The position numbers were made by a program, and so were the translations under genes. The notes beneath the pieces were generated by a model that had not been told where the DNA came from, did no database searches, and saw only the letters and a list, made by a program, of their open reading frames with translations. A stretch of DNA of 64,000 bases, from the IMG/VR virus record IMGVR_UViG_3300034073_005177, positions 1 through 64,000 of that record. One strand, 5' to 3'. Below, in pieces: positions 1 through 64,000 of the stretch. Source of the stretch: a virus. Numbering within the stretch: the first letter of the stretch is position 1; each line of letters begins with the position of its first letter.

Positions 1-1721
1 TTACTAAAAACAGCAAAACTAGTTGTATTCGATCCTGAAACTACTTTTCTACCCACCGCGTCGAAACCTTGCGCAGTTTCAACAACTCTATAAAGTGGAT
101 TAGCGACCAACTGAACTTCATATGAGCCTAAATTATCTTCGGGTTCTGATATAATTTTTTGAGGATTAGCTGGATGGTTTGGATTTTTCATCGACCAACG
201 TTCTAGCTGTCTGTCGTAATAATAAAACGACGAAGTCGACGACGGCATCGTCGTTTGCTTAGAAATAGGTAGCGAAATGTTTATTTGGGTTTTGGATTTT
301 AGAGGCGCTTCAAAACCCGTACCGAATTCTTCGATAGAAGAACCTTGCGTATAAAAACTATTTGATGAAACTATAGCTTCGTAATTTTGTTTCGATTCGT
401 TGAAAGAATTATCGCTGCGTTCTGCAAGTTTTTCGATCGCATCTAACTGACCCAATAAATCATTTATGCTAGACTTATTTACGCTTCCTTGCATAGACAT
501 GTTTCCGCTAACAAACAGCATTTGTCTCAGAGACACGTCGATATCGCCTGAATCACCGATTAATCTGCTAGGTAGCGTGGAGGGCGCATAAATTAATGTG
601 TTACTAGAATAAGGAATCGTTTTTCTATCGTCGTATGCATTGGGTGATCGTACTACCGGACGCGTAGAAGCTATTTCTCCTATAATCTTTTTAGGTAAAA
701 ATTTACCTGACGTAACAGGAGGAGACAGGGTAATAACTGCACCGTTGCGGGGCCAATAGGTGTTATAGTCGACGTTGATAGCGTAATATCTGTTCGTAGG
801 TTCATAAAATTGATTCGAATTTTCGATCAAGCCATCGCTACCTTGAACACCGCCGAGCTGCGATAAAGTACGTTCCGATTTTTTGTAGTCCAACAACGGG
901 CTCAAGTCTCTAAAATTATTTGTGCCATTATTTAAGCTAGACCAAAAAATTCCGATTGTTCCATCAGCGCTAGACAAATAAGACGATGGTTTTTCATACA
1001 CTTTTTGCGGCCAATAACGATATTCAATAGTTCCGTTTTCAAATATGGCTACTTCAAATTTCTTTAAAAGATGATCCACTGACGTAGTTGTCCAACGCAC
1101 TAGTAAATATTTGCCTTTTTTAGAATCAAAACCATTAACGTATCTTACGCCATAATCTTTTAAATCATACGGCCAATTTCTGGTATCTGATCCATTTAAT
1201 ATATTGGCTTCAACCGTCGAAGTTATTGTTGCGCCATAACCACCAGACGCTGTTTGTAATTCATCTACTGTTTGTGTAACTAACCTGGATGTTGAAAAAT
1301 ACGGCGCTAATAAAATATGATTGTAATCAAAGTACTCGCCGCCCGCGGCTCGAATTATAGAATTATTGTAATTAGCAGCTTCGGGATCAGTTGAATCCAA
1401 CACGTCGATCCAGAATGTTGCCCCTGAAGTTCCGCCCGCGGGATCTTTTAACATCATCCAACCCGAAGCCTGAACGATAAACTCTTTATAAGTTACGCCA
1501 TTAACTTTAAAATCGAAACCTATCGGTAGGACGCTAGAATATCCTTGCCAGGGACTCAATCCACCGACGGTAACAGTACTGTTGAACGTAATGATGTAAT
1601 TTTGTTTAATAAATTTATCATCCGACACGGTAACTGGATCGTCAAATAACCTTTTAATTGAAGCCACGTAATCGCTTAGCTTCCTATCAGGCGCTGCCCT
1701 TAGTGCTTTGCTCGTTGCCAT
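1..1721 (-). CDS. Large virion-type protein, C-terminus cut off by window edge
   Basis: An open frame of about 573 codons runs from ATG at 1721 to the left edge without a stop, so the C-terminal end is missing. I do not recognise the family. The translation starts MATSKALRAAPDRKLSDYV and is rich in Gly, Ser, Thr and aromatic residues. A stretch with FEVAIFENGTIEYRYWP resembles the strand pattern of nidogen-like or tail-fibre beta domains, a weak resemblance only. It starts one base after the stop of the gene at 1723-2688, in the same run as the baseplate genes, so a tail or fibre role is likely. There is no clear Shine-Dalgarno site, so translation may be coupled to the upstream gene. Confidence 0.6.
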   Translation of the reverse strand, partial: MATSKALRAAPDRKLSDYVASIKRLFDDPVTVSDDKFIKQNYIITFNSTVTVGGLSPWQGYSSVLPIGFDFKVNGVTYKEFIVQASGWMMLKDPAGGTSGATFWIDVLDSTDPEAANYNNSIIRAAGGEYFDYNHILLAPYFSTSRLVTQTVDELQTASGGYGATITSTVEANILNGSDTRNWPYDLKDYGVRYVNGFDSKKGKYLLVRWTTTSVDHLLKKFEVAIFENGTIEYRYWPQKVYEKPSSYLSSADGTIGIFWSSLNNGTNNFRDLSPLLDYKKSERTLSQLGGVQGSDGLIENSNQFYEPTNRYYAINVDYNTYWPRNGAVITLSPPVTSGKFLPKKIIGEIASTRPVVRSPNAYDDRKTIPYSSNTLIYAPSTLPSRLIGDSGDIDVSLRQMLFVSGNMSMQGSVNKSSINDLLGQLDAIEKLAERSDNSFNESKQNYEAIVSSNSFYTQGSSIEEFGTGFEAPLKSKTQINISLPISKQTTMPSSTSSFYYYDRQLERWSMKNPNHPANPQKIISEPEDNLGSYEVQLVANPLYRVVETAQGFDAVGRKVVSGSNTTSFAVFS

Positions 1722-1722
1722 G

Positions 1723-2688
1723 TCAGTACGTCATACCTCCAAATGCTATAGAATCTACTCCCGCGTAACCTATATTATCATATACAAAACCTGTTGTCGC
1801 GGATTTTTTCCCAGGAGGCACGTAATTTCCAGTAGAACCTGTCATGATATTAAAGACGTTTACCAAGTCCTGTCCATGCGTAGTAGTAGTAACTCCCATA
1901 CTTTGAAGATATTTTTTAGAATCATCAAAAGGAAATGTTAGATTGGAAGCAATATTAGAACCAGATAAGTCAACCAAAAAATATTTTACGCTACCATTTT
2001 GAGGTAATTGATGACTTACTAAACCTGACAAAGTTCCGCTTCCTGGCGAACCCGGATTTATTAACCTATCTAGAAAATAAGCTTTATTTTCAAACAGGCG
2101 TGAGCCATTTAAGTAGGTTATCGTTTTTTTAGGTATATAGTCAACAGTTAAAACTTCGTCGCTAGCTAAAGAGAACTTATTTAAGTTACCGTTTAAAAAC
2201 TCTCCCTTTATAGAGTGTAACTGATAAGGATGTTCATTAGACAAAAAACCTTCGACAGCTCTAATTGTTAAAGGTTCAATTACACCATTATATGCTAATT
2301 TTCTATCTAAAAAATCTTCTTCCGTTCCTATCATTTTTGAACGTTCTAGCGAAGAAGACAGTTTTAAATACGTAACCGGATTAAAAGGATCTACTTCGAC
2401 ATAGTATTCAGAAGATACAATTGTGATATCATCGTTTGCGCCTATACAAACAGGCCTAATTATATGACCTGGCGTTCCGGCAGAAATTTTAAATAATCCA
2501 GCATACGCATGTTTGTTTTGTGTAATTTCTACGCCATGACGAAAAGGGTCAACTTCGATTGTGTTTATACTAGAAGAATTGATTCCAACTGCAGCAATAT
2601 TGAGTATTGGTCCTTCGTCGAAGGCTGTTGATGCCAACGTAGAATATTGCTGGATGGTCGAATAAAAATTCTTTAAATAAATGGTCAT
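1723..2688 (-). CDS. Putative tail/baseplate structural protein, unknown family
   Basis: A 321-residue protein of unrecognised family. It has no signal peptide or membrane segment and looks mostly beta-stranded, with a Gly/Ser/Thr-rich C-terminal third, as in phage virion proteins. A GAGGG ribosome site lies about 5 bases before the ATG at 2688. The gene sits between the LamG-domain protein (2700-6149) and the partial protein at 1-1721, downstream of the baseplate wedge genes in the same direction. A virion role rests on this position alone. No enzymatic motif was seen. Confidence 0.6.
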   Translation of the reverse strand: MTIYLKNFYSTIQQYSTLASTAFDEGPILNIAAVGINSSSINTIEVDPFRHGVEITQNKHAYAGLFKISAGTPGHIIRPVCIGANDDITIVSSEYYVEVDPFNPVTYLKLSSSLERSKMIGTEEDFLDRKLAYNGVIEPLTIRAVEGFLSNEHPYQLHSIKGEFLNGNLNKFSLASDEVLTVDYIPKKTITYLNGSRLFENKAYFLDRLINPGSPGSGTLSGLVSHQLPQNGSVKYFLVDLSGSNIASNLTFPFDDSKKYLQSMGVTTTTHGQDLVNVFNIMTGSTGNYVPPGKKSATTGFVYDNIGYAGVDSIAFGGMTY

Positions 2689-2699
2689 GTAACCCTCGA

Positions 2700-5600
2700 T
2701 TAAAATCTACCTATTTTTCCTGTTATCTGTTGAACCAACAGCGTGTCTCTTATGCGCGAACGAGTAGAGTCTCCCAAGTATATTTCGCTAGATTGGTATT
2801 CAATTTTATGACGCTCTAACATGTGAGATTCAATTACGAAATTCGTGCCCTTAAACCTTGTTTTTCTAGGAACTAATTGCTCAATGAAGGTGCTAATAGA
2901 AGTATCAAACCATTTATAAAATTCAAAGAAACTTCTAAAGTTTAATTTTTCAGACAATCTATTGAAATAGATATTTCTTAATTTTTCTAGGTCCGGATAG
3001 TCGGGAGAATACGCTAATGTAGGATCGCCAATCGCTGTCGCTAATTCATCAAACATAGCAAACATATTGATAATATCTTTATTCAAAGAATCTATCAAGG
3101 AAAACTCAATCGATAAACGCGTGTCATCTAAGGGCTTTTCATTAGCAGGGTAATCTTTGGCCGGACCAAAAATAGCCCATGGCGCATCTACCATATTTTT
3201 TTCATCTAAAAATCCGCGAATTCTTATTTTTTCACTCGTCGAATATTCATCGTAATAAGGAGACAAATAGTTTCTATCGAAAGTCTCTCCGAATGAAGCA
3301 GTTACCAACGCTGTATATCCCGAACCGGTCATGTGAATTCCGTTTTCGCTATAATCTAAAAATACAATTTTTCCAAATGAGTCTGATATTTTTGTTGACT
3401 GCTTTTCTAGAACACTCATCCTTAATTTTTCAAACGAACCAGATTTGTTAGTAACATAATTAAAGTTGGTAAGTGGCGTAGAAACTCCTTGAGATTTATA
3501 GTTTCTTACGTGATCTCTCCATTCACTTTCCGTTAACGCCTTCGACCAAAATCTAACGTATCCGACCCTACCATCGAAATCAGTAATGCGCGCGCTTGCA
3601 GGAACATCAATAGTGTTATTTAAAAACAAATAACCCATCGCGCCTTCGGGAATATTTTGATTATCGCCTATTTCTACCCAAGAACCCGACGCGTTGTATA
3701 CTGAACTAATATTTTTAAAATAACTCGTTCTAATTCCGGCGATCGGCGTAGCTTCATCAAAGAAAGAAGACGTAGTATAATATTCGGTTATATCACCACC
3801 CGATTGTGTACTAGCTCGCAAGAAATAAGAAGAAGAAATGACGCTCCCTATTTGGTCTGATCTTTGACAGCCAAAAGAAACATTCCACTTGTTACCATCG
3901 AAAATATCAAATCCAGTTAAGCTTAATTGTAAAAGTGGAGAAGTAGTAGATAAACCTGGTCGTGCATAAAGATGTAGACCACCTGAATAAACAAGATTTA
4001 ATAAAAGTGCAGATTGCGCATACGGGGAAGATCCAGTCGTATGCAATCTTGCTAGCGATTGCACGCCAAATGCTGAATTGTTTGAAAACTTATAGATTCC
4101 CTCATACGTCCACGAACCAGAAGTCAATAAACCGTCTGACGGATTAGATGATACGCCATTTACGAATGTACCAATTATTTCTGGATATCCTGGTTCGACG
4201 CGTGACGCAGAAAGATAATTTGACGTTAATAAAACAGCGCCCGAAACTTTCGTTAAAATGCCCTGTTCAACTTTATATTCTCTTGTTGTTTCAAACTGTT
4301 TTAAAGACGGACCACCGTATTCTCTTATTCTTAAGCTATTATTTGGATCTATACCCAAAGATCTTAAGAATGAACGAATACTGTGTTGAGTACCTTTTGA
4401 CCTGATTATATCAGGCATATTAATAAGTACGCGACGAAGTAGATGAGACTGTACTTGCTTTATTGTATAATCGTTTATGCCTATTTCTGATACGTCTTCG
4501 CCTTCAACGTATTGTTGTATATTCGCGCTATTAAACAAAGGTGGCAAATAAAAACCATAATCTTTTATAAAGTCATTTAAAAAGCTATCAGGAATTGTCT
4601 CGTTTAAATCATAACCAACTGTTCGCAAGGTCTTAAATGCATCCGCGAACATTTTAATCTCATCGAAAAACTTAGCCCAAATATACAAAAATGACAACAT
4701 AACCTGTACGGAGCCTAATTTACCTTGACCAGGTATTCCTTGACCACTGTAGGAATCGGTTATTGTGCCTTCTAAACTCGCCTGCGGTATTCCTTCGAAT
4801 TGTGCACCTTCACGCAAATAGTGACGAGGTATTAGTTTCGTAATTAAATTAGGGTTATCAAGATCATACAAGCTTGCTGTCGTTAATAGACTTTCGTTCA
4901 ATGCAACGACTGATGGATCCAGAGGAAAAAGAATTTTTTTAAATTCGCCTCTTTCGTTAGTCATCAAACTATTACTATCGATAGACGTAGGTTGACGCAG
5001 CGAGGAAGAACCATAAGAATTATAGTTGTTTATCGTTCCGTGCAAAGAATTACCCGAGCTATCTAAAACGATCGAATTCACTGTGTCGCTTGGTGAACTC
5101 GCGTACGACGATGATGGCTCGTTAAATCTATAATATAATTTTAAATTATCTGTCGCGTAAATACCTTTTGAGCGATATAATTCTTGTTGTTTAATACTTC
5201 TAGTTGAATGAAATATTCTTAGTTCATCCAAACTACCGCTAAACGTTTGCTGTGGCGAAATTAAAGTACCTGTAACAAAGAATGAAGAACCAGAACCAAT
5301 ATACATGTCTGTTCTTTCGCTAAAATCGCCAAATTCTTTTTGATATTGGCTAGTTGCGACTAGTTCTTCGTTAATAAAGAATTGCAAATAATCTGGTCCT
5401 GATTCCTTGTTCAGAGTCATACACAGATGATTAAATTGTCCTTTTGTTAACGTCGCCTCGACATGATTATTGACGCCTCCTGAAACAAAGCTAAAAACAC
5501 CTTTTACTTCACTCGTTGAAGAAGGCTCTAGATGAAAAGTAAATCCTTCATCTTTGTTAGCAGATTGTTTTTGAATGATGACTTGTCTACTGTTCGTCTG

Positions 5601-6149
5601 GTCTGGAATAAACGCGTGTAGTTCGACAGTAAAAGACTTATCTGCGACGGGATTAAAAACGGATTCGCCTGATTTATTTTTAGCCAGCGAAGGAAACAAC
5701 CAGCCCGCGATGTCTTTTGTAGTTATGTACGTGCCTTGTGTTGGAAGCGTTTCGGAAACCTGAGTACCAGAAAAATGTAATTGGCCACCAAAGGTAGGAA
5801 ATTGATCGAAAACATATTTTTCAAATCCACTTATTTTTTCAAAAAATGCTTCTACTTCCTTTTTTGTTCCATCGAATGGATAACCATTTATGATTTGATC
5901 AAACGCAACGTTCGTCTTTACTTCTGCAGATTGAAAAAAAGTATGATTTTCAAACTTAGACCAATCTACGTTTAGCTGTTGGGTATTTTTTAGCGGATAG
6001 TTTAGGGGCTCGTACTTAAAAGAAGAAGTACTAGTAATATTCGAATTTGTTCCCGCCAAATCTTCGAATGTTAATTGCACCGGGCGCGTATCTAATAACG
6101 CGGCCTTCAAAAAAGAAGGAATATATGGTTGCGTATTCGTTATTGCCAT
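2700..6149 (-). CDS. Large tail/fibre protein with two LamG/concanavalin-like domains
   Basis: An 1149-residue protein. Residues about 170-330 show a LamG/concanavalin A-like pattern: FTVELHAFIP near the start, FNHLCMTLN in the middle, then GSLDELRIFHSTRS and LKLYYRFNEPSSS, followed by a VLDSSGNSLHG segment. A second, weaker copy lies around residues 680-890, with GRVGYVRFWSKALTESEW. Such domains bind sugars or form lectin-like sandwiches in phage tail proteins. The C-terminal 150 residues are more helical (DYPDLEKLRNIYFNRLSEK). The gene lies between two other virion-type genes downstream of the gp6-like wedge gene. A host-receptor-binding or baseplate-peripheral role is inferred. Confidence 0.7.
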   Translation of the reverse strand: MAITNTQPYIPSFLKAALLDTRPVQLTFEDLAGTNSNITSTSSFKYEPLNYPLKNTQQLNVDWSKFENHTFFQSAEVKTNVAFDQIINGYPFDGTKKEVEAFFEKISGFEKYVFDQFPTFGGQLHFSGTQVSETLPTQGTYITTKDIAGWLFPSLAKNKSGESVFNPVADKSFTVELHAFIPDQTNSRQVIIQKQSANKDEGFTFHLEPSSTSEVKGVFSFVSGGVNNHVEATLTKGQFNHLCMTLNKESGPDYLQFFINEELVATSQYQKEFGDFSERTDMYIGSGSSFFVTGTLISPQQTFSGSLDELRIFHSTRSIKQQELYRSKGIYATDNLKLYYRFNEPSSSYASSPSDTVNSIVLDSSGNSLHGTINNYNSYGSSSLRQPTSIDSNSLMTNERGEFKKILFPLDPSVVALNESLLTTASLYDLDNPNLITKLIPRHYLREGAQFEGIPQASLEGTITDSYSGQGIPGQGKLGSVQVMLSFLYIWAKFFDEIKMFADAFKTLRTVGYDLNETIPDSFLNDFIKDYGFYLPPLFNSANIQQYVEGEDVSEIGINDYTIKQVQSHLLRRVLINMPDIIRSKGTQHSIRSFLRSLGIDPNNSLRIREYGGPSLKQFETTREYKVEQGILTKVSGAVLLTSNYLSASRVEPGYPEIIGTFVNGVSSNPSDGLLTSGSWTYEGIYKFSNNSAFGVQSLARLHTTGSSPYAQSALLLNLVYSGGLHLYARPGLSTTSPLLQLSLTGFDIFDGNKWNVSFGCQRSDQIGSVISSSYFLRASTQSGGDITEYYTTSSFFDEATPIAGIRTSYFKNISSVYNASGSWVEIGDNQNIPEGAMGYLFLNNTIDVPASARITDFDGRVGYVRFWSKALTESEWRDHVRNYKSQGVSTPLTNFNYVTNKSGSFEKLRMSVLEKQSTKISDSFGKIVFLDYSENGIHMTGSGYTALVTASFGETFDRNYLSPYYDEYSTSEKIRIRGFLDEKNMVDAPWAIFGPAKDYPANEKPLDDTRLSIEFSLIDSLNKDIINMFAMFDELATAIGDPTLAYSPDYPDLEKLRNIYFNRLSEKLNFRSFFEFYKWFDTSISTFIEQLVPRKTRFKGTNFVIESHMLERHKIEYQSSEIYLGDSTRSRIRDTLLVQQITGKIGRF

Positions 6150-6155
6150 GGTACA

Positions 6156-7676
6156 TTAAAGATTTATAATTCTAAACTGAGATGATGCATTTAAGTATTT
6201 TTGTTCTAGGTTATCTACGTTAATCATTATGTCGACAACGTACGAATTTAACGATGTTAATGTAGACGTATTAAAGTTAAAATACATCCCCTTCGAATCG
6301 CTACTCAACTTTGTAGAATTATAAGTTGTATCAAAAGGTATGGCATATTCATTCGTCGCAGCGTTTCTAATGGCGTAATGCACATTTCTTAAAGATAAAC
6401 CCGGTATTTCCGCAGGTAATCTTTTTGCAAAAATAATTGGATCATTTTGATCGAAAATGTACACACGCATCGTTACTTCTTCTTCCTGAGAATAATCGGT
6501 CGTTATACCTGTTACATTTACAGTATAACGTCTTGGATTTAGTCTATACGATATTCTTTCTGGCGGACGTGCAGTGATTATCGATCCTGTAGCAAAAGCT
6601 ACATTTTTATCGATAGAAGACCAAATTGGTGTGAAGCTTACTGAGCCCGATAAATCATAAGCCTTTTTGATCGTTGCGTCGCTAAAGGGTATGGTTACAG
6701 AAGCAGAATAAATACCCGTTGTATAATTGCTACCAACTTTATGTTGCGATCCTGTAAAAAACAAAGAGTATGTTCCAACGCCTGTTACTTCAGTCTGAAG
6801 TTCAAGTAATACTGAATTTGACCCAGTTAAAAATGTAGAACCAGAAGTCAAGTTTGTTAGTTGGCCATGAATATAGTTGTATAAAAATAAGCTAGCTGAA
6901 ACTGGCGAATCTAAAAATAGATTGGACGTATCGTCCTGAATCGAATCGTCAAATTTTATTAATAATTTTGGGTGTTTACTTTCGTCGTATGCGTGGCGGC
7001 TAGCGAAACGCTTCACGAAATATGTTTTATTATCGTCTTCTGCCGCAGAACTATAAGACAACCTAAAACCAGAATCAGGTAGATCTCCCTTTATAGTAGC
7101 TGAAATAATTTTTGTTACATCTACGAGTAAATCTTCAGTGCCTTTTACAAATGTTTGAGACACTTTCGTATCTGCTATTGTAACTGAACTTGTTATATAA
7201 TCTCCTGATCCCGTAGAAAAGCACGCCTTTGTGCAACCTTCTCCGAACCATAGCGCGTCGCTAGATGAAGACAAAAAATTACATTTATCTTCATCTGAAT
7301 AATAAGCTACATCTTTACCATAACCTTCTGTAAATGAAGCAGACAACGGAAATATATCGATCGTAAAATTATTGGGAGTCGGCTGCCCACCATATACGTC
7401 CTTTAAAGATAAAAGACATTTAAAACTATTGTGTGAAAGATCAACCCGACCATTGCTTACCAAGTTTTGCAATGGCTCCAAATCAAAGTGTATTAAAGCT
7501 CTAGATAATTCAGTTTTAGGAATTTTATCGCTACCAGACGTTACGATTGTAATTCCGTATAGTTTAAAAAAATCTAAGGTACCAGCAATACCAACGTTAC
7601 CACTTACAGCCGGTCGGCCATCAATGTATTTGTTCGTAATGTAAGTGTCCTTATCTGCTTTTAGAGCTCTAAACAT
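6156..7676 (-). CDS. Virion protein with DNRLRE-like N-terminal domain
   Basis: A 506-residue protein. The first about 240 residues start FRALKADKDTYITNKYIDG, continue with LSRALIHFDLEPL, and end with ASRHAYDESKHPKLLIKFDD. This is the layout of DNRLRE-type carbohydrate-associated beta domains (the DTYI opening and the P-L-I closing strand). The rest is beta-rich and may hold Ig-like repeats. The stop is close to the LamG protein start, and the ATG at 7676 shares its base with the end of the gp6-like gene. It is likely a tail or baseplate component. The domain call is by eye and moderate in strength. Confidence 0.6.
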   Translation of the reverse strand: MFRALKADKDTYITNKYIDGRPAVSGNVGIAGTLDFFKLYGITIVTSGSDKIPKTELSRALIHFDLEPLQNLVSNGRVDLSHNSFKCLLSLKDVYGGQPTPNNFTIDIFPLSASFTEGYGKDVAYYSDEDKCNFLSSSSDALWFGEGCTKACFSTGSGDYITSSVTIADTKVSQTFVKGTEDLLVDVTKIISATIKGDLPDSGFRLSYSSAAEDDNKTYFVKRFASRHAYDESKHPKLLIKFDDSIQDDTSNLFLDSPVSASLFLYNYIHGQLTNLTSGSTFLTGSNSVLLELQTEVTGVGTYSLFFTGSQHKVGSNYTTGIYSASVTIPFSDATIKKAYDLSGSVSFTPIWSSIDKNVAFATGSIITARPPERISYRLNPRRYTVNVTGITTDYSQEEEVTMRVYIFDQNDPIIFAKRLPAEIPGLSLRNVHYAIRNAATNEYAIPFDTTYNSTKLSSDSKGMYFNFNTSTLTSLNSYVVDIMINVDNLEQKYLNASSQFRIINL

Positions 7677-9529
7677 TATGACACCGCTTTCGCAACAATA
7701 TCAACATTGGGATACCTAACCTGGAATATTCCACCCACAGGTGGAAAAATCATTTGTCTGCGTGTATAAGCCTTTATATCGTGTGTATCTAAACTATACA
7801 CCCTATTATTAACAACGCCCGAAATATTTACGAATTGAATATTTTCAACAGCTATTACGCCTGGAATTGCATAGATCGCGTTAACGTATTCAGATATTAC
7901 GATTGGTTGATTAATGTGAAATTTCGTTACATCAAACTTGGTTTGTAATGATGCAAGTATACTAGTAAGAAGCGTATTTCTATTTAACGACGGATCTAAC
8001 ACTACTGAAAACTTTAGCTGTAAATCAATAACTTTTGCGTCTAAAATATCAATCGAATCAGAAATCATTCGATACGAGTTCAAATATCTTTTTAAGTTTA
8101 ATTTAAGACTATCAGGAGAAGTTATTAATTTTGATTGAGCATCTCTAGATATAATGTAAAGTTGGGTTGCTAAAGGATTGTTTGTGTTGGGTACAATAGC
8201 TGCTCTAAATACGCGGCCTAGATTTGATGGCATCGTATAGATTCTTGCCAATAGATCTTCTTTCGTTACCACTCTTTCTTGCGAGTTTTTAGCGAAAGGA
8301 ATTAATGCCACTAGTTCTTCGGTCGTTAACGCATCTTCACCGCCAGACGCTTGTTCTAAATTCGTAACTTCCAAAGTATTTCTAACTGCTATCGATAAGT
8401 TTACCGTTGGATTTCTTGGAAACGCTATCGATAAATTATAAACGCTGGTTATCGAATTAGCAGGGACGTTATGGGATAATCCACCACCATATCGATAGTT
8501 TATTGACAACGTAGTATTACTACCCGCGACGCCAAGAGTGTTTGTCGTTAATAACTTTTGAGGATTTACAGGTACCCTTGAGCTTGTTTTGCTATAGGGT
8601 ATCGCAATAGCAAACTCGGACGGATCTGGTATTATATCGTCCTCTAACGAATCAGCTGTACCTCCGCCGAATGTTAAAGAAGTTGTTCTTCCTATAACGG
8701 ACGTATTTTTCGTAAAACGATAAGGCGCAGGTATTACTTTTAGCGTGTCTTTTACTAGTTGATTATCACCAGCAATATTTAATACATTTTTATAAACCAC
8801 GTCGTGAGTTAATGCGCCTACTTCGTAATACGTGTTTCCAAAAGAATCATATACGTTAATAATCTCTGTTACGTTTGGTTCGGACAGAGTTATGTTTCTG
8901 AATGGAACGAAATCGCCAATTGTAAAGTTTTCAGTTACGACATCGCCAGAAACGCATAGACCGCTTAATGAAACTATATATGAAGTTATTTGACCACTGG
9001 CGTTGGTATTGCCAATTCTTTTCGTAGCTAAAGAATTTAAAACATAGCTTCCATCTTCTTGTTCGACTAAAAACTCAATATCTTCTAATAAATTAAACAA
9101 TATAGAATTAGTAGAAATAAAAACGGTACCGGCTTTTACGACGGGTAATAAATTTACATCTGGGCCATCGTCGTCTAGTTGCTCAACTGGTACTTCAAAA
9201 TACACGGTTACATTCGCGGTCGCCGGCGCTGCGCCATTAACTTCAATGCCAGAATTGTTTAATGCGCGCTGAATAGACGATGGTTCAACTGCAGTATCAA
9301 AATTTAATTCACCATAAAGATGATCCATGTAAAAAGACATGTTATCGCCAACATAGGCTGCCATGTCAAGAAAAAGGCCACCAACCGAAGATTCCGAAAA
9401 ATCTTGTATTTGTGTTGGATAATATTGTCTTGCATAATCCAACAAGGTTGCGCGCAAAGAATCAAAATCGCGTGACAAATATCTACGCTGCCTAACCTGT
9501 TGAACTTGTGTCTTTCTATCTGTCGCCAT
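7676..9529 (-). CDS. gp6: Baseplate wedge protein, T4 gp6-like
   Basis: A 617-residue protein like the T4 gp6/J baseplate wedge family. The N-terminal region carries the family pattern RRYLSRDFDSLRATLLDY, then DFSESSVGGLFLDMAAYVGD and FYMDHLYGELNFDTA, followed by the small domain with ALNNSGIEVNGAAPATANVTV. The middle region has the characteristic TTEELVALIPFAKNSQERVVTKEDL segment, which in the family precedes the C-terminal domain. In the contractile tail, gp6 forms the ring that joins the wedges. It is followed by the DNRLRE-like gene and preceded, across 6 bases, by the gp25-like gene, the usual order for this family. A weak GAAGA site precedes the ATG. Confidence 0.9.
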   Translation of the reverse strand: MATDRKTQVQQVRQRRYLSRDFDSLRATLLDYARQYYPTQIQDFSESSVGGLFLDMAAYVGDNMSFYMDHLYGELNFDTAVEPSSIQRALNNSGIEVNGAAPATANVTVYFEVPVEQLDDDGPDVNLLPVVKAGTVFISTNSILFNLLEDIEFLVEQEDGSYVLNSLATKRIGNTNASGQITSYIVSLSGLCVSGDVVTENFTIGDFVPFRNITLSEPNVTEIINVYDSFGNTYYEVGALTHDVVYKNVLNIAGDNQLVKDTLKVIPAPYRFTKNTSVIGRTTSLTFGGGTADSLEDDIIPDPSEFAIAIPYSKTSSRVPVNPQKLLTTNTLGVAGSNTTLSINYRYGGGLSHNVPANSITSVYNLSIAFPRNPTVNLSIAVRNTLEVTNLEQASGGEDALTTEELVALIPFAKNSQERVVTKEDLLARIYTMPSNLGRVFRAAIVPNTNNPLATQLYIISRDAQSKLITSPDSLKLNLKRYLNSYRMISDSIDILDAKVIDLQLKFSVVLDPSLNRNTLLTSILASLQTKFDVTKFHINQPIVISEYVNAIYAIPGVIAVENIQFVNISGVVNNRVYSLDTHDIKAYTRRQMIFPPVGGIFQVRYPNVDIVAKAVS

Positions 9530-9535
9530 TTTTCT

Positions 9536-10003
9536 TCAAATTACATATAAAACTGTTTGAATTTTCTTACCAGATATATTCAAGCTGGGAATATTATAGG
9601 TAATGGTGATTCTAATTAACGCAGTGTTAAGCCTTTGAGACCTATCAACTTCTGAAATATAATCGATAGGTTCGACGTAAGGCATCCACCGGGATATCGC
9701 AGTGGCAATTCTATTCAATGCCTCGGCATCAAAAACATCTTGTGAACTAAAATTCACTGTTAAAGGTTTTAAGTTAGCACCAAAATCATATATGCCCAAG
9801 CGTTCGCCAAAATTAGTTTGTAATAAGTTTCTTAAATTATCAGATAGTTGATCTTCAAGAGAATAGTGCATCGCTAAAGGACCATCTACAACTTCAAGTT
9901 GCAAAGGCGTTTTAATGCCTACGGGTAATACCTTTTCTTCAACAGCTTCATCTTGAAGCGATTGTGCCGTGCGTCCGACGCTTTTGAAACTTAATGTACC
10001 CAT
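9536..10003 (-). CDS. gp25: Baseplate wedge subunit, T4 gp25-like (gpW/gp25 family)
   Basis: A 155-residue protein of the gpW/gp25 family. The core signature is visible: LEDQLSDNLRNLLQTNFGERLGIYDFGANL, a version of the family motif in which NxGER precedes a DFG-like turn. It is followed by RIATAISRWMPYV and a C-terminal strand pair. In T4-like tails gp25 nucleates the sheath and contacts the wedge. The gene lies just upstream of the gp6-like gene, as expected for the conserved baseplate core. The N-terminal 50 residues are less conserved. The start ATG at 10003 has an AGAAG site 4 bases upstream. Confidence 0.9.
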   Translation of the reverse strand: MGTLSFKSVGRTAQSLQDEAVEEKVLPVGIKTPLQLEVVDGPLAMHYSLEDQLSDNLRNLLQTNFGERLGIYDFGANLKPLTVNFSSQDVFDAEALNRIATAISRWMPYVEPIDYISEVDRSQRLNTALIRITITYNIPSLNISGKKIQTVLYVI

Positions 10004-10035
10004 TTACTTCTTTGGTAATTATAAACTGTAATTAA

Positions 10036-12417
10036 TTAACCTTGCTTATATCTTTTTTGATATTTATTATTCATATCAATAAAATCTGTGCTACATTCAT
10101 TTCCAAATGGTATCGGGTCTATAAATAATTTGCGATTAGGATCGCGGGGTTTGCTATATTCATCTACGTATCTATGCATTCCAATAACGCCCACTTGATT
10201 CCAGTTTATCCTCTCCATGCCGACAGCTTGCATATACCTAGGAATATGTTCGCCTTGTAAGCAATTATGATAATTGCGTTGTGTCATCGTATAACTTATT
10301 TGATGTTTTTTCACTGCATCTGGACCAGGTCTACCAATTATTAGTTCGCCTGATCCTTTTAACCCTATGTGGAAACCGTATATATCATATGGCGTTTGCA
10401 TGTAATAAAAAGGCTCTCTATAGCCTTTGTTAGAAGACTTGCGACCAGCGGCTGTACCACCCATATTTTCTGGGATGTATTTTGGTGGCGTCATGTGAAC
10501 CCAGTCTTTGTATTTTTCCTTCATGTGCTCTTTAGCTTCTAGGTGTTTTAATAAGCGAGCGCTATGAGGTCCGTTTAAGACTTGATTCGTAAAATATGGA
10601 TCAGGACCCAAATACGGACCTTGGAGACCTGCCCGACCAGCGCTGGTTATTACTGGCGCTTGGGTATTGGGGTTTTTCGGATCAGGCGGGGCTTGTTGTT
10701 CGGATCCCAACATCGCTAAACAGCATGTTAACCATTCTTCATAATAAAATAATTGCTCCATTACATCCATGCCACGTAAGTTTTTTTGTAGCGAATATGG
10801 ATCTAATACGGGTGAATTGTTAAATTGCTCCATAGTCATCGAGGACACTGGTTTCATCGGCACCGAGTTTTTTGCTGCCCAAATTAGCGCATCGGAGGGT
10901 GTACCATCACCTGCATATTGTTTTGAATTGTTTTCGTTAGCAGTACCAGGATCGCAAGCTGTTTCGTGCCAAAACACCATCAAAAATGCCAATCCTCTAT
11001 GATTAGCATCTGCAAATTCATTCGCATCGCCAGGCGAGATAAATGTTTCGCCTAATTCTTTCAGTTTTCTATAAAATTCGCTTTTCATTCCCTTGCCACG
11101 CGGGAAGCGCTGTGCGACGAACGGTCGAAACATTGGAATGTTATCACCGTCTAATTCGACTCCAGCAACAGCATAACCGCCCATGTTTATGGCTTCAGCC
11201 TCGGCCTCTTGTTCTATGTTTAATTTAGCGGGTTTGACGTCTTTATAATTTAAGTTATATTCTAGAACCGGATCTGGCGTTATCAAACCCATCTTATTTA
11301 CAAAGCCTTCGGGATGAGAACCGAACAATACTCCTATGGCAGCTAAACATAATGGTTTCGTTAACGCACGTTTTAAAGCTTCATAATTAGCTATGTTAGT
11401 TATCGCGTTGTCTGCTGCGGGTTCGGGTAAGTTTTTATCTAATGATTGTTTAGCTTTTTGAAATATTGGAATTAAACCCGGACCCGGCATTTCTTGACCA
11501 ACTGGGGGTTTCGTACTGGGCGCTATGCCCAACAAACCGATTGGTACGAAATACGCGGTGGGGTTTTCTAATATCGCGTTCACTAAATCATCATAAGATT
11601 TTACTATTGCTTCGAACAATAATTCTTGTTTATTTTTTAAAGAAAGTTCGCTATCTCCATAATCTAGATTAGGAAATTCATCACTTGCTAAATCTGGGAT
11701 AAATTCGCTCGCTTGTCTTTTCGTATATTGTGGTATAGTCCCCAATTTCGCCATTCCCGCCTCAAATTGTGCGGCCTTTGCATCCTCGGGCGGATTTTGT
11801 CCAGTGGGTGGATAAATTATTTGAAATTGCGAAGCTAGAGCACTTTTACCAGTTAGTCCAGGCTGGATGAAATAAGCTGCTAGCGCCGCAGCGTCCATTT
11901 CAGGTTTTTTTGCTTGGGCGGATTGTGGCATTAAAGAATGAACGAAATATGGATCGTGAATCGGTCCTGGTTCTGGCGGGGCTGGCGGAGGTTTTGTTAT
12001 GAAATTTTGTTTATAGTTACTTGCGCAGCTTGGAAAATGATTTAATATTCGCAAGCAAGAAGCGTATATCCCGTCGATCCAATTTACATAAAATGTTGGA
12101 AACTCAAACCTATTTCTTATGTCGTTCCCTTGGGGTATATACGCATAATCTTCGTTACTAGGTGTTTTTTCTTTAATTACGTCGTCTCGGTGTTTAAAAA
12201 AAATTTCTGCGGCGCCGCCCTTTACTTCTTCTTGATCGTTTAAATAACCAGCATGAACCATTATGCCTGGTTTAGTCGGTGGGTTTTTAGGCGCATCCTC
12301 TGTGTTGTTGGAGTCGTTCGATTTGTTTTCTTTATCGTCTGGCTGACCATTTTGGTCAGCGTCTTTATTTTTTTCAATCTCTTGTTGATTGGGGTTATTT
12401 TCTTCACCTGGTGGCAT
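10036..12417 (-). CDS. Baseplate hub-region protein with lysozyme/transglycosylase-like segment
   Basis: A 793-residue protein with a low-complexity acidic start (Asn, Asp, Gln, Lys rich, residues 1-50) and a Pro-rich region near 140-160. Around residues 473-570 the pattern HRGLAFLMVFWHETACDPG, then NENNS, then a MEQLFYYEEWL helix resembles the lysozyme-like transglycosylase fold. There a Glu after a hydrophobic helix is catalytic, which would be about Glu485. This is a by-eye match and could be wrong. The C-terminal 200 residues are Tyr/Pro/Gly-rich. It lies between the gp5-like spike and the gp25-like gene, which fits a hub or tail-lysozyme protein that thins the cell wall. Confidence 0.6.
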   Translation of the reverse strand: MPPGEENNPNQQEIEKNKDADQNGQPDDKENKSNDSNNTEDAPKNPPTKPGIMVHAGYLNDQEEVKGGAAEIFFKHRDDVIKEKTPSNEDYAYIPQGNDIRNRFEFPTFYVNWIDGIYASCLRILNHFPSCASNYKQNFITKPPPAPPEPGPIHDPYFVHSLMPQSAQAKKPEMDAAALAAYFIQPGLTGKSALASQFQIIYPPTGQNPPEDAKAAQFEAGMAKLGTIPQYTKRQASEFIPDLASDEFPNLDYGDSELSLKNKQELLFEAIVKSYDDLVNAILENPTAYFVPIGLLGIAPSTKPPVGQEMPGPGLIPIFQKAKQSLDKNLPEPAADNAITNIANYEALKRALTKPLCLAAIGVLFGSHPEGFVNKMGLITPDPVLEYNLNYKDVKPAKLNIEQEAEAEAINMGGYAVAGVELDGDNIPMFRPFVAQRFPRGKGMKSEFYRKLKELGETFISPGDANEFADANHRGLAFLMVFWHETACDPGTANENNSKQYAGDGTPSDALIWAAKNSVPMKPVSSMTMEQFNNSPVLDPYSLQKNLRGMDVMEQLFYYEEWLTCCLAMLGSEQQAPPDPKNPNTQAPVITSAGRAGLQGPYLGPDPYFTNQVLNGPHSARLLKHLEAKEHMKEKYKDWVHMTPPKYIPENMGGTAAGRKSSNKGYREPFYYMQTPYDIYGFHIGLKGSGELIIGRPGPDAVKKHQISYTMTQRNYHNCLQGEHIPRYMQAVGMERINWNQVGVIGMHRYVDEYSKPRDPNRKLFIDPIPFGNECSTDFIDMNNKYQKRYKQG

Positions 12418-12418
12418 A

Positions 12419-14011
12419 TCACTTCACCAATATTTTTGTTGCAAAGGTGCCTTGTTTGGGCTTACCTGTTCCAATTAAGTCTGCTCCTGTACTAATTATA
12501 CCTGGTACGAACGAAACCTTTCCTTCATTGACGACAGGTTTACCGGCAGCACCAGGTGCAAGATTATCTGTACAAAGTATAGCTTTGTCTGCATCTTCGC
12601 CACCAAGTTTGATTAAGCCTTGTTCGGATGGCGTAAAAACGATGTCACCATTTGATTTGATAGTTATCGATGCCCACTTAGCGAAGCTTGTTTCTTCTTG
12701 CTTAAAGATATTGCCTGTTCTATTGTCTACGTTCTCGTTCCAATTGGTAACAATAAAAGAAATATCTGAACGAGCTATCAATCTAATTTTATCAGACTTT
12801 ATAACGATAGCTGCATCTCCAGTTGAAGAATCAGTTATACCGCTGGGCGCTTCTGGTATGCTGGTAAAATAATCTGATAATTTAAAGTTTTTATCTACTA
12901 AGGTTTTTTGAGAAATCTGTATTCTGCTTCTATCGTTTACTAAATCTGGATCGCCTTCATCTATGGCGGGATTTAATTTATCTTGTTCTTTTCTTATTAT
13001 AGACGCCGGGTTTTTAATTTCAGTGATTTCTATTGGATTTCCACCCGTATTTTCAGAATACCCGCGACCGACGACCATATCGATCATTCCTGCCTCGGTT
13101 TGAAAATCAGTAACAGGCCACTTTGGTGATAAACCCGTAGAAACAGAATCTGTGGTCGAAATTTTTACTAACGCGCCGGCGTTGTATTCACCGAGTTTTG
13201 ATGTTCTATCCGTGCCTAAAACGATTAATGAATTATTACTTCCTTCCAAAACAACGTCGCCAGGTCGTTTATGAAATCTTGGTACTTGTTCGTATGCACA
13301 AATTTTCGATGCATCAGTTTGAGTTACTAATTTTTCAAAAACAAATTGATCATCGCTTGGTATAAATTTAGTTAAAGGATCGGTTCCTATTATAACATTA
13401 CCCTTTTCGTCTTTATAGTCGTTTTTACTTCCCTTAACAAGAACAGTGGCGCCATTTTGCATTTGATAAGGAATCTTTATATCTCCTGCAACCTTTGGTG
13501 CAGTCGGTTGTCTTAATGCCAATGGTGCGTGTGTATGATTAACATCTTCTATGAAATATGGTTGAACTACGCTACACATCCAGTAAGCTATTTTATTACC
13601 ACCTGCATATGGATCCTCGTACATTCCCCAAACTAATTCCCCAGGCTTACAAGGCAAGGCAATGTGCGAAGGAAAAAATGGCACCATCAACATAGGAACC
13701 GACAACCTTGTGTGTCCATCAAGTTTTTTTTGGGCAATTATAGAATTGCGTGGCGGTACCCGTGGAAAGTTTTTTTCCTCAGATTCCTTTGGAGAATTTA
13801 AAAAATTAAATGACCAACTCGTATTAATTTTTAATACTTTTTGCCAATAATCAATTTTTTGTTCTGTGATTTTTTTGGGATCAGAAATTACTTCAAGGAC
13901 AATGGCTTGGAAAAAATGAGAACGATTTATGTCGGTTGCTGTCTTGATTTTTGCAGAACCAACGATCGAGTTTCCTTCAGCAAGATCTTTGAGCATTCTA
14001 TAATCAGGCAT
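12419..14011 (-). CDS. Baseplate central spike protein, gp5-like with N-terminal OB fold
   Basis: A 530-residue protein. Residues about 20-170 look like the gp5/gpV-type OB domain: RSHFFQAIVLEVISDPKK, then PRNSIIAQKK, then PCKPGELVWGMYEDP and KIAYWMCSVVQP. The C-terminal half has alternating short strands such as DKIRLIARSDISFIV and WASITIKSNGDIVFTPSE, a repeat style found in needle-like spikes. No lysozyme domain is seen inside it, unlike T4 gp5. The neighbouring 793-residue protein may supply that activity. The gene overlaps the preceding small gene by 8 bases, and the next gene ends up 1 base away. It probably forms the membrane-piercing tip. Confidence 0.75.
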   Translation of the reverse strand: MPDYRMLKDLAEGNSIVGSAKIKTATDINRSHFFQAIVLEVISDPKKITEQKIDYWQKVLKINTSWSFNFLNSPKESEEKNFPRVPPRNSIIAQKKLDGHTRLSVPMLMVPFFPSHIALPCKPGELVWGMYEDPYAGGNKIAYWMCSVVQPYFIEDVNHTHAPLALRQPTAPKVAGDIKIPYQMQNGATVLVKGSKNDYKDEKGNVIIGTDPLTKFIPSDDQFVFEKLVTQTDASKICAYEQVPRFHKRPGDVVLEGSNNSLIVLGTDRTSKLGEYNAGALVKISTTDSVSTGLSPKWPVTDFQTEAGMIDMVVGRGYSENTGGNPIEITEIKNPASIIRKEQDKLNPAIDEGDPDLVNDRSRIQISQKTLVDKNFKLSDYFTSIPEAPSGITDSSTGDAAIVIKSDKIRLIARSDISFIVTNWNENVDNRTGNIFKQEETSFAKWASITIKSNGDIVFTPSEQGLIKLGGEDADKAILCTDNLAPGAAGKPVVNEGKVSFVPGIISTGADLIGTGKPKQGTFATKILVK

Positions 14012-14372
14012 TGTTTATCCTTTTAAACATTTCTTCTGGATCTATTTCGTCGTTCACTTTTTCGGCTTTTGAAACTAATTCTGCTAATCTAATGAGTTGA
14101 TCATTAGCCTTACTCATCTTTTCTATGTACGATGCTAAAGATTTTCCGTGGACTGCATGTTCAGTACTTTTATCTTCTACTATTCTTACTAATTTTACGA
14201 ATAGAGAATAGGCGTTTTGCCTATCGTATATCGCATTTTCATAAATTTCTTTCCAGAGTTTTTTCTTTTTATCAGATAGGCCCTCTATTTGATCCAACAG
14301 GGTAGAGAAGTCTCTTACCTTTTCTTCTAGTTTTATTTCAGAATCTTCGAGAGTAGTTTGCATATCAACCAT
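14004..14372 (-). CDS. Small coiled-coil protein of unknown function
   Basis: A 122-residue, strongly helical and charged protein with no Cys and few aromatic residues. Heptad-like stretches run from about residue 5 to 55 and from 75 to 110. I do not recognise it. It overlaps the sigma-like gene by 8 bases at its start and the spike gene by 8 bases at its end, so all three are probably translated from one mRNA. Its position suggests an assembly chaperone or small tail protein, but nothing in the sequence proves this. Confidence 0.6.
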   Translation of the reverse strand: MVDMQTTLEDSEIKLEEKVRDFSTLLDQIEGLSDKKKKLWKEIYENAIYDRQNAYSLFVKLVRIVEDKSTEHAVHGKSLASYIEKMSKANDQLIRLAELVSKAEKVNDEIDPEEMFKRINNA

Positions 14373-15087
14373 TTTTTTGATGTTCTATTTTAATCTTTCT
14401 ATAGTGTTTTTTTATTACCTGCATCGTAGTCGTGAGTTGTTTTGGACTCAACCCAGACAATTCGCGCATATACAAAAGAATAGCGTTTTTATTTAACAGA
14501 TCAATATCATCTATATTTTCAAATATAGTGATAATAGAATTTATGCACATTAATTCATTTTCTGTTTTAGCGACATTTCTTATGTCGTATAAAATACTGG
14601 TTATGTTTTCGCTAGATAACATGCTGTCAAAAAATACGTCTTGCGATGGTAACATGTTATGCTCATCAACAATATTTTTTTCGTGAGTAGACAACATGCT
14701 CGGATCATCAAGAGAAATATTCTTTTTAGATTTTTGAGATTTTTGTTTGGTTTTTATGATCAACCAATTTTTTGCGACGACGTTAAAATAAGAAAAGGCA
14801 TTAGTTCCTCGATCCGCGTCGAATTTACAAATCGTTTCAAATAAAAAATTGACGCAATCATTTTTTAAATCATCATACGAATCATACAACCCAGCAAATT
14901 TATGAATATTAATTAAATTTTCAACAAGCTTTTCAAAAGCTGGCATTATCTCTTGAACGTAAAGGCGATCTCTTTCCTTTTTCTCTTTGCAAGCCTGAAA
15001 TTCAACGATAGCTTTTTGCGTATCGGAATTAAAATACATTTTTAAAGGATCTATCTTTTTTGTTTTTTCTTTTTTCTCTTGTGTCAT
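14365..15087 (-). CDS. Late-transcription sigma factor, T4 gp55-like
   Basis: A 240-residue protein. The middle part shows a sigma region 2-like pattern: DDLKNDCVNFLFETICKFDADRGTNAFSYFNVVAKNWL, then a basic run KTKQKSQKSKK and SLDD. T4 gp55 has the equivalent FDETKYKNPHAYI followed by IKKERKE. The C-terminal 40 residues, with LSGLSPKQLTTTMQVIKKHY, look like a helix-turn-helix, so it may carry a region 4-like part. In T4, gp55 directs RNA polymerase to late promoters with TATAAATA. An AGGAAGAA ribosome site precedes the ATG. It lies directly upstream of the baseplate genes. It is larger than T4 gp55, and the gp55 link is by pattern only. Confidence 0.7.
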   Translation of the reverse strand: MTQEKKEKTKKIDPLKMYFNSDTQKAIVEFQACKEKKERDRLYVQEIMPAFEKLVENLINIHKFAGLYDSYDDLKNDCVNFLFETICKFDADRGTNAFSYFNVVAKNWLIIKTKQKSQKSKKNISLDDPSMLSTHEKNIVDEHNMLPSQDVFFDSMLSSENITSILYDIRNVAKTENELMCINSIITIFENIDDIDLLNKNAILLYMRELSGLSPKQLTTTMQVIKKHYRKIKIEHQKNG

Positions 15088-15099
15088 TTAAAATTCTTC

Positions 15100-15429
15100 C
15101 TAGGCAATATTTTCGCCTTCTGTTTTTTGCATAGTTTCGATAGCATCCTTTTCCCCTGTCAAATTTTCGATAATAGAAACAACGGCATGGCGAGCATCTT
15201 TCATGTCATTAACCAAATCTTTTACAGTGGGGTCATCAGAAAAAAGCTCTAATTTTGTTTTTTTATCTATTTTTTTAGCGCACACGTCCAGCTCTAATAA
15301 CGCTTGTTCTAAAGTTGTTAATACATCTTCTTGTTGTTGCAAAAATTCTAGATTTTTTTTAATACTAAAATATAGCAACGTCGAAGTTGATGCAAGCAAT
15401 AATCCCAATAAAATACAAACAAATATCAT
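15100..15429 (-). CDS. Small membrane-anchored coiled-coil protein
   Basis: A 109-residue protein with one hydrophobic N-terminal segment (residues about 2-21) followed by a basic turn (IKK) and a long charged helix. This looks like a signal-anchor with a helical domain. It has a single Cys in the helical part (residue 51). The start ATG overlaps the end of the glycosyltransferase gene by 4 bases (ATGA). The topology is also found in inner-membrane spanins and in some T4-like hypothetical proteins. No lysis cassette is seen nearby, so I give no function. Confidence 0.6.
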   Translation of the reverse strand: MIFVCILLGLLLASTSTLLYFSIKKNLEFLQQQEDVLTTLEQALLELDVCAKKIDKKTKLELFSDDPTVKDLVNDMKDARHAVVSIIENLTGEKDAIETMQKTEGENIA

Positions 15430-16604
15430 AAAAATTCTTTTGTTGCTTCGTCGTATAGTTTTTTAATAGCTTCTAAGCTATATCTTTCAACTATAGTCGT
15501 TTTTAGTTCTGTTGCCCAATCCTTCGGTACTGAAGAAGATGATCTAAATTTTGACAATTTTTTCTTTACGTCGGATTCGATTAGTTCTGCCCATTTCATG
15601 TGTGGAAGAAAAATCTTCCCGTCTATTCTTGATGCATGAACTTCTTTTAGATTATATGACAAGCTAATAAACTTTCCTAAATTTAAAAAGTCAGTATGAC
15701 CAGACCAACCTGTTGCAATTACAGGTAGACCCGAGGCCGCTGCTTCTAGTATTGGTAATCCATAACCTTCGCCACGTGTTAATGTAACTAACGCCTTGAT
15801 TTGTTCGTGGCGATAAAGAGCAGCTACTTCATGATTAGACATTTCTCCATGAAGCAAGTGAACTTTAGGAAATTCACCTTTTCTACATTCTTTCACTAAC
15901 ATCTTCATCAATTGTGAAGTTCTATTTTTGTCTATTAGCGTATTTCTACCGGCATTCGTCTTAATAACAATCCCCACATCTTTATCGTCTTTAAAAGTTT
16001 CACAAAGCCATTTAACGGTAAAGAAAATATTTTTTCTATCGTTAAACGGATTGTCTCCGGTAATTTGACCGAACAACAAAAAATTAAAATTAGTAGAAAA
16101 TTTTGGCAATTGCGGTAATGCTTCTGACGGTAACAATAATTCGTCGCTAAAAGACTCGGGAATTACTACAACTGGTTTTTGTAAATTCTTGTGTTTCGTT
16201 AAAGTTGCAGCGGCATGAGTCGATGGAACAATGATCAGATCCATTTTGTTACAATAATCGATCCACTCTGGATTGCAAATATCTGTTTCTACGGAAGCTG
16301 TCATTCCGACATTAAACTTTGCAATAGAGGTATCCCACTCGTTAGGTAGTTGTAATTGAAACGACACGTCGAATTTGTTTTCTGGTTTAACCACTATATC
16401 GCTCGTGTTTTTTATTATTTTGTCGATCAAACCATCGTGTCTATTTTTATCTAAAATCCATGGCGTGTCTCCCCATGGTAAAACTTGAAATTTAACGTCT
16501 AAATTAGACTTCGACAATAACCATGCTGCGACTTGCCTACAATGAACGCCATAACCTGATTGAGTTAATGCTGGGCCTCTTACAATGACTCTTTTTTTCA
16601 TCAT
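15426..16604 (-). CDS. Glycosyltransferase, GT4-like (GT-B fold)
   Basis: A 392-residue GT-B glycosyltransferase. The N-terminal domain begins KKRVIVRGPALTQSGYGVH, the usual nucleotide-sugar transferase opening with a glycine turn. The C-terminal donor-binding domain has NFLLFGQITG, then ALVTLTRGEGYGLPILEAAASGLPVIATGWSG, the E-x7-E motif of family 4. I place the start at ATG 16604 or the next ATG at 16601, because an AGGAGA ribosome site lies 4 to 7 bases upstream. A longer frame starting at 16625 would ignore this site. The gene follows a second GT4 gene through a TGATG overlap. Confidence 0.85.
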   Translation of the reverse strand: MMKKRVIVRGPALTQSGYGVHCRQVAAWLLSKSNLDVKFQVLPWGDTPWILDKNRHDGLIDKIIKNTSDIVVKPENKFDVSFQLQLPNEWDTSIAKFNVGMTASVETDICNPEWIDYCNKMDLIIVPSTHAAATLTKHKNLQKPVVVIPESFSDELLLPSEALPQLPKFSTNFNFLLFGQITGDNPFNDRKNIFFTVKWLCETFKDDKDVGIVIKTNAGRNTLIDKNRTSQLMKMLVKECRKGEFPKVHLLHGEMSNHEVAALYRHEQIKALVTLTRGEGYGLPILEAAASGLPVIATGWSGHTDFLNLGKFISLSYNLKEVHASRIDGKIFLPHMKWAELIESDVKKKLSKFRSSSSVPKDWATELKTTIVERYSLEAIKKLYDEATKEFL

Positions 16605-17854
16605 CAAATCTCCTCGCAAGTCCAAAGTTTATATTTGTTCGTTTTCCAGTCATCGATTGTTTTAGATAAAGTCATATCCCAATCTTTGATCATGTTTTCA
16701 ATGTCATAATCTTTGTGCGCATGAGCCATTGCTTTTAAACCCAGTTCGTGCCTTGCTTCGGGACCCATATCGTACATTCTCATGAATGCATTCGCTAAAG
16801 ATTTATGAGAAATTAAATCTTCATAAATGTAAGGAACCATCTGGTTTCCAACTAAAGATCTTACTTCCGGATCTAATCCTATTCCAAATTGTTCGCCTGT
16901 TTCTAGGTCTTCAACTTGACGAGTTAATCCACCCGTCTTTATAGTAATAATCGGTTTGCCACACATCATCGATTCGAGAGTCGGAAGACCGAAGCCTTCA
17001 TTAGAACTACGATTAACGATCGTATCAAAAGAATTATAAAGAAGAGACATGTCTTCAAATCCTATTCTGCTTTTTGAAAAGCAAACGTTGTTGACAACGT
17101 TCATTGTTTCTACAACGTGATAAAGATTAGGACCCTCAGGGTCTAGCGGTTCAGTATGCATAACGAGTGTCGCTTTTCGATGACCGTGTTTCTCTTCTAG
17201 TTCATCAAGAAACATCTTCCACGATACGACGATATCGCTCGGCATTTTGCGGCGAGCATTTCTTGAAACATATCCAACGACGAAATGATCTAAACGCGAC
17301 TCGCCCAACAGGTTTTTCTTAAACTTTAAAACATCTTCTTTAGGTAGAGGTTTATACAAGTCTTTTGGCACGGCATGTGGAATATAGTTAGTGCGTTCTG
17401 GGAATCTCTCCTTAACCATCTTATACGTCGGCCAGTTTATGCAATTAACGAGGTCAGTTGACTCATATAAAACTCTATTAAATTCGGGCCATGGATCATT
17501 ATCCCACAAATGCCAATATGTTATAGGGCAAATCTGACGTATTTCGTCTGCCATTTCCCAAACCCAAATAAAGAATCTTGGATCGGTAAAAAGAAGAAGA
17601 GCATCTGGACGTAATTGAACTAACGTTTGCCTTAACAGATTTCTGTCGCCGAATCCATCTGTAGGTTTAATAATGAAATCCGGATTTACGACAGTATTCT
17701 CATAATTATCGTGTCTAATAGCTCCACCGAAACATCTAAAACTATAATTGCCCGTATTGACCAAACCATTAATTAGCCATCTAGCTTGAGTCCCGACGCC
17801 AGAAGTAGACAACGGATGATCGCATAACATTAGTATCGTCTTCTTATTACCCAT
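16604..17854 (-). CDS. Glycosyltransferase, GT4-like (GT-B fold)
   Basis: A 416-residue GT-B enzyme. The N-terminal domain opens with TILMLCDHPLSTSGVGTQARWL. The C-terminal domain contains HFVVGYVSRNARRKMPSD and RSSNEGFGLPTLESMMCGKPIIT, the E-x7-E donor-sugar motif of family 4. It should transfer a sugar from an NDP-sugar in the cytoplasm; no membrane segment is visible. It is the first of a pair with the downstream GT4, which is joined to it by a one-base TGATG overlap. The upstream 53 bases to the nuclease gene are AT-rich and may hold a promoter, but no consensus is clear. Confidence 0.85.
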   Translation of the reverse strand: MGNKKTILMLCDHPLSTSGVGTQARWLINGLVNTGNYSFRCFGGAIRHDNYENTVVNPDFIIKPTDGFGDRNLLRQTLVQLRPDALLLFTDPRFFIWVWEMADEIRQICPITYWHLWDNDPWPEFNRVLYESTDLVNCINWPTYKMVKERFPERTNYIPHAVPKDLYKPLPKEDVLKFKKNLLGESRLDHFVVGYVSRNARRKMPSDIVVSWKMFLDELEEKHGHRKATLVMHTEPLDPEGPNLYHVVETMNVVNNVCFSKSRIGFEDMSLLYNSFDTIVNRSSNEGFGLPTLESMMCGKPIITIKTGGLTRQVEDLETGEQFGIGLDPEVRSLVGNQMVPYIYEDLISHKSLANAFMRMYDMGPEARHELGLKAMAHAHKDYDIENMIKDWDMTLSKTIDDWKTNKYKLWTCEEI

Positions 17855-17907
17855 TTCGCTTCTTTCTTTTTGTCTATCGTAATAATTTTTTTATATTTGT
17901 AATCTTT

Positions 17908-18726
17908 TTAGGTACAATTTTCAGTGTCTTTATATTCGCACCAAGTGCAAGAATCTCTGTTTTTTAATGCGATACCTCTTTTCACAGAAGTAATCATATT
18001 ACTAACGACCTTTAAAGATCTTTTGATCGGTACTTCTCCAAGCGATACAGAGAATAATTCGCAATGTTCTCCTGGCTTCGCAGACTTCTTCAAAAGAACG
18101 AATCCACAACGGACATCCTTCATCGAAACTTGTGGATTTTTTTGACACCAATAATTTTTGTAGAGAGCTAACTGAGCTTTGACCATATCGTCGGATCTTT
18201 TTTCGCGGAACCAACCTCTCGCGGTCGTTTTCCAGTCAAGAATCCAATAAATAGTTTCACCACGCTTACCTTTCGCTTTAATGACGCCATCGATGAATCC
18301 CTTAAAGGCGTGAGGATGGTTATCAACTGCTTCGTAAAGTTGATGCTCGGCGTCTACAACTTCCCATTCAGGAAAAGTTTCATCAATAAACTTTGGAACT
18401 TCGGCAAGAATAATCGCTGCATCAGACTTTGCCTTTTCTAAAGACTCTTTTGTAAAATCAGGTGAATCCTTTTTGGCTTCCCAAGCACTTTCTAAATGTT
18501 CGTAAGCAATTCTCGGATCCATCACGCGAGTTAGCAAATATTGCTCGCAAGATGCATGAACTGCAGTGCCGAAATCTAAAACAGGCGATGGTTTGGAAAG
18601 ATCAATCTTTTTTACGTGGAAAAGATGGTGTCTATAAGAACATTCTTTCCAGAGCTTTACTTCGGAAAATGAAACGTGAGGTTTTCCAGTGGGCAAAAGC
18701 TCAAAATTAACTTGTGTTTCTTGCAT
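17908..18726 (-). CDS. RecB/Cas4-like PD-(D/E)XK exonuclease with Fe-S-type cysteines
   Basis: A 272-residue nuclease-fold protein. From ATG 18726 the visible motifs are FGTAVH at 52-57, GFID with Asp146, DWK with Asp164 and Lys166, and a QLALY segment with Gln185 and Tyr189. This is the RecB/AddB/Cas4 order H-D-(D/E)XK-QxxxY. Cysteines at 29, 260, 263 and 271 would be placed to hold a 4Fe-4S cluster (one N-terminal, three C-terminal). A longer frame to GTG 18753 exists, but the ATG start gives a normal family N-terminus. It sits between a dehydrogenase and a glycosyltransferase in the glycan cluster, yet its job should be DNA processing. Confidence 0.85.
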   Translation of the reverse strand: MQETQVNFELLPTGKPHVSFSEVKLWKECSYRHHLFHVKKIDLSKPSPVLDFGTAVHASCEQYLLTRVMDPRIAYEHLESAWEAKKDSPDFTKESLEKAKSDAAIILAEVPKFIDETFPEWEVVDAEHQLYEAVDNHPHAFKGFIDGVIKAKGKRGETIYWILDWKTTARGWFREKRSDDMVKAQLALYKNYWCQKNPQVSMKDVRCGFVLLKKSAKPGEHCELFSVSLGEVPIKRSLKVVSNMITSVKRGIALKNRDSCTWCEYKDTENCT

Positions 18727-18758
18727 TATTAAACTATAATGCAAGATAGTCACTTAGT

Positions 18759-19715
18759 TCAAGAATCTACTTTCTTTGAAATAGCGCGACCGACTAATTT
18801 TAACCAATCCTTTTGAGGACGAACTTCTAAATTTTTATTCCACGCTGCAGACATGACTTTTGGATCGACGCCTAACGTTTTTGCAATTGAGATAAGGGCA
18901 TTAATGTCTTTACAAAAACAGCTTCCACCAAAACCGAATGCGGGTTCTCCAGTGTCGTCTGCTGGCATTGGACCTGGGACTTTCCAATGAGAGTTACCTA
19001 GACGTTTGTCTAATGTTGCATACTCGACTACCTTATCATAATCGATATTTGCGCCTTGACTGTCTAAGGCCTGACAAATTTGATAGAATTCATTTGCAAG
19101 AGATACCTTGACCGCAAGGTGTACATTGGTCACATATTTGACCATCTCTGCTGTCGTGCTAGATGTCTTAATGATTGGTACATTTGGAAACGCAGCTTCA
19201 AAGACTTGCTTCACTTTATTGATCCACGGACGAGGTCCACCAAGGATAATGCGGTTTTGATTTCGCATATCGTCCAGCGCATTTGCTTCAGTCAAAAATT
19301 CTGGATTGAATACTACGCGTAGACCTGTCTCTGAGAACTTTTTGTTCCACGCCTCTACAGAACCAGGCGGGACCGTAGATTTGACAACCGCGATTCTTTC
19401 TCCGGGAATAGCGGCTAATTCAGAGAGCGCGTCGTCGACGATTGAAAGATCAGCAGAACCATCATCATACATGGGCGTAGGAAGACACACAAAATAAACT
19501 TTAGAAAAGTTTGGTGTTCCTCCACCTTCATTATCTCCAATTAATTCTGCGATGGATCCTGGGTAACCGGCGACTGAATCTCCATGAGATGGTAGCGCAC
19601 CTTTGGCATACTTGCCTGCCTTGTCGTATGCATAGACTCCAAAACCTCTTTCGGCAAAAACAGTCGTTAGTGAACCGCCGACGAATCCTTGTCCAATTAC
19701 AGCAATAGATTTCAT
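18759..19715 (-). CDS. Short UDP-sugar/GDP-mannose dehydrogenase-like protein
   Basis: A 318-residue member of the UDP-glucose/GDP-mannose dehydrogenase family. It has an N-terminal NAD-binding turn, IAVIGQGFVGGSL, then a central domain with the active-site signature GFGGSCFCKDINAL, whose first Cys is the expected nucleophile. EVRPQKDWL is near the end. Family members usually have about 390-450 residues and a third, C-terminal, UDP-binding domain, which is absent here. It might use another sugar or act with a partner. I choose ATG 19715, 4 bases after the upstream stop; a TTG frame to 19727 exists. The product would feed uronic-acid-type sugars into the cluster. Confidence 0.85.
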   Translation of the reverse strand: MKSIAVIGQGFVGGSLTTVFAERGFGVYAYDKAGKYAKGALPSHGDSVAGYPGSIAELIGDNEGGGTPNFSKVYFVCLPTPMYDDGSADLSIVDDALSELAAIPGERIAVVKSTVPPGSVEAWNKKFSETGLRVVFNPEFLTEANALDDMRNQNRIILGGPRPWINKVKQVFEAAFPNVPIIKTSSTTAEMVKYVTNVHLAVKVSLANEFYQICQALDSQGANIDYDKVVEYATLDKRLGNSHWKVPGPMPADDTGEPAFGFGGSCFCKDINALISIAKTLGVDPKVMSAAWNKNLEVRPQKDWLKLVGRAISKKVDS

Positions 19716-19719
19716 AGTT

Positions 19720-20580
19720 TTATGCAAAATTATTAAATCCCCAATGTGAAGAGTTCAATTGATTAATTTTTTCTTGAGAATCTTCGGGATGTTTAAAGTT
19801 TTTTATTATTTTTAAAGATGAATCTTTTATTTTTTTATAATCTTTGTAACTTTGAATTATCTCGGTATCCGACATATGCTCGAATCTATTTTTTCTTTGT
19901 TGCGCAAAACTGTAGGCTTCTTCTGTTTTTTTCCAAAAGTCAATTAGTCTTTCTTTCGTAAAGAAAGTCGCATCATAATTTGTTGGTATGATATTTTCGT
20001 CTGAAACTACAAAAGTTTCATGAGGCGACGATATCTCTGCTCGACACCAACTTTTTATATCGCCCACTTTATATTCTATATTTTTTGATTTCAAGCTATC
20101 AATATTCAAGGCGTATATGTCTTCTGAACTTGTATTAACACCAACTCTATCGAAGGTTACAACGTTTGCTCTTCTAAAAATTAATTTGTCGACCTTTTTT
20201 TCAAAAAGACTTTTAATCTCACTTACTCTTTCTTTTCTAAAAACGTTGTCAGCGTCAAATTTAAGGAACCACCCGGTTTTACACGAATCGAGGGCACTTT
20301 GAACTATATTTCTTATTTCTGAATATGTTTGATTTTTTTGTAACTTCCAATTTTCGTCTATTACAAATTCGATATTGCAATATGACTCAACTTGTTTTTT
20401 TAATTTAGATATATTTTCGTAAGAAATTTCTTCAAACTGTCTAAATTCGGGCCGGTCTTCTTTTGCCGCAGCATAATTTATAATTATTTTATCAGCAAAA
20501 TGAGAAACAGACTTTAACGACTCGATGTATGGATACATCAATTTATCAGGTTCAGCTAAAACACAAAATGCGGTTATCAT
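19720..20580 (-). CDS. Glycosyltransferase-like protein, GT-A (GT2-type) fold
   Basis: A 286-residue protein starting MITAFCVLAEPDKLMYPYIES, with SALDSCKTGWFLKFDADNVF in the middle, a DxD-type metal/nucleotide-sugar motif after a helix. Further on it has ISSPHETFVV. These are GT-A features, although the overall match to GT2 is weak. The protein ends in a Lys- and Asn-rich helical tail. The gene overlaps the upstream PhyH-like gene by 4 bases and is followed by the dehydrogenase. Likely a cytoplasmic transferase of the glycan cluster. The donor is unknown. Confidence 0.65.
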   Translation of the reverse strand: MITAFCVLAEPDKLMYPYIESLKSVSHFADKIIINYAAAKEDRPEFRQFEEISYENISKLKKQVESYCNIEFVIDENWKLQKNQTYSEIRNIVQSALDSCKTGWFLKFDADNVFRKERVSEIKSLFEKKVDKLIFRRANVVTFDRVGVNTSSEDIYALNIDSLKSKNIEYKVGDIKSWCRAEISSPHETFVVSDENIIPTNYDATFFTKERLIDFWKKTEEAYSFAQQRKNRFEHMSDTEIIQSYKDYKKIKDSSLKIIKNFKHPEDSQEKINQLNSSHWGFNNFA

Positions 20581-21371
20581 TTTTTATTGAAAAAATTTTT
20601 AATTGTTTCTTGTGACAACGGATTCGATATTTCTCTTTCTATACTACGTTTATACGCACAAGGATAATTTCTGTCGATAAACGTTTTTTCAATAGCATTA
20701 TCAAATCGAGTCGAAGCAGAAAATCTAAATTTACTATTTTTAATATTTGTTTTCGTTCTATGCACAGTAAAAGTTGAAAAGATCAAGGCGTCACCCGGAC
20801 TACAGACGACATCAAGTATGTTTTTTTCCTCTTCTTGGGTTAACTTTATAATGCTTCCTTTTTTTTCAATAACGGATTCTCGAAGACCGTCTAAATGAGA
20901 TCGCGGCAATATCTGTATAGGATAGCTTAAATCATTAACTTCTGTGAAAGGAATCCAGACGACTAAAGAATCTAAGCTACCTTGGATCGAAGGCCAATCT
21001 TGGTGCGCTTTTATACCAGCGGCCTCTCCTTCGATTAAGAGATCTTCGCACGTTACATGAGTAACGGGCTGCGTAGGTTGAGTTGGCACTTTTACCCCTA
21101 ATCGTTTAACGAAGCTTAACAACTCTTCTTTTAAGAATAACGACTGTAGTCGAGCAGACTTCGAAAAAGTTCTTAAAATTTGAAGATATGTATTTGGGTC
21201 TTTAGCAAATACAGCTCTAAGAGTTAGCTCTAGGTCTATATATTTTTTATCAATTACTTCATTACAGATTTGTATAAGCTCTTGTTTACAGCTTTCTATA
21301 TCTTCATTTTTGAATACGTCTTTAACTATTATAAATCCATTTTCAAGATATGAGTCTGGAATTAAAGACAT
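20577..21371 (-). CDS. Phytanoyl-CoA dioxygenase-like 2OG-Fe(II) oxygenase
   Basis: A 264-residue non-heme iron oxygenase. Visible motifs, counted from ATG 21371, are HQD (His123, Asp125), the distal His204 in FTVHRTKT, and RFSASTRF with Arg216 or Arg222 for 2-oxoglutarate binding. PGDALIFST precedes the distal His, as in the PhyH family. It would hydroxylate or otherwise oxidise a substrate, here probably a sugar or lipid-like precursor. A GTG frame starting at 21401 would overlap the previous gene by 40 bases. I prefer the ATG, which overlaps by 10 bases. The neighbouring gene is a GH43-like propeller. Confidence 0.8.
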   Translation of the reverse strand: MSLIPDSYLENGFIIVKDVFKNEDIESCKQELIQICNEVIDKKYIDLELTLRAVFAKDPNTYLQILRTFSKSARLQSLFLKEELLSFVKRLGVKVPTQPTQPVTHVTCEDLLIEGEAAGIKAHQDWPSIQGSLDSLVVWIPFTEVNDLSYPIQILPRSHLDGLRESVIEKKGSIIKLTQEEEKNILDVVCSPGDALIFSTFTVHRTKTNIKNSKFRFSASTRFDNAIEKTFIDRNYPCAYKRSIEREISNPLSQETIKNFFNKK

Positions 21372-22294
21372 AGTTGCGGCGTCGGTTGTGTGTCTATCCA
21401 CTTTGCTAATCCAATTCCTGTTTTTCCAAATCCATTTCCATTATAAAACATGTAGAGATCTTTGTTATCTTTAATCACGCAAGGGTATGCCACCATTTCG
21501 CTATCCCAACCCGTCGTAGAAATGTCTAATTCAAAATTTGGGTTCGGTTGTCTTGTCCAGTTTATTCCATCAAGTGATGAAGCATATTTCACGCGATATG
21601 AATTACTTTTATTATTCCTGAAATCTACTTGATTTCTTACTGAAAACCACATATGATATGTACCGTTATTTCCCTTAACGACTGAAGCTTGCGAAATACC
21701 TCCTTCATCTTTTTCAAGTTGAATGCAAGTGATATTTGTTGGTTCCCAATCAACGCCATTTTTTGATATAGCGTATTTGATATCATATATGGGCTCAATT
21801 TTATTTTCTACTTCTATCCACCTTCTACAAGAAAGATACCATCCTTTAAAAAAACCTTCATCGAATAAAACAAAAATTGTGCCGATGTAACCAGGTTCTT
21901 TATAAGAAGTTGAAAAAATAGGGCCTTCAGAAAATTTTTGAAAAGTTTTACCGTTGTCTTTAGAGATCATTAATCCGAGATTGTTGTGGTATGGCACATC
22001 TTTTCTGATTGACCATCCAATGTAATAGAGAAAAATCGTAGATTGTTCTGGCTGTATCAGCGCTGTAGGCATTACACCCGCCCAATCGAACGTTCCTCTT
22101 TCTCCAAGTTTAACAAGAGGCGCTTCAAATTTAGAGATTATTCGTTGATCTTCTTTCGAAACTAGAAAAGAGCTAGGAACGCTTTTTCCTTCTACGCGAT
22201 TTGAATAAAATATTCTCCATCTGTCACCGATGTCTTGCACAACTGGTACTTGCGCGTGGTGAAAACTATAGATATTTTTAATTTTTTTCCACAT
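21362..22294 (-). CDS. Five-bladed beta-propeller glycosidase-like protein (GH43/GH130-like)
   Basis: A 310-residue protein built of repeated propeller blades: IYFLYYIGW, KNGKTFQKF-type SKDNG turns (residues about 105), GYIGTIFVLFDEG, YAISKNGVDWE, TYHMWFSVR, YASSLDGINWTRQ, and DLYMFYNGNGFGKTGIGLA. The SxDGxxW pattern is typical of GH32/43/68/130-type propellers found in sugar clusters. I cannot assign catalytic carboxylates with confidence, so hydrolytic activity is not certain. No signal peptide is visible. The gene follows a 24-codon mini-frame whose stop touches its ATG, and overlaps the oxygenase gene downstream. Confidence 0.7.
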   Translation of the reverse strand: MWKKIKNIYSFHHAQVPVVQDIGDRWRIFYSNRVEGKSVPSSFLVSKEDQRIISKFEAPLVKLGERGTFDWAGVMPTALIQPEQSTIFLYYIGWSIRKDVPYHNNLGLMISKDNGKTFQKFSEGPIFSTSYKEPGYIGTIFVLFDEGFFKGWYLSCRRWIEVENKIEPIYDIKYAISKNGVDWEPTNITCIQLEKDEGGISQASVVKGNNGTYHMWFSVRNQVDFRNNKSNSYRVKYASSLDGINWTRQPNPNFELDISTTGWDSEMVAYPCVIKDNKDLYMFYNGNGFGKTGIGLAKWIDTQPTPQLCL

Positions 22295-22369
22295 TTACTC
22301 GTTCGATTCAACAATAATTTTCTCAATCATCAAAAATTTGTCCGCCGCAGCATAAATTGATTTTTTCAT
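22295..22369 (-). CDS. Mini-frame of 24 codons between methyltransferase and propeller genes
   Basis: A short frame MKKSIYAAADKFLMIEKII with ATG at 22369 and TAA at 22295-22297. It has a plausible AAAGG site about 7 bases upstream. The TAA touches the ATG of the propeller gene, so it could be a leader peptide, a genuine tiny gene, or the beginning of a gene that has lost the rest. The gap is otherwise only 89 bases. Nothing identifies a function. Confidence 0.3.
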   Translation of the reverse strand: MKKSIYAAADKFLMIEKIIVESNE

Positions 22370-22383
22370 AAAATTGCCTTTAA

Positions 22384-22980
22384 TCAAATTTTTTGAAGAA
22401 TCCAAGTGCTGGCATCTTTAGCTTCTCCCGGCAAGTTTTCTACAATTTTTATTGTTTCCTTGTTCTTTAAAAATTTATGAACGTTTTCTTCAGTAAACGA
22501 ACAAATATCCGTATTCGAAGTTTCATGTCCATATGAAAAACCGAGGGCAATAATACCTCCAGATTTTAAACAGCGAATCCATTCATCTAAGGTTTTTGTA
22601 GACTCGTTGCTATGATCGATGCTATTTGAATAAATAATGTCCCAACGATCTTGCCATTCTTGAGGTAAACTCGTAAAATCTAAGGTGTAATCTGCTTTTG
22701 CTAGAGGACTTATATCGACTGATTTGACAATGAATGAAGGGAAAAAACTTGCGAAGCAATCTCTTTCATGATTGTTTCGCGTTCCCAAACATAACATTTC
22801 TTGTTTTTTATTTTCGATACCCAGAAAGTGTTTTTTTATTCCATCAGCGACTATTTCATAGGCGCTTTTTGTTTGTTTTACATTCACTTTTTCCGCGTGA
22901 CGGTCTATTTGTAACTGCGCGTAATCTTTGCTTCTTATACCCGAAGTGTGATTTTTCGTTTCAAGAGTTAGTATTTTCAT
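22384..22980 (-). CDS. SAM-dependent methyltransferase-like protein
   Basis: A 198-residue class I methyltransferase-like fold. The region QEMLCLGTRNNHERDCF stands where motif I (SAM binding) is expected, VKSVDISPLAKADYTLDF supplies the acidic motif II, DIIYSNSIDHSNES the motif IV, and LKSGGIIALGFSYG the motif V/VI strand. The canonical G-x-G-x-G loop is not intact (LGTRNNHER), so the call is moderate. An AGAGG site precedes the ATG at 22980. It is likely to O- or N-methylate a sugar or a glycan end in this cluster. Confidence 0.65.
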   Translation of the reverse strand: MKILTLETKNHTSGIRSKDYAQLQIDRHAEKVNVKQTKSAYEIVADGIKKHFLGIENKKQEMLCLGTRNNHERDCFASFFPSFIVKSVDISPLAKADYTLDFTSLPQEWQDRWDIIYSNSIDHSNESTKTLDEWIRCLKSGGIIALGFSYGHETSNTDICSFTEENVHKFLKNKETIKIVENLPGEAKDASTWILQKI

Positions 22981-22981
22981 T

Positions 22982-23656
22982 TTAATAAACCTCTATTGAA
23001 GACTTTTCTTGTTTCTTTGCAGGATTGCCCAGATAAAATCCAAATTTTTCTGTGTTTTTAGTTAACACAGACCCCATTGCGAGTAACGTGGATTCTTCTA
23101 ATATAATAGCATTTCTTAGAGTCGCGTTAACACCAATCCAACAATTGTTTTTTATATGGCAGTGTCCAGACATAACCACATGAGAAGTAAAAAAAACGTG
23201 ATCATCTATTTTTCCGTGATGACCAATATGATTACCACTCCAAAGAATGACATTGTCTCCAATGTCTGTAAATGGTTGTAAAGTATTATCTTCAAGTATG
23301 AAGCAATTTTCACCAATTCTGTTGTTAAAAACGCTAGCTTTACTGGAAATGTACGTCGCGTGCGTGTAACCTTTTCTTTTTCCTTGCAAGAAAATGTTTT
23401 CTCGAATGGTGTTCATTTTGTTCCCCGTCATCGGGGAAAACAATAAAAATTCGCTGGGTGGGTATTTTTTTTCCAAATTTTCAAATGGAACTACGGGGTA
23501 TTCTTTTGTAGACCCGCGGGGAATGAACAATTCAGACTTGATGTAATCTTGAGTTAGCGTAAAAGCTTCCACTTTTAGATCAGAATCTGATTCAAGATAA
23601 TAATGAGCTAGTTCAGCTGTGTCAGCTGTACCAAATATGACTACACGCTTTTGCAT
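22982..23656 (-). CDS. NeuD-like sugar acyltransferase, left-handed beta-helix (hexapeptide repeats)
   Basis: A 224-residue protein of the NeuD/PglD-like group. The N-terminal part KRVVIFGTADTAELA is a Rossmann-like segment, and the C-terminal part has isoleucine-rich hexapeptide turns: IGENCFILEDNTLQPFTDIGDNVILWSGNHIGHHGKID, then HCHIKNNCWIGVNATLRNAIILEESTLLAMGSVLTKN. The His pair in GHHGKI is where this family has its catalytic base. It probably N- or O-acylates an amino sugar with acyl-CoA. I prefer ATG 23656 over a TTG at 23668. The DegT aminotransferase two genes upstream fits such a pathway. Confidence 0.8.
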   Translation of the reverse strand: MQKRVVIFGTADTAELAHYYLESDSDLKVEAFTLTQDYIKSELFIPRGSTKEYPVVPFENLEKKYPPSEFLLFSPMTGNKMNTIRENIFLQGKRKGYTHATYISSKASVFNNRIGENCFILEDNTLQPFTDIGDNVILWSGNHIGHHGKIDDHVFFTSHVVMSGHCHIKNNCWIGVNATLRNAIILEESTLLAMGSVLTKNTEKFGFYLGNPAKKQEKSSIEVY

Positions 23657-23664
23657 AGCAATTA

Positions 23665-24348
23665 TCAAAATAAACTATAATTCGATATTTGTTCTATTAA
23701 GAGCTGTTTAGGATATGTAAATAACTGATGTAAGATTGAAAGATAAGGATTTTCTAATTCTAGATTTCCCATCTTAATAAACTTGAGTGTGATATCGTGC
23801 TTGTGAAAGTTTTCTTTTGAATATAACGTTTGACCGCCAGGGGCATTGATGTATGTAGTTCCGTCAAGTTTTTTGGTTATATCGATTAAGGAGTCTTCTG
23901 CTTTCAATCCGTTCGCAAAAGCATCAGACGTGTCAAGAATATTGGTTTCTATATTCAAGTAATTGCAAATACGCTTTATTATTTCAAGATTAAATTGAGA
24001 GATCGTTACTGGTCTTTCGTAGACTTCAGGTAGGACAATTTCCTGCATTACCGTATTATAGTTTTTAGATTTTGAATACAGAAACTTCAGCGTTTTTGTA
24101 AGACTGTTGGTGTAGCCATGCTCAAAATTTACTGTGGTTTTATTGCATGCTAGATTTTGTGTTCCCTTATTGACCTGCACGTTTATTGCTGTGTTATTTT
24201 TCAGCATATTTCTTGTCATATAGCTTCTTTTCATAAAGCTAACATGATCTAAGTTAACATAAACGTCGGCCGCGTGGATGAGTTGAAAATATCCAATATA
24301 CGGAAAAAAATAAGGTTGCATAATTGCGATAGATTTATTTTTTTTCAT
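23665..24348 (-). CDS. WbqC-like family protein
   Basis: A 227-residue protein like the WbqC family found in O-antigen clusters. The signature is IAIMQPYFFPYIGYFQLIHAADVYV near the start, then VNLDHVSFMKRSYMTRN, and later TYINAPGGQTLYSK followed by LSILHQLF. The family is associated with amino-sugar decoration, though its exact reaction was not settled in what I know. The start is placed at ATG 24348 (the frame could extend to GTG 24357). The gene overlaps the DegT gene by 14 bases, so the aminotransferase and WbqC-like protein probably act together. Confidence 0.8.
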   Translation of the reverse strand: MKKNKSIAIMQPYFFPYIGYFQLIHAADVYVNLDHVSFMKRSYMTRNMLKNNTAINVQVNKGTQNLACNKTTVNFEHGYTNSLTKTLKFLYSKSKNYNTVMQEIVLPEVYERPVTISQFNLEIIKRICNYLNIETNILDTSDAFANGLKAEDSLIDITKKLDGTTYINAPGGQTLYSKENFHKHDITLKFIKMGNLELENPYLSILHQLFTYPKQLLIEQISNYSLF

Positions 24349-25384
24349 CGAGGCCACGCTTTATCTCATAAGAAACCTTGCAAATCATTTCTATTTCATA
24401 ATCCGTTAATCCATCATTCAATGGAAGATTAATAATTCTAGAAAAAATATCTTTAGAATTTTTTAAAGGTGCCAGAGGTCTATAGTATTTGTTGGCTTCA
24501 ATTCCTAGGTTTCTATAACTAGAGAAATCAACTGGCTTATTGAACAACACTGGGACGTTTCCAAGAACGTATTCTACGCCATCATTATTGATATTGAATA
24601 CTTGTAAGTCTATATCTAAAAGATTTTTTATTAGAGCGTTTTGGATCTCTATATGCTTTCGTACGTCGTAGCTTTCTACTTGCGTATAGCAATAAGCAGC
24701 TGCGATTTCCGACATTTTAAAGTTTGAAGAAAGACCATGGTGTACTCTTTGAGATGTAAAGCCAAAGTTTGCAATGCTATTTAACGCTTCATAATCTTCT
24801 ACGTCAACAACAGCGAATCCTCCCTCACCGAACCCGAAATACTTTGTGTGATGTAGACTTCCAAAGCTTGCATTTCCATAAGCACAAATGTTTTTTCCAT
24901 TTAAGCTTGTCATTGGAGAACTAGCATTGTCGAATATGAGTATCTTGTTCTCTTTTTTGCAATAGTCTTCCCATTCTTCTATTGCATTACAGGTTCCAAA
25001 TAAATTGGTTATTATTACGCCGTCAGCTTTTTTTACTTTTGGATCCGATGAACTAATCGTATATGTTTGATTATCAATATCTGTTATTTTTGCTGAGAAG
25101 CCTCCAACGACCGGCGCGGGGAATGTAAACGCGGGTGTTATCCATTTTAGTTTTTTGTTATTTTTTCTTTCGAATAAATACATTAAAGTATGACAAGCAG
25201 CTGTTCCATTCGATAAACAAACTACTGCTTTATTAGTAGGTAGATTAAGTTTAATATGTAAAAGTTTTTCTAAGTCCTTTTTTACTGGACCATCATTCGT
25301 AAATTGATTTAACTCAACTGATTTCTTAAGAAGTTCTGATATTCTGCTTTCGCGAATCTTTTTCTTTTGTATGTAGTTAATCAT
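24335..25384 (-). CDS. DegT/DnrJ/EryC1/StrS-type sugar aminotransferase
   Basis: A 349-residue PLP-dependent enzyme. The motifs are SNGTAACHTL (residues 58-67, phosphate-binding turn), FDNASSPMTS with Asp152, and SLHHTKYFGFGEGGF in which Lys181 should form the Schiff base with PLP. It would turn a keto-sugar nucleotide, made by the RmlB-like or Gmd enzyme, into an amino sugar using glutamate or glutamine. It overlaps the WbqC-like gene downstream and the methyltransferase-like gene upstream by 8 bases. The SLHHTKYF form differs from the common SFxxxK spacing but keeps the Lys. Confidence 0.85.
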   Translation of the reverse strand: MINYIQKKKIRESRISELLKKSVELNQFTNDGPVKKDLEKLLHIKLNLPTNKAVVCLSNGTAACHTLMYLFERKNNKKLKWITPAFTFPAPVVGGFSAKITDIDNQTYTISSSDPKVKKADGVIITNLFGTCNAIEEWEDYCKKENKILIFDNASSPMTSLNGKNICAYGNASFGSLHHTKYFGFGEGGFAVVDVEDYEALNSIANFGFTSQRVHHGLSSNFKMSEIAAAYCYTQVESYDVRKHIEIQNALIKNLLDIDLQVFNINNDGVEYVLGNVPVLFNKPVDFSSYRNLGIEANKYYRPLAPLKNSKDIFSRIINLPLNDGLTDYEIEMICKVSYEIKRGLDEKK

Positions 25385-26012
25385 TTCTAATCAAAGTGAT
25401 TATATACAATTGCGGACGCTCTGGCCATAAAAACACGGTTTTTATTTTTTCTACTTTATAATTTACAAGATAAGGTATTTCTTTTTCGACGACTTCTTTT
25501 AAATTATTTTGATTAGTATAGCCAAATTCTGGATTAAGCAAAATTGAATCCCAAAATAAATTCACGTTTTGATCAAGTAATAAATCGTCGTGCCAATAGC
25601 AAGAATATAAAAAGTTGGTTGGTTTATATGCAAACTCGAGCTCACCGTGACGTAACCAGCCAACTTTATAGTCTTTAAAACGCCAATGGTCACCTAAGCC
25701 CCAATCAATAAGAGCATATCCACGCTCTGTTAGGTGATTTTTGCATTTTTTGATGAAGGCTTTTGGATCTTTTGAAAAATATGGACATCTCGTACTAACG
25801 ATTAAATCATACTTTTGATCTAATGTCCAATCGCTATTGATGTCCCAATTTCCTAAACTCAAATCATAAAAGCTTTTTGTTTTTGCTACAATAGATTTTG
25901 TTAAATCATTTTCTTGAGAAAATCCTAAAAATGCGACAGAATTAATTTGCGACTTAATATTGCTAAGAACGCTTTTATACTCGTTAAAAATAATAGAATC
26001 AGACTTGCCCAT
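25377..26012 (-). CDS. Methyltransferase-like protein (class I, SAM)
   Basis: A 211-residue protein with NSVAFLGFSQEND near the N-terminus, YDLIVSTRCPYFSKD (motif IV position), and a Y-A-L-I-D-W-G-L-G strand. The layout is that of a class I methyltransferase, but the SAM-binding glycine loop is reduced to FLGFSQE. Many phage sugar-cluster methyltransferases look like this. It may instead be a degenerate relative. The gene precedes the aminotransferase with an 8-base overlap and follows a 29-base gap after the 2OG oxygenase gene. Confidence 0.55.
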   Translation of the reverse strand: MGKSDSIIFNEYKSVLSNIKSQINSVAFLGFSQENDLTKSIVAKTKSFYDLSLGNWDINSDWTLDQKYDLIVSTRCPYFSKDPKAFIKKCKNHLTERGYALIDWGLGDHWRFKDYKVGWLRHGELEFAYKPTNFLYSCYWHDDLLLDQNVNLFWDSILLNPEFGYTNQNNLKEVVEKEIPYLVNYKVEKIKTVFLWPERPQLYIITLIRND

Positions 26013-26041
26013 TTTTTGTAAGAACCAACGTTATATAAACA

Positions 26042-26794
26042 TCACAAAATTTCATCCTTTATTCTTCCTCGTCTACGAATCTCCCTAAGACTATCGTGGT
26101 CGTCATTTTCACCTGGAAGTTTTTTATAATGTGTAGACTTATATTCGATAGAATCTATATTGTCGATTGTTCTGTAGTAATAAGATGCTAATGATATTCT
26201 AAATCTATCTTCGGGACAACTTAGTGGATGCGGATGACCATGATTTGAATTCGTGTCTGTTCTAAAAATTACTGCGCGATTAAATGATGGCGTAATTTTT
26301 TTACACAACTTAGTCATGTCTTTATCCCATAATTCAAGATGACCGCCCCAAGATTCTTTCCAGTCATCATTCAAGTATAAAATTAAATTAATACTTCGAA
26401 GCATTCTAAGATCCCTATGAATATTAAAGTCTTCATGGACGTCTAATTTGCCATCTCGTTTGATTAAGTGTAAGCCGCCGCCAAGCAACGCATCATCAGC
26501 ATGCAATTTTAATCCTGAAAGATCAGACAACCAATTTACAAAATGATCAGAATTAATTTCTTTGAAAAACTTTGTAAAAGCGATATCGAGTTTCGTTAGA
26601 TCATTAAAAGCCAATTTTTTTTCAAGAGGATTATCATATGACCACCATTTTTGTGCTAGCGGGTCTGGGAAATTATTTTTTAATTCTTTAGCAAAACTTT
26701 CTTCTAAAAAATTGTCAAGAATGACGTGGTCAAAAGGTTCTTTTTTTTGAAATTCTTTTGACCAATCTTTTTTTTCTTTTAAACAATTTATCAC
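26042..26794 (-). CDS. Prolyl-4-hydroxylase-like 2OG-Fe(II) oxygenase
   Basis: A 250-residue oxygenase. Visible features are VHEDFNIH with His120-Glu-Asp122 (the HxD iron ligands), SINLILYLNDDW, then WGGHLELWD, a distal His near 185-187 in SNHGHPHP, and RFRISLASYY with Arg197/199 for 2-oxoglutarate. This is the P4H-like arrangement. The start is GTG 26794, supported by an AAGGAAA site about 8 bases upstream; no nearby in-frame ATG was seen. It is the second of three 2OG oxygenases in the cluster. The substrate could be a sugar or a protein side chain that carries the glycan. Confidence 0.8.
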   Translation of the reverse strand: MINCLKEKKDWSKEFQKKEPFDHVILDNFLEESFAKELKNNFPDPLAQKWWSYDNPLEKKLAFNDLTKLDIAFTKFFKEINSDHFVNWLSDLSGLKLHADDALLGGGLHLIKRDGKLDVHEDFNIHRDLRMLRSINLILYLNDDWKESWGGHLELWDKDMTKLCKKITPSFNRAVIFRTDTNSNHGHPHPLSCPEDRFRISLASYYYRTIDNIDSIEYKSTHYKKLPGENDDHDSLREIRRRGRIKDEIL

Positions 26795-26849
26795 GGTATA
26801 ATTTCCTTATAATTTTTGTTTCTTCGATTAAGAGTATAATTTTAAATGT

Positions 26850-27551
26850 TTATAGATTTTCTATAAATTCAAAATTTACATCATTTTGCACTTTTAACCA
26901 TGCAGAAAGCTGAGAAGCTAGCTCAACGCTGAAATAATTTTTGTCCCACTCGCATGCATGATAAACTATTTCTACGGTATCTCCAGATATTAATGGATCA
27001 AAAGGAGGATTACAATTGTAATAAACAACTTTTGGAAATAAATTTTCTGCGCCTTGATACGTCGCTTTGGCGTAATCTTTTGGAGAAAGTGCAAGAGTTT
27101 TTATTCCGATTTTTTCTGCCGCATTGATCGCGGAAGGGGACATGCGCCACGCCGGCGGTCTAAAAATAGGTTTAAAAACATCTTCTAAATTTGAAAGCTT
27201 GACAATATCGAACATATTCGAGAATTTATTGAGTGCTTGTTCCTCAGTGAGATATTGAAATTCATCGTTGTCACTTTTACCTGGAATTCCGTGGAATAAT
27301 CCATGATAACAAATTTCGAAGTTAGAAGTGGGGAGCTCTTTTATTGTCCTACAAAAATCTGGAAATTGTGTAAGTATTAAGGGCTGCTTTGTTGCCGTAC
27401 CAGGCTTCATCGTTCTCCAGTATGCAACTGGGATGAATAATGAAAATTTAATTTCAGGAAAGATTTGAAGGAGTTCAAAGCATCTATCCAAAACTTTCGT
27501 TGAAGATGCTGGGTGCGGTGACACATCATCTATGCTAATATTGACTTTCAT
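26850..27551 (-). CDS. Polysaccharide-deacetylase-like protein (NodB/CE4 fold)
   Basis: A 233-residue protein. The NodB-type metal site is visible as SIDDVSP (Asp8-Asp9) and CYHGLFHG (His83 and His87), followed by the FRPPAWRMS motif and a late YHACEWDKN segment. It lacks a signal peptide, unlike secreted deacetylases, so it would act in the cytoplasm on a sugar precursor or glycan. The family removes N-acetyl groups. The gene overlaps the preceding GT4 by 17 bases. A 55-base AT-rich gap follows before the oxygenase. Confidence 0.75.
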   Translation of the reverse strand: MKVNISIDDVSPHPASSTKVLDRCFELLQIFPEIKFSLFIPVAYWRTMKPGTATKQPLILTQFPDFCRTIKELPTSNFEICYHGLFHGIPGKSDNDEFQYLTEEQALNKFSNMFDIVKLSNLEDVFKPIFRPPAWRMSPSAINAAEKIGIKTLALSPKDYAKATYQGAENLFPKVVYYNCNPPFDPLISGDTVEIVYHACEWDKNYFSVELASQLSAWLKVQNDVNFEFIENL

Positions 27552-28467
27552 ATATGATGTCCTCGAATAAATCTACATATTCTTTTGCCATGTCCTTAGA
27601 ACTACGTTTAAGAAGCATGCTGTTCGATAAATTTTCTAATGCTTTCTTTTTTAACTTTAAAGTTTGAATTAAATCTTCAAAATTTTCATATGAAAACCCA
27701 AACTCGTTACAGTACTCATTAATACTTCCTCCGTCTTGATGATATAGAACAGGAAGGCTGAGGGCTAAAGCTTCTAAAACATGATTTGCGCCGGCTTCTT
27801 GCTTCGAAGCCGTAATATAAACGTCGCATTTTGAAAGTTCTTTTATAAGTTCATTAACATCTTGCGGGGGTATATGGTTAGTTAAAGTTATATTATCAGG
27901 TTTTCTTCCAATAAAAGTAAATTCTGCGAATCCTGTTTCTTTACAATATTCGTCTAGTTTTTTATATAAGTCGAATCCTTTCATTGGGTTATTAGACCAA
28001 TGATGAGAAACTATCTTAAGCTTATTGTCAAATTTTTTCTTTTCTTTTTTTATGATAAACTGTTGAAGTGGAGCATTGGGGATTACATGACAAACTTTAT
28101 TTTTGGATGGGCTCATTTTTTGTTTTGCCCACTCACTTGGAAAAATTAAAATGTCTGAAAATTTTGCAGCTTCGGTCTGTAGGTTGAATAACTCAGGTTT
28201 GCCATGAGTTCCCAGATCTCCAATTCTTTGTACCAATTTACAGTTTTTTAAACTCGCTTTTTTGTTTATTAATTGACTAAAATTAATTTGTTGGATTGGG
28301 CGTGGATCCATGCAAAAGATTATATCGAGATCTGCACAATGATTGATTTCTTCTTCAAAAAAAATTTCATAATTCCTATCACGACATTCATCAGCTATCG
28401 CAGATAAGACTTTCGTCCCGCCACCCCAAGGTCCAGTGATTGGCTTTCTATTGAATAATATTTTCAT
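27535..28467 (-). CDS. Glycosyltransferase, GT4-like (GT-B fold)
   Basis: A 310-residue GT-B enzyme. The N-terminus starts MKILFNRKPITGPWGGGTK with a glycine-rich turn. The C-terminal part has IVSHHWSNNPMKGFDLY, FTFIGRKPDN, and a degenerate family 4 motif in SKQEAGANHVLEALALSLPVLYH where two Glu are spaced seven apart. It is shorter than the GT4 pair at 15-18 kb. It overlaps the oxidoreductase gene by 4 bases and the deacetylase-like gene by 17, so it is in one operon. Confidence 0.8.
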   Translation of the reverse strand: MKILFNRKPITGPWGGGTKVLSAIADECRDRNYEIFFEEEINHCADLDIIFCMDPRPIQQINFSQLINKKASLKNCKLVQRIGDLGTHGKPELFNLQTEAAKFSDILIFPSEWAKQKMSPSKNKVCHVIPNAPLQQFIIKKEKKKFDNKLKIVSHHWSNNPMKGFDLYKKLDEYCKETGFAEFTFIGRKPDNITLTNHIPPQDVNELIKELSKCDVYITASKQEAGANHVLEALALSLPVLYHQDGGSINEYCNEFGFSYENFEDLIQTLKLKKKALENLSNSMLLKRSSKDMAKEYVDLFEDIIYESQY

Positions 28468-29474
28468 TTAACTTTAATCACTTGTTGCTGATATGCGGAC
28501 ATTTTTATCATGTTGATACACATATAGTCAATGTAAGCATTTTGATATGAATATACATTTCCTTTCAAAGCTTCTTCAATCAAAGTTGCAATTGCTGTTT
28601 GCTGATCGTCAAAATTTAGATGGCTATATGGATTTCTCCATTCTATGCCTTTATCTTTTATTGATATTGAGACAGTCATGTTTTCTTTTCTATCAATAGA
28701 AACTTCACAAACGTTTATTTTCTTTGTTGCTTTATCGACATATCTGACATCGACAAACTCATAATCGTTGCCCATTTCTTTCATGCGTCCAGTAACGATT
28801 GCACCATCCGTTGAATATGCTCTAATAAACTGGATTGGTATTGAAAGCAGGCTCTTACAATTGTAGGCAAAGCTGTACTGCAATAAACTACCATCTGACA
28901 TTTCTACTTGTCCAAGGGTCCATTCGTGCGGCGTAGAATTAATTTTTGTAGATGAATCTACAATACCTTCGTTGAAATAAGATTTAACGGATCCTTTTCC
29001 AACTACAGGCAATGGGTAATTTGTGTACGTCCTTAACTGCGCGATTGCATGATAATCAAAAGAACGGCCGTCGTTGAAAGTCAAGTAAGGTCGCGAAATT
29101 ATTCCTGATTTGTAAATTTCTTTTTTAAACTGTTCTAGAGGTAGTAGTGGCCACTGTTCCAAAACTCCAACTTTTGGTAAAGAAAGAAGTTTTTGATTTT
29201 CGGCCGGAGTTTCTACCAAAACAGAGCAATTGATTTTTAGTTTTTCTAGAATATCAGGCTGAGCCGCGGGTGGAATAAAGCACAAGACGACATCTGGGTT
29301 TATCTGTTCAAGCTCTGAAAAATCTTTTATTAAGCTGATACCTTCTTTTTTACAGAAATTTCCCGCTTTTTCTAGAGTTCGATTCCAAAGGAATATCTCG
29401 TGTTTAAGTTCTTTTAGTATTGGAAAATAAACGTTAGTAAATCTTTTTCCACAGCCGAGTACTGCTATTTTCAT
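28464..29474 (-). CDS. Gfo/Idh/MocA-type oxidoreductase
   Basis: A 336-residue protein. The N-terminal Rossmann segment is KIAVLGCGKRFTNVYFPIL with the family's G-x-G-x-x-x/xxxP spacing, then VLCFIPPAAQPDIL and CSVLVETPAE. In most family members that last segment is an EKP motif, here ETP, so the catalytic Lys may be missing. A LEQWPLLPLEQFKK segment follows. It probably oxidises or reduces a sugar carbon in the pathway. It overlaps the 2OG oxygenase gene by 4 bases upstream and the GT4 by 4 downstream. Confidence 0.75.
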   Translation of the reverse strand: MKIAVLGCGKRFTNVYFPILKELKHEIFLWNRTLEKAGNFCKKEGISLIKDFSELEQINPDVVLCFIPPAAQPDILEKLKINCSVLVETPAENQKLLSLPKVGVLEQWPLLPLEQFKKEIYKSGIISRPYLTFNDGRSFDYHAIAQLRTYTNYPLPVVGKGSVKSYFNEGIVDSSTKINSTPHEWTLGQVEMSDGSLLQYSFAYNCKSLLSIPIQFIRAYSTDGAIVTGRMKEMGNDYEFVDVRYVDKATKKINVCEVSIDRKENMTVSISIKDKGIEWRNPYSHLNFDDQQTAIATLIEEALKGNVYSYQNAYIDYMCINMIKMSAYQQQVIKVK

Positions 29475-30169
29475 GTTTCCTCTTCATACATTTTTGAAGT
29501 TTTATGATGAAGCTCTTCTGCATTTGCATCTCTTAATTGCTCAGGGGCGATAAAAGAATAAATCAATCGAATTGAAGAAGTGCCAGGAAGGTCGGGCGCG
29601 ACAGCATGTAAAAGAGAAGTATCAAATAACAATGCCTGTTCATTGTTAGTTGAAATGATTGCTTTGGGCAATTTTGAAACTAATTTAAGATCTTCGACTT
29701 GCTGATCTATCATTATTCTATGAGATCCTGGCGCGACATAAAGACGTTGTTCTATCTGATTATTGAAGCTTGGGTAATAAATGATTTTATATCCTGGCGG
29801 AGACATTCCTGATTTTCTTTCTAGATCATAATATGAATCTCTATGCCAATTCATATAACTGATCGTAGAACTTGCCACGCGCACTTGTGCATGATATAAA
29901 GTAAGATCTCTGAGCGTCCTGCTTCTAATAAAAGATTTTATTTGATTAATTTTTAAAGCTTTGATAAACTTTTCAGAATAATCAACGGCACTTGGGCGTA
30001 GGTCTATTGTATTAGAATATTTTTGCTGAAGAGAAAAACCTTTTTTTAAATTGCCATCTAAAATTTCTTTTAATATTTCATCTAAACCGCAAGGGTCAAA
30101 ACGGAATATTTCAAATCCATTTTTATAGAAACTTTCATATTCTGTCAATTTATTATCGACTTTTTTCAT
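29471..30169 (-). CDS. Phytanoyl-CoA dioxygenase-like 2OG-Fe(II) oxygenase
   Basis: A 232-residue protein with His109 and Asp111 in NWHRDSYYDL, a distal His188 in SLLHAVAPD and Arg201 in IRLIYSF, the iron and 2-oxoglutarate pattern. RLYVAPGSH precedes, as in PhyH-like enzymes. It is the third 2OG oxygenase here and is different in sequence from the other two, so they were probably not made by a recent duplication. It overlaps the GT4 upstream and the oxidoreductase downstream by 4 bases each. Confidence 0.8.
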   Translation of the reverse strand: MKKVDNKLTEYESFYKNGFEIFRFDPCGLDEILKEILDGNLKKGFSLQQKYSNTIDLRPSAVDYSEKFIKALKINQIKSFIRSRTLRDLTLYHAQVRVASSTISYMNWHRDSYYDLERKSGMSPPGYKIIYYPSFNNQIEQRLYVAPGSHRIMIDQQVEDLKLVSKLPKAIISTNNEQALLFDTSLLHAVAPDLPGTSSIRLIYSFIAPEQLRDANAEELHHKTSKMYEEET

Positions 30170-31068
30170 AATGATTCTATCAGCTTTCTATACAACGCCT
30201 GGCCTGATGGCAATTTCAAATTTTCCACGTTGGGTATGATCGGGGTTGCTACTGTAACATCATCGTTAATTGCCTCGTTCGGCAAAACAACGCTAGCAAT
30301 GCCTACGTTTCGAGATATGACTGGTATGTTTAATAGACCACACTCAATTAAAGCTTGGGGACCACCTTCATATCTCGCAGTAACTGGATAGAGATCTAAA
30401 GTTTGATACAACTCGTTTATAACAGATTGAGAAGGTTTTTCAACGTACACGAATGGGATATTAGCTCGCGTTAATCGTGAAATAATATACTGCCTTCGCC
30501 ATCCAGCAAGAACGACAAAAATCTTTTTATTTGTTTGCCATAACTTTTCAATAGAGTCAGCAAGTAAATCTGGACCTTTTTCTAATTTAGGGGTTCTTAG
30601 ATCCGATCCTTCTGTGTCTCTTTGAAAGGAACCAATAACATAGCCTTCTTTTGGTATGTTATATTTTTTTCTCAATTCAAATTTGCCTACAGTCGACTTC
30701 CAGATTTTTTGGTTGGCCCAATATGGTATAATAGATATGGGTTTTTTTGTTATGCTTTTTATAAACTTTTCTGTATGCTGATTTGGTACGTGGTAAACAT
30801 CGGTGATACTATCTCTTTCTTGAAATTCTAAAAATTTTTGTTGATTAAACTTTTCGTTTACAACGTGATGTACTGTAGTGATTACTTTTTTTTGAGACAA
30901 AAGCTTTCTATCTATATTTCTGTAACACCAACTTGCCAACAACCAAATAACGTCGGCATCTTCAGGGTTTTTTACACTAATATCTGAATTGTTTTCATAC
31001 CATTCGTCTACAAGACGGTCTACGATCCAGTCCTCTGCTGGACGTAATATGAAAACTTTATTGTTCAT
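30166..31068 (-). CDS. Glycosyltransferase, GT4-like (GT-B fold)
   Basis: A 300-residue GT-B-type protein. It starts MNNKVFILRPAEDWIVDRL, has KKVITTVHHVV, then a donor-binding half with GYVIGSFQRDTEG, FVVLAGWRRQ and TARYEGGPQALIECGLLNIPVISR, a family 4 motif with two Glu seven apart. The gene overlaps the gmd gene by 4 bases and the oxygenase gene by 4 bases. The donor is unknown; a GDP-sugar derived from the Gmd product is a plausible guess given the order. Confidence 0.8.
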   Translation of the reverse strand: MNNKVFILRPAEDWIVDRLVDEWYENNSDISVKNPEDADVIWLLASWCYRNIDRKLLSQKKVITTVHHVVNEKFNQQKFLEFQERDSITDVYHVPNQHTEKFIKSITKKPISIIPYWANQKIWKSTVGKFELRKKYNIPKEGYVIGSFQRDTEGSDLRTPKLEKGPDLLADSIEKLWQTNKKIFVVLAGWRRQYIISRLTRANIPFVYVEKPSQSVINELYQTLDLYPVTARYEGGPQALIECGLLNIPVISRNVGIASVVLPNEAINDDVTVATPIIPNVENLKLPSGQALYRKLIESL

Positions 31069-32066
31069 AATCCGAGCACAACCTTTTCTTTTTGAGCTAA
31101 TTCGATATCATATTTGACCATACGCTCAACAAGATTTTCAAAATTAACTTTTGGAACCCATCCCAACACTGATTTCGCCTTGTTTGAGTCTGCGATCAGA
31201 GTATCAACCTCAGATGGTCGCATAAATTTTTGATCAATTTTTACATACTTTTCTTTATCTAACCCAGCAGACTCAAAAGCTTTGTCGATAAATTCTTGAA
31301 CAGAATGTTGCGTGCCCGTACCGATAACATAATCATCTGGTTTATCTTGCTGAAGCATTAACCACATCGCTTCGATATATTCAGGTGCATATCCCCAGTC
31401 TCTAAGAGCGGTGGTATTTCCCATTCTTAATTCATCCTGTAAACCTGCCTTAATTCTTCCGACGGCTCTTGTAATCTTACGAGTTACGAAGTTTTCTCCG
31501 CGACGTTCAGATTCATGGTTAAACAGTATTCCTGAACAGGCAAACATCCCATAAGATTCGCGATAGTTTTGTGTGATATAATGCGCGTACACTTTCGCGC
31601 AACCATAAGGGCTCCGTGGATAAAATGGAGTGTTTTCATTTTGTGGCGTTTCTCTTACTCTACCAAACATTTCGCTGGATGATGCTTGATAAAATTTGCA
31701 ATCAAGCTTTGATCTTTTAATCGCGTCCAAGAGATTGAGCGCGCCGAGCGCTGTAACTTCAGTTGTATTAACAGGCTGTTCAAAAGATATACCAACGTGA
31801 CTTTGCGCGGCAAGGTTGTAGACTTCATCGGGTTGAATCGTTTCTAACATTGCGCGCATACCTGAAGCATCCATCAAATCTCCATGGTGGACTTCAAGCT
31901 TTTTTGATAGCATTGCATTCTTTAGATTTCCCCAGCGGTCAGGAGTGAATTGCGTTGATTGTCTGATAAGACCATGAACTTCATAACCCTTTTCAATTAA
32001 TAAATCGACAAGATAACTGCCGTCTTGTCCTGTAACGCCTGTTATAAAAGCTCGTTTTGACATCAT
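31065..32066 (-). CDS. gmd: GDP-mannose 4,6-dehydratase
   Basis: A 333-residue short-chain dehydrogenase. It has AFITGVTGQDGSYL for NADP binding, then DEVYNLAAQSHVGISFEQP, YQASSSEMFG, PRSPYGCAKVYAHY with the Tyr-x3-Lys pair, SGILFNHESERRGENFVTRKI and LGNTTALRDWGYAPEYIEAMW-type text, all typical for Gmd. It converts GDP-mannose to GDP-4-keto-6-deoxymannose, the precursor of fucose, rhamnose or perosamine. The AGAGGTC site precedes two adjacent ATGs at 32066 and 32063. No fucose synthetase (WcaG) is evident nearby, so the final sugar is unknown. The DegT enzyme could make perosamine-like amino sugar from it. Confidence 0.93.
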   Translation of the reverse strand: MMSKRAFITGVTGQDGSYLVDLLIEKGYEVHGLIRQSTQFTPDRWGNLKNAMLSKKLEVHHGDLMDASGMRAMLETIQPDEVYNLAAQSHVGISFEQPVNTTEVTALGALNLLDAIKRSKLDCKFYQASSSEMFGRVRETPQNENTPFYPRSPYGCAKVYAHYITQNYRESYGMFACSGILFNHESERRGENFVTRKITRAVGRIKAGLQDELRMGNTTALRDWGYAPEYIEAMWLMLQQDKPDDYVIGTGTQHSVQEFIDKAFESAGLDKEKYVKIDQKFMRPSEVDTLIADSNKAKSVLGWVPKVNFENLVERMVKYDIELAQKEKVVLGL

Positions 32067-32419
32067 GACCTCTGTTTAATTTCAAAGATAAAAGGTAAAG
32101 CAAAAGGTGTATTAGAAAAAAAACTAGCAAGAAGAGCCAACTCTTTAGTTTCAATATTCTTTGCGCTGGCTCTTTGCGAAAAGATATTGGGATCTAATTC
32201 TTGATTTTCGTTGATTGTTACAGCATCATAATATAGCTGACAAATCATGTTCATTCCTTCATTACTAATTTGTATTGAAGATTCTTGAAAAACGTCCACA
32301 AAGGCTTCAAAAATATCTTGATAAATCGCGGTGCATGTTGCTGTATTCAACTTTTCATTTTTGTATTTTGATAATTTTGTAGTTAGTAGTTTACTGATAG
32401 ATTCATATACATTCTTCAT
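32063..32419 (-). CDS. Unknown small helical protein
   Basis: A 118-residue protein from ATG 32419, chosen because an AGAGG site lies 5 bases upstream; a longer frame to 32452 would overlap the radical SAM gene. It is helical, with Asn/Lys/Ser-rich content and two Cys in positions unlike a metal site. I do not recognise it. It sits between the gmd and radical SAM genes and overlaps gmd by 4 bases, so it probably belongs to the same transcript. Any role in sugar metabolism is inferred from position alone. Confidence 0.6.
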   Translation of the reverse strand: MKNVYESISKLLTTKLSKYKNEKLNTATCTAIYQDIFEAFVDVFQESSIQISNEGMNMICQLYYDAVTINENQELDPNIFSQRASAKNIETKELALLASFFSNTPFALPFIFEIKQRS

Positions 32420-32432
32420 ATTAGCCTCTGGA

Positions 32433-33965
32433 TTATTTTTGGTATATTTCACCTAGATTCATATCGACAACCATGTTTTTTTTGTATTCTACGAAATCTT
32501 TTCTGTTCATCGTTGACCAGGCTTCATCACGCAAGTTTTCTAACTCTGCTGGTTCTATTAATGTGTTCTTCATATTCGCTTTTTGCCAGTGCATTTTGTC
32601 GGGATTAAAATTTTGATCAAGATGATTATTGGCAATCGCGTAATCGAACAGTTTCGTTCCTGGTAGCGGCATCACTAAGAAAAAGTTGGCCGCGTCTAAT
32701 CCTTCTTCCATTCTTTCTTTTGCGTATTGTATTGTATCGATAACTTCATTTTTTGTTTCATCAGGATACCCCAACATAAAGTTACCTGCAACTCTAAATC
32801 CATATTCTTTGCAAGCTTTGATAAGGGTCGTAATGTCTGCTCTTTGAATATCCCATTTATTACTTGCGTATTTTTCAATAATTCTTGGAGAAGATGATTC
32901 AAATGGCAATACTAATTCAGTAAAACCCGCATTTTTTAAAGAATCTAATACTTCAAAATCAGGTTTCATTTTTTTATTAAGACCTTCTTTTTTTAATAAA
33001 TGAATAATATTCACACCATTAACGTCAAGAATCTGAAGATCATTCCCTTGAATTTGTTTTAGCATATCGATTGCTCGACGCTTTTTACCGAAAATTGAAT
33101 CATCTTCAATAAAGACTTGCTTTACTCCAATCTTTTTTAACATTTCTAATTCTTGTGAAACTCTATTAATAGATTTAACTCTAAATTTACCAATATTACC
33201 GGCCGTGGATTCTTCGGTTTCACTAGAAATGTGGCAATAAGAACAAGAAAAAGGACATCCCATCGATGTAACCATCGATGCATATTTCAGCACAGTACCT
33301 TTTTTAAATTGCCCACCATGAGGACGACCAATCTTCCAGTATCTTTCATTCGGAAGCAAATGCCATGCCGGTGGAGCTAACTCGTCTAGATCTTCTATAA
33401 CGTGGCCATTTTTAGTATAAACGATTTTATTATCTAATTTTGTCATCAAAAAATTAACTTTATTACAAATGTCTTCTTTAGAAGATTTTTTTTGTAATTG
33501 CAAAATTAGATTTAAAAAAGTTATTTCTGCTTCTGAAGTGCAGATGTAATCAAATCCTGCATCAAAAAAACTTTGATATCGATATCGAGCATTTACGCCT
33601 CCGCTAACTAATATTTTTTCTGGGAAATATTTTTTTATTAATTTAGCAACGTGGAGTACCATCGCTTCTTGGTGCGTAAAAATCGAAGTTATCCCGATTA
33701 TGTCATGTTTGGATACGACCTCTAATATTCTCTGATCAGAAACTCCTGTTCGTATTAACCCAGTTGGAAGTGTTACATTGTTCTCAAAGAATACTTTTTG
33801 CAAATCATCTTGCTCATTACCTACGCAAGCATCATAAATAGTGACTTCGATATTATGCTTCAGTAAAGTGCCAGCAAGATTAGGATAAGCCAAAGATCCA
33901 TTTGGTTTACACATCATACTTGGCCAGGTTTGCTCTGGCGGGTATAGCAATAAAATGCTTTTCAT
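32433..33965 (-). CDS. B12-binding-type radical SAM enzyme
   Basis: A 510-residue enzyme. Residues 1-150 have the Rossmann-like layout of a cobalamin-binding domain (ILLLYPPEQTWPS, then NLAGTLLKHNIEVTIYD, then IIGITSIFTH, then ILVSGGVNAR). The classic DxHxxG motif is absent, as in several relatives. The radical SAM core begins with MGCPFSCSYCH, with Cys237, Cys241 and Cys244 holding the 4Fe-4S cluster. The late FMLGYPDET and LVMPLPGTKLFD segments are typical of this B12/radical SAM class. The family catalyses methylation at unactivated carbon or ring rearrangements. In this setting a C-methylated or rearranged sugar is a reasonable guess only. Confidence 0.85.
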   Translation of the reverse strand: MKSILLLYPPEQTWPSMMCKPNGSLAYPNLAGTLLKHNIEVTIYDACVGNEQDDLQKVFFENNVTLPTGLIRTGVSDQRILEVVSKHDIIGITSIFTHQEAMVLHVAKLIKKYFPEKILVSGGVNARYRYQSFFDAGFDYICTSEAEITFLNLILQLQKKSSKEDICNKVNFLMTKLDNKIVYTKNGHVIEDLDELAPPAWHLLPNERYWKIGRPHGGQFKKGTVLKYASMVTSMGCPFSCSYCHISSETEESTAGNIGKFRVKSINRVSQELEMLKKIGVKQVFIEDDSIFGKKRRAIDMLKQIQGNDLQILDVNGVNIIHLLKKEGLNKKMKPDFEVLDSLKNAGFTELVLPFESSSPRIIEKYASNKWDIQRADITTLIKACKEYGFRVAGNFMLGYPDETKNEVIDTIQYAKERMEEGLDAANFFLVMPLPGTKLFDYAIANNHLDQNFNPDKMHWQKANMKNTLIEPAELENLRDEAWSTMNRKDFVEYKKNMVVDMNLGEIYQK

Positions 33966-33972
33966 ATTTTGA

Positions 33973-34740
33973 TCAATCTATAATCGAATTACAAATATTA
34001 AACCATTCATCGGTGCTTAATTTTCCAGAAACAGAATATTGTCCGCTTAATTTAGAAGTGCCTCTTCCTTGATGCATGTATATTACTTTATTAGTTTCTG
34101 TGGCAAGGCACCTGTCTACTCCACAGTCTTTACCCAAAGACTTGAATGGCTCATTTATTAATTCTACTAAATTTTTATCATTATATGTGTTACTAAAAAC
34201 AAAAATTTTATTGTTGTTTTTTCTACAAAATTCAGTTAGCTTATCTGTTGTGTCAAATTTCGGTAAATCGGGTAGCATCGATACTTTCTTTAATATGTCA
34301 GTCTTTATCAAAAATCCAGAACAATGTACTGCTTGAATTCTGTTTGGATGACTATCATAACAAACACCAATTAGTTCATAACCTTCATCAACTTTTTTTT
34401 TGAATTCTTGAAAAAATGAATTACTCGTTATAAAACAATCTGAGTGACAGACGAAAGTCCAATCATGTTTAATATATTGCTTACCAAATTCATAAGCTAA
34501 ACCATGACCAATTGAACTTTTTCCACTATTGATTGTGTACTTTTCTCCGTCAGCGTGGTTGATATAGACAATGTCATTTAACCCTTCTGTAACTTTCTCC
34601 TTAAAAGAGGAATTACTGCTATTTTCTACTATAACATATTGCAGATTATAGTCAGAGGGTTTAAAATGCTCAAAACTTTTTATTAAATTTTTGATTAATA
34701 AATCATCTTTATATGTCACGCAAAGAACGGATATCTTCAT
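33973..34740 (-). CDS. Glycosyltransferase, GT2-like (GT-A fold)
   Basis: A 255-residue GT-A enzyme. It starts MKISVLCVTYKDDLLIKNLIKSF, then YVIVENSSNSSFKEKV, and has KHDWTFVCHSDCFIT, which stands at the DxD position although the acidic pair is reduced to HSD. AVHCSGFLI follows, as does a late CGVDRCLATE. A family 2-type transferase is likely. No membrane segment is visible, so it is cytoplasmic. It is separated by 7 bases from the radical SAM gene downstream and by 43 bases from the RmlB-like gene upstream. Confidence 0.7.
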   Translation of the reverse strand: MKISVLCVTYKDDLLIKNLIKSFEHFKPSDYNLQYVIVENSSNSSFKEKVTEGLNDIVYINHADGEKYTINSGKSSIGHGLAYEFGKQYIKHDWTFVCHSDCFITSNSFFQEFKKKVDEGYELIGVCYDSHPNRIQAVHCSGFLIKTDILKKVSMLPDLPKFDTTDKLTEFCRKNNNKIFVFSNTYNDKNLVELINEPFKSLGKDCGVDRCLATETNKVIYMHQGRGTSKLSGQYSVSGKLSTDEWFNICNSIID

Positions 34741-34783
34741 ATTTTTATATTACACAAGTATGAACGTAAAAGATAAAAACTTA

Positions 34784-35713
34784 TTAAAAATTGTTTTTTA
34801 TAATTTCTCGTAATCCTGTATCAAATTTTGTATAGCTATTGCCCAATATGTCATTCAACTTTTTAGATGAAATCCAGTATTTTTTATCATGGCCAGGACG
34901 ATCATCAGAAGTTTTTACAACTTCATTTAATAAGACATTAGATCCATTAATTTCGTTGTACAAAGAAATAACACGCTGAGCAGCGTCTATGTTTGTTAAG
35001 GTTATACCAGAGCTGAGATTATAAATTGAATTCCAGGTTGTTTTATGACAAGTTAAAAGATTCCTAACTCTCTTTGCCGTGTCTTTCACATACGTCCATT
35101 CTCTTTCTTGGTCTCCAGCGCCGTATAAAGGAAATTCTTTTTTGTTTATAATGCAATCTAAAAGTTTTGGTATGAATTTTTCTTTATGTTGACCAGGCCC
35201 GTAATTGTTAGATGGTCGAACAATTAAATACTCAATTCCATAAGTGTTACGATAAGCTTGAATCATCATATCAGCCGCTGCTTTAGTTGCAGAGTATGGA
35301 TTCATAGGATTTAATCTATCGTCTTCAGTGAATGGTTTATCAAAAGCTGGGCCGTAAACTTCGTCTGTTGAAATATGGCACAGCTTTGTTTTTGTTCTTC
35401 TACAAACATCAAGTACTGACGCTGTACCTTCCACGTTAGTATGAATAAATTCTTTGCAATCAGATATAGAATTGTCTACATGGGTTTCAGCCGCAAAATG
35501 TACTATGCAATCTGGTTTATAGTCTTTTACAATATTAAAAAGACTATCGGAACTGCATATGTCTAACTTAACAAACGATGAGACAGTAACATTTTCTTTT
35601 TTGCCAGCGTACGTTAACTTATCGATGTTAAGAACTTCATCTCCTGAATCAACAAAGTGTTGAACTGCAGTTCCACCTATAAATCCTGCTCCACCCGTTA
35701 TGATAACCTTCAT
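34784..35713 (-). CDS. rmlB: dTDP-glucose 4,6-dehydratase-like
   Basis: A 309-residue SDR enzyme. KVIITGGAGFIGGTAVQHF, INIDKLTYAG-type LNIDKLTYAGKKENV, HFAAETHVDNSISD, HISTDEVYGPAFDKPF, NPYSATKAAADMM with Tyr-x3-Lys, VRPSNNYGPGQHKEKFIPK and GAGDQEREWTYVKD are all hallmark segments. It would convert dTDP-glucose to dTDP-4-keto-6-deoxyglucose. The adjacent RmlA and RmlD-like genes form the expected pathway. RmlC was not found. It overlaps the RmlD-like gene by 4 bases. Confidence 0.9.
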   Translation of the reverse strand: MKVIITGGAGFIGGTAVQHFVDSGDEVLNIDKLTYAGKKENVTVSSFVKLDICSSDSLFNIVKDYKPDCIVHFAAETHVDNSISDCKEFIHTNVEGTASVLDVCRRTKTKLCHISTDEVYGPAFDKPFTEDDRLNPMNPYSATKAAADMMIQAYRNTYGIEYLIVRPSNNYGPGQHKEKFIPKLLDCIINKKEFPLYGAGDQEREWTYVKDTAKRVRNLLTCHKTTWNSIYNLSSGITLTNIDAAQRVISLYNEINGSNVLLNEVVKTSDDRPGHDKKYWISSKKLNDILGNSYTKFDTGLREIIKNNF

Positions 35714-36537
35714 ACATTTTTACCGTAATTTTTTAAGCACCAGTCTAGTGCATTTATTGCGCTTCTAGGATTATATCCTGTTGCCATCAACTTGCGTACA
35801 TCTAACAGCGTATTGACTCGCTTAACTTTCAAGGTCTTTATGTACTCTATGTATGAAATTCTTCCAAGCCGAAGATCTGGTGCGATAGTCTCCTTTAGCC
35901 TCTCTGCGATTCTAAATGGAGATAACCATCCCGTATTTGCAAGATTATAGATTCCATAGTGCTTACCTGCGATTAGGTGTTCGATCATATTCTTCATATC
36001 TTCGATGCAGGTAACTGAATTTTTAGACCCAATAAAGTCTCCGCCTCCAAGTGTAATAAACTTGGTTAACATATTCGTTGGATGTGGAGTTGCTGAGATT
36101 AATTGTCGAGGACGGACAATTGTAATTTTCTCGTATCCTGATGACATTAAAAGCTTATCAGCTTCTGCTTTGGTTTCAGCATACCAAGCTGCAGGAGTTG
36201 GAATATCTTCCTCTGTATAAATCTTTTCTGTTTCCATTCCATCAAAAATGCATCCACTGCTGATATGAACAAGATGGTGACCAAACTTGCTGCACGTTCT
36301 TCCAACGTTGATCGCACCTGTGACATTGACAATACGCGCAGTGTCTTTGTAAGTTTCACACCATTCCAAGTTAATTTTTGCGGCTGTATTGACAACGACT
36401 GTCCCAGCAGGAAATTTAGAAAGCTGTTTTTCGACAGAGGCTGGATTTGATATCTCGATAAGCGCATGAGGGAGAATTATATCTTCGCTATTCTTGATGA
36501 TGTTTGCGACTTTTCCAGATCCGATGATTACTTTCAT
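35710..36537 (-). CDS. RmlD-like dTDP-4-keto-sugar reductase
   Basis: A 275-residue SDR-family reductase, with KVIIGSGKVANII at the start and TVVVNTAAKINLEWCE, HHLVHISSGCIFDG, and AAWYAETKAEADKLL (Tyr-x3-Lys). RmlD proteins share the VVNTAAxxxxxxxE and SSGxxFDG segments. It should reduce the 4-keto group of a dTDP-deoxysugar. I prefer ATG 36537, because a GGAG site is 7 bases upstream, over ATG 36549. Its ATGA overlap with rmlA supports one operon. The true product may be a sugar other than rhamnose because rmlC is not seen. Confidence 0.8.
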   Translation of the reverse strand: MKVIIGSGKVANIIKNSEDIILPHALIEISNPASVEKQLSKFPAGTVVVNTAAKINLEWCETYKDTARIVNVTGAINVGRTCSKFGHHLVHISSGCIFDGMETEKIYTEEDIPTPAAWYAETKAEADKLLMSSGYEKITIVRPRQLISATPHPTNMLTKFITLGGGDFIGSKNSVTCIEDMKNMIEHLIAGKHYGIYNLANTGWLSPFRIAERLKETIAPDLRLGRISYIEYIKTLKVKRVNTLLDVRKLMATGYNPRSAINALDWCLKNYGKNV

Positions 36538-37253
36538 GAAGCGCTCCATATCATTTCGTTTGCTTTTCTATATGACTCGTGAGTACCAGCATCTACCCAC
36601 CCGCAAGTTACTTCTACAACGCGACCTGTCTTGTATTTAACAAACCAGGAATTAACATCACTAATTTCATATTCACCGCGCTGTGATGGGTTTAGCATTT
36701 CTACAACATCGAATGCATCAGAAGAATAACAATACAGTCCAACAATAGCTTTATTCGTTTTTGGATCTTTTGGTTTTTCTATGATGTCAACGACTTTGTC
36801 ACCATCATAAACAGGAACTCCAAAACGTTGGGGATCTGGTACTTCTTTTGAAAAAAGACGATAGTCATCGGCGCTGTTTTGAAATTCTTTTATTGACTTT
36901 GAAATCTCTTCATGATCGCTAAAGATATTATCACCAAGGATTACAGAAAACTTTTCATTGGCACAAAAGTCTTTGCAAAGCTTAAGGGCCGCGGCGATTC
37001 CATTTGCGGAGTCTTGAACTTTGTAAGTCATTGAACAGTTCTTTTCTGCTCCTGAACCTAACAAAGAAATTACTTGACCCATGTGCTCAGGTCCTGTTAC
37101 AAGCATGATGTCAAAAATTCCTGAAGAAACAAAAAGATCGATCATCCTATAAACCATCGGTGTTTGTCCGACTGGCAATAAACACTTATTTGTAACTTTC
37201 GTTAATGGACTTAAGCGACTGCCTGTTCCGCCAGCTAAAATAATGCCTTTCAT
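36534..37253 (-). CDS. rmlA: Glucose-1-phosphate thymidylyltransferase (RmlA-type)
   Basis: A 239-residue nucleotidyltransferase. KGIILAGGTGSRLSPLT is the pyrophosphorylase signature, followed by NKCLLPVGQTPMVYRMI, FSVILGDNIFSD, EKPKDPKTNKAIVGLYCY and a C-terminal GWVDAGTHESYRKA. It makes dTDP-glucose from glucose-1-phosphate and dTTP, feeding the RmlB-like enzyme. The length is that of a short RmlA without extra regulatory tail. The GT4 gene upstream and the RmlD-like gene downstream overlap it by 4 bases each. Confidence 0.92.
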   Translation of the reverse strand: MKGIILAGGTGSRLSPLTKVTNKCLLPVGQTPMVYRMIDLFVSSGIFDIMLVTGPEHMGQVISLLGSGAEKNCSMTYKVQDSANGIAAALKLCKDFCANEKFSVILGDNIFSDHEEISKSIKEFQNSADDYRLFSKEVPDPQRFGVPVYDGDKVVDIIEKPKDPKTNKAIVGLYCYSSDAFDVVEMLNPSQRGEYEISDVNSWFVKYKTGRVVEVTCGWVDAGTHESYRKANEMIWSAS

Positions 37254-38143
37254 AAAATAGACTCCAAAGCCTTAATATATTTTTGACTCACGCTGATTAT
37301 GTCGATCGTACTGTCGATATTGTTGTTTTTTCTATTAGAAAGGTCAAGCTTGGGAGGAGAATAAAGATCTAATGGTTGCATATCCCAATTTAGATCTTCA
37401 ACTATAATTGCGTTTGGTCCTGCTATTTCTTTTGTTCCTCCGCTTGAAGCGACGACTAATTCGCAACCTGAAGCTCGAGCGTCTACAACGACGTTTGGAC
37501 AATGGTCCAGAAAGGCAAGGTGAACAAAAACCTTTGATCTCTTATAAAGAGAGATGCACTGTTCCCAGGAAAGTTGACCTACATAAAACACTCTTGGATG
37601 TTTGATCACATGGTCTGGATTTTCTCCTGCAACAACCATACAGGAATCCTCTGGGGCGTTTTCTAAAAAATAATCTATGTTATCTTTAAGCCTTTTATGC
37701 GGACGCCAGGAAGAGCCACAGGACCACACTTCCGAGTACTTGTCGAGCTCTGGGTGGGACAGCGGTTGGATCTTTGAGATGGTTTCAAAGCATGTTCCAT
37801 TGTTAATAACCACTGATTTTTTGTGATCTCCAAAGTAGGCCTCGGTCAACCTTTTGTTGAAATTGGATTGGTACACAACTAGGTCGCTAGCCTCGAACGA
37901 TCTTCTTATGGGCTCGTTTTGAGACCCCCAATCTTGCCGAGTATTGAAATAGATGCCGTCTAACCGCAGGGCAGTAGGAACAACCTTTTGAGTCATCATG
38001 ATGAAAGAGAGCTGTACCTGCGGGTCTATGACTCCAGGCCCGGCCTCATGACCAGATTTGTTTAACTCCATTATTAATCTTTTGCCGAACGAATTGGGTC
38101 CTGAGGATGATGATATGTTAACATTATCAAATAGTATCTTCAC
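37250..38143 (-). CDS. Glycosyltransferase, GT4-like (GT-B fold)
   Basis: A 297-residue GT-B enzyme that begins MKILFDNVNISSSSGPNSFGKRL, the typical first strand and glycine-rich turn. The donor half shows VWSCGSSWRPHKRL, CMVVAGENPDH and VHLAFLDHCPNVVVDARASGCELVVASSGG. The E-x7-E motif is changed to D-type residues, so the family is clear but activity is less sure. Its ATGA overlaps with the GT2 gene upstream and rmlA downstream place it at the head of the dTDP-sugar set. Confidence 0.8.
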   Translation of the reverse strand: MKILFDNVNISSSSGPNSFGKRLIMELNKSGHEAGPGVIDPQVQLSFIMMTQKVVPTALRLDGIYFNTRQDWGSQNEPIRRSFEASDLVVYQSNFNKRLTEAYFGDHKKSVVINNGTCFETISKIQPLSHPELDKYSEVWSCGSSWRPHKRLKDNIDYFLENAPEDSCMVVAGENPDHVIKHPRVFYVGQLSWEQCISLYKRSKVFVHLAFLDHCPNVVVDARASGCELVVASSGGTKEIAGPNAIIVEDLNWDMQPLDLYSPPKLDLSNRKNNNIDSTIDIISVSQKYIKALESIL

Positions 38144-38877
38144 CTTAGGTATCCTCTTTCCCTTATCATCTCTGCCGACATTTTTTGGTTGACTGCACGA
38201 TCTGAGGTAAACAGGTTTTTATTTCCGAGGTCGATGTTGTAGTGGTAACCTACGACTGGAATAAAGTTCAACTTTTTTCCTTCCTGCAATGATAGGTGCA
38301 TCATCGGAAGGAAGATGGCCTGGTCGCATGCAATCATGATGTATTCACCTGAGTCAGTAAGGAAATTAGCCTTTGGAACTTTTCTGAGTTGACCGGCCCT
38401 AAAGGTCTTTAGATGGCTAGAGACCCAAGGGTGTTGATATACTGTTTGCCCGGGTTGGAGCTTAAGTGGACCTGAAATGTTTCGGGGAGTATAACTCCAA
38501 CGATGGGCTGTCCACGCGACTGCCTGAAATGGATCTTTGTAAGTTTCATTTAAAACCCAAAGAAGATCATTTTCTAGAAGCCAATCTCCACCGTCCAAAC
38601 GACATACCACCTCATCATCCTCTATAAACTCCAGAGAAGCGAGAGTGTTTCTGACCTCACCATGTTTTTCTGTCCTGTCCACTAGAGTAAACTTGTCTCT
38701 ATGGATAGAACCTTCCACTATTCTTTTGACCAAGGCTGGTCCATCGTCGGTTGACATATCATTGATGACAATAGCCCTCCAATCCGAGTAGCTTTGAGCC
38801 ATCATGGAGTGGAGGGTATTTGAGATGTCTTCTTCTGCGTTATAGTATGGAACAACGAAGACAAAACGATTCTTCAC
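38140..38877 (-). CDS. Glycosyltransferase, GT2 (GT-A fold)
   Basis: A 245-residue family 2 transferase. FVFVVPYYNAEEDISNTLHSMMAQSYSDWRAIVINDMSTDDG is a textbook GT2 start, and VVCRLDGGDWLLENDLLWVL gives the DxD-like metal motif (here LDGGD). The C-terminal third is the acceptor side, with a late YHYNIDLGNKNLF. No membrane helix is present. The gene has 4-base overlaps with the fused transferase upstream and the GT4 downstream. Confidence 0.88.
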   Translation of the reverse strand: MKNRFVFVVPYYNAEEDISNTLHSMMAQSYSDWRAIVINDMSTDDGPALVKRIVEGSIHRDKFTLVDRTEKHGEVRNTLASLEFIEDDEVVCRLDGGDWLLENDLLWVLNETYKDPFQAVAWTAHRWSYTPRNISGPLKLQPGQTVYQHPWVSSHLKTFRAGQLRKVPKANFLTDSGEYIMIACDQAIFLPMMHLSLQEGKKLNFIPVVGYHYNIDLGNKNLFTSDRAVNQKMSAEMIRERGYLR

Positions 38878-40835
38878 ACTAATGTCTCCGAAAAGAGAAT
38901 TTGATTCTTGGCCATCACGGCAGGCTCAGATTTTTTTATATCAACCCAAGGAGTAGGTTTTGAGAAATCAACGCGGTCGTGGAAAATCCAGCCGCCCAGT
39001 TCCTTTTTCATTCTAAGCGCAAGGTCTTTAATTTCCTGATCTGTAACCTCAGACCATTTTTTGTTAAAAAATTTATTGTTTTCGGGAACGTCATCTTGAA
39101 TCTGGTTATAAAGACTCGCCCAATGTCGCGACCAGAAACCTTTATAAGTGTGGATCTTTCTTTCTAAATCATACCAAGAATAATGGTAAACGCCTGGTAG
39201 TTGGGTAACAACATTGTTGAACCAATTATTGTACGCAATCAACGCATCTTTGTTGCCGGCAAAGGCAGCACGACGGGCGGCATCTACTTCATTTGTATAA
39301 AAAGTTACACACGGCACGTTTTCAAGAGTATCGCTATAAATGTAGTCATCGCCGTCGGAACCAGCCGAATACATCGTACCGTCTTGGTCGAATCTTCGAT
39401 GCGCTTTCGGTAAACCATGCGTAATTTTGGGATTGTTTCTACTTAGCCTCCATTTCCAGGGATTAACATCGACGCGAACCTTTTCAGGGCCGCCCCAATA
39501 CTCAACGACGGGAAGAGCGATAAGATCGACACCTTTCGGAAACTTTTTGACTAAATCAATAATTTTTGCATAATCATCTTCGTGTACAACTTCGTCAATA
39601 TCAACCTGCCAACAAAAATCACTGGTGCACTTCTTTCTGGCCTCGGCCTTCTGTTGGCCGTTGAAGAGGGCAAACCTCTTATCATTCCAATCTCTAATAA
39701 ACTGGAACGGTTTAACACGAGAATCTATTTTTTGAATTTCCAGCAATCTTTCCCAAGTACCGTCGGTCGATCCACCATCTACGACTACGACTTCATCGCA
39801 AAAACCCAGTAGAGACTTTATCGATTGTTCCCAAGGGTAATTTTGTTCAATGCAATTTCTAGTCTGCGTATATCCGCTAATTGTAGGTTTGTAATCCATA
39901 AGATTTTTAATTCCATTCCAAAATAGGTTGGGAGCTGCGTAAAGATATTCTTCTATCGATTCGATATCATCGGTAGCGAACCACTCTTCGTCTTTATGTT
40001 GAACGTTATCATTTAAATGTAAATTACAACCGAGAAGTTTTGCTTCTATAACCATTCGAGGGCAAGTATCTTTACCTTTTGGTAGGTACACAAATCCTTC
40101 AGCCGCTGCAAGTTTAGCTAAAGTAGCCTCGTATGATAAACCCCAAATAATTTCATGTTCTTTTTGATGAGTATCGCACCATTGCTTAGCTTCATCAAAA
40201 CCCTTTACCCATGAATCACTACCTAATACGATCCATCCTTTTTTTGATTCATTAGATTTAGTTAAGCTATTTCTTAAAATCTTAATTTTACCAAGCGTTT
40301 CTTTAGAAAAGACACTGGACAGTACAATGTTGGTATTGTCTGTCAAAAACGGGAAAAGAGAATGATACCAATTTTTCTGAGCTTCAGACATCCACCAAAG
40401 AGAATTAGCACCATGAAAAAAAGCAGAAATTAGTTTACCGTTAACTTGTTCATGACAATCGCACTTAGTACCTGCGATGCTAGCGTGTTTTTCAGGCGAT
40501 CGATAACGACAATACTTGTAATCATATTCTAAAATCGAATATTGCAAATTCGCAATAATGCTGGGGATTAGTTGAGGATTAAGTGCCGAAAAATTACCAA
40601 ATATCCAATATTTCGACATACCCTGTTGTAACATGTCCATCGTAACATGCTGTGACTTTATTTTTTGAATCTTAACTGGACATTCGGTGATTAGTGCTTC
40701 AGAAGTTAATTCTGCGCCACCAACATAATCATCTACAAATAAATCAGCCACAAATATAATTTGTGTATCTGGCAGTAATCTTATTACTGAATTATCAGAT
40801 CCAAATATTTCTTCTTTAAGATTAAAATTATTCAT
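38874..40835 (-). CDS. Two-domain glycosyltransferase, GT-B-like N-half fused to GT2 C-half
   Basis: A 653-residue fusion. Residues 1-340 start with QIIFVADLFVDDYVGGAELTSEAL and contain GWIVLGSDSWVKGFDEA, then EGFVYLPKGKDTCPRMVIEAKLLGC, a family 4-type donor half. Residues 350-560 read CDEVVVVDGGSTDGTWERLLEI, then CWQVDIDEVVHEDDYAKI, a GT2-type domain with the DxD motif (DID). The remaining 90 residues are helical, with Trp-rich stretches. It may transfer two sugars in sequence. It is the first gene of the minus-strand glycan operon, 92 bases from the divergent plus-strand gene. Confidence 0.82.
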   Translation of the reverse strand: MNNFNLKEEIFGSDNSVIRLLPDTQIIFVADLFVDDYVGGAELTSEALITECPVKIQKIKSQHVTMDMLQQGMSKYWIFGNFSALNPQLIPSIIANLQYSILEYDYKYCRYRSPEKHASIAGTKCDCHEQVNGKLISAFFHGANSLWWMSEAQKNWYHSLFPFLTDNTNIVLSSVFSKETLGKIKILRNSLTKSNESKKGWIVLGSDSWVKGFDEAKQWCDTHQKEHEIIWGLSYEATLAKLAAAEGFVYLPKGKDTCPRMVIEAKLLGCNLHLNDNVQHKDEEWFATDDIESIEEYLYAAPNLFWNGIKNLMDYKPTISGYTQTRNCIEQNYPWEQSIKSLLGFCDEVVVVDGGSTDGTWERLLEIQKIDSRVKPFQFIRDWNDKRFALFNGQQKAEARKKCTSDFCWQVDIDEVVHEDDYAKIIDLVKKFPKGVDLIALPVVEYWGGPEKVRVDVNPWKWRLSRNNPKITHGLPKAHRRFDQDGTMYSAGSDGDDYIYSDTLENVPCVTFYTNEVDAARRAAFAGNKDALIAYNNWFNNVVTQLPGVYHYSWYDLERKIHTYKGFWSRHWASLYNQIQDDVPENNKFFNKKWSEVTDQEIKDLALRMKKELGGWIFHDRVDFSKPTPWVDIKKSEPAVMAKNQILFSETLV

Positions 40836-40927
40836 AGATAGAATCTTATTTTATTAAATTTTATTTAAAAATAAATCTAAATAAATTTCTTATTTCTGAT
40901 TTGAGAAAGTAATTATGACAGTCGATT
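40836..40927. promoter_or_regulatory. Divergent AT-rich spacer with probable outward promoters
   Basis: The only gap that separates the 25-kb minus operon from the plus-strand block. It is strongly AT-rich with several TAAATAA and AATAAAT runs on both strands, near matches to the T4-type late element TATAAATA. A good -10-like TAATTAT lies at 40909-40915 of the plus strand, 13 bases before the ATG at 40928. Transcription should begin here in both directions, but no single site is clear enough to name. No terminator or RNA gene is visible. Confidence 0.4.
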
Positions 40928-41476
40928 ATGAACAAAAAAATAAATCATCGTCAAAAATCGATTTATACCAGCGACGAAGATGATGAGGTCGAATCGAACG
41001 GAAAAAATTCCGTAAAATTATTGCATAATATTCATCAAAAACTAGATGCTAGTCCAGCTTTAAATGGCGGCTTCGATAGGTTACTTTATAAGATTGATGG
41101 CATAGAAAAAAGCCAAGTACAAATTGTTGAAAAGGTTGATAAAATTCACGATGCTATTTATCATCCAGACGAAGGTTTATTTGCACGCATAGCTGCTACC
41201 AAGGCATCACAAACTGAATCGATGATTCGAGTAGAAAAACAAGTAGAAGAAATAACAAGTTGGAAAGATGAAGCCCAGTCGCAAGACGAAAACTGCGAAA
41301 AGGAAGCAGACGAAATTCAATTAAAAATTCAACGCCTAGAAAACACGATCGTCAACGTCGAAAGATTTCAGTCTCTAGTAATTTCATCGCTAAAATGGTT
41401 GGCAGCAGGATTGGGTGGTGCATTGGTGTCTGTTATTGCAAAAATTTTGTATAATTCGATAAAGTTATTACCTTGA
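40928..41476 (+). CDS. Coiled-coil protein with C-terminal membrane segment
   Basis: A 182-residue protein with a charged N-terminal half, a long coiled coil (residues about 60-145, rich in Glu, Lys, Gln with heptad spacing) and a C-terminal hydrophobic segment (about 150-178, SLKWLAAGLGGALVSVIAKI). XhlA-type and similar phage membrane proteins share this topology, but the family is not established here. The membrane end is followed by a short NSIKLLP tail. It stands alone upstream of the chaperonin-like gene, 37 bases away. Confidence 0.6.
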   Translation: MNKKINHRQKSIYTSDEDDEVESNGKNSVKLLHNIHQKLDASPALNGGFDRLLYKIDGIEKSQVQIVEKVDKIHDAIYHPDEGLFARIAATKASQTESMIRVEKQVEEITSWKDEAQSQDENCEKEADEIQLKIQRLENTIVNVERFQSLVISSLKWLAAGLGGALVSVIAKILYNSIKLLP

Positions 41477-41513
41477 CTTATACACCGATAATTGATGAAT
41501 ATATGTTTTTTAG

Positions 41514-42689
41514 GTGAATAATCTATACGTTGAAAGCGATATTAAAAAAGAATTAACCAACGTATTAAAAGACTTAAAAAATTATTTTAATAGCTATAAA
41601 AATTCTACTTTTTTCTTACAAAAAGCTCAGAATTTAAAATTCGAAAACGAATGTCAACAAAGAATTTATGATATTTTAATTGGCCACGCAATAAAAGCGG
41701 AAGCAATATCAGCGGGTGGATTTGAAAGTTTTATTTACAATTTGTACGATTTCGCTTCTTCACCATTAAAAGAAGTCGAATCTATAGCATTTAGCAAGTC
41801 CTCTTTGCGATCTTTAATATCTTCTTTTGTTTTAGAACATCCTACTATCTGTTTATTAGAAGATTGTTTTAAGCTGGCTGGAACGCGCGGAAAGATTATA
41901 TTAACGCAACATCCCATTAATGGAGAAGACGATATCATAGAATTGAATACGGGCTCGTATTTTAATGAGTTAATGCCGGCTTTCGATATCAAATCAACTA
42001 AATTTTTAAATGCAAAAATTCTTTGTATCGATGGATTCATCGAATCCGTATCAGAGTTACACAGAATATTAGAAGATGCTTCTAAGCAAAAAGAAACCGT
42101 AATTCTTTTCGTCAGAGGGCTATCAGATGATGTTCGTCATACATTAAAAATTAATTACGATAGAGGTTCGCTTCAAGTAATTCCAGTTATCGTAAAATAT
42201 GACCTAGATGGTGTTAACTTATTGAAAGACATCGCCATACTAAACTCTAGCGATGTTATTTCTTCGCTTAAAGGTCAACTTATATCTAACGTTGACATAT
42301 CTTGCGTTAATAGGATTGAAAGCATAGACATTTCTTCCAGCGGAATCCTTATTGAAAATTCGTCAACATCCAGAGACGTCGACTTGCATATCAAAAGCTT
42401 GCAACAAAAGATCTTGGTCGCATCAAATCAATATGAAATCGAAGCCTTAACGAAAAGGATTCAAAATCTGGGTACTTATCGTATTACTATTAGACTAAAA
42501 AATGATCAAAATAAAATGTTGAGATCGCTAGAAATAGATAGAACATTAAGGGCTGCAAAATCTGCAATAACGTTTGGCACGTGCGAATATAATAACAAAA
42601 TATATCCATACGCAAGCCTTAAGGCAGGTCAGTTTTTCGTTAAAAAGTTTTTTGAAACTATTCAAGATTTAGGCGTCATTCTAACCTAG
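41514..42689 (+). CDS. Degenerate GroEL-like chaperonin lacking ATP-binding equatorial motifs
   Basis: A 391-residue protein that matches GroEL by eye in its apical and intermediate parts. Residues 114-150 equal the GroEL GKEGVITVEDG region through the FDRGYLSP-like stretch (here GSYFNELMP). ILCIDGFIESVSELHRILE matches the ILLADKKISNIREMLPVLE helix, RGSLQVIPVIVKYDLDGVNLLKDIAILNSSDVIS matches RGIVKVAAVKAP to QDIATLTGGTVIS, and LHIKSLQQKILVASNQYEIEALTKRI matches the intermediate arm helix. The N-terminal ATP motifs (GDGTT, TLGPKG) and the C-terminal equatorial helices are missing. It starts at GTG 41514. It may bind proteins without an ATP cycle or work with host GroEL. No alignment was run. 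Confidence 0.72.
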   Translation: MNNLYVESDIKKELTNVLKDLKNYFNSYKNSTFFLQKAQNLKFENECQQRIYDILIGHAIKAEAISAGGFESFIYNLYDFASSPLKEVESIAFSKSSLRSLISSFVLEHPTICLLEDCFKLAGTRGKIILTQHPINGEDDIIELNTGSYFNELMPAFDIKSTKFLNAKILCIDGFIESVSELHRILEDASKQKETVILFVRGLSDDVRHTLKINYDRGSLQVIPVIVKYDLDGVNLLKDIAILNSSDVISSLKGQLISNVDISCVNRIESIDISSSGILIENSSTSRDVDLHIKSLQQKILVASNQYEIEALTKRIQNLGTYRITIRLKNDQNKMLRSLEIDRTLRAAKSAITFGTCEYNNKIYPYASLKAGQFFVKKFFETIQDLGVILT

Positions 42690-43765
42690 GTTGTTGCTGG
42701 CTGCGCTTGAGTTGCGCCTTTTTCTTGATCTTTTTTCAATCTTTCGACTTCCTTTTTTATTTGATCTTGTAGTTTGACCTTAAAGTCTTTTTCAAAGTCG
42801 ACCATTAATCCGCGAATGAATCCGTCCGTTTGGTCATCAGGAATATTAAATTTTCTTTGAAGTTTTTGTAATTCTGGTACTACTAAATTTCCTTCAAAAG
42901 TCCCTAACTTAAATCCTAACTCATCGAATAAAGACAATAGCGCCTTACCATTACTAATACCAGCTTTTTGAGCAGCTGCTTGTGTAATTTTAATATTTTG
43001 CTGTTGTTGTTGCTTCGATGGTTCGCCTCCCGATTGTTTGTCTTGCGAAGGAGCTTCACCACCGGCTTCTTCAGGACTAGCTAATTTAGGATCAACGTCA
43101 GCAACAGTTGTACCGCTATTTAAAACTTTAGAAATTTCTCCTAGTTGTACAGGTGTAGCATTAAATAAATCTTGTACGAGCTTATTTGTATCGATACCAG
43201 GAATTTTTCCGAATACCTTACCGAAGGTACCTGCAGGAATAAAAGCTTTTGTTAAAGAATTTTCTACGTTTTTCTTTAACTTGTCATCATCTTGAATCAA
43301 TTCGATTAATTTCATTCCTTGCTTTTCATTGTCTTTTTCAATATCTTTAATATTGTTTTTTAGAATAGTTGGTAAAATTTTAAAACCAGCCTCTAACGCT
43401 CCCACCATCGCTAAGCCTGCGAGGATTGGATTTTTAGCGGGGGTTTTGCTAAATAGACTCGCAATGTTTCCCTTAAATCTTGTTAGTCCACCACCACCCG
43501 TGAATTCATTAATTTGTTTTACGATTTGATCTATAGCGCCAGTCAATAAGTCCATACCTGCATTTTTAGCAGTATCACTAATCTTTTGTAGTTTTTCAAT
43601 AACTTCAGTTGCTTGCTTATATTCATCGGCGTCTAAAGCTTCTAACAAAATTGCTACTTGATATTCTTCGCTCGATTTAAGCGTTTCGTCTATCAACTTT
43701 AATTTGCTTTTTACTTCAGTTATTTTTTTATTTTGATAATGTTGCTTTAAGGTAGTTTGCGTCAT
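42686..43765 (-). CDS. Unknown acidic/basic protein with Gln-rich linker
   Basis: A 359-residue protein on the opposite strand of its neighbours. It has a helical N-terminus (residues 1-100), a Gly-rich turn, a hydrophobic stretch around 113-133 (NPILAGLAMVGALEAGFKIL) that could be a membrane or buried helix, a Pro/Ser/Gln-rich linker near 235-260 with a Gln run, and a helical C-terminus ending Lys/Glu-rich. I do not recognise it. It converges with the GroEL-like gene, overlapping it by 4 bases, so the two transcripts meet tail to tail. It may be a virion or membrane protein. Confidence 0.5.
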   Translation of the reverse strand: MTQTTLKQHYQNKKITEVKSKLKLIDETLKSSEEYQVAILLEALDADEYKQATEVIEKLQKISDTAKNAGMDLLTGAIDQIVKQINEFTGGGGLTRFKGNIASLFSKTPAKNPILAGLAMVGALEAGFKILPTILKNNIKDIEKDNEKQGMKLIELIQDDDKLKKNVENSLTKAFIPAGTFGKVFGKIPGIDTNKLVQDLFNATPVQLGEISKVLNSGTTVADVDPKLASPEEAGGEAPSQDKQSGGEPSKQQQQQNIKITQAAAQKAGISNGKALLSLFDELGFKLGTFEGNLVVPELQKLQRKFNIPDDQTDGFIRGLMVDFEKDFKVKLQDQIKKEVERLKKDQEKGATQAQPATT

Positions 43766-43794
43766 AACAGTTTCTTTCTAGTTTTACCAGCAGC

Positions 43795-43802
43795 CATAAA
43801 TA
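43795..43802 (+). promoter_or_regulatory. Candidate late promoter, CATAAATA
   Basis: The octamer CATAAATA matches the T4 late -10 element TATAAATA at 7 of 8 positions. It lies 27 bases upstream of the ATG at 43830, in the gap that opens the plus-strand block. T4-like late elements need the gp55-type sigma, for which a candidate gene exists in this window. No -35 is expected. AT-rich sequence makes chance matches possible. Confidence 0.4.
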
Positions 43803-43829
43803 TTGTAAATTTTGGATGGTGGTGTAAAA

Positions 43830-44105
43830 ATGAATCAAATAGATAAAATTTCTAAAGAGGCTATGAGTTTATTAAACTATGCTAAAGATACAGCAATTGC
43901 AAATTTGACGACTGCCAATGGTCAAAAAAAACTAGAACCCCAACTCGACGGCGCGCAATTATTAGCTGTAATCAATTTGTTAAATTTATCCTTGTCACAA
44001 GGATTTCAAAAAGGATTACCATCTTTTCAAAAGACAGTAAAGCATCAAATTGATAATTCGTCTACAACGAAAGCAACAAAAACGTCCGAGCTAAAAAAGA
44101 AATGA
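43830..44105 (+). CDS. Unknown small protein
   Basis: A 91-residue protein from ATG 43830 (a TTG frame at 43812 would add six residues; the ATG looks better). It has a helical, Ala- and Leu-rich body, then a Ser/Thr/Lys tail ending KKK. There is no Cys and no known motif. It leads a run of small genes, ending one base before the Zn-type gene at 44107, and so belongs to the clpP gene set in position. No function can be given. Confidence 0.6.
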   Translation: MNQIDKISKEAMSLLNYAKDTAIANLTTANGQKKLEPQLDGAQLLAVINLLNLSLSQGFQKGLPSFQKTVKHQIDNSSTTKATKTSELKKK

Positions 44106-44106
44106 T

Positions 44107-44571
44107 ATGAGAGGTCAAAAACATTTAATAAAATGTAGATGTGTTTTGCCCCAATATAAAAATTTGCCAAAACCACCAGTTCACAAATTTATCGTTTTTT
44201 CTACTATAAAGGACAACGATGAAGTAATCACGAAGTATGCACAATGCAATAATTGTGGCGTAATTCACAGAGTTACAAACATATGTGCTTCAGAAATAAT
44301 TTCTGGTAAAGATCATATGAATTCTTTGATTACTGTTGAAGATATTAAGCCAACGTTGCACAGTAACATAGCTAATATTTTAGAAGCAAACTCCGTAGAT
44401 TTACCAACGTGGGAGGCTGTTCAATTTATTATTGAAAATAAACGTTGGGGCGATATGGTTGTTTTAAATGAAGAGATAGAAGGTAATGAAGCTTGTGGTA
44501 AATACATTAGAATTTTAGGAGAAGCTCTTTGTAAAGTAGAAGCATTTACAAGATCTATAGGGATAATATGA
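44107..44571 (+). CDS. Unknown protein with zinc-ribbon-like cysteines
   Basis: A 154-residue protein. It has a Cys-Arg-Cys pair at positions 10 and 12 and CNNCGVIHR near residues 48-56, four cysteines spaced like a zinc ribbon. The rest is helical with no further signature. Three more Cys (near 60, 130 and 142) are not clearly placed. A nucleic-acid or protein-binding role is possible. It overlaps the next gene by 4 bases (ATGA) and lies just upstream of clpP. Confidence 0.55.
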   Translation: MRGQKHLIKCRCVLPQYKNLPKPPVHKFIVFSTIKDNDEVITKYAQCNNCGVIHRVTNICASEIISGKDHMNSLITVEDIKPTLHSNIANILEANSVDLPTWEAVQFIIENKRWGDMVVLNEEIEGNEACGKYIRILGEALCKVEAFTRSIGII

Positions 44572-44807
44572 CGCTTGAACTGTATGGACAATCTAATGGA
44601 GATAAGCTTGCAGAAGAGAGCGAAACTGCAAGAAAAATAGTGAAAGAAATTTCTAATTTTGGAATTTCTGAAAGACAACGATGTTTAATAATGTATTATC
44701 TTAGTTTAGAACTAGAAGACATTGAAAAAGCTCAGTTAATTTCATCTTTTTTAAAAGAGTGCATACCAAACTTAACTATTACAGGCATATATCAAGGAAG
44801 CGAGTAA
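44568..44807 (+). CDS. Unknown small helical protein
   Basis: A 79-residue protein with a charged N-terminal helix and a middle segment ISERQRCLIMYYLSLELED. No motif is recognised. It sits between the Zn-type gene (4-base overlap) and clpP (3-base gap), and may be an adaptor or regulator of that protease by location only. Confidence 0.55.
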   Translation: MTLELYGQSNGDKLAEESETARKIVKEISNFGISERQRCLIMYYLSLELEDIEKAQLISSFLKECIPNLTITGIYQGSE

Positions 44808-44810
44808 ACA

Positions 44811-45407
44811 ATGGGTAGATCAATCGTTCAAAATTCAAAAGGTAGATCAAATGGAATCGACGACGTATACTATGTTAGTAGTTCTGCAGCTGCCGATGAT
44901 AGACTAGTCGTATTACATGGAGAAGTTAATGAACATTCTATATCCAATGTTATCGTACAACTTTTACATTTAGCTAATCAAAATCACAAACCAATTCATT
45001 TAGTAATTTCAACGTATGGTGGTTCCGTTGACGAAATGTTTTCACTCTACGATACTATCAAATTTTTACCGTGTCCTGTTCATACAATTGCTTTAGGCAA
45101 GGTTATGTCTGCAGGTGTACTTTTACTTGCTTCTGGGGTTAAAGGTAAGAGAATGATTGGTCGTTCTGCAAGAATAATGATTCATCCAATTTCAGGTGGA
45201 GTTCTTGGTAACGTATTTGAAGCGATGAACGAGATGAAAGAATTCGAAAGACTTCAAGACCTCATGGTTTCGGCACTGATGGCAGAAACAAAAATGAAAA
45301 AAGAAGAAGTTGATAAGCTGATGAAAGCCGGCCATGACTTTTTTCTAACACCAGAACAAGCAATACAAATGGGAATTGTCGATAAGATCATTGGCGACAA
45401 AAATTAA
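44811..45407 (+). CDS. clpP: ClpP-like serine protease
   Basis: A 198-residue member of the ClpP family. HLVISTYGGSVDEMFSLYDTIK is the glycine-rich strand, LGKVMSAGVLLLASG carries the nucleophile Ser100, RIMIHPISGG has His125, and HDFFLTPEQA has Asp176 in the position of the ClpP acid. The whole Ser-His-Asp triad is therefore present. Host ClpP works with ClpX or ClpA; no such ATPase is found here, so it may use host partners or act in virion maturation. An AAGGAAG site precedes the ATG. T4-like phages of aquatic bacteria have such genes. Confidence 0.92.
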   Translation: MGRSIVQNSKGRSNGIDDVYYVSSSAAADDRLVVLHGEVNEHSISNVIVQLLHLANQNHKPIHLVISTYGGSVDEMFSLYDTIKFLPCPVHTIALGKVMSAGVLLLASGVKGKRMIGRSARIMIHPISGGVLGNVFEAMNEMKEFERLQDLMVSALMAETKMKKEEVDKLMKAGHDFFLTPEQAIQMGIVDKIIGDKN

Positions 45408-45446
45408 ATTTGCAAATTAGTCAACGAGTAGTATATCAATTAATGG

Positions 45447-47096
45447 ATGCCAAAATATCCATACGATCACTTTTTTCCGTTTTCTGAAATTAGAAAGGAA
45501 CAAAGAACAGCAATCGAATTTGCGATTGATGCTTTCGAAAGCGGAAAAAAAACTGTCGTTCTTGAATTAGGTACTGGCGTTGGTAAGTCAGCCACAGGTG
45601 TAACGATCGCTAGATACATGGAAGCGCATGGTGAACCGATCCTTAGGGAGGATAATGAGGTTTTAACAGGAGCTTACATTGTTACGACGCAAAAGATTCT
45701 ACAGGCTCAATATCTAAGAGATTTTGGGCAAGAATCTGGGAAAAATCTTGTAAGATCCATCAAGTCATCGAACAACTACCAGTGTGGATTCTACGAGGAT
45801 CAATCATGCGCTGAGTCTAAACGCGTGTTGTCGAAACTTGCAAAACAACTATCTGGAACTGAATTCCAAAAGCATTGCAAGATGAGCTGTCCTTATTCTA
45901 TTGAAAAGCAACAGTTTATTGATTCACCGATTTCTGTCACGAATTTTCCCTATCTTTTAGCGGAATCAACCTACGCTGGTAAATTAGAACCTAGAGCTTT
46001 GTTGATTGTTGATGAAGCTCACAACACAGAATTAGAATTAGGTAAATTTATTGAGGTAACATTTTCTGAAAAATTTGCAAGAGATATTTTGAAATGTAAA
46101 CCTCCAAAAAATGATTCGCAGAGCGCGATCTACGAGTGGATTAAAACAATTTATAAACGAGCTGTTACAAAGCATGTATCTTCGCTAGAAAAGTCATTGT
46201 TAAAATTAAGTAATGATATCGAAGGATATGGTATTCACTCAAAACAATATGAATTACTAGAGAAACATATTTCTAAAATTGAAACGTTTATAGAGGTTTA
46301 TAAACCCCAAAACTGGGTCATGAATATTGTAATGCCACCACCGGATAACAAGAAGGCTGGTAAAAAATATGAATTTAAACCCATAGATGTTTCACCTTAC
46401 GCATTTAATTCTTTTTTAAAACTTGGCGGTCGAGTCCTATTGATGTCTGCGACTATTGTTGATAAACAAGTTTTTTGTGAATCTTTAGGCTTGAAACTAA
46501 GCGATATCGCCTATCTGTCTATTTCTTCGCCATTTCCAATTGAGAACAGACCAATTCACTATATTCCTGTCGGGAGTATGTCAAAAAACGCTATAGAAAA
46601 AACTTTGCCTGTTTTAGTTGAAACCGTTAGAATGATTTTAGAAAAACACACCAATGAAAAAGGCATAATTCATTGCACGAACTATAGAATTGCAAATTAC
46701 ATCAAAGAAAATTTAATGTCGCCTAGATTGTTAATTCACGATTCTTCTAATCGCGATGAAACTCTTAAATTACATACTAGCAGTAAGGATCCAACCGTGC
46801 TATTAAGTCCCTCGATGATGGAAGGTGTCGATCTAAAAGATGAACTAAGTAGATTTCAAATAATTTGCAAAATTCCTTTTCCATATCTCGGCGATCTTGT
46901 CGTCAAAAAGAGGATGGAAAGAAACGATAAGTGGTATCCTTATATGACCGCAAAATCCATTATCCAGTCGCTAGGTAGATCTATTAGAAATCAATCTGAT
47001 CACGCTATTTCCTATATTCTTGATGGAGACTGGGAAAGATTTTACAACAAAAACAAACATTTATTTCCGTTAGAGTTTAATACCATGATTAGATAA
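45447..47096 (+). CDS. XPD/DinG-type helicase with Fe-S cluster domain
   Basis: A 549-residue superfamily 2 helicase. Walker A is GTGVGKSAT (residues 42-50) and the DEAH box is VDEAHNTE (188-195). Cys113, Cys121, Cys144 and Cys148 lie between them, the four-Cys Fe-S site of XPD/DinG helicases. Later it shows LLMSATI, GIIHCTNYRIA and SLGRSIRNQSDHA (motif VI). It unwinds DNA 5'-3' with ATP. Possible roles are phage replication or repair, or handling RNA-DNA hybrids. The gene is 39 bases downstream of clpP and runs straight into the histone-like gene region. Confidence 0.9.
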   Translation: MPKYPYDHFFPFSEIRKEQRTAIEFAIDAFESGKKTVVLELGTGVGKSATGVTIARYMEAHGEPILREDNEVLTGAYIVTTQKILQAQYLRDFGQESGKNLVRSIKSSNNYQCGFYEDQSCAESKRVLSKLAKQLSGTEFQKHCKMSCPYSIEKQQFIDSPISVTNFPYLLAESTYAGKLEPRALLIVDEAHNTELELGKFIEVTFSEKFARDILKCKPPKNDSQSAIYEWIKTIYKRAVTKHVSSLEKSLLKLSNDIEGYGIHSKQYELLEKHISKIETFIEVYKPQNWVMNIVMPPPDNKKAGKKYEFKPIDVSPYAFNSFLKLGGRVLLMSATIVDKQVFCESLGLKLSDIAYLSISSPFPIENRPIHYIPVGSMSKNAIEKTLPVLVETVRMILEKHTNEKGIIHCTNYRIANYIKENLMSPRLLIHDSSNRDETLKLHTSSKDPTVLLSPSMMEGVDLKDELSRFQIICKIPFPYLGDLVVKKRMERNDKWYPYMTAKSIIQSLGRSIRNQSDHAISYILDGDWERFYNKNKHLFPLEFNTMIR

Positions 47097-47098
47097 AT

Positions 47099-47106
47099 GA
47101 TAAATA
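47099..47106 (+). promoter_or_regulatory. Candidate late promoter, GATAAATA
   Basis: GATAAATA matches the T4 late element at 7 of 8 positions and lies 57 bases upstream of the start of the histone-like gene, just after the helicase stop. A separate promoter would fit a highly expressed small gene. It is AT-rich, so a chance match cannot be excluded. Confidence 0.4.
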
Positions 47107-47162
47107 ATTTACTATTTTTTCATAAAACATATATTTTATCTCAACTCACAAAGGAACAAAAA

Positions 47163-47357
47163 ATGGAAAACAACTCAGTTTTACAAAAATGGGACGAGCT
47201 TAAGCAACTAGTAGAAGCATTAGAGCACGACGTGTCAAAGAACGCAAAGGGCGTTGCAGCAGCAGGCGTGCGTGCGCGTAAGGGTCTACGTCAGCTTCAA
47301 GCAAAGTCAAAAGAGCTTGTTAAGCTAACAATTGAACTTGATAAATCAAAGGAGTGA
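47163..47357 (+). CDS. Histone H1-like (Hc1-type) DNA-binding protein
   Basis: A 64-residue protein from ATG 47163, with an AAAGGAA site 7-8 bases upstream; a longer frame beginning at 47097 lacks this support. The text KWDELKQLVEALEHDVSK, then AAAGVRARKGLRQLQAKSKELVK, resembles the Hc1-type histone H1 family seen in bacteria and some of their phages: two helices with a small basic centre. The codon choice around 47250-47310 is richer in GC (for example GTGCGTGCGCGTAAG) than the neighbours, consistent with high expression. It would coat or compact DNA. Confidence 0.72.
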   Translation: MENNSVLQKWDELKQLVEALEHDVSKNAKGVAAAGVRARKGLRQLQAKSKELVKLTIELDKSKE

Positions 47358-47359
47358 AA

Positions 47360-47740
47360 ATGCCACGACATCACAACAGGGCAATTCTTTCAGAAATTAC
47401 TGAAAAAGGATTGGACCCAAAGAAAGAATACGTCGCCGGGAAAAATGGCCTAACACTTTCTGCCAGCGAATTAAAAAAAATTGATAAACCGACAGTTACG
47501 AATAGCAAGTCAGATAAACAAAATCCAGCGCCAGAAGCTAAAGTTAAAGTAGAAGCTAAGGTAGTTTCTGAAGAAGTTGAATTGACTCAACTAACTTCTA
47601 GCGTTGAATTTGATGTCGTTGATAATTCAAACGATGTTCCTCAAGACCAAGGAAGTCAAGAAGAAGACTTAACTACACAGTTAGCTGAAAAAGAAACGAA
47701 AGTAAAGAAAAAGCCTAAATCAAAGTTAGATCAATCTTGA
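47360..47740 (+). CDS. Unknown protein with acidic/basic low-complexity tail
   Basis: A 126-residue protein. ATG 47360 has a GGAG site 5 bases upstream, within the end of the histone-like gene. The first 50 residues are basic and perhaps folded (RHHNRAILSEITEKGLDPK and KNGLTLSASELKK). The rest is low complexity, alternating Lys-rich and Glu/Asp-rich stretches, ending KKKPKSKLDQS. It could be a DNA-associated partner of the histone-like protein. No family is recognised. It converges with the HTH gene, overlapping it by 10 bases. Confidence 0.6.
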   Translation: MPRHHNRAILSEITEKGLDPKKEYVAGKNGLTLSASELKKIDKPTVTNSKSDKQNPAPEAKVKVEAKVVSEEVELTQLTSSVEFDVVDNSNDVPQDQGSQEEDLTTQLAEKETKVKKKPKSKLDQS

Positions 47741-47988
47741 ATTAGCGTTTTAACTTTTTGATAGATATTTTTTTCGATTTGGCAGATTCTCATTCTCGTT
47801 AAGTTATAAATTTTTCCAATTTCTTGAAGAGTTTTAGGACCTGCCTTCGAAGTAATTATTACGCAATTTTGTCCATCTTTATAAGATATCCAATTTTTGC
47901 AAGTTTTCTTTTGACATTCAACTTTATAGAATGCGTGTAAGTCAAAACAAGATCTATCTTCTATTAATTTAAGTTTTTTCTTTTTCAT
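47731..47988 (-). CDS. Small regulator with sigma region 4-like helix-turn-helix
   Basis: An 85-residue protein. Residues 51-80 (PKTLQEIGKIYNLTRMRICQ, then IEKNIYQKV) match the sigma-70 region 4 pattern, in which TLxEIGxxxxxTRxRxxQIE binds the -35 element. The N-terminal part has four Cys (14, 25, 30 and 42), spaced loosely like a metal site. It may bind DNA near promoters, including the 20-bp inverted repeat at its own start. It has no Shine-Dalgarno site. It is transcribed away from phoH. I call it a likely transcription regulator, not a full sigma factor. Confidence 0.75.
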   Translation of the reverse strand: MKKKKLKLIEDRSCFDLHAFYKVECQKKTCKNWISYKDGQNCVIITSKAGPKTLQEIGKIYNLTRMRICQIEKNIYQKVKTLIQD

Positions 47989-48068
47989 ATTGCTACTAAC
48001 GCAAACACTATAAAATTAAAGTGTATTTGTTTAAATTGTGTTATAATTGTTAGTAGCAATATGAAAAA
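47981..48068. repeat. Perfect 20-bp inverted repeat spanning both divergent start codons
   Basis: The 20 bases 48049-48068 (GTTAGTAGCAAT, then ATGAAAAA) are repeated exactly, in reverse, at 47981-48000. Each copy covers the 12 bases before and the first 8 bases of a coding sequence: phoH on the plus strand and the HTH regulator on the minus strand. The central 48 bases (48001-48048) hold the promoters. The two mRNAs would therefore begin with the same leader around the start codon. No normal Shine-Dalgarno site is in the leaders. Confidence 0.9.
48039..48047 (+). promoter_or_regulatory. Extended -10 sigma-70 promoter for phoH
   Basis: TGT followed by TATAAT at 48042-48047 makes an extended -10 element with the TG dinucleotide one base before it. 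No good -35 is visible at 17 bases. It is 14 bases from the phoH start codon, so the leader would be very short, consisting largely of the repeat. The opposite direction has a weaker TATAGT -10-like hexamer at 48009-48014. Confidence 0.55.
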
Positions 48069-49464
48069 AACTTATGTTCTTGATACCAATGTATTGTTAA
48101 GCGATCCTAACTCTATTTTTTCTTTTGATGATAATGATCTAATAATTCCAATGGCTGTATTGGAAGAGTTGGATCGACACAAAAGTCGTCTTGATGAAGT
48201 AGGAAGAAATGCTAGACAGACGTCTAAAACTTTAGATGAATTACGTTTAAAGGGCAGTTTAGTAGATGGCGTTTCATTACAAAATGGAGCGACGCTCAGA
48301 ATCGTTGCAATAAATCCAAGTATTTTAACTAATCTGCCTCCTGAACTTGAGTCTTCGAAGGTTGATAACATGATTATTTCATTCATGTTGCAACACAAGC
48401 TGAGTGAAGAATTAAATGAAGAATCAGCTATATTAGTTACTAAAGATATTAACGTAAGAATTAAGTGCGATTCGCTAGGTATTAAGTGCGAAGATTATCT
48501 AAAGTTAAGAGTAACAGCCGACGCCGAACATTTCTATAGAGGCGTCGCAGTTATAGAAATCGATGAAAATAGAGTCGATGAATTTTATAGAGAAAATCAA
48601 TTATTGTTATCTACTGAAGAGCTAAAAGATAACTTACTTTACCCTAATCAAATAGTTGTAATAAAAAATGTAGGTCAAGACGGTAAGACTACTAAGTCAG
48701 CGTTAGCAAAATGTCAATCTATTGATAAGCCTTTGGTGCCAATTGCAAAAATAGAACAAGCGTTTGGTTTAAAACCCAGAAATAAAGAACAAGCATTTTC
48801 TTTAGACCTACTATTCGATGATAATGTAAAGTTATTGACTCTAACTGGTCCTTCGGGAACAGGAAAAACCTTATTAGCAATCGCAGCTGCACTCGAACAG
48901 TTAAAGGGTATTGGTAATTCAGAAAATGCAAAGTATGAAAAGTTAATTGTAACAAGACCCGTCCAACCAGTTGGTAAAGATATTGGATTTCTTCCTGGTA
49001 CGTTAGAAGAAAAAATGGAACCGTGGATTGCCCCAATACGAGATAACGTAAATTTTTTAATGAATAGCAAAAAAGGCAATCGCAAGCGCGCAGCTTCGGA
49101 TCCGACTAAGTCTAGAATTAGTGACGAATATTATCTAGCTCTTATGCAAGAAAAGGGACTTATTGAAATTGAAGCAATTACCTTCATCAGAGGTAGATCG
49201 ATTCCAAATGCATACATCATTATTGATGAAGCCCAAAACTTATCAATGCACGAGCTAAAGACTATCATCACACGCGTCGGCGATGGAACCAAGGTAGTTT
49301 TGACTGGTGATATTGAGCAGATTGATAATGTTCATGTTGATACGTTTACTAACGGCTTAACGTATGCAGTTGAAAAATTTAAGGAACATTCAATTGCTGG
49401 TCATGTTAATCTAATCAAAGGCGAACGATCTGAATTAGCTACTTTGGCCTCAAAGATACTTTAG
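48061..49464 (+). CDS. phoH: PhoH-like protein, PIN domain fused to PhoH ATPase
   Basis: A 467-residue two-domain protein. Residues 1-150 are a PIN RNase-like domain: KKTYVLDTNVLLSDP with Asp8, then VLEELDRHK and VTKDINVRIKC. Residues 230-467 are the PhoH ATPase: LTGPSGTGKTLLAIA (Walker A 263-270), the RPVQPVGKDIGFLPGTLEEKM segment, IIDEAQNLSMHELK and TGDIEQID. The PIN-PhoH form is known from bacterial PhoH2 and phages and is thought to act on RNA. It starts inside the inverted repeat and probably shares control with the HTH gene. Confidence 0.93.
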   Translation: MKKTYVLDTNVLLSDPNSIFSFDDNDLIIPMAVLEELDRHKSRLDEVGRNARQTSKTLDELRLKGSLVDGVSLQNGATLRIVAINPSILTNLPPELESSKVDNMIISFMLQHKLSEELNEESAILVTKDINVRIKCDSLGIKCEDYLKLRVTADAEHFYRGVAVIEIDENRVDEFYRENQLLLSTEELKDNLLYPNQIVVIKNVGQDGKTTKSALAKCQSIDKPLVPIAKIEQAFGLKPRNKEQAFSLDLLFDDNVKLLTLTGPSGTGKTLLAIAAALEQLKGIGNSENAKYEKLIVTRPVQPVGKDIGFLPGTLEEKMEPWIAPIRDNVNFLMNSKKGNRKRAASDPTKSRISDEYYLALMQEKGLIEIEAITFIRGRSIPNAYIIIDEAQNLSMHELKTIITRVGDGTKVVLTGDIEQIDNVHVDTFTNGLTYAVEKFKEHSIAGHVNLIKGERSELATLASKIL

Positions 49465-49507
49465 TTAGGCAGGTTTTAAAAAATTTTAATATTTGTATGT
49501 TGTAGCT

Positions 49508-50587
49508 ATGAGTGGAATATTAGATAATAAATCTAGAATCATTGATGCAATTCTGACGTCAGAAGGAAGACGCCAGATGGCAGATGGTAATTTTGTTGTA
49601 AAATTTGTTACCTTTTCTGATTCTAGCGTGTTTTATCAAAAAGACATAAACGAAGGTCACGAAGACCCAACCAACAAAATTTATTTAGAATGTTTTAATT
49701 TACCGCAAGATCAAATCGTTTTTGAAAGTGATGATTCGGGTAATTTAGTCCCCTTTAAACAACACGAATTTATCGGGAGTAATTCTTCGACGGGTTCCTT
49801 AACCAGCAGTTTACAGTGGATCAATTTTTATCAAGGTAAATTAAAACAAAATACTAAAAAGTATGGAATTAACCTATCTGTTACTAGTTCGTACGCTGAA
49901 GAATCTATAAAAGATATTAATTTCGCATCTCAGATAGAAGGTATCTTAACTTCTTCTTTCGACAACTTTACTAAATTGAGAATTATAGGTACGCAAGATA
50001 GACTTTTTGGAGACCGAGAATTTGCATTAAGCAACAATCAAATTACTTTTGAAATTACTCCTAATGAAGAAACCTTGCAAATGCAAAATGCGACGTCAAT
50101 CAATTCAATTGATGCGCTTTTTAGCGATGAAAAATTAAGAAATGTAGAAAATTTCTTGTATCTTCCCCCCATTAAAAAAACTAACGATATATCAGTTGAT
50201 AAGACGAACGTAGGCCTACTGGAATCACAAAATTTATTTTTAGGTGATTATCCTGCGTGGGGACCTATCGAGCGATTAACCTACAGCGATATTAAACAAG
50301 AACTAGAAAAATACGAGTCGACTTCTAAAACCATATTTTTCGATCCGACATCAAAAGATAACGCATTGATCGCACAGATGTTCGAAATATCGACAGATAA
50401 AGTATCAAAATTAGATGTAATCGATTATGGAAAAGTCAGCGATAACTTAAGCAACCCTTACGCTGACACTCATCACGTTTTTTTTATTGGAAAAATATTA
50501 ATTGACGACATGGGTTCTACTAACTTCATTCATCTTTTTACACTTATTTTTGAATCCGACGAGGAAAATAATGTTCAAGCCTATTGA
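49508..50587 (+). CDS. Virion-type structural protein with LDN...DAxLTxxGR N-terminal module
   Basis: A 359-residue protein from ATG 49508. Its first 50 residues, MSGILDNKSRIIDAILTSEG then ADGNFVVKFVTFSDSSVFYQ, are a paralogue of the start of the protein at 58659. The remainder is beta-rich with no catalytic motif. The gene opens a plus-strand run of virion-type genes and overlaps the next one by 17 bases. A small upstream TTG frame is ignored. A tail or baseplate role is inferred from module type and position. Confidence 0.65.
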   Translation: MSGILDNKSRIIDAILTSEGRRQMADGNFVVKFVTFSDSSVFYQKDINEGHEDPTNKIYLECFNLPQDQIVFESDDSGNLVPFKQHEFIGSNSSTGSLTSSLQWINFYQGKLKQNTKKYGINLSVTSSYAEESIKDINFASQIEGILTSSFDNFTKLRIIGTQDRLFGDREFALSNNQITFEITPNEETLQMQNATSINSIDALFSDEKLRNVENFLYLPPIKKTNDISVDKTNVGLLESQNLFLGDYPAWGPIERLTYSDIKQELEKYESTSKTIFFDPTSKDNALIAQMFEISTDKVSKLDVIDYGKVSDNLSNPYADTHHVFFIGKILIDDMGSTNFIHLFTLIFESDEENNVQAY

Positions 50588-52883
50588 GTTACCCAAGATA
50601 GAAACGTCTCTAACGATTCCTGAATATTTTGCCTCAATAGTTGGAGAATCTGAATCGCACTATTCTTTGGCGTTATTTTTCAATATATCAAAGAGTGATT
50701 TATCCAAACACAATCTTTCTTATTTAAAAATTAAGTTTTTCAGAAAAAACTATAAAGAAAATATAAAGATTCAAAATAATTCGCTGGAATCTAGCGCTAC
50801 TCGATTTTTAACTAAAGAACTAGATGCAGTTAAAAGATCTAGTTTAATAAAGCAATCCGTCATCGTTGAAGACATCGTTTATCTTTTTCAATTTAATTTT
50901 GGAAACGATGGAAAAAGAAGAATTAAAAAAGAAATTATTACGCCTATATTCGAAAAACAACTTAGACAACTAAGAAGCGAATATGATGATTTAACATTAA
51001 AAGACAAAAATTTATCAGTTATAAAAATTTTAAATGTAGATCCTGCAGACGCAATTTTATCTAAAGAATACGAATCTAATAATCTCGTAAATAGTTTAAA
51101 AAACCATTATTTGTTTTTTTCTAATCAATCTCAATCTAAAGAAAAATATTATGGCGTCTCGGAAATAAACGCGGAAAAAACGAAACTTTACATAAAGAGA
51201 ATCGTAGACATTCCAAAAGAATTTGCAAAAGAACCGCTAGAAATAAGTTTCGAACCGTATTCTGATAAAACCAACATTCAAAAATTTGAAAATAGAAAAA
51301 AAGAACTGAACATTCAAGACTTAATATCTATCAAAAATTCGAGAATTAAAAAACCAGCCATTTCTGCTATTTATACAAAAAACTTTGCTGGTCTTAGAAC
51401 CCAACAAGAAGATGAAAAAGCATCAGGAATATTGTTACAAAAGAAGACCATAAACACGAGCGGTCAAATAACAAAATATAGCAATATTTTTAAAAACGAA
51501 GAATTCAAGAAAAATTCTATTCAGAGTTTACCTGAACCAAACATAGAATCTGAAGTTCAACTATATAGATGTGTTGCGTTTAATTCATCGTTTAAAAATC
51601 AAACTTCTTATAGGAATATAATCGCAGGTTCTATTCCATTTATAGACACCACTGTCCTTTTATTAAGAAACAATTCTGCCGATAAAACGATGGAAATTTC
51701 TTTGCATAATCCGCCAGTCGAAGCAGAAGCTTTTCAAATTTTAAAACGAAGACTAGAAGCTGGTGGACTTGATGCATATGGCGTCGAACAACCAATAACT
51801 GAATTTTTATCAGTAAAACCTACGCCAGAAAAAGTAATAGACGCAGACGTCATATCTGGTCACCTTTATGAGTATAGCGTAAAATATAAATTAAAAAATG
51901 GAATACAAAAACACAGCGTTCGTAAGATTTATAAATTTGTAGATCCGACTATCCGTAAATCATTAGTCGCAGCAGAGATTACAAGCCCTACGATAAATCA
52001 AAGTGCGAATGGACCTGCAGTTACCTTCAACATCTCAACGCGGACGATAACTGGTGAAACTAATTTATTAAAAACGTTAATATCTCGGTCGGGTGTGTCA
52101 GAAGAGTTTTTAGACGAATTCAAAAAATTAAAAGACAACTATGAAGACTTTATCTTTTTTAAGGTTGTTCGAACGAATTTATCAATATCACCAGGTATAG
52201 AAGAAGAGTTTAAAGATATTTTTTATGAGGCTAGTTCTCAACAATTCGTCGACGACACTGCGACTAGAAAAAATTCGGGTGTTGCCGATTTAAATCCAAG
52301 TCATGATTATCTTTATGAGGTTCGAGCATATTTTAAAAACCCCGCCAGCTTATTAAGGGAATACGTAAAGACTGTACAAAGTCAAATAAAAGTAGCCGGA
52401 ACGACAATCACTAAAAGCTACAAATATAAACCATATAAGTGGTTACAACAAAAAACCCTAGATACAGGCACCTTAATATCCGAAGACGCGAATGGTAACT
52501 TGGCGCAAGTTTCATTCGTAGAAGATGGTGACATTGGAGTTATCGCTCAAATAAAAATTGATAAATTAGAGCAATTACTACAAATTAAGACCGCAACTGC
52601 AAAACGAATAGAGATGAATGCTATTTCAATAAATTGGACCTTCGATTCATCTTTAGAAAATTATGACCACTTTGTAATTGTTAAAGAATCAAATGGCGAA
52701 AGAAAAATATTAGCGACAACGATCAACTCTAAGTTCATCGATTCGATTATGTTTGAAGACGCAGGAACAATTATTTACTATATCACCCCTGTTTTTAATG
52801 ATTATTCTGTTGGAAATACAGTGAAAACGAAAGCAATAGTTATTGATCCTGAAGAATTTGATTCATATTATACGGGTAAGTAA
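50571..52883 (+). CDS. Large virion-type protein with FN3-like domains
   Basis: A 770-residue protein. ATG 50571 has a GAGGAAA site just upstream; a longer frame is possible but lacks this support. The C-terminal half shows FN3/Ig-like strands: ISGHLYEYSVKYKLKNGI, then DYLYEVRAYFKNPAS, and AISINWTFDSSLENYDHFVIV with YYITPVFNDYSVGN. Such repeats are common in tail proteins. The first 350 residues are Lys/Asn/Ser-rich and of unknown fold. It lies between two other unknown large genes of the same direction. Confidence 0.65.
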   Translation: MFKPIELPKIETSLTIPEYFASIVGESESHYSLALFFNISKSDLSKHNLSYLKIKFFRKNYKENIKIQNNSLESSATRFLTKELDAVKRSSLIKQSVIVEDIVYLFQFNFGNDGKRRIKKEIITPIFEKQLRQLRSEYDDLTLKDKNLSVIKILNVDPADAILSKEYESNNLVNSLKNHYLFFSNQSQSKEKYYGVSEINAEKTKLYIKRIVDIPKEFAKEPLEISFEPYSDKTNIQKFENRKKELNIQDLISIKNSRIKKPAISAIYTKNFAGLRTQQEDEKASGILLQKKTINTSGQITKYSNIFKNEEFKKNSIQSLPEPNIESEVQLYRCVAFNSSFKNQTSYRNIIAGSIPFIDTTVLLLRNNSADKTMEISLHNPPVEAEAFQILKRRLEAGGLDAYGVEQPITEFLSVKPTPEKVIDADVISGHLYEYSVKYKLKNGIQKHSVRKIYKFVDPTIRKSLVAAEITSPTINQSANGPAVTFNISTRTITGETNLLKTLISRSGVSEEFLDEFKKLKDNYEDFIFFKVVRTNLSISPGIEEEFKDIFYEASSQQFVDDTATRKNSGVADLNPSHDYLYEVRAYFKNPASLLREYVKTVQSQIKVAGTTITKSYKYKPYKWLQQKTLDTGTLISEDANGNLAQVSFVEDGDIGVIAQIKIDKLEQLLQIKTATAKRIEMNAISINWTFDSSLENYDHFVIVKESNGERKILATTINSKFIDSIMFEDAGTIIYYITPVFNDYSVGNTVKTKAIVIDPEEFDSYYTGK

Positions 52884-52885
52884 AG

Positions 52886-55800
52886 ATGAAAAGAAAAATA
52901 TCAATAGTACAAAAAACTGTATCAACGCCATCTCCTGTTCCTAAAAGAACTGTACCCGTCCAAAATACGACTACCGCGCGTAGAACCCCAACCGTCGCTT
53001 CTAACGCGCCAGTTGTCATTGACCCTCTCAAATCTAATATCAAAGATTTCTTTTTAAAAAAGGCCGACAAGATAAAATTTACCAACGCAGAACCGATTAC
53101 AAAATCGAGTATCGAAAAAAGTACTTCAGTTAATTTCGTCAAGGGCAACGCCGAACCGTTTGAAAATTTAATTAAAATTACAAATGATAAACCAGAAATA
53201 GTTGCTCTTACAGATTTTTTACCTTGTTATAGAGACGATGGTAGCTTAAACGAAACAGGAAATTTATTTCAAGCTAAACAAGACGCTTTATTAATTTCTT
53301 GCGTTGATTGTTTAAAAAATATTTTGATCGAAATAGAAAATCAAAAACCCTTAGAAAATACGGGGGAATTAACTATTAAGAATTATATCAATGATACGAC
53401 TAATGAACTATATGCTTTTTGTAGCACAATAGAAAAAGGTATAAGTTCTTTATTGTTCGCGATGGAAGACACCAAAAAATCTTTTGATATAAAAAGAAAT
53501 TTAGATAATGAAATAAGTCAAATCAATTCGATACCCGAAGATTTAAAAAATTATGCATCTTTAGAAGAGATGACTAATGCCACAAGAGGTGTATGGACGA
53601 ATTGGACCAATACAAAACTTTGGTTACAAATGTGCAAAGAATACCACAATGCTCTTCGTTACGGTATTTGGCGTTCATCAAATGATTTATTAATTTCAGA
53701 CGTAGCATCTACTGACGAAACTATACTCAGTCCTTATAAGCTATACACGCCGCAGGACACCGAAAATAAATTAAAGTTCAATACCAGTCAAATTATCTTA
53801 TCTAGATATTATGATGCAGGTATCGTAGTAACTTCGAACACTCTTTTCGAAACTGTTAAAAATCAACTTTTAAAAATATTTACTACTGACTCTATATTAA
53901 ACGTCAACATGAGAGATCTCATCGGTGATGACGAAGCGCAGAAATCTAAAAATATAGCAAAGTTAAGTACGCTAATTTCAAAAGAATTAAGATACTCAAC
54001 CGAAATAAGAAAATTAAAATATTCTAATTCTCCTATTTTAACGACCTTCAATTACCCCTTAGTTAATCTGGATAGTCCAAACAATACAACTTTTTGGTCT
54101 CACGTCATAGGACAAACAGGCGCCGATATCACTGAAATTCCGGAAAATCCGACGTCGAATACCTTGGTTAATATATCACAAAGGCAAGAGAGTTTAAATA
54201 CAGAAACAGAAACATTCGAAATTTTGAGTTTTGAAAACGTTTATATAAACGATGATATTACTTCTACAAACCAAACTCTCGCCCGCGATGCTACTTTGAC
54301 TCCTGGTACTTTCTTTTATGTAGATAATACTTTAAACGAAAATTCTTTATTTGATGTAACAACAACTACGTCCTATCGAAATAGTGTAAAAGATTCCTTA
54401 AACGCCCTGAAATCTCTTTGTACAACAGAAACTAGTCAAGGAACTAATTCTATAGAATTTTTGTTTGATAAAAATATAGTTCCAAGAAACTTTCAAGAGA
54501 TCATAAGAAATCCTCAACCTATTTCATACGAACTAAATTTTACAGAAGAAAATCTAACCAACATCTTAAGAAATCCCCTAATGTTAATTCGATTTATCGA
54601 ATTGAAATTATTGAACGAAAGATATCTAACTCGATTCGATAGATTACCTAAAATCGCTGACAACAAAGACTTAAGTCCATTGTTGATTTCATTTGCACTT
54701 GAAAACATAGACACAAGAGTTAAAGACAAACACCTGCTCTCTTTAATTTACATGTACGTGTTAACTAAAGTTAATATCTACACCAAAGAATCGCAAGGTC
54801 TTCAAAACGATAATAACTTACCCTTAGTAATAGAACTAATTAAAAAATATTTAATAGAATATTACGAAAACAATAATAAAATTAATATTGAAGATAGTTC
54901 AACTGTTTCTTTGAATATAGAAAATTCAATAACGTCAGATAGTTTAACTTCATTAAATGAAATAGCAAAAATATTAGCATCTATTAATAAAGAATTTACA
55001 AAAATAGATCCAAGAAATCCTGAATCAACGTACGTAGCTAACCCTTTCAGCGTGAATACAACAGACGTACAAAAAAGCTTTTATTCAGACATTCAAAAAG
55101 AATCTATTTTAACTTTAATTTTCTTTTTGTGTTGCACTATGATACACGAAGCAAACCCTCAGGCAATTATTGACGTAAAAAATGAAGGTTCTGCAAGAGC
55201 GACTTCATCGTCAGTTTATAAATTAAAAATTAAAAATGTCAGAGAATTTGTTGATAGGGTAGATGATGTTGCTACCATTATAGGGGAAAAAAAGCTAAAT
55301 ATTTATCGATATGATAGTATCATAGAACAAACCGAAAAACTAGTATGGAATGAAACAGTAGACATCAAAAGAATGTCAGCTTGGTTCGTAAATTATTTGA
55401 CAGCGTTAGAAAATAAATTATCTTCTTTTATTAACGGAATAACCAGCGGTCAGTATCAAACTAACTATTATGAACCAATATCATTGTTATTAAACGGAGA
55501 TAACGTACTTACTACAAAGGTTTTTACGCTAGAACAATTAAACTTAATTAAAAGCAAGTTATCTTATATGTTGACCAGATTATCCCCTGAATATAATTCT
55601 GGTTTAAGAACTATCGCGCCCTACTTTATTTCATTCGACAAGGAAGATTCAAAGATTATTAATGGTTGTTTACCACTGGAAGATGTACATCTAGTAGCTT
55701 GGAACTTTTTCTTAAAAGATTATTTAAAACAAGAAGAATTTTTTGAATCGATCGCAAGTAACAAAAAAATAATTTCAGTTGGCCTTCCTCATAAAATTTA

Positions 55801-56647
55801 TAGAAGATTACAAAAATTTACTAATGCCTCGACGTTAGAAAATTCGGCAAGTCAAACCAACCTAATTTCTATAAACGTTTACTTAAAGGATCATCTAAGG
55901 CCTCAATTAATTCATCAACCTCAAAAATTTATTTTTGACTTAAATAAGTTCACCATTAGAACTTTAAATTATTATCTAGATTCTGCAATTGGAACGGCAA
56001 AGAAACTAGACGATGTTGATGCCCGTGGTGGAGAAATAGACGAAAAAGAGTTTGAATATTTAAAGTTTTTACCGTTCTTTAATTTAAATGGCTTTCAGGA
56101 AATACAAAATATTAGAGCCGATGATGCTCATGATTTATTAGACACCATTGAAAACGAATACGCTAAATTTCAAACTTACCTTAGTACGCAACAGTTTGAA
56201 CAATTAAGAAAAAACCATATTAAAAATTTCTTTTTAGAAGAATATCTTAGATTTGTTACGAGTTATAGTCTAGATGAAACTTCGTTTTCTAACTACGCAG
56301 GAAACATCCAAAGACTTGATAATGAATTAATATTTGCAGTAACTCCACAAACGCAAGGCGCGCTTGAATATCTAAAAAATACTATTTTTACGAGTAGCGA
56401 AAATATAAAACGCTCGCTCATTTCGCCTAAAAAGTTTGATAGAGTATTTCACATCATGATAGATCCGGATGACTTTGAAATAAACATAGAAAAAACGAAT
56501 GAGATAAGCTCATCGACCATCGAGTATTTTAAAAATGCAGGCGTCATAGCGCAAATACCTGACACTAATAATTACAAAAGAGTCGCAACGCAACGAGCTA
56601 GCGCAGAGTTCAATAGCTATGTTGTAGAATTAGAAATAATAGCGTGA
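52886..56647 (+). CDS. Very large virion-type protein of unknown family
   Basis: A 1253-residue protein, the largest in the window. The first 50 residues are basic and Thr/Pro-rich; the rest alternates helical and strand stretches with many Asn, Lys and Glu residues. Near the C-terminus it has KFDRVFHIMIDPDDFEINIEKT, a segment that could be a small domain. No protease, nuclease or binding motif is recognised. It starts two bases after the previous stop and may be a tail, whisker or internal virion protein. Confidence 0.6.
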   Translation: MKRKISIVQKTVSTPSPVPKRTVPVQNTTTARRTPTVASNAPVVIDPLKSNIKDFFLKKADKIKFTNAEPITKSSIEKSTSVNFVKGNAEPFENLIKITNDKPEIVALTDFLPCYRDDGSLNETGNLFQAKQDALLISCVDCLKNILIEIENQKPLENTGELTIKNYINDTTNELYAFCSTIEKGISSLLFAMEDTKKSFDIKRNLDNEISQINSIPEDLKNYASLEEMTNATRGVWTNWTNTKLWLQMCKEYHNALRYGIWRSSNDLLISDVASTDETILSPYKLYTPQDTENKLKFNTSQIILSRYYDAGIVVTSNTLFETVKNQLLKIFTTDSILNVNMRDLIGDDEAQKSKNIAKLSTLISKELRYSTEIRKLKYSNSPILTTFNYPLVNLDSPNNTTFWSHVIGQTGADITEIPENPTSNTLVNISQRQESLNTETETFEILSFENVYINDDITSTNQTLARDATLTPGTFFYVDNTLNENSLFDVTTTTSYRNSVKDSLNALKSLCTTETSQGTNSIEFLFDKNIVPRNFQEIIRNPQPISYELNFTEENLTNILRNPLMLIRFIELKLLNERYLTRFDRLPKIADNKDLSPLLISFALENIDTRVKDKHLLSLIYMYVLTKVNIYTKESQGLQNDNNLPLVIELIKKYLIEYYENNNKINIEDSSTVSLNIENSITSDSLTSLNEIAKILASINKEFTKIDPRNPESTYVANPFSVNTTDVQKSFYSDIQKESILTLIFFLCCTMIHEANPQAIIDVKNEGSARATSSSVYKLKIKNVREFVDRVDDVATIIGEKKLNIYRYDSIIEQTEKLVWNETVDIKRMSAWFVNYLTALENKLSSFINGITSGQYQTNYYEPISLLLNGDNVLTTKVFTLEQLNLIKSKLSYMLTRLSPEYNSGLRTIAPYFISFDKEDSKIINGCLPLEDVHLVAWNFFLKDYLKQEEFFESIASNKKIISVGLPHKIYRRLQKFTNASTLENSASQTNLISINVYLKDHLRPQLIHQPQKFIFDLNKFTIRTLNYYLDSAIGTAKKLDDVDARGGEIDEKEFEYLKFLPFFNLNGFQEIQNIRADDAHDLLDTIENEYAKFQTYLSTQQFEQLRKNHIKNFFLEEYLRFVTSYSLDETSFSNYAGNIQRLDNELIFAVTPQTQGALEYLKNTIFTSSENIKRSLISPKKFDRVFHIMIDPDDFEINIEKTNEISSSTIEYFKNAGVIAQIPDTNNYKRVATQRASAEFNSYVVELEIIA

Positions 56648-56653
56648 ATTACA

Positions 56654-58594
56654 ATGTCGAAATTATCTAATCAATCCAATCCTGTTAGATCTATAAATTT
56701 TTCATATGGACTTATAGAAAATTTCTCGTGCAACTTTGTTTATAATTTTTACACCTCAGATGAAAGCACCAACGCGACGCCACGAATACCTGACGTTTAT
56801 AAAAAACCCACTATAAATAAAAACGATGTTAATTTAGTGACTTTTTCCTTAAGGGTTCCAAGATACGTCGAACTGAATTGGAAAAAAGTGACGAGTCAAA
56901 ATACCAAAGATGCATCGATTAATAAAGTCATTAATAACATTAATCCCAATCTACAAAAAAATTATTCTAAAATAATAACAGAAACTAACGTCATCAATTC
57001 TAAGTACATGCCTCATAAATTTACTAGTCGAAACGTACTAGAAAACGCTTCCGAGGATATTAATAAAGATGTTAACGGAATTTCTCTTTCTCAATCAGGA
57101 ATAAGTCAAGCAACCATAATAGAAAATTTCATTTCAGACTTAATTAAAGGTTACGAAGAAACCGCTGAAAAATCTAATTCTAAAAAGATTAGAAATGCTA
57201 TACAAACTTCTATAGCTTCTATCGAGAAATTTGCCGATAGACCAGATACAACTATTGGAATTAATTTTTTTAATAATGACAATAAAAAACAAGATACAGA
57301 ATTTGATAAGTTAGTCAAATTAGACTCTAAAGTTTATTCTCAGATTAATAGAACGTTGGTAAATGATATTTTTAATTTTTCCTCATTACCGATTGATCAA
57401 TTAAACGCGATAAATACATTTTATCAAAATAGTAATTCGTCTACTCAACAAGATCTAGCTGTAGAACCAATAGAAATTGGGGAAGAACTAGACCTAGATA
57501 AACTAGATAACTCTTTTGCAGATTCTATTAATTCGATTCAAACGGTCGGGTATATCATAGAAAAATATAGACTAGAAAATGAAGTTTATTTACAAGATTC
57601 TATATTTTATATCGACAACCCCGACACAACATCGATTTTAGATGTTAACGTAAAATATGGTAGTTCATATTTTTATTCTATAAAAGCTATCGCGCAACTC
57701 AAAGTACCAACAACTTTTAGCGACGGTATTCTAAGGTTGTGTACTTATTATTTCGCTGGACAATCTTTTACAACTAACATTATTTGCGAAGAAAATACGC
57801 CGCCTCCGCCAATTACAGAAATGAACTTTGTTTGGAATTACAAAGAAAGTAAATTATCTGTGACTTGGGAATTACCGTTTAACTCGCAAAGGGATATTAC
57901 TCAATTTCAAGTGCTAAGAAGAAAAACTATATATGAACCATTCGAACTGTTGGAACAACAATGTTTTGACTACTCAGATAAAAAAACGATAACAGGAGAA
58001 ATCATAGATGGAAACAACCCCGATGTTGTGAAAGAAAATTTAAAATACATTGTATACTCCAAAATTCCTACAACAATTTATCGTGACGATGAATTTAAAG
58101 TAGATTATGAAAATTTGGTTTCTTCCAAATACATCTATACGATAGTTGCTATAGATGCGCATGGTTTAATATCGAATTATGGAACTCAAGTAGAGGTTAC
58201 ATTCGATTTCTTTAAAAATGAACTCATTAAAAAAGTAGTCAGTTCTTCGGGCGCATCGCGCGCATATCCAAATCTTTATTTAAACGCCGATCTTTTTAAG
58301 GATATAATACAAGTATCTGGCGCTTCATCTCAAAAACTAAAGATATACTTTATGCCTGAATATTTTAAAGTACATTATGGGGTAGGAAAAATTGAAAAGT
58401 TATTAGCGACTAAACAGGACGGTGGGCAAGGTGGATATTATAAGTTACAATTTATAAACGTTCAAAATCAAAAGCTAGACCAATTAAGAATTGATATAAA
58501 TGACCCTAATTTGCTTGCTGCCGTAACATCGGATGATCTTTGGAAACTTTTCCTTGCTTCTAAGGAACTTTTCCTTGCTTCCGTGGGAAAATGA
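56654..58594 (+). CDS. Virion-type protein with FN3-like repeats
   Basis: A 646-residue protein. Its C-terminal half has PPPPITEMNFVWNYKESKLSVTWELP, then QVLRRKTIYEPFELLE, and ASKYIYTIVAIDAHG-type text (SKYIYTIVAIDAHGLISNYG), the usual FN3 sandwich pattern with Trp and Tyr core residues. The N-terminal half is Asn/Ser/Lys-rich. At the very end there is a short duplicated KLFLASKELFLAS tail. The gene continues the run of structural genes. Confidence 0.65.
   Translation: MSKLSNQSNPVRSINFSYGLIENFSCNFVYNFYTSDESTNATPRIPDVYKKPTINKNDVNLVTFSLRVPRYVELNWKKVTSQNTKDASINKVINNINPNLQKNYSKIITETNVINSKYMPHKFTSRNVLENASEDINKDVNGISLSQSGISQATIIENFISDLIKGYEETAEKSNSKKIRNAIQTSIASIEKFADRPDTTIGINFFNNDNKKQDTEFDKLVKLDSKVYSQINRTLVNDIFNFSSLPIDQLNAINTFYQNSNSSTQQDLAVEPIEIGEELDLDKLDNSFADSINSIQTVGYIIEKYRLENEVYLQDSIFYIDNPDTTSILDVNVKYGSSYFYSIKAIAQLKVPTTFSDGILRLCTYYFAGQSFTTNIICEENTPPPPITEMNFVWNYKESKLSVTWELPFNSQRDITQFQVLRRKTIYEPFELLEQQCFDYSDKKTITGEIIDGNNPDVVKENLKYIVYSKIPTTIYRDDEFKVDYENLVSSKYIYTIVAIDAHGLISNYGTQVEVTFDFFKNELIKKVVSSSGASRAYPNLYLNADLFKDIIQVSGASSQKLKIYFMPEYFKVHYGVGKIEKLLATKQDGGQGGYYKLQFINVQNQKLDQLRIDINDPNLLAAVTSDDLWKLFLASKELFLASVGK
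58545..58581 (+). repeat. Two-copy 21-bp-period direct repeat at gene end
   Basis: AACTTTTCCTTGCTTC at 58545-58560 recurs at 58566-58581, in frame, giving the LFLAS peptide twice. It lies just before the stop of the FN3-like protein gene. It looks like a recent small duplication, possibly polymerase slippage, with no sign of a functional site. Confidence 0.8.
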
Positions 58595-58658
58595 CAAAAA
58601 TTGGTATTTTTTTAAAAATAGTTATAGGTATTGCTAAAATGTATTTTGGAGGATATTG

Positions 58659-59366
58659 ATGGGCTGGTTAGACAATTCTACGAATAATATAATTTTAGAT
58701 GCGGTGTTAACCGATTACGGTCGTGAAGCACTAGCGCGAAACAATGGTTCATTTAATATCACGAAATTTTCATTCGGCGACGACGAAGTAAATTATGGTA
58801 TTATTACGAAGTACGGCAGAACGATTGGTAGAGAAAAAATAGAAAAAAATACGCCAGTGTTTGAAGCTCTAACAAATCAAAATCTTGCTCTTAAGTATAA
58901 GCTAGTATCCGTACCAGTACCTTTAGTATATTTGCCGAAACTACAATTAGACTCAAGCACATCGACAGTCGATCTAAAGCAATCTAATTCTTTCGCTTTT
59001 AGCGTCGTACAAAAAAATAGTGATAGTGATTCATCGACCCTAGATCCAAATATTGCCGATAGCAATTTTGACGTATATTATCCGTCTTTATTCTTGTCGA
59101 TCGATAGCGTTAATAACATACCTGGGCAGGTTTCGCAAGATGCTTTGAGAACAGCACAAACGACGAGAACCGTAACAGTAGAAAGCAGTGGACAAAGAAA
59201 AGTTTCGATAACGCTGGTTGCAAAGTCAATAACCAACAACTCTTTCCAGACGTATGGTAGACAATTAACCAGTGGTGGTCCATACGTAATATCGACCTCA
59301 GTAAAACTAGTTGGACAAAGTTCAGGATTGTCGATAAGCGTACCTGTTAACATTTATAGTAATTGA
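58659..59366 (+). CDS. Virion-type protein sharing N-terminal module with 49508 gene
   Basis: A 235-residue protein from ATG 58659, with a strong GGAGGAT site. It begins MGWLDNSTNNIILDAVLTDY, then GREALARNNGSFNITKFSFG and DDEVNYG, matching the first 50 residues of the protein at 49508-50587. The remainder is Ser/Thr/Val-rich, with a C-terminal ISVPVNIYSN strand. The shared module suggests both proteins attach to the same virion element. No enzyme motif is seen. Confidence 0.65.
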   Translation: MGWLDNSTNNIILDAVLTDYGREALARNNGSFNITKFSFGDDEVNYGIITKYGRTIGREKIEKNTPVFEALTNQNLALKYKLVSVPVPLVYLPKLQLDSSTSTVDLKQSNSFAFSVVQKNSDSDSSTLDPNIADSNFDVYYPSLFLSIDSVNNIPGQVSQDALRTAQTTRTVTVESSGQRKVSITLVAKSITNNSFQTYGRQLTSGGPYVISTSVKLVGQSSGLSISVPVNIYSN

Positions 59367-59385
59367 ATTGTAAGGAATAAATCTA

Positions 59386-60639
59386 ATGGCAACGTTTCGT
59401 GAGCTAACAACAACCGATAAAAAAACCGCAAAGTCTTTTTTGAATCAATTAATCGATGTTCTTCAAGAGGACATTAGCGGCTCTACATCGCGTAGAAAAT
59501 ATCAACACTTTGTTACAGGCGGCGTTGGCCCCGGTATCACGTCATCTTTGTTTCAAACTGTTTATGATCAAGATTTTACCTTACAAACAGCAAATCCAAT
59601 TTTCGATATCACAGTCGGATTAGCGCCCAGTTATACGAATGGAATTTTAGATGTTGCCAAAACGGGTACCGATGCATCAGGCAAATTGTTGTTCGCGAGT
59701 AGTTCTCTCATGGCTCGCGAAAAAGGAGAAATTTATAGACAATTTGCTCAAACGTTATTGGGTTCAGGTAGCTCTTTATTTAAGGTACCGTTAGAAGCGC
59801 AAGTAAATGTTACACAAAACACAATCGACGCAGCGATGTTTATAGCATTTAAGCGTTTATTCGCGAGAGATCAAATAAAAAGAGAAACATTTGCGATGCG
59901 TTTTTATCAAACTGCATCGCACGTAACGAAGATAGGCTCTGGTAGCACCGACATGCCCCCTACGACTGATACTGATGGCGTTTCAAATCTAAACGTGACA
60001 TCATTATCTGGTTCAACAATTTTTACTGACATCGGCTCAAACGATGCTAGATTTACTACTTTCGGCGGACAGTATGGAACCATAGTTGATTCATCTAACA
60101 CCAATAGAAAAGTTGGTTTGATGTTCTACGATGCTGGAATTGCTATATTAGATTTGGCACAAATTACATCGGGTAGTCAATTTATGTCGGGCGCAATTGA
60201 TGCAATGACGCCGACAGGAACTACAATGTTGGGTGGCCCTGGCACGGCCACAGAAAGAGTATCTAAGTTCATTCCAGACTTCATTATGTCTGGCAGCATG
60301 GACAATATTTTAGATCATCTTTGTTCTGCGAGATTTCAATCAGGTTCATTAACAGCGATAACGTTCCAAAACGTAACCAATATTAATAGCACGTTAATAT
60401 ATTGTAGAGCACCCGCGGATGAATTCAACTATTCTTCTAATCCAACATTCGTCGATACAAATAATCGTATTGTAGTAATTGACGAAGGCCAAGAAGGAGT
60501 TCAAGATACTTTCACTTATGTTACTACCGTTGGTTTATATGATGGAAGTAATAATCTACTGGCAGTCGCAAAACTAAGCAGACCCGTAGAGAAAAGTCCT
60601 GAAAGAGATTTAACTTTTAGAGTTAGATTAGACTTCTGA
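59386..60639 (+). CDS. Virion-type protein with conserved C-terminal module
   Basis: A 417-residue protein, Gly/Ser/Thr-rich and without Cys clusters. The final 60 residues, EFNYSSNPTFVD, TFTYVTTVGLYDG, NLLAVAKLSRPV and LTFRVRLDF, are also found in changed form at the end of the next protein. Such modules are common at the C-terminus of structural proteins in large T4-like phages, and may be an anchor. An AAGGAA site precedes the ATG. Confidence 0.65.
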   Translation: MATFRELTTTDKKTAKSFLNQLIDVLQEDISGSTSRRKYQHFVTGGVGPGITSSLFQTVYDQDFTLQTANPIFDITVGLAPSYTNGILDVAKTGTDASGKLLFASSSLMAREKGEIYRQFAQTLLGSGSSLFKVPLEAQVNVTQNTIDAAMFIAFKRLFARDQIKRETFAMRFYQTASHVTKIGSGSTDMPPTTDTDGVSNLNVTSLSGSTIFTDIGSNDARFTTFGGQYGTIVDSSNTNRKVGLMFYDAGIAILDLAQITSGSQFMSGAIDAMTPTGTTMLGGPGTATERVSKFIPDFIMSGSMDNILDHLCSARFQSGSLTAITFQNVTNINSTLIYCRAPADEFNYSSNPTFVDTNNRIVVIDEGQEGVQDTFTYVTTVGLYDGSNNLLAVAKLSRPVEKSPERDLTFRVRLDF

Positions 60640-60662
60640 TAAGAGCACGCTGGAACGATGCA

Positions 60663-63101
60663 ATGGCTTTATTACCCGTTACGCCAGAAGACGTAGAATT
60701 TTTTACTACGATAATTAATCCTCAAAGACAATATACATCTTCGTCGATTAATGGCGCAACGGGCTCTTTACAATTATTTGCTAGAAGATCGCCAATTGAA
60801 AAAGAGCCAGTTCCATTAACTAATTTTTCTGCCTCGTATTCCAATGATGAAAATCTTGAAAATTTTCGCGTCGAATTAGGTTTAAAAGCTAAATCGCTAC
60901 TACCAGGTAGTTCATTCTTGGGTGGGCTTCAGACATATTTTGACAAAGTAAACAATCAATCTATCTCCGCAAAAAAACAAAAGAAAATTGAGATAAACAG
61001 ATTTACTCCAACTCCTCAATTTACATCAAATACGATTAGAAAACTAAACGTAAAAGAAATATTGATGCCTTATTATAGTTCTCAATACCCTAGCGCGGGA
61101 TGGGGATACACGAACTATAATACGTTGAATTTTTTTACGACGACAGGAATTCCGACATCATCAGTTTTATTATATCCGTCGGTAGAAAACCAAACGTTGC
61201 CAGCCCACGATGGCTATGTTACTGGAACTTACGCTATATCAGGAGCCTTTTCTTTTGATTTTAGAATTAACCCTAGGTACCGCGAAGACTCGATAGACGC
61301 TGATCACTTTAAAGCTGGTACAATATTTCATTTATCGTCTAGTTATGCACTATCCTTAATAACTGGTTCACTAAAAGACGAAAACGGTCTTCCCAAAGGC
61401 TTTAGGCTTAAACTACAGCTTAGTCATAGCGCAGATATATCGCCATCTAAATCTATTCCTGGTGTATACCCAAATGATTTAATATTCTTATCAGACGATA
61501 ACGCTTTAAGCTATAATAATTGGCATAGAGTTGTAGTGCGTTGGGGTACTAATTTAGTCAACGAAGGAACTGGCTCTTTTAACATCGATGGCGTCGATGT
61601 AGGTAAATTCGTAATTCCTTCAGGAACTATAATGCCAAAAGTTTATACTACGCGAAGTGACCCACGCGTTTTATGCGTGGGCAATTATTACGAAGGTAAC
61701 AACTCTGCGGCTTCAAGTCAATTATTATTTTTTAGCGATGTAGTCGCAGACAGAGAAGGATTAGAAGAGTTGACTAACACGGGTGGTGTTATTGACAATC
61801 CTATCAATTATGCATTTAATCACCCTTTAAAAGCGGAAGTTCATGAATTGACTATTAAAAGGACATACATGTCTAACAGCGAAATAGTCAACACATCAGG
61901 TAGTGGACTATCGACGCTAGATTCGAACGTTGCCTTTTATTGTCCACCTTTCTTTACGAAAAATTCGCCTACTAGAAAATATATCGGAGGTCATGGAGGC
62001 GTATTATTCACGCCATTTCAAGAACAAGATGGCACTACAGACGATCCATTCAATGTAGGTATGGCATTTTCTGTCGCTGGTCACTATATTAATTTAGAAA
62101 ACTTTGCAAAAGATTTTGCTAATGATGTATTTCCAAGATTACATCATCTAACAGGCGTTGCGATAGATTATACGACTTCGGCAGAGCCTGCAAATGACAT
62201 TTTATATAAAAGTTCTTTTGTGAAGAAAAGAAACTTAACTATATTACCTTGTGACGAAGGTAATTTTTATCCAAACTATGGTTTGTTAAGCTCAGAAGAT
62301 AGAACGAAATACGTAGATTTTTTTGGAAGAGAAGACTTAAGCACAATTAATCTTGATAATCTGGTCAATGCTGATTCGTTATTAATTAGTAAAACGCACG
62401 AAGCGTCAGGTTCTCAATTTATAAAAGAGTTAATTGGATTTTCCCCAGAAGAACCTGGTCTTCCGCCGGGTCCTGCATTTTCTAATTATGCCAATACGTC
62501 GGGTAGCGTATCAGGATATCCATTGACGATATTCCAAAGACTAAAAGATCCTTCATCTGATCAAGTTACTTTTTTCGATATTAGTAATCTTTTTTATGGC
62601 AGCAAAATTTTGCCAGGCACATTTACGCTAAAAGATACTTCTTTGTCAGGTTCTAATAGCAGAATTTCTATAACCTTAAAAGACGATGGCATAGGTAATC
62701 TTTATCGCGCAGATGCTTTAACTCCCCACAACAAGCTAAATTGCGTAGGAAATATTTTTTATAATGAAGGCGTAATCGTTATTAAAAGTCCACATTTATA
62801 TTTCTTTGGCAAAAATAATTACGAAATGTCTTTTAAGGGTGAACAAAAACTCTATTCTTCGAAATATGAAATATTAGCGCCACAAGGTTATTTAAATTCT
62901 TCATCGAATCCTTCCTTCGCAGAGGTAAAAAATGAAATAAGCGCCTCTGTAGATCCTTGGGATATTGACACGTTTGTCTATATATCCGACGTTAATTTCC
63001 ACGATGAAAACTTAAATGTTGTTGCTAAAGCAAAATTAGCACAACCGGTTTTAAAGCGCGAAGGCGAAAAACTATTATTTAAAATCGCTTTCGATTGGTA
63101 A
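60663..63101 (+). CDS. Large virion-type protein with LamG-like domain and shared C-terminal module
   Basis: An 812-residue protein. Residues about 190-400 have a LamG-like pattern: ISGAFSFDFRINPRYRED, GTIFHLSSSYALSLI, NNWHRVVVRWGTN, GSFNIDGVDVG and RVLCVGNYYEG, followed by a LKAEVHELTIKRTYMSNSEI strand. It ends with GYLNSSSNPSFAE, TFVYISDVNFHDE, VAKAKLAQPV and LLFKIAFDW, the same module as the end of the protein at 59386. It may be a fibre or baseplate protein that binds sugars. It continues without a gap into the next gene. Confidence 0.68.
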   Translation: MALLPVTPEDVEFFTTIINPQRQYTSSSINGATGSLQLFARRSPIEKEPVPLTNFSASYSNDENLENFRVELGLKAKSLLPGSSFLGGLQTYFDKVNNQSISAKKQKKIEINRFTPTPQFTSNTIRKLNVKEILMPYYSSQYPSAGWGYTNYNTLNFFTTTGIPTSSVLLYPSVENQTLPAHDGYVTGTYAISGAFSFDFRINPRYREDSIDADHFKAGTIFHLSSSYALSLITGSLKDENGLPKGFRLKLQLSHSADISPSKSIPGVYPNDLIFLSDDNALSYNNWHRVVVRWGTNLVNEGTGSFNIDGVDVGKFVIPSGTIMPKVYTTRSDPRVLCVGNYYEGNNSAASSQLLFFSDVVADREGLEELTNTGGVIDNPINYAFNHPLKAEVHELTIKRTYMSNSEIVNTSGSGLSTLDSNVAFYCPPFFTKNSPTRKYIGGHGGVLFTPFQEQDGTTDDPFNVGMAFSVAGHYINLENFAKDFANDVFPRLHHLTGVAIDYTTSAEPANDILYKSSFVKKRNLTILPCDEGNFYPNYGLLSSEDRTKYVDFFGREDLSTINLDNLVNADSLLISKTHEASGSQFIKELIGFSPEEPGLPPGPAFSNYANTSGSVSGYPLTIFQRLKDPSSDQVTFFDISNLFYGSKILPGTFTLKDTSLSGSNSRISITLKDDGIGNLYRADALTPHNKLNCVGNIFYNEGVIVIKSPHLYFFGKNNYEMSFKGEQKLYSSKYEILAPQGYLNSSSNPSFAEVKNEISASVDPWDIDTFVYISDVNFHDENLNVVAKAKLAQPVLKREGEKLLFKIAFDW
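61661..61681. other. Intragenic perfect stem-loop
   Basis: CCCACGC and GCGTGGG, seven bases each, flank a seven-base loop inside the LamG-like protein gene. It is unusually GC-rich against the surrounding AT-rich coding DNA. It does not look like a terminator because no T-run follows. It could be chance or an RNA structure that slows translation. Confidence 0.6.
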
Positions 63102-63102
63102 A

Positions 63103-63504
63103 ATGTCAAATAAAAAAAAGAAAAGAAGAAGAAAAAGTCGTTACCATCGAGGCGAATATACTTCAGTAAAAACTGGTCAACTTTGCAAATATCGTTCGGG
63201 GTGGGAACAAAAGTATATGGAACATCTCGATGCTAATCCCGACGTCGTAGAGTGGTCTTACGAAAAACTAATAATTGAATATATTTCTAATCAAAAAACA
63301 AAAAAAATTAGAAAATACTACCCCGATTTCCAAGTAGAATATTCCGACGGAAAAAAAGTAGTGATTGAAATAAAGCCCTCGAGAAAACTACAACAAAAAT
63401 TAGTAGTAAAGAAAATAAGAGCAGCAAAAGAATGGTGCACGCAACACGATATTGACTATAAAATATTGACAGAAATAGAATTAAAGGATATAGGTTTACT
63501 TTAA
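63103..63504 (+). CDS. TnsA-like / T4 gp4-like head-completion nuclease
   Basis: A 133-residue protein. The segment KYRSGWEQKYMEHLD is the conserved start, WSYEKLIIEYIS and YYPDFQVEYSDGKKVVIEIKPS follow, giving the TnsA/PD-(D/E)XK-like Asp-x-n-Glu-x-Lys layout. It ends DIDYKILTEIELKDIG. T4 gp4 has the related YRSLWERKFM and VDFIVKVRD pieces and is needed to complete the head. The N-terminus is very basic (KKKKRRRKSRYHR). A structural-gene neighbour and the resolvase gene downstream fit the packaging end of the genome. Confidence 0.78.
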   Translation: MSNKKKKRRRKSRYHRGEYTSVKTGQLCKYRSGWEQKYMEHLDANPDVVEWSYEKLIIEYISNQKTKKIRKYYPDFQVEYSDGKKVVIEIKPSRKLQQKLVVKKIRAAKEWCTQHDIDYKILTEIELKDIGLL

Positions 63505-63545
63505 ATTAATTTTACTAAAGCTATCCTGGTGATAAGAATCAATGG

Positions 63546-64000
63546 ATGCAAGAGTACATACTCGGTTTAGACGTTTCAACTTCAGTTACTGGGGTATGTA
63601 TCCTGGATACGCGCATTATTCCTAATGATTCCGGGTCTCATATTACGCACCTAGATAGAGTTGAATTCAAGAGATGCAAAACGCTATGGGACAAAGCTGA
63701 CCTAATTGCTTTTGAATTTTATGAATTGTTAAAAAAACACCCGGGTAACTATAGGGTTGCCCTTGAAGAACCATTAATGGGATTTCGAACTGGAATGTCT
63801 TCTGCAGCAACAATAACCACGCTCATGAGATTTAACGGAATTGTTTCCTATATCTCCAGGGAAATATTTAAAGTTGATCCAGAATATATCGCAGCGTCTT
63901 CTGCCAGAAAACTCTGCGGAATCAAGATGCAAAAAACCTCTGTGGCAGGCATGAGTGGAAAAGAACAAGTCTTCAAGTACATGTCTGAGCACGACCTAAA
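63546..64000 (+). CDS. RuvC-like Holliday-junction resolvase, C-terminus cut off
   Basis: The frame from ATG 63546 (MQEYILGLDVSTSVTGVCIL) runs to the window end, 151 codons without a stop. The LGLDVSTSVTG segment is the RNase H-fold strand with the first catalytic Asp, and VALEEPLMGFRTGMSSAATI provides the second acid (Glu). RuvC-like phage resolvases cut branched DNA before packaging. An alternative ATG at 63542 is out of this frame. The C-terminal acids would lie beyond the window. Confidence 0.82.
   Translation, partial: MQEYILGLDVSTSVTGVCILDTRIIPNDSGSHITHLDRVEFKRCKTLWDKADLIAFEFYELLKKHPGNYRVALEEPLMGFRTGMSSAATITTLMRFNGIVSYISREIFKVDPEYIAASSARKLCGIKMQKTSVAGMSGKEQVFKYMSEHDL

Follow-up and report, generated by a model that had tools for sequence, protein, structure and literature searches.

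A B12-type radical SAM gene in the glycan island of a myovirus-like contig: an uncharacterised addition to a known enzyme class that probably alters a surface sugar

What does a radical SAM enzyme do among the sugar genes of a phage, and does it use cobalamin to do it? The question is raised by an open reading frame (ORF) in the window, which here means the whole 64,000-base stretch of viral DNA under analysis, itself part of a 65,223-base IMG/VR virus record (IMGVR_UViG_3300034073_005177). The record carries genes for a baseplate wedge protein, a phage helicase and PhoH, and the original prediction that the DNA belongs to a phage is thereby upheld. The best named relatives of the baseplate wedge protein are those of Flavobacterium immuto phages and a Microcystis phage, at 29-30%. 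The contig is myovirus-like, and the radical SAM gene lies inside its glycan island (Table 1).

According to the ORF list, the gene opens with an ATG start. Its product matches the B12-binding domain of Pfam (PF02310) over residues 75-153, with 35.2 bits against a cut-off of 32.1, and the Radical_SAM domain (PF04055) over residues 232-414, with 57.7 bits against 29.5. Both domains were matched in each of the 14 family members scanned, the former at E<=0.001. The cluster motif reads C237-PFS-C241-SY-C244, and this CX3CX2C arrangement is kept in 20/20 sequences (19 viral and one bacterial) together with the loop G[IL]TSIF, KPxG and GGxNAR, while DxHxxG is absent from the same 20. The combination first read from the DNA, namely CxxxCxxC and an N-terminal cobalamin-type fold with DxHxxG lacking, is therefore borne out. 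Values of dN/dS were sought for seven hand-chosen pairs and lie between 0.033 and 0.099 in the six closer ones, the seventh pair being saturated. Since relatives occur in 18 further viral contigs and on one plasmid, and since dN/dS is low, the ORF did not arise by chance. It is confirmed as a genuine gene for a cobalamin-type radical SAM protein without DxHxxG.

Beyond the window, the family comprises 18 IMG/VR contigs with full-length or near-full-length copies at 40-61% identity, several of them near-identical. A protein query of IMG/VR returned four contigs at 57-60%. Scanning for the invariant peptide CKPNGSLAYP returned 16 contigs, 16/16 of which were confirmed by tblastn, and the pattern DVNGVN..HL recovered the same 16. 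The pattern CPFxCxYCHI gave 22 stretches, and one of the six newly met contigs held a full-length relative (L035, 40%). An alignment scan added L063 (47%), and the last such scan found the same 18 contigs and one remote protein, L081, at 21%. At least one family contig is Mu-like: in L035 the gene comes after head genes that were identified by eye as Mu-like, in company with a glycosyltransferase and a methyltransferase gene. A single close bacterial member was found, in the plasmid collection, where plasmid AZO_p6 of Azospirillum lipoferum 4B encodes a protein, AZOLI_RS29460, that is 55% identical over 97% of the query. Matches were also obtained in 76 other plasmid records, and the 14 of these among the matches listed have 21-28% identity. 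No relative was found by tblastn at E 1e-5 in the 50,697 phage records of INPHARED, and two pattern scans of the genome-contig collection gave 14 and 61 stretches with no relative among them. Such scans respond only to exact short peptides, and the close bacterial member was seen only in plasmids; the empty genome scans are therefore no evidence that the family is missing from bacteria. By the sequences gathered, this is a new, narrow and conserved subfamily within a known enzyme class, uncharacterised and, in the collections searched, mostly viral.

The tree and the second fold alignment were built with 14 of the 19 viral sequences, the near-identical L004, L017, L020, L026 and L028 having been dropped. 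In the tree of 24 rows, the family forms one clade (100/100) that is separate from HpnJ, BchE and other bacterial proteins (100/100), with the outgroup rows on long branches. L035 is the outermost member (85/96), and the Azospirillum protein is nested within the family next to L063 (92/84). Forks inside the clade are partly weak, with 37-48% bootstrap near the window protein, and the tree does not resolve the direction of transfer.

A predicted structure of the window protein was obtained from 14 sequences, its own and viral ones, with a pLDDT of 82.4 and a pTM of 0.85; it replaced a first prediction from 5 sequences (pLDDT 57.6). Whole-chain matches were found by VIA-align, starting at residue 1, to AprD4 (Z 26.2, 3.3 A, 410 residues), MgmA (Z 25.5, 2.7 A, 372 residues), CysS (Z 25.1, 3.4 A, 419 residues), OxsB (Z 23.6, 3.6 A, 426 residues), TsrM (Z 22.8, 3.3 A, 426 residues) and TokK (Z 20.7, 3.3 A, 416 residues). 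MiaB and RimO come next at Z about 18-19, and enzymes with the radical SAM part only fall below 14. The first three lie within about one Z unit and are not separated by the fold ranking; Foldseek ranked TsrM first. With the class-1 enzymes OxsB, TsrM, TokK and CysS, the window protein shares the whole-chain fold (Z 20.7-25.1), CX3CX2C, an N-terminal Rossmann domain and the lack of a His-on motif, but identity to them is 14-17% and cobalamin in the window family is predicted only. The family is further set off from these enzymes by otherwise invariant stretches of its own, CKPNGSLAYP, RPHGG, DVNGVN..H and KYAS.KW, which vary in L035 and L063. When the model was compared with predicted viral proteins, the best four matches bearing a name were B12/radical SAM proteins of uncultured Caudovirales, 13-16% identical; the occurrence of this class in phages is thus nothing new in itself.

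The window protein reached no NCBIfam equivalog. The best score, 120.5 bits against a cut-off of 575, was for the Sden_1168 P-methyltransferase (NF038361), from which the window family differs in its sugar-gene context. HpnJ (TIGR03471), which is concerned with the hopanoid cyclitol ether, came second with 101.1 bits against 577.6 and BchE (TIGR02026) third with 80.2 against 481.35; similarity to both extends over most of the chain, and the layout of B12-binding and radical SAM domains is the same, but the scores stay far under the cut-offs and the window family forms its own clade. TIGR04295 (B12_rSAM_oligo) gave 20.4 bits against 400 and the MiaB/RimO methylthiotransferases (TIGR00089) 20.3 against 251. 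Placement in a tRNA or lipid clade, the outcome named beforehand as telling against a sugar enzyme, is thus not what the TIGR00089 and HpnJ scores indicate.

Turning to the cofactor, the fold is no proof of cobalamin, because AprD4, which is not known to use B12, fits as well. Use of cobalamin by the window protein is nonetheless likely, because the Pfam B12-binding domain recurs in every member scanned, because a profile of the N-terminal domain matches TokK best (E 5e-4, with unrelated IMP dehydrogenases close behind) and leaves AprD4 unmatched up to E 10, and because the cluster motif is CX3CX2C throughout the family versus CX3CX3C in a printed alignment of AprD4. The His-on ligand motif is DxHxxG, and its absence from all 20 sequences led to the rejection of His-on cobalamin binding. 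If the sequences are aligned by eye on the G of that motif, the invariant Lys20 takes the expected place of the His. In an ungapped reading, which uses sequence only, the lower-face residue toward cobalt would be Ile95 by comparison with TsrM and Thr97 or His98 by comparison with TokK, and the readings disagree. Class-1 cobalamin-dependent radical SAM enzymes are described as 'not His-on' (PMC13331322). No Rfam family reached the gathering threshold anywhere in the window, so that no cobalamin riboswitch was matched there. The host would have to supply the cofactor.

The surroundings of the gene in the window bear on the substrate. The small ORF that follows it has no Pfam or PHROG match and no homologue among the clustered loci. 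Of the three 2OG oxygenases in the original prediction, two hold by Pfam; the third is read by eye from its HxD...H...R residues and has neither a Pfam match nor a PDB relative at E 1 beyond single chance-level rows. The further suggestion of unusual chemistry rather than simple deoxysugars was overstated, for a bona fide GDP-mannose 4,6-dehydratase and RmlA/B/D-like genes are also present.

Table 1. Features of the radical SAM gene and of the glycan island around it in the window
Feature	Position	Strand	Basis or remark
B12-binding-domain radical SAM protein	32433..33965	-	510 aa; ORF, Pfam, predicted structure, family motifs
Pfam B12-binding match	33507..33743	-	residues 75-153
CX3CX2C, [4Fe-4S] cluster motif, CPFSCSYC	33234..33257	-	residues 237-244; position computed from ORF
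129-aa orphan ORF	32063..32452	-	shares 20 bases with the end of the radical SAM gene; directly downstream
GDP-mannose 4,6-dehydratase	31065..32066	-	TIGR01472, 457.6 bits, cut-off 415; 4-base overlap with the 129-aa ORF
GT2-like glycosyltransferase, weak	33973..34740	-	20.4 bits against cut-off 23.3; homologue in L001; upstream of the radical SAM gene
dTDP-glucose 4,6-dehydratase-like SDR, RmlB-like	34784..35713	-	TIGR01181, 302.3 bits, under cut-off 365.1
RmlD-like reductase	35710..36549	-	PF04321, 81.9 bits
Sugar-1-phosphate nucleotidyltransferase, RmlA-like	36534..37253	-	PF00483, 160.9 bits
Putative 2OG-Fe(II) oxygenase	29471..30169	-	HxD...H...R read by eye, also in the L001 homologue
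2OG-Fe(II) oxygenase	26042..26794	-	Pfam PF13640, 2OG-FeII_Oxy_3
PhyH-type 2OG oxygenase	20577..21401	-	Pfam PhyH; weak match to 'sporadic carbohydrate cluster 2OG-Fe(II) oxygenase'
NeuD-type acyltransferase, amino-sugar gene of the island	22982-23668	-	profile matches
WbqC, amino-sugar gene of the island	23665-24357	-	profile matches
DegT aminotransferase, amino-sugar gene of the island	24335-25384	-	profile matches

Two other genes of the island deserve mention. Positions 18759-19727 encode a 322-residue UDP-glucose/GDP-mannose dehydrogenase in which Pfam matched only the N-terminal and central domains and did not find the C-terminal domain usual for such enzymes; the homologue in L001 has 284 residues. 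A gene for a PDDEXK_1 nuclease, with homologues in L045 and L046, lies at 17908-18753.

Across the family, searches for GT2, SDR and 2,3-dehydratase genes covered 20 records, one of which is that of the non-member L081, and neighbouring genes were clustered for 19 loci (18 viral and that of Azospirillum, with L063 left out). A GT2 match is found in 19/19 family contigs (18 over the cut-off), and no viral copy of the gene is more than about 3.6 kb from one; an epimerase-type SDR is found in 17 of the 19. The contigs without this SDR are those of L035 and L063, which branch deepest among the viral members, so that a deoxysugar made by the phage is not required in every case. About 1.7-1.9 kb from the gene, a rare NDP-hexose 2,3-dehydratase occurs in 7/19 contigs versus 0/14 control genomes. 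The next gene downstream encodes a 2OG-oxygenase-like protein in 10 of the 19 clustered loci. Its HxD...H...R residues are invariant in the six proteins aligned, and the one tested weakly matched 'sporadic carbohydrate cluster 2OG-Fe(II) oxygenase' (37.5 bits, cut-off 150); the cluster-2 proteins have no PDB relative at E 1 beyond single chance-level rows. A substrate common to all islands was sought and not found, the genes for GDP-mannose dehydratase, NDP-hexose 2,3-dehydratase and NeuB-like proteins being in different contigs. Since the sugar genes vary in this way, with GDP-mannose dehydratase in the window and 2,3-dehydratase elsewhere, no single substrate is implied.

Some bacterial relatives also keep company with sugar genes. 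The Azospirillum copy sits in a polysaccharide cluster with rfbC, SDR, Gfo/Idh, neuB, neuC and acylneuraminate cytidylyltransferase genes. Two of the distant plasmid-borne relatives inspected have sugar-gene neighbours, that of Roseibium lying between phytanoyl-CoA dioxygenases near a DegT aminotransferase and that of Eleftheria with an epimerase and glycosyltransferases; HpnJ and BchE stand in pathways of their own. Because the family is regularly accompanied by glycosyltransferases and, in the majority of contigs, by nucleotide-sugar SDRs, a sugar substrate is very likely. In an account of pelagimyophages, radical SAM cassettes are mentioned in the host-recognition region beside LPS-type glycosyltransferases, and modification of the host O-chain is proposed for these islands (PMC7029224); the likeness to the island in the window is one of description.

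The favoured reading, which is tentative and falls just short of an even chance, places the product of the window gene among the class-1 cobalamin-dependent radical SAM enzymes (OxsB/TsrM/TokK fold). The enzyme would tailor a sugar in a surface glycan whose synthesis the phage directs, and radical C-methylation would be the likeliest reaction. Considered separately, methyl transfer is evenly poised, and a change in the coat is somewhat favoured. In such a mechanism, a [4Fe-4S] cluster on C237, C241 and C244 would split SAM into a 5'-deoxyadenosyl radical, which would abstract hydrogen from a sugar carbon that is not activated, in either an NDP-sugar or an intermediate of the glycan. The methyl group would come from methylcobalamin, bound base-off in the N-terminal Rossmann domain with no histidine ligand and regenerated with a second SAM. 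The neighbouring epimerase-type SDRs, 2OG oxygenases and glycosyltransferases could then build and attach the sugar, giving an altered host or virion coat. C-methylation and rearrangement are the common chemistry of the class and either may apply here, the evidence not fixing the reaction. Pathways with a 2,3-dehydratase C-methylate beside a ketone by a non-radical route, which counts against radical C-methylation in this family. Within the class, methylation is the reaction met most often (PMC11659888), and two cobalamin radical SAM enzymes, the gentamicin C-methylases GenK and GenD1, carry out C-methylation on sugars (PMC5461906); they are likened to the window protein by the proposed chemistry alone, that is, cobalamin radical C-methylation of a sugar carbon.

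A cobalamin-free alternative, considered unlikely, is that the protein is a radical SAM diol dehydratase or deoxygenase of the AprD4 type, in which the N-terminal domain would be a relic, the radical would dehydrate a 1,2-diol of the sugar, and the product would be reduced by an SDR encoded nearby. Of the solved folds that act on sugars, the nearest is AprD4, a radical SAM 1,2-diol dehydratase of paromamine; it heads the VIA-align ranking in a tie with MgmA and is the top PDB match of a broad profile (E 1.1e-44), over the radical SAM part only. The many SDRs nearby would suit such a pathway. AprD4 and the reductase AprD3 together deoxygenate paromamine (PMC5461906). The window protein, however, scores 37.4 bits against the 500 required by the AprD4 model NF033070, its N-terminal domain has no sequence match in AprD4 and leads to TokK instead, and the cysteine spacing of AprD4 differs from that of all 20 family sequences. 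A second alternative, held to be improbable to the same degree, retains cobalamin and replaces methylation with a radical rearrangement, ring contraction or ring formation on a sugar, of the OxsB, HpnJ or BchE type, yielding a branched or carbocyclic unit. OxsB is among the whole-chain matches, and HpnJ, which turns a glucosamine head group into a cyclitol ether (PMC12583986), is second to BchE's third in NCBIfam, yet both of these scores are far below the cut-offs and the class mostly methylates (PMC11659888). Least probable is that the enzyme acts on a protein of virion or host, or on some other target that is not a sugar, and is located in glycan islands merely because these collect cargo genes, for although MgmA, which modifies protein glutamine, and TsrM, which modifies tryptophan, rank high among the fold matches and a second radical SAM gene adjoins the L063 copy, the GT2 match close to each viral copy and the polysaccharide cluster around the Azospirillum copy speak against it.

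Returning to the cobalamin-dependent sugar enzyme, the family is an uncharacterised addition to a known enzyme class and probably modifies a surface sugar in an unusual way. A broader picture, considered doubtful, is that a virus-spread cobalamin radical family adds a carbon branch to a coat sugar, or rearranges it, during infection; the resulting glycan would lie beyond the ordinary nucleotide-sugar chemistry of host and virus and might exclude competing phages, with the Azospirillum copy as a bacterial branch of a mainly viral family. If the cobalamin-dependent reading is right, phages themselves would encode the means to modify surface sugars by B12-dependent radical chemistry, and infection would be tied to the vitamin B12 supply of the host. 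Such sugar tailoring has so far been reported mainly from antibiotic pathways. Given how compact and conserved the family is, and how largely viral in the collections searched, one purified member would inform on the rest.

Several further observations concern the contigs of the family and their relatives. In L037-L041, L044 and L047 (e.g. L039:12356-13093), a phage NDP-hexose 2,3-dehydratase stands beside an RmlC-like epimerase, apparently as a 2-deoxysugar route. Two Mu-like contigs carry different B12/radical SAM genes (L081:7671-9287 and L035:9023-10519) in a like position, behind head genes and among glycosyltransferases. Plasmid AZO_p6 holds a second, distantly related B12/radical SAM gene adjoining sugar genes (NC_016588.1:22217-23335; L008), and in L063 a second radical SAM gene (4910-6004) lies immediately upstream of the B12-type one, between glycosyltransferases. 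Finally, a NodU-like carbamoyltransferase, named by eye, is encoded in 7 of the 19 clustered loci, among them L002:15403-17034, L003:13403-15028 and L039:767-2410.
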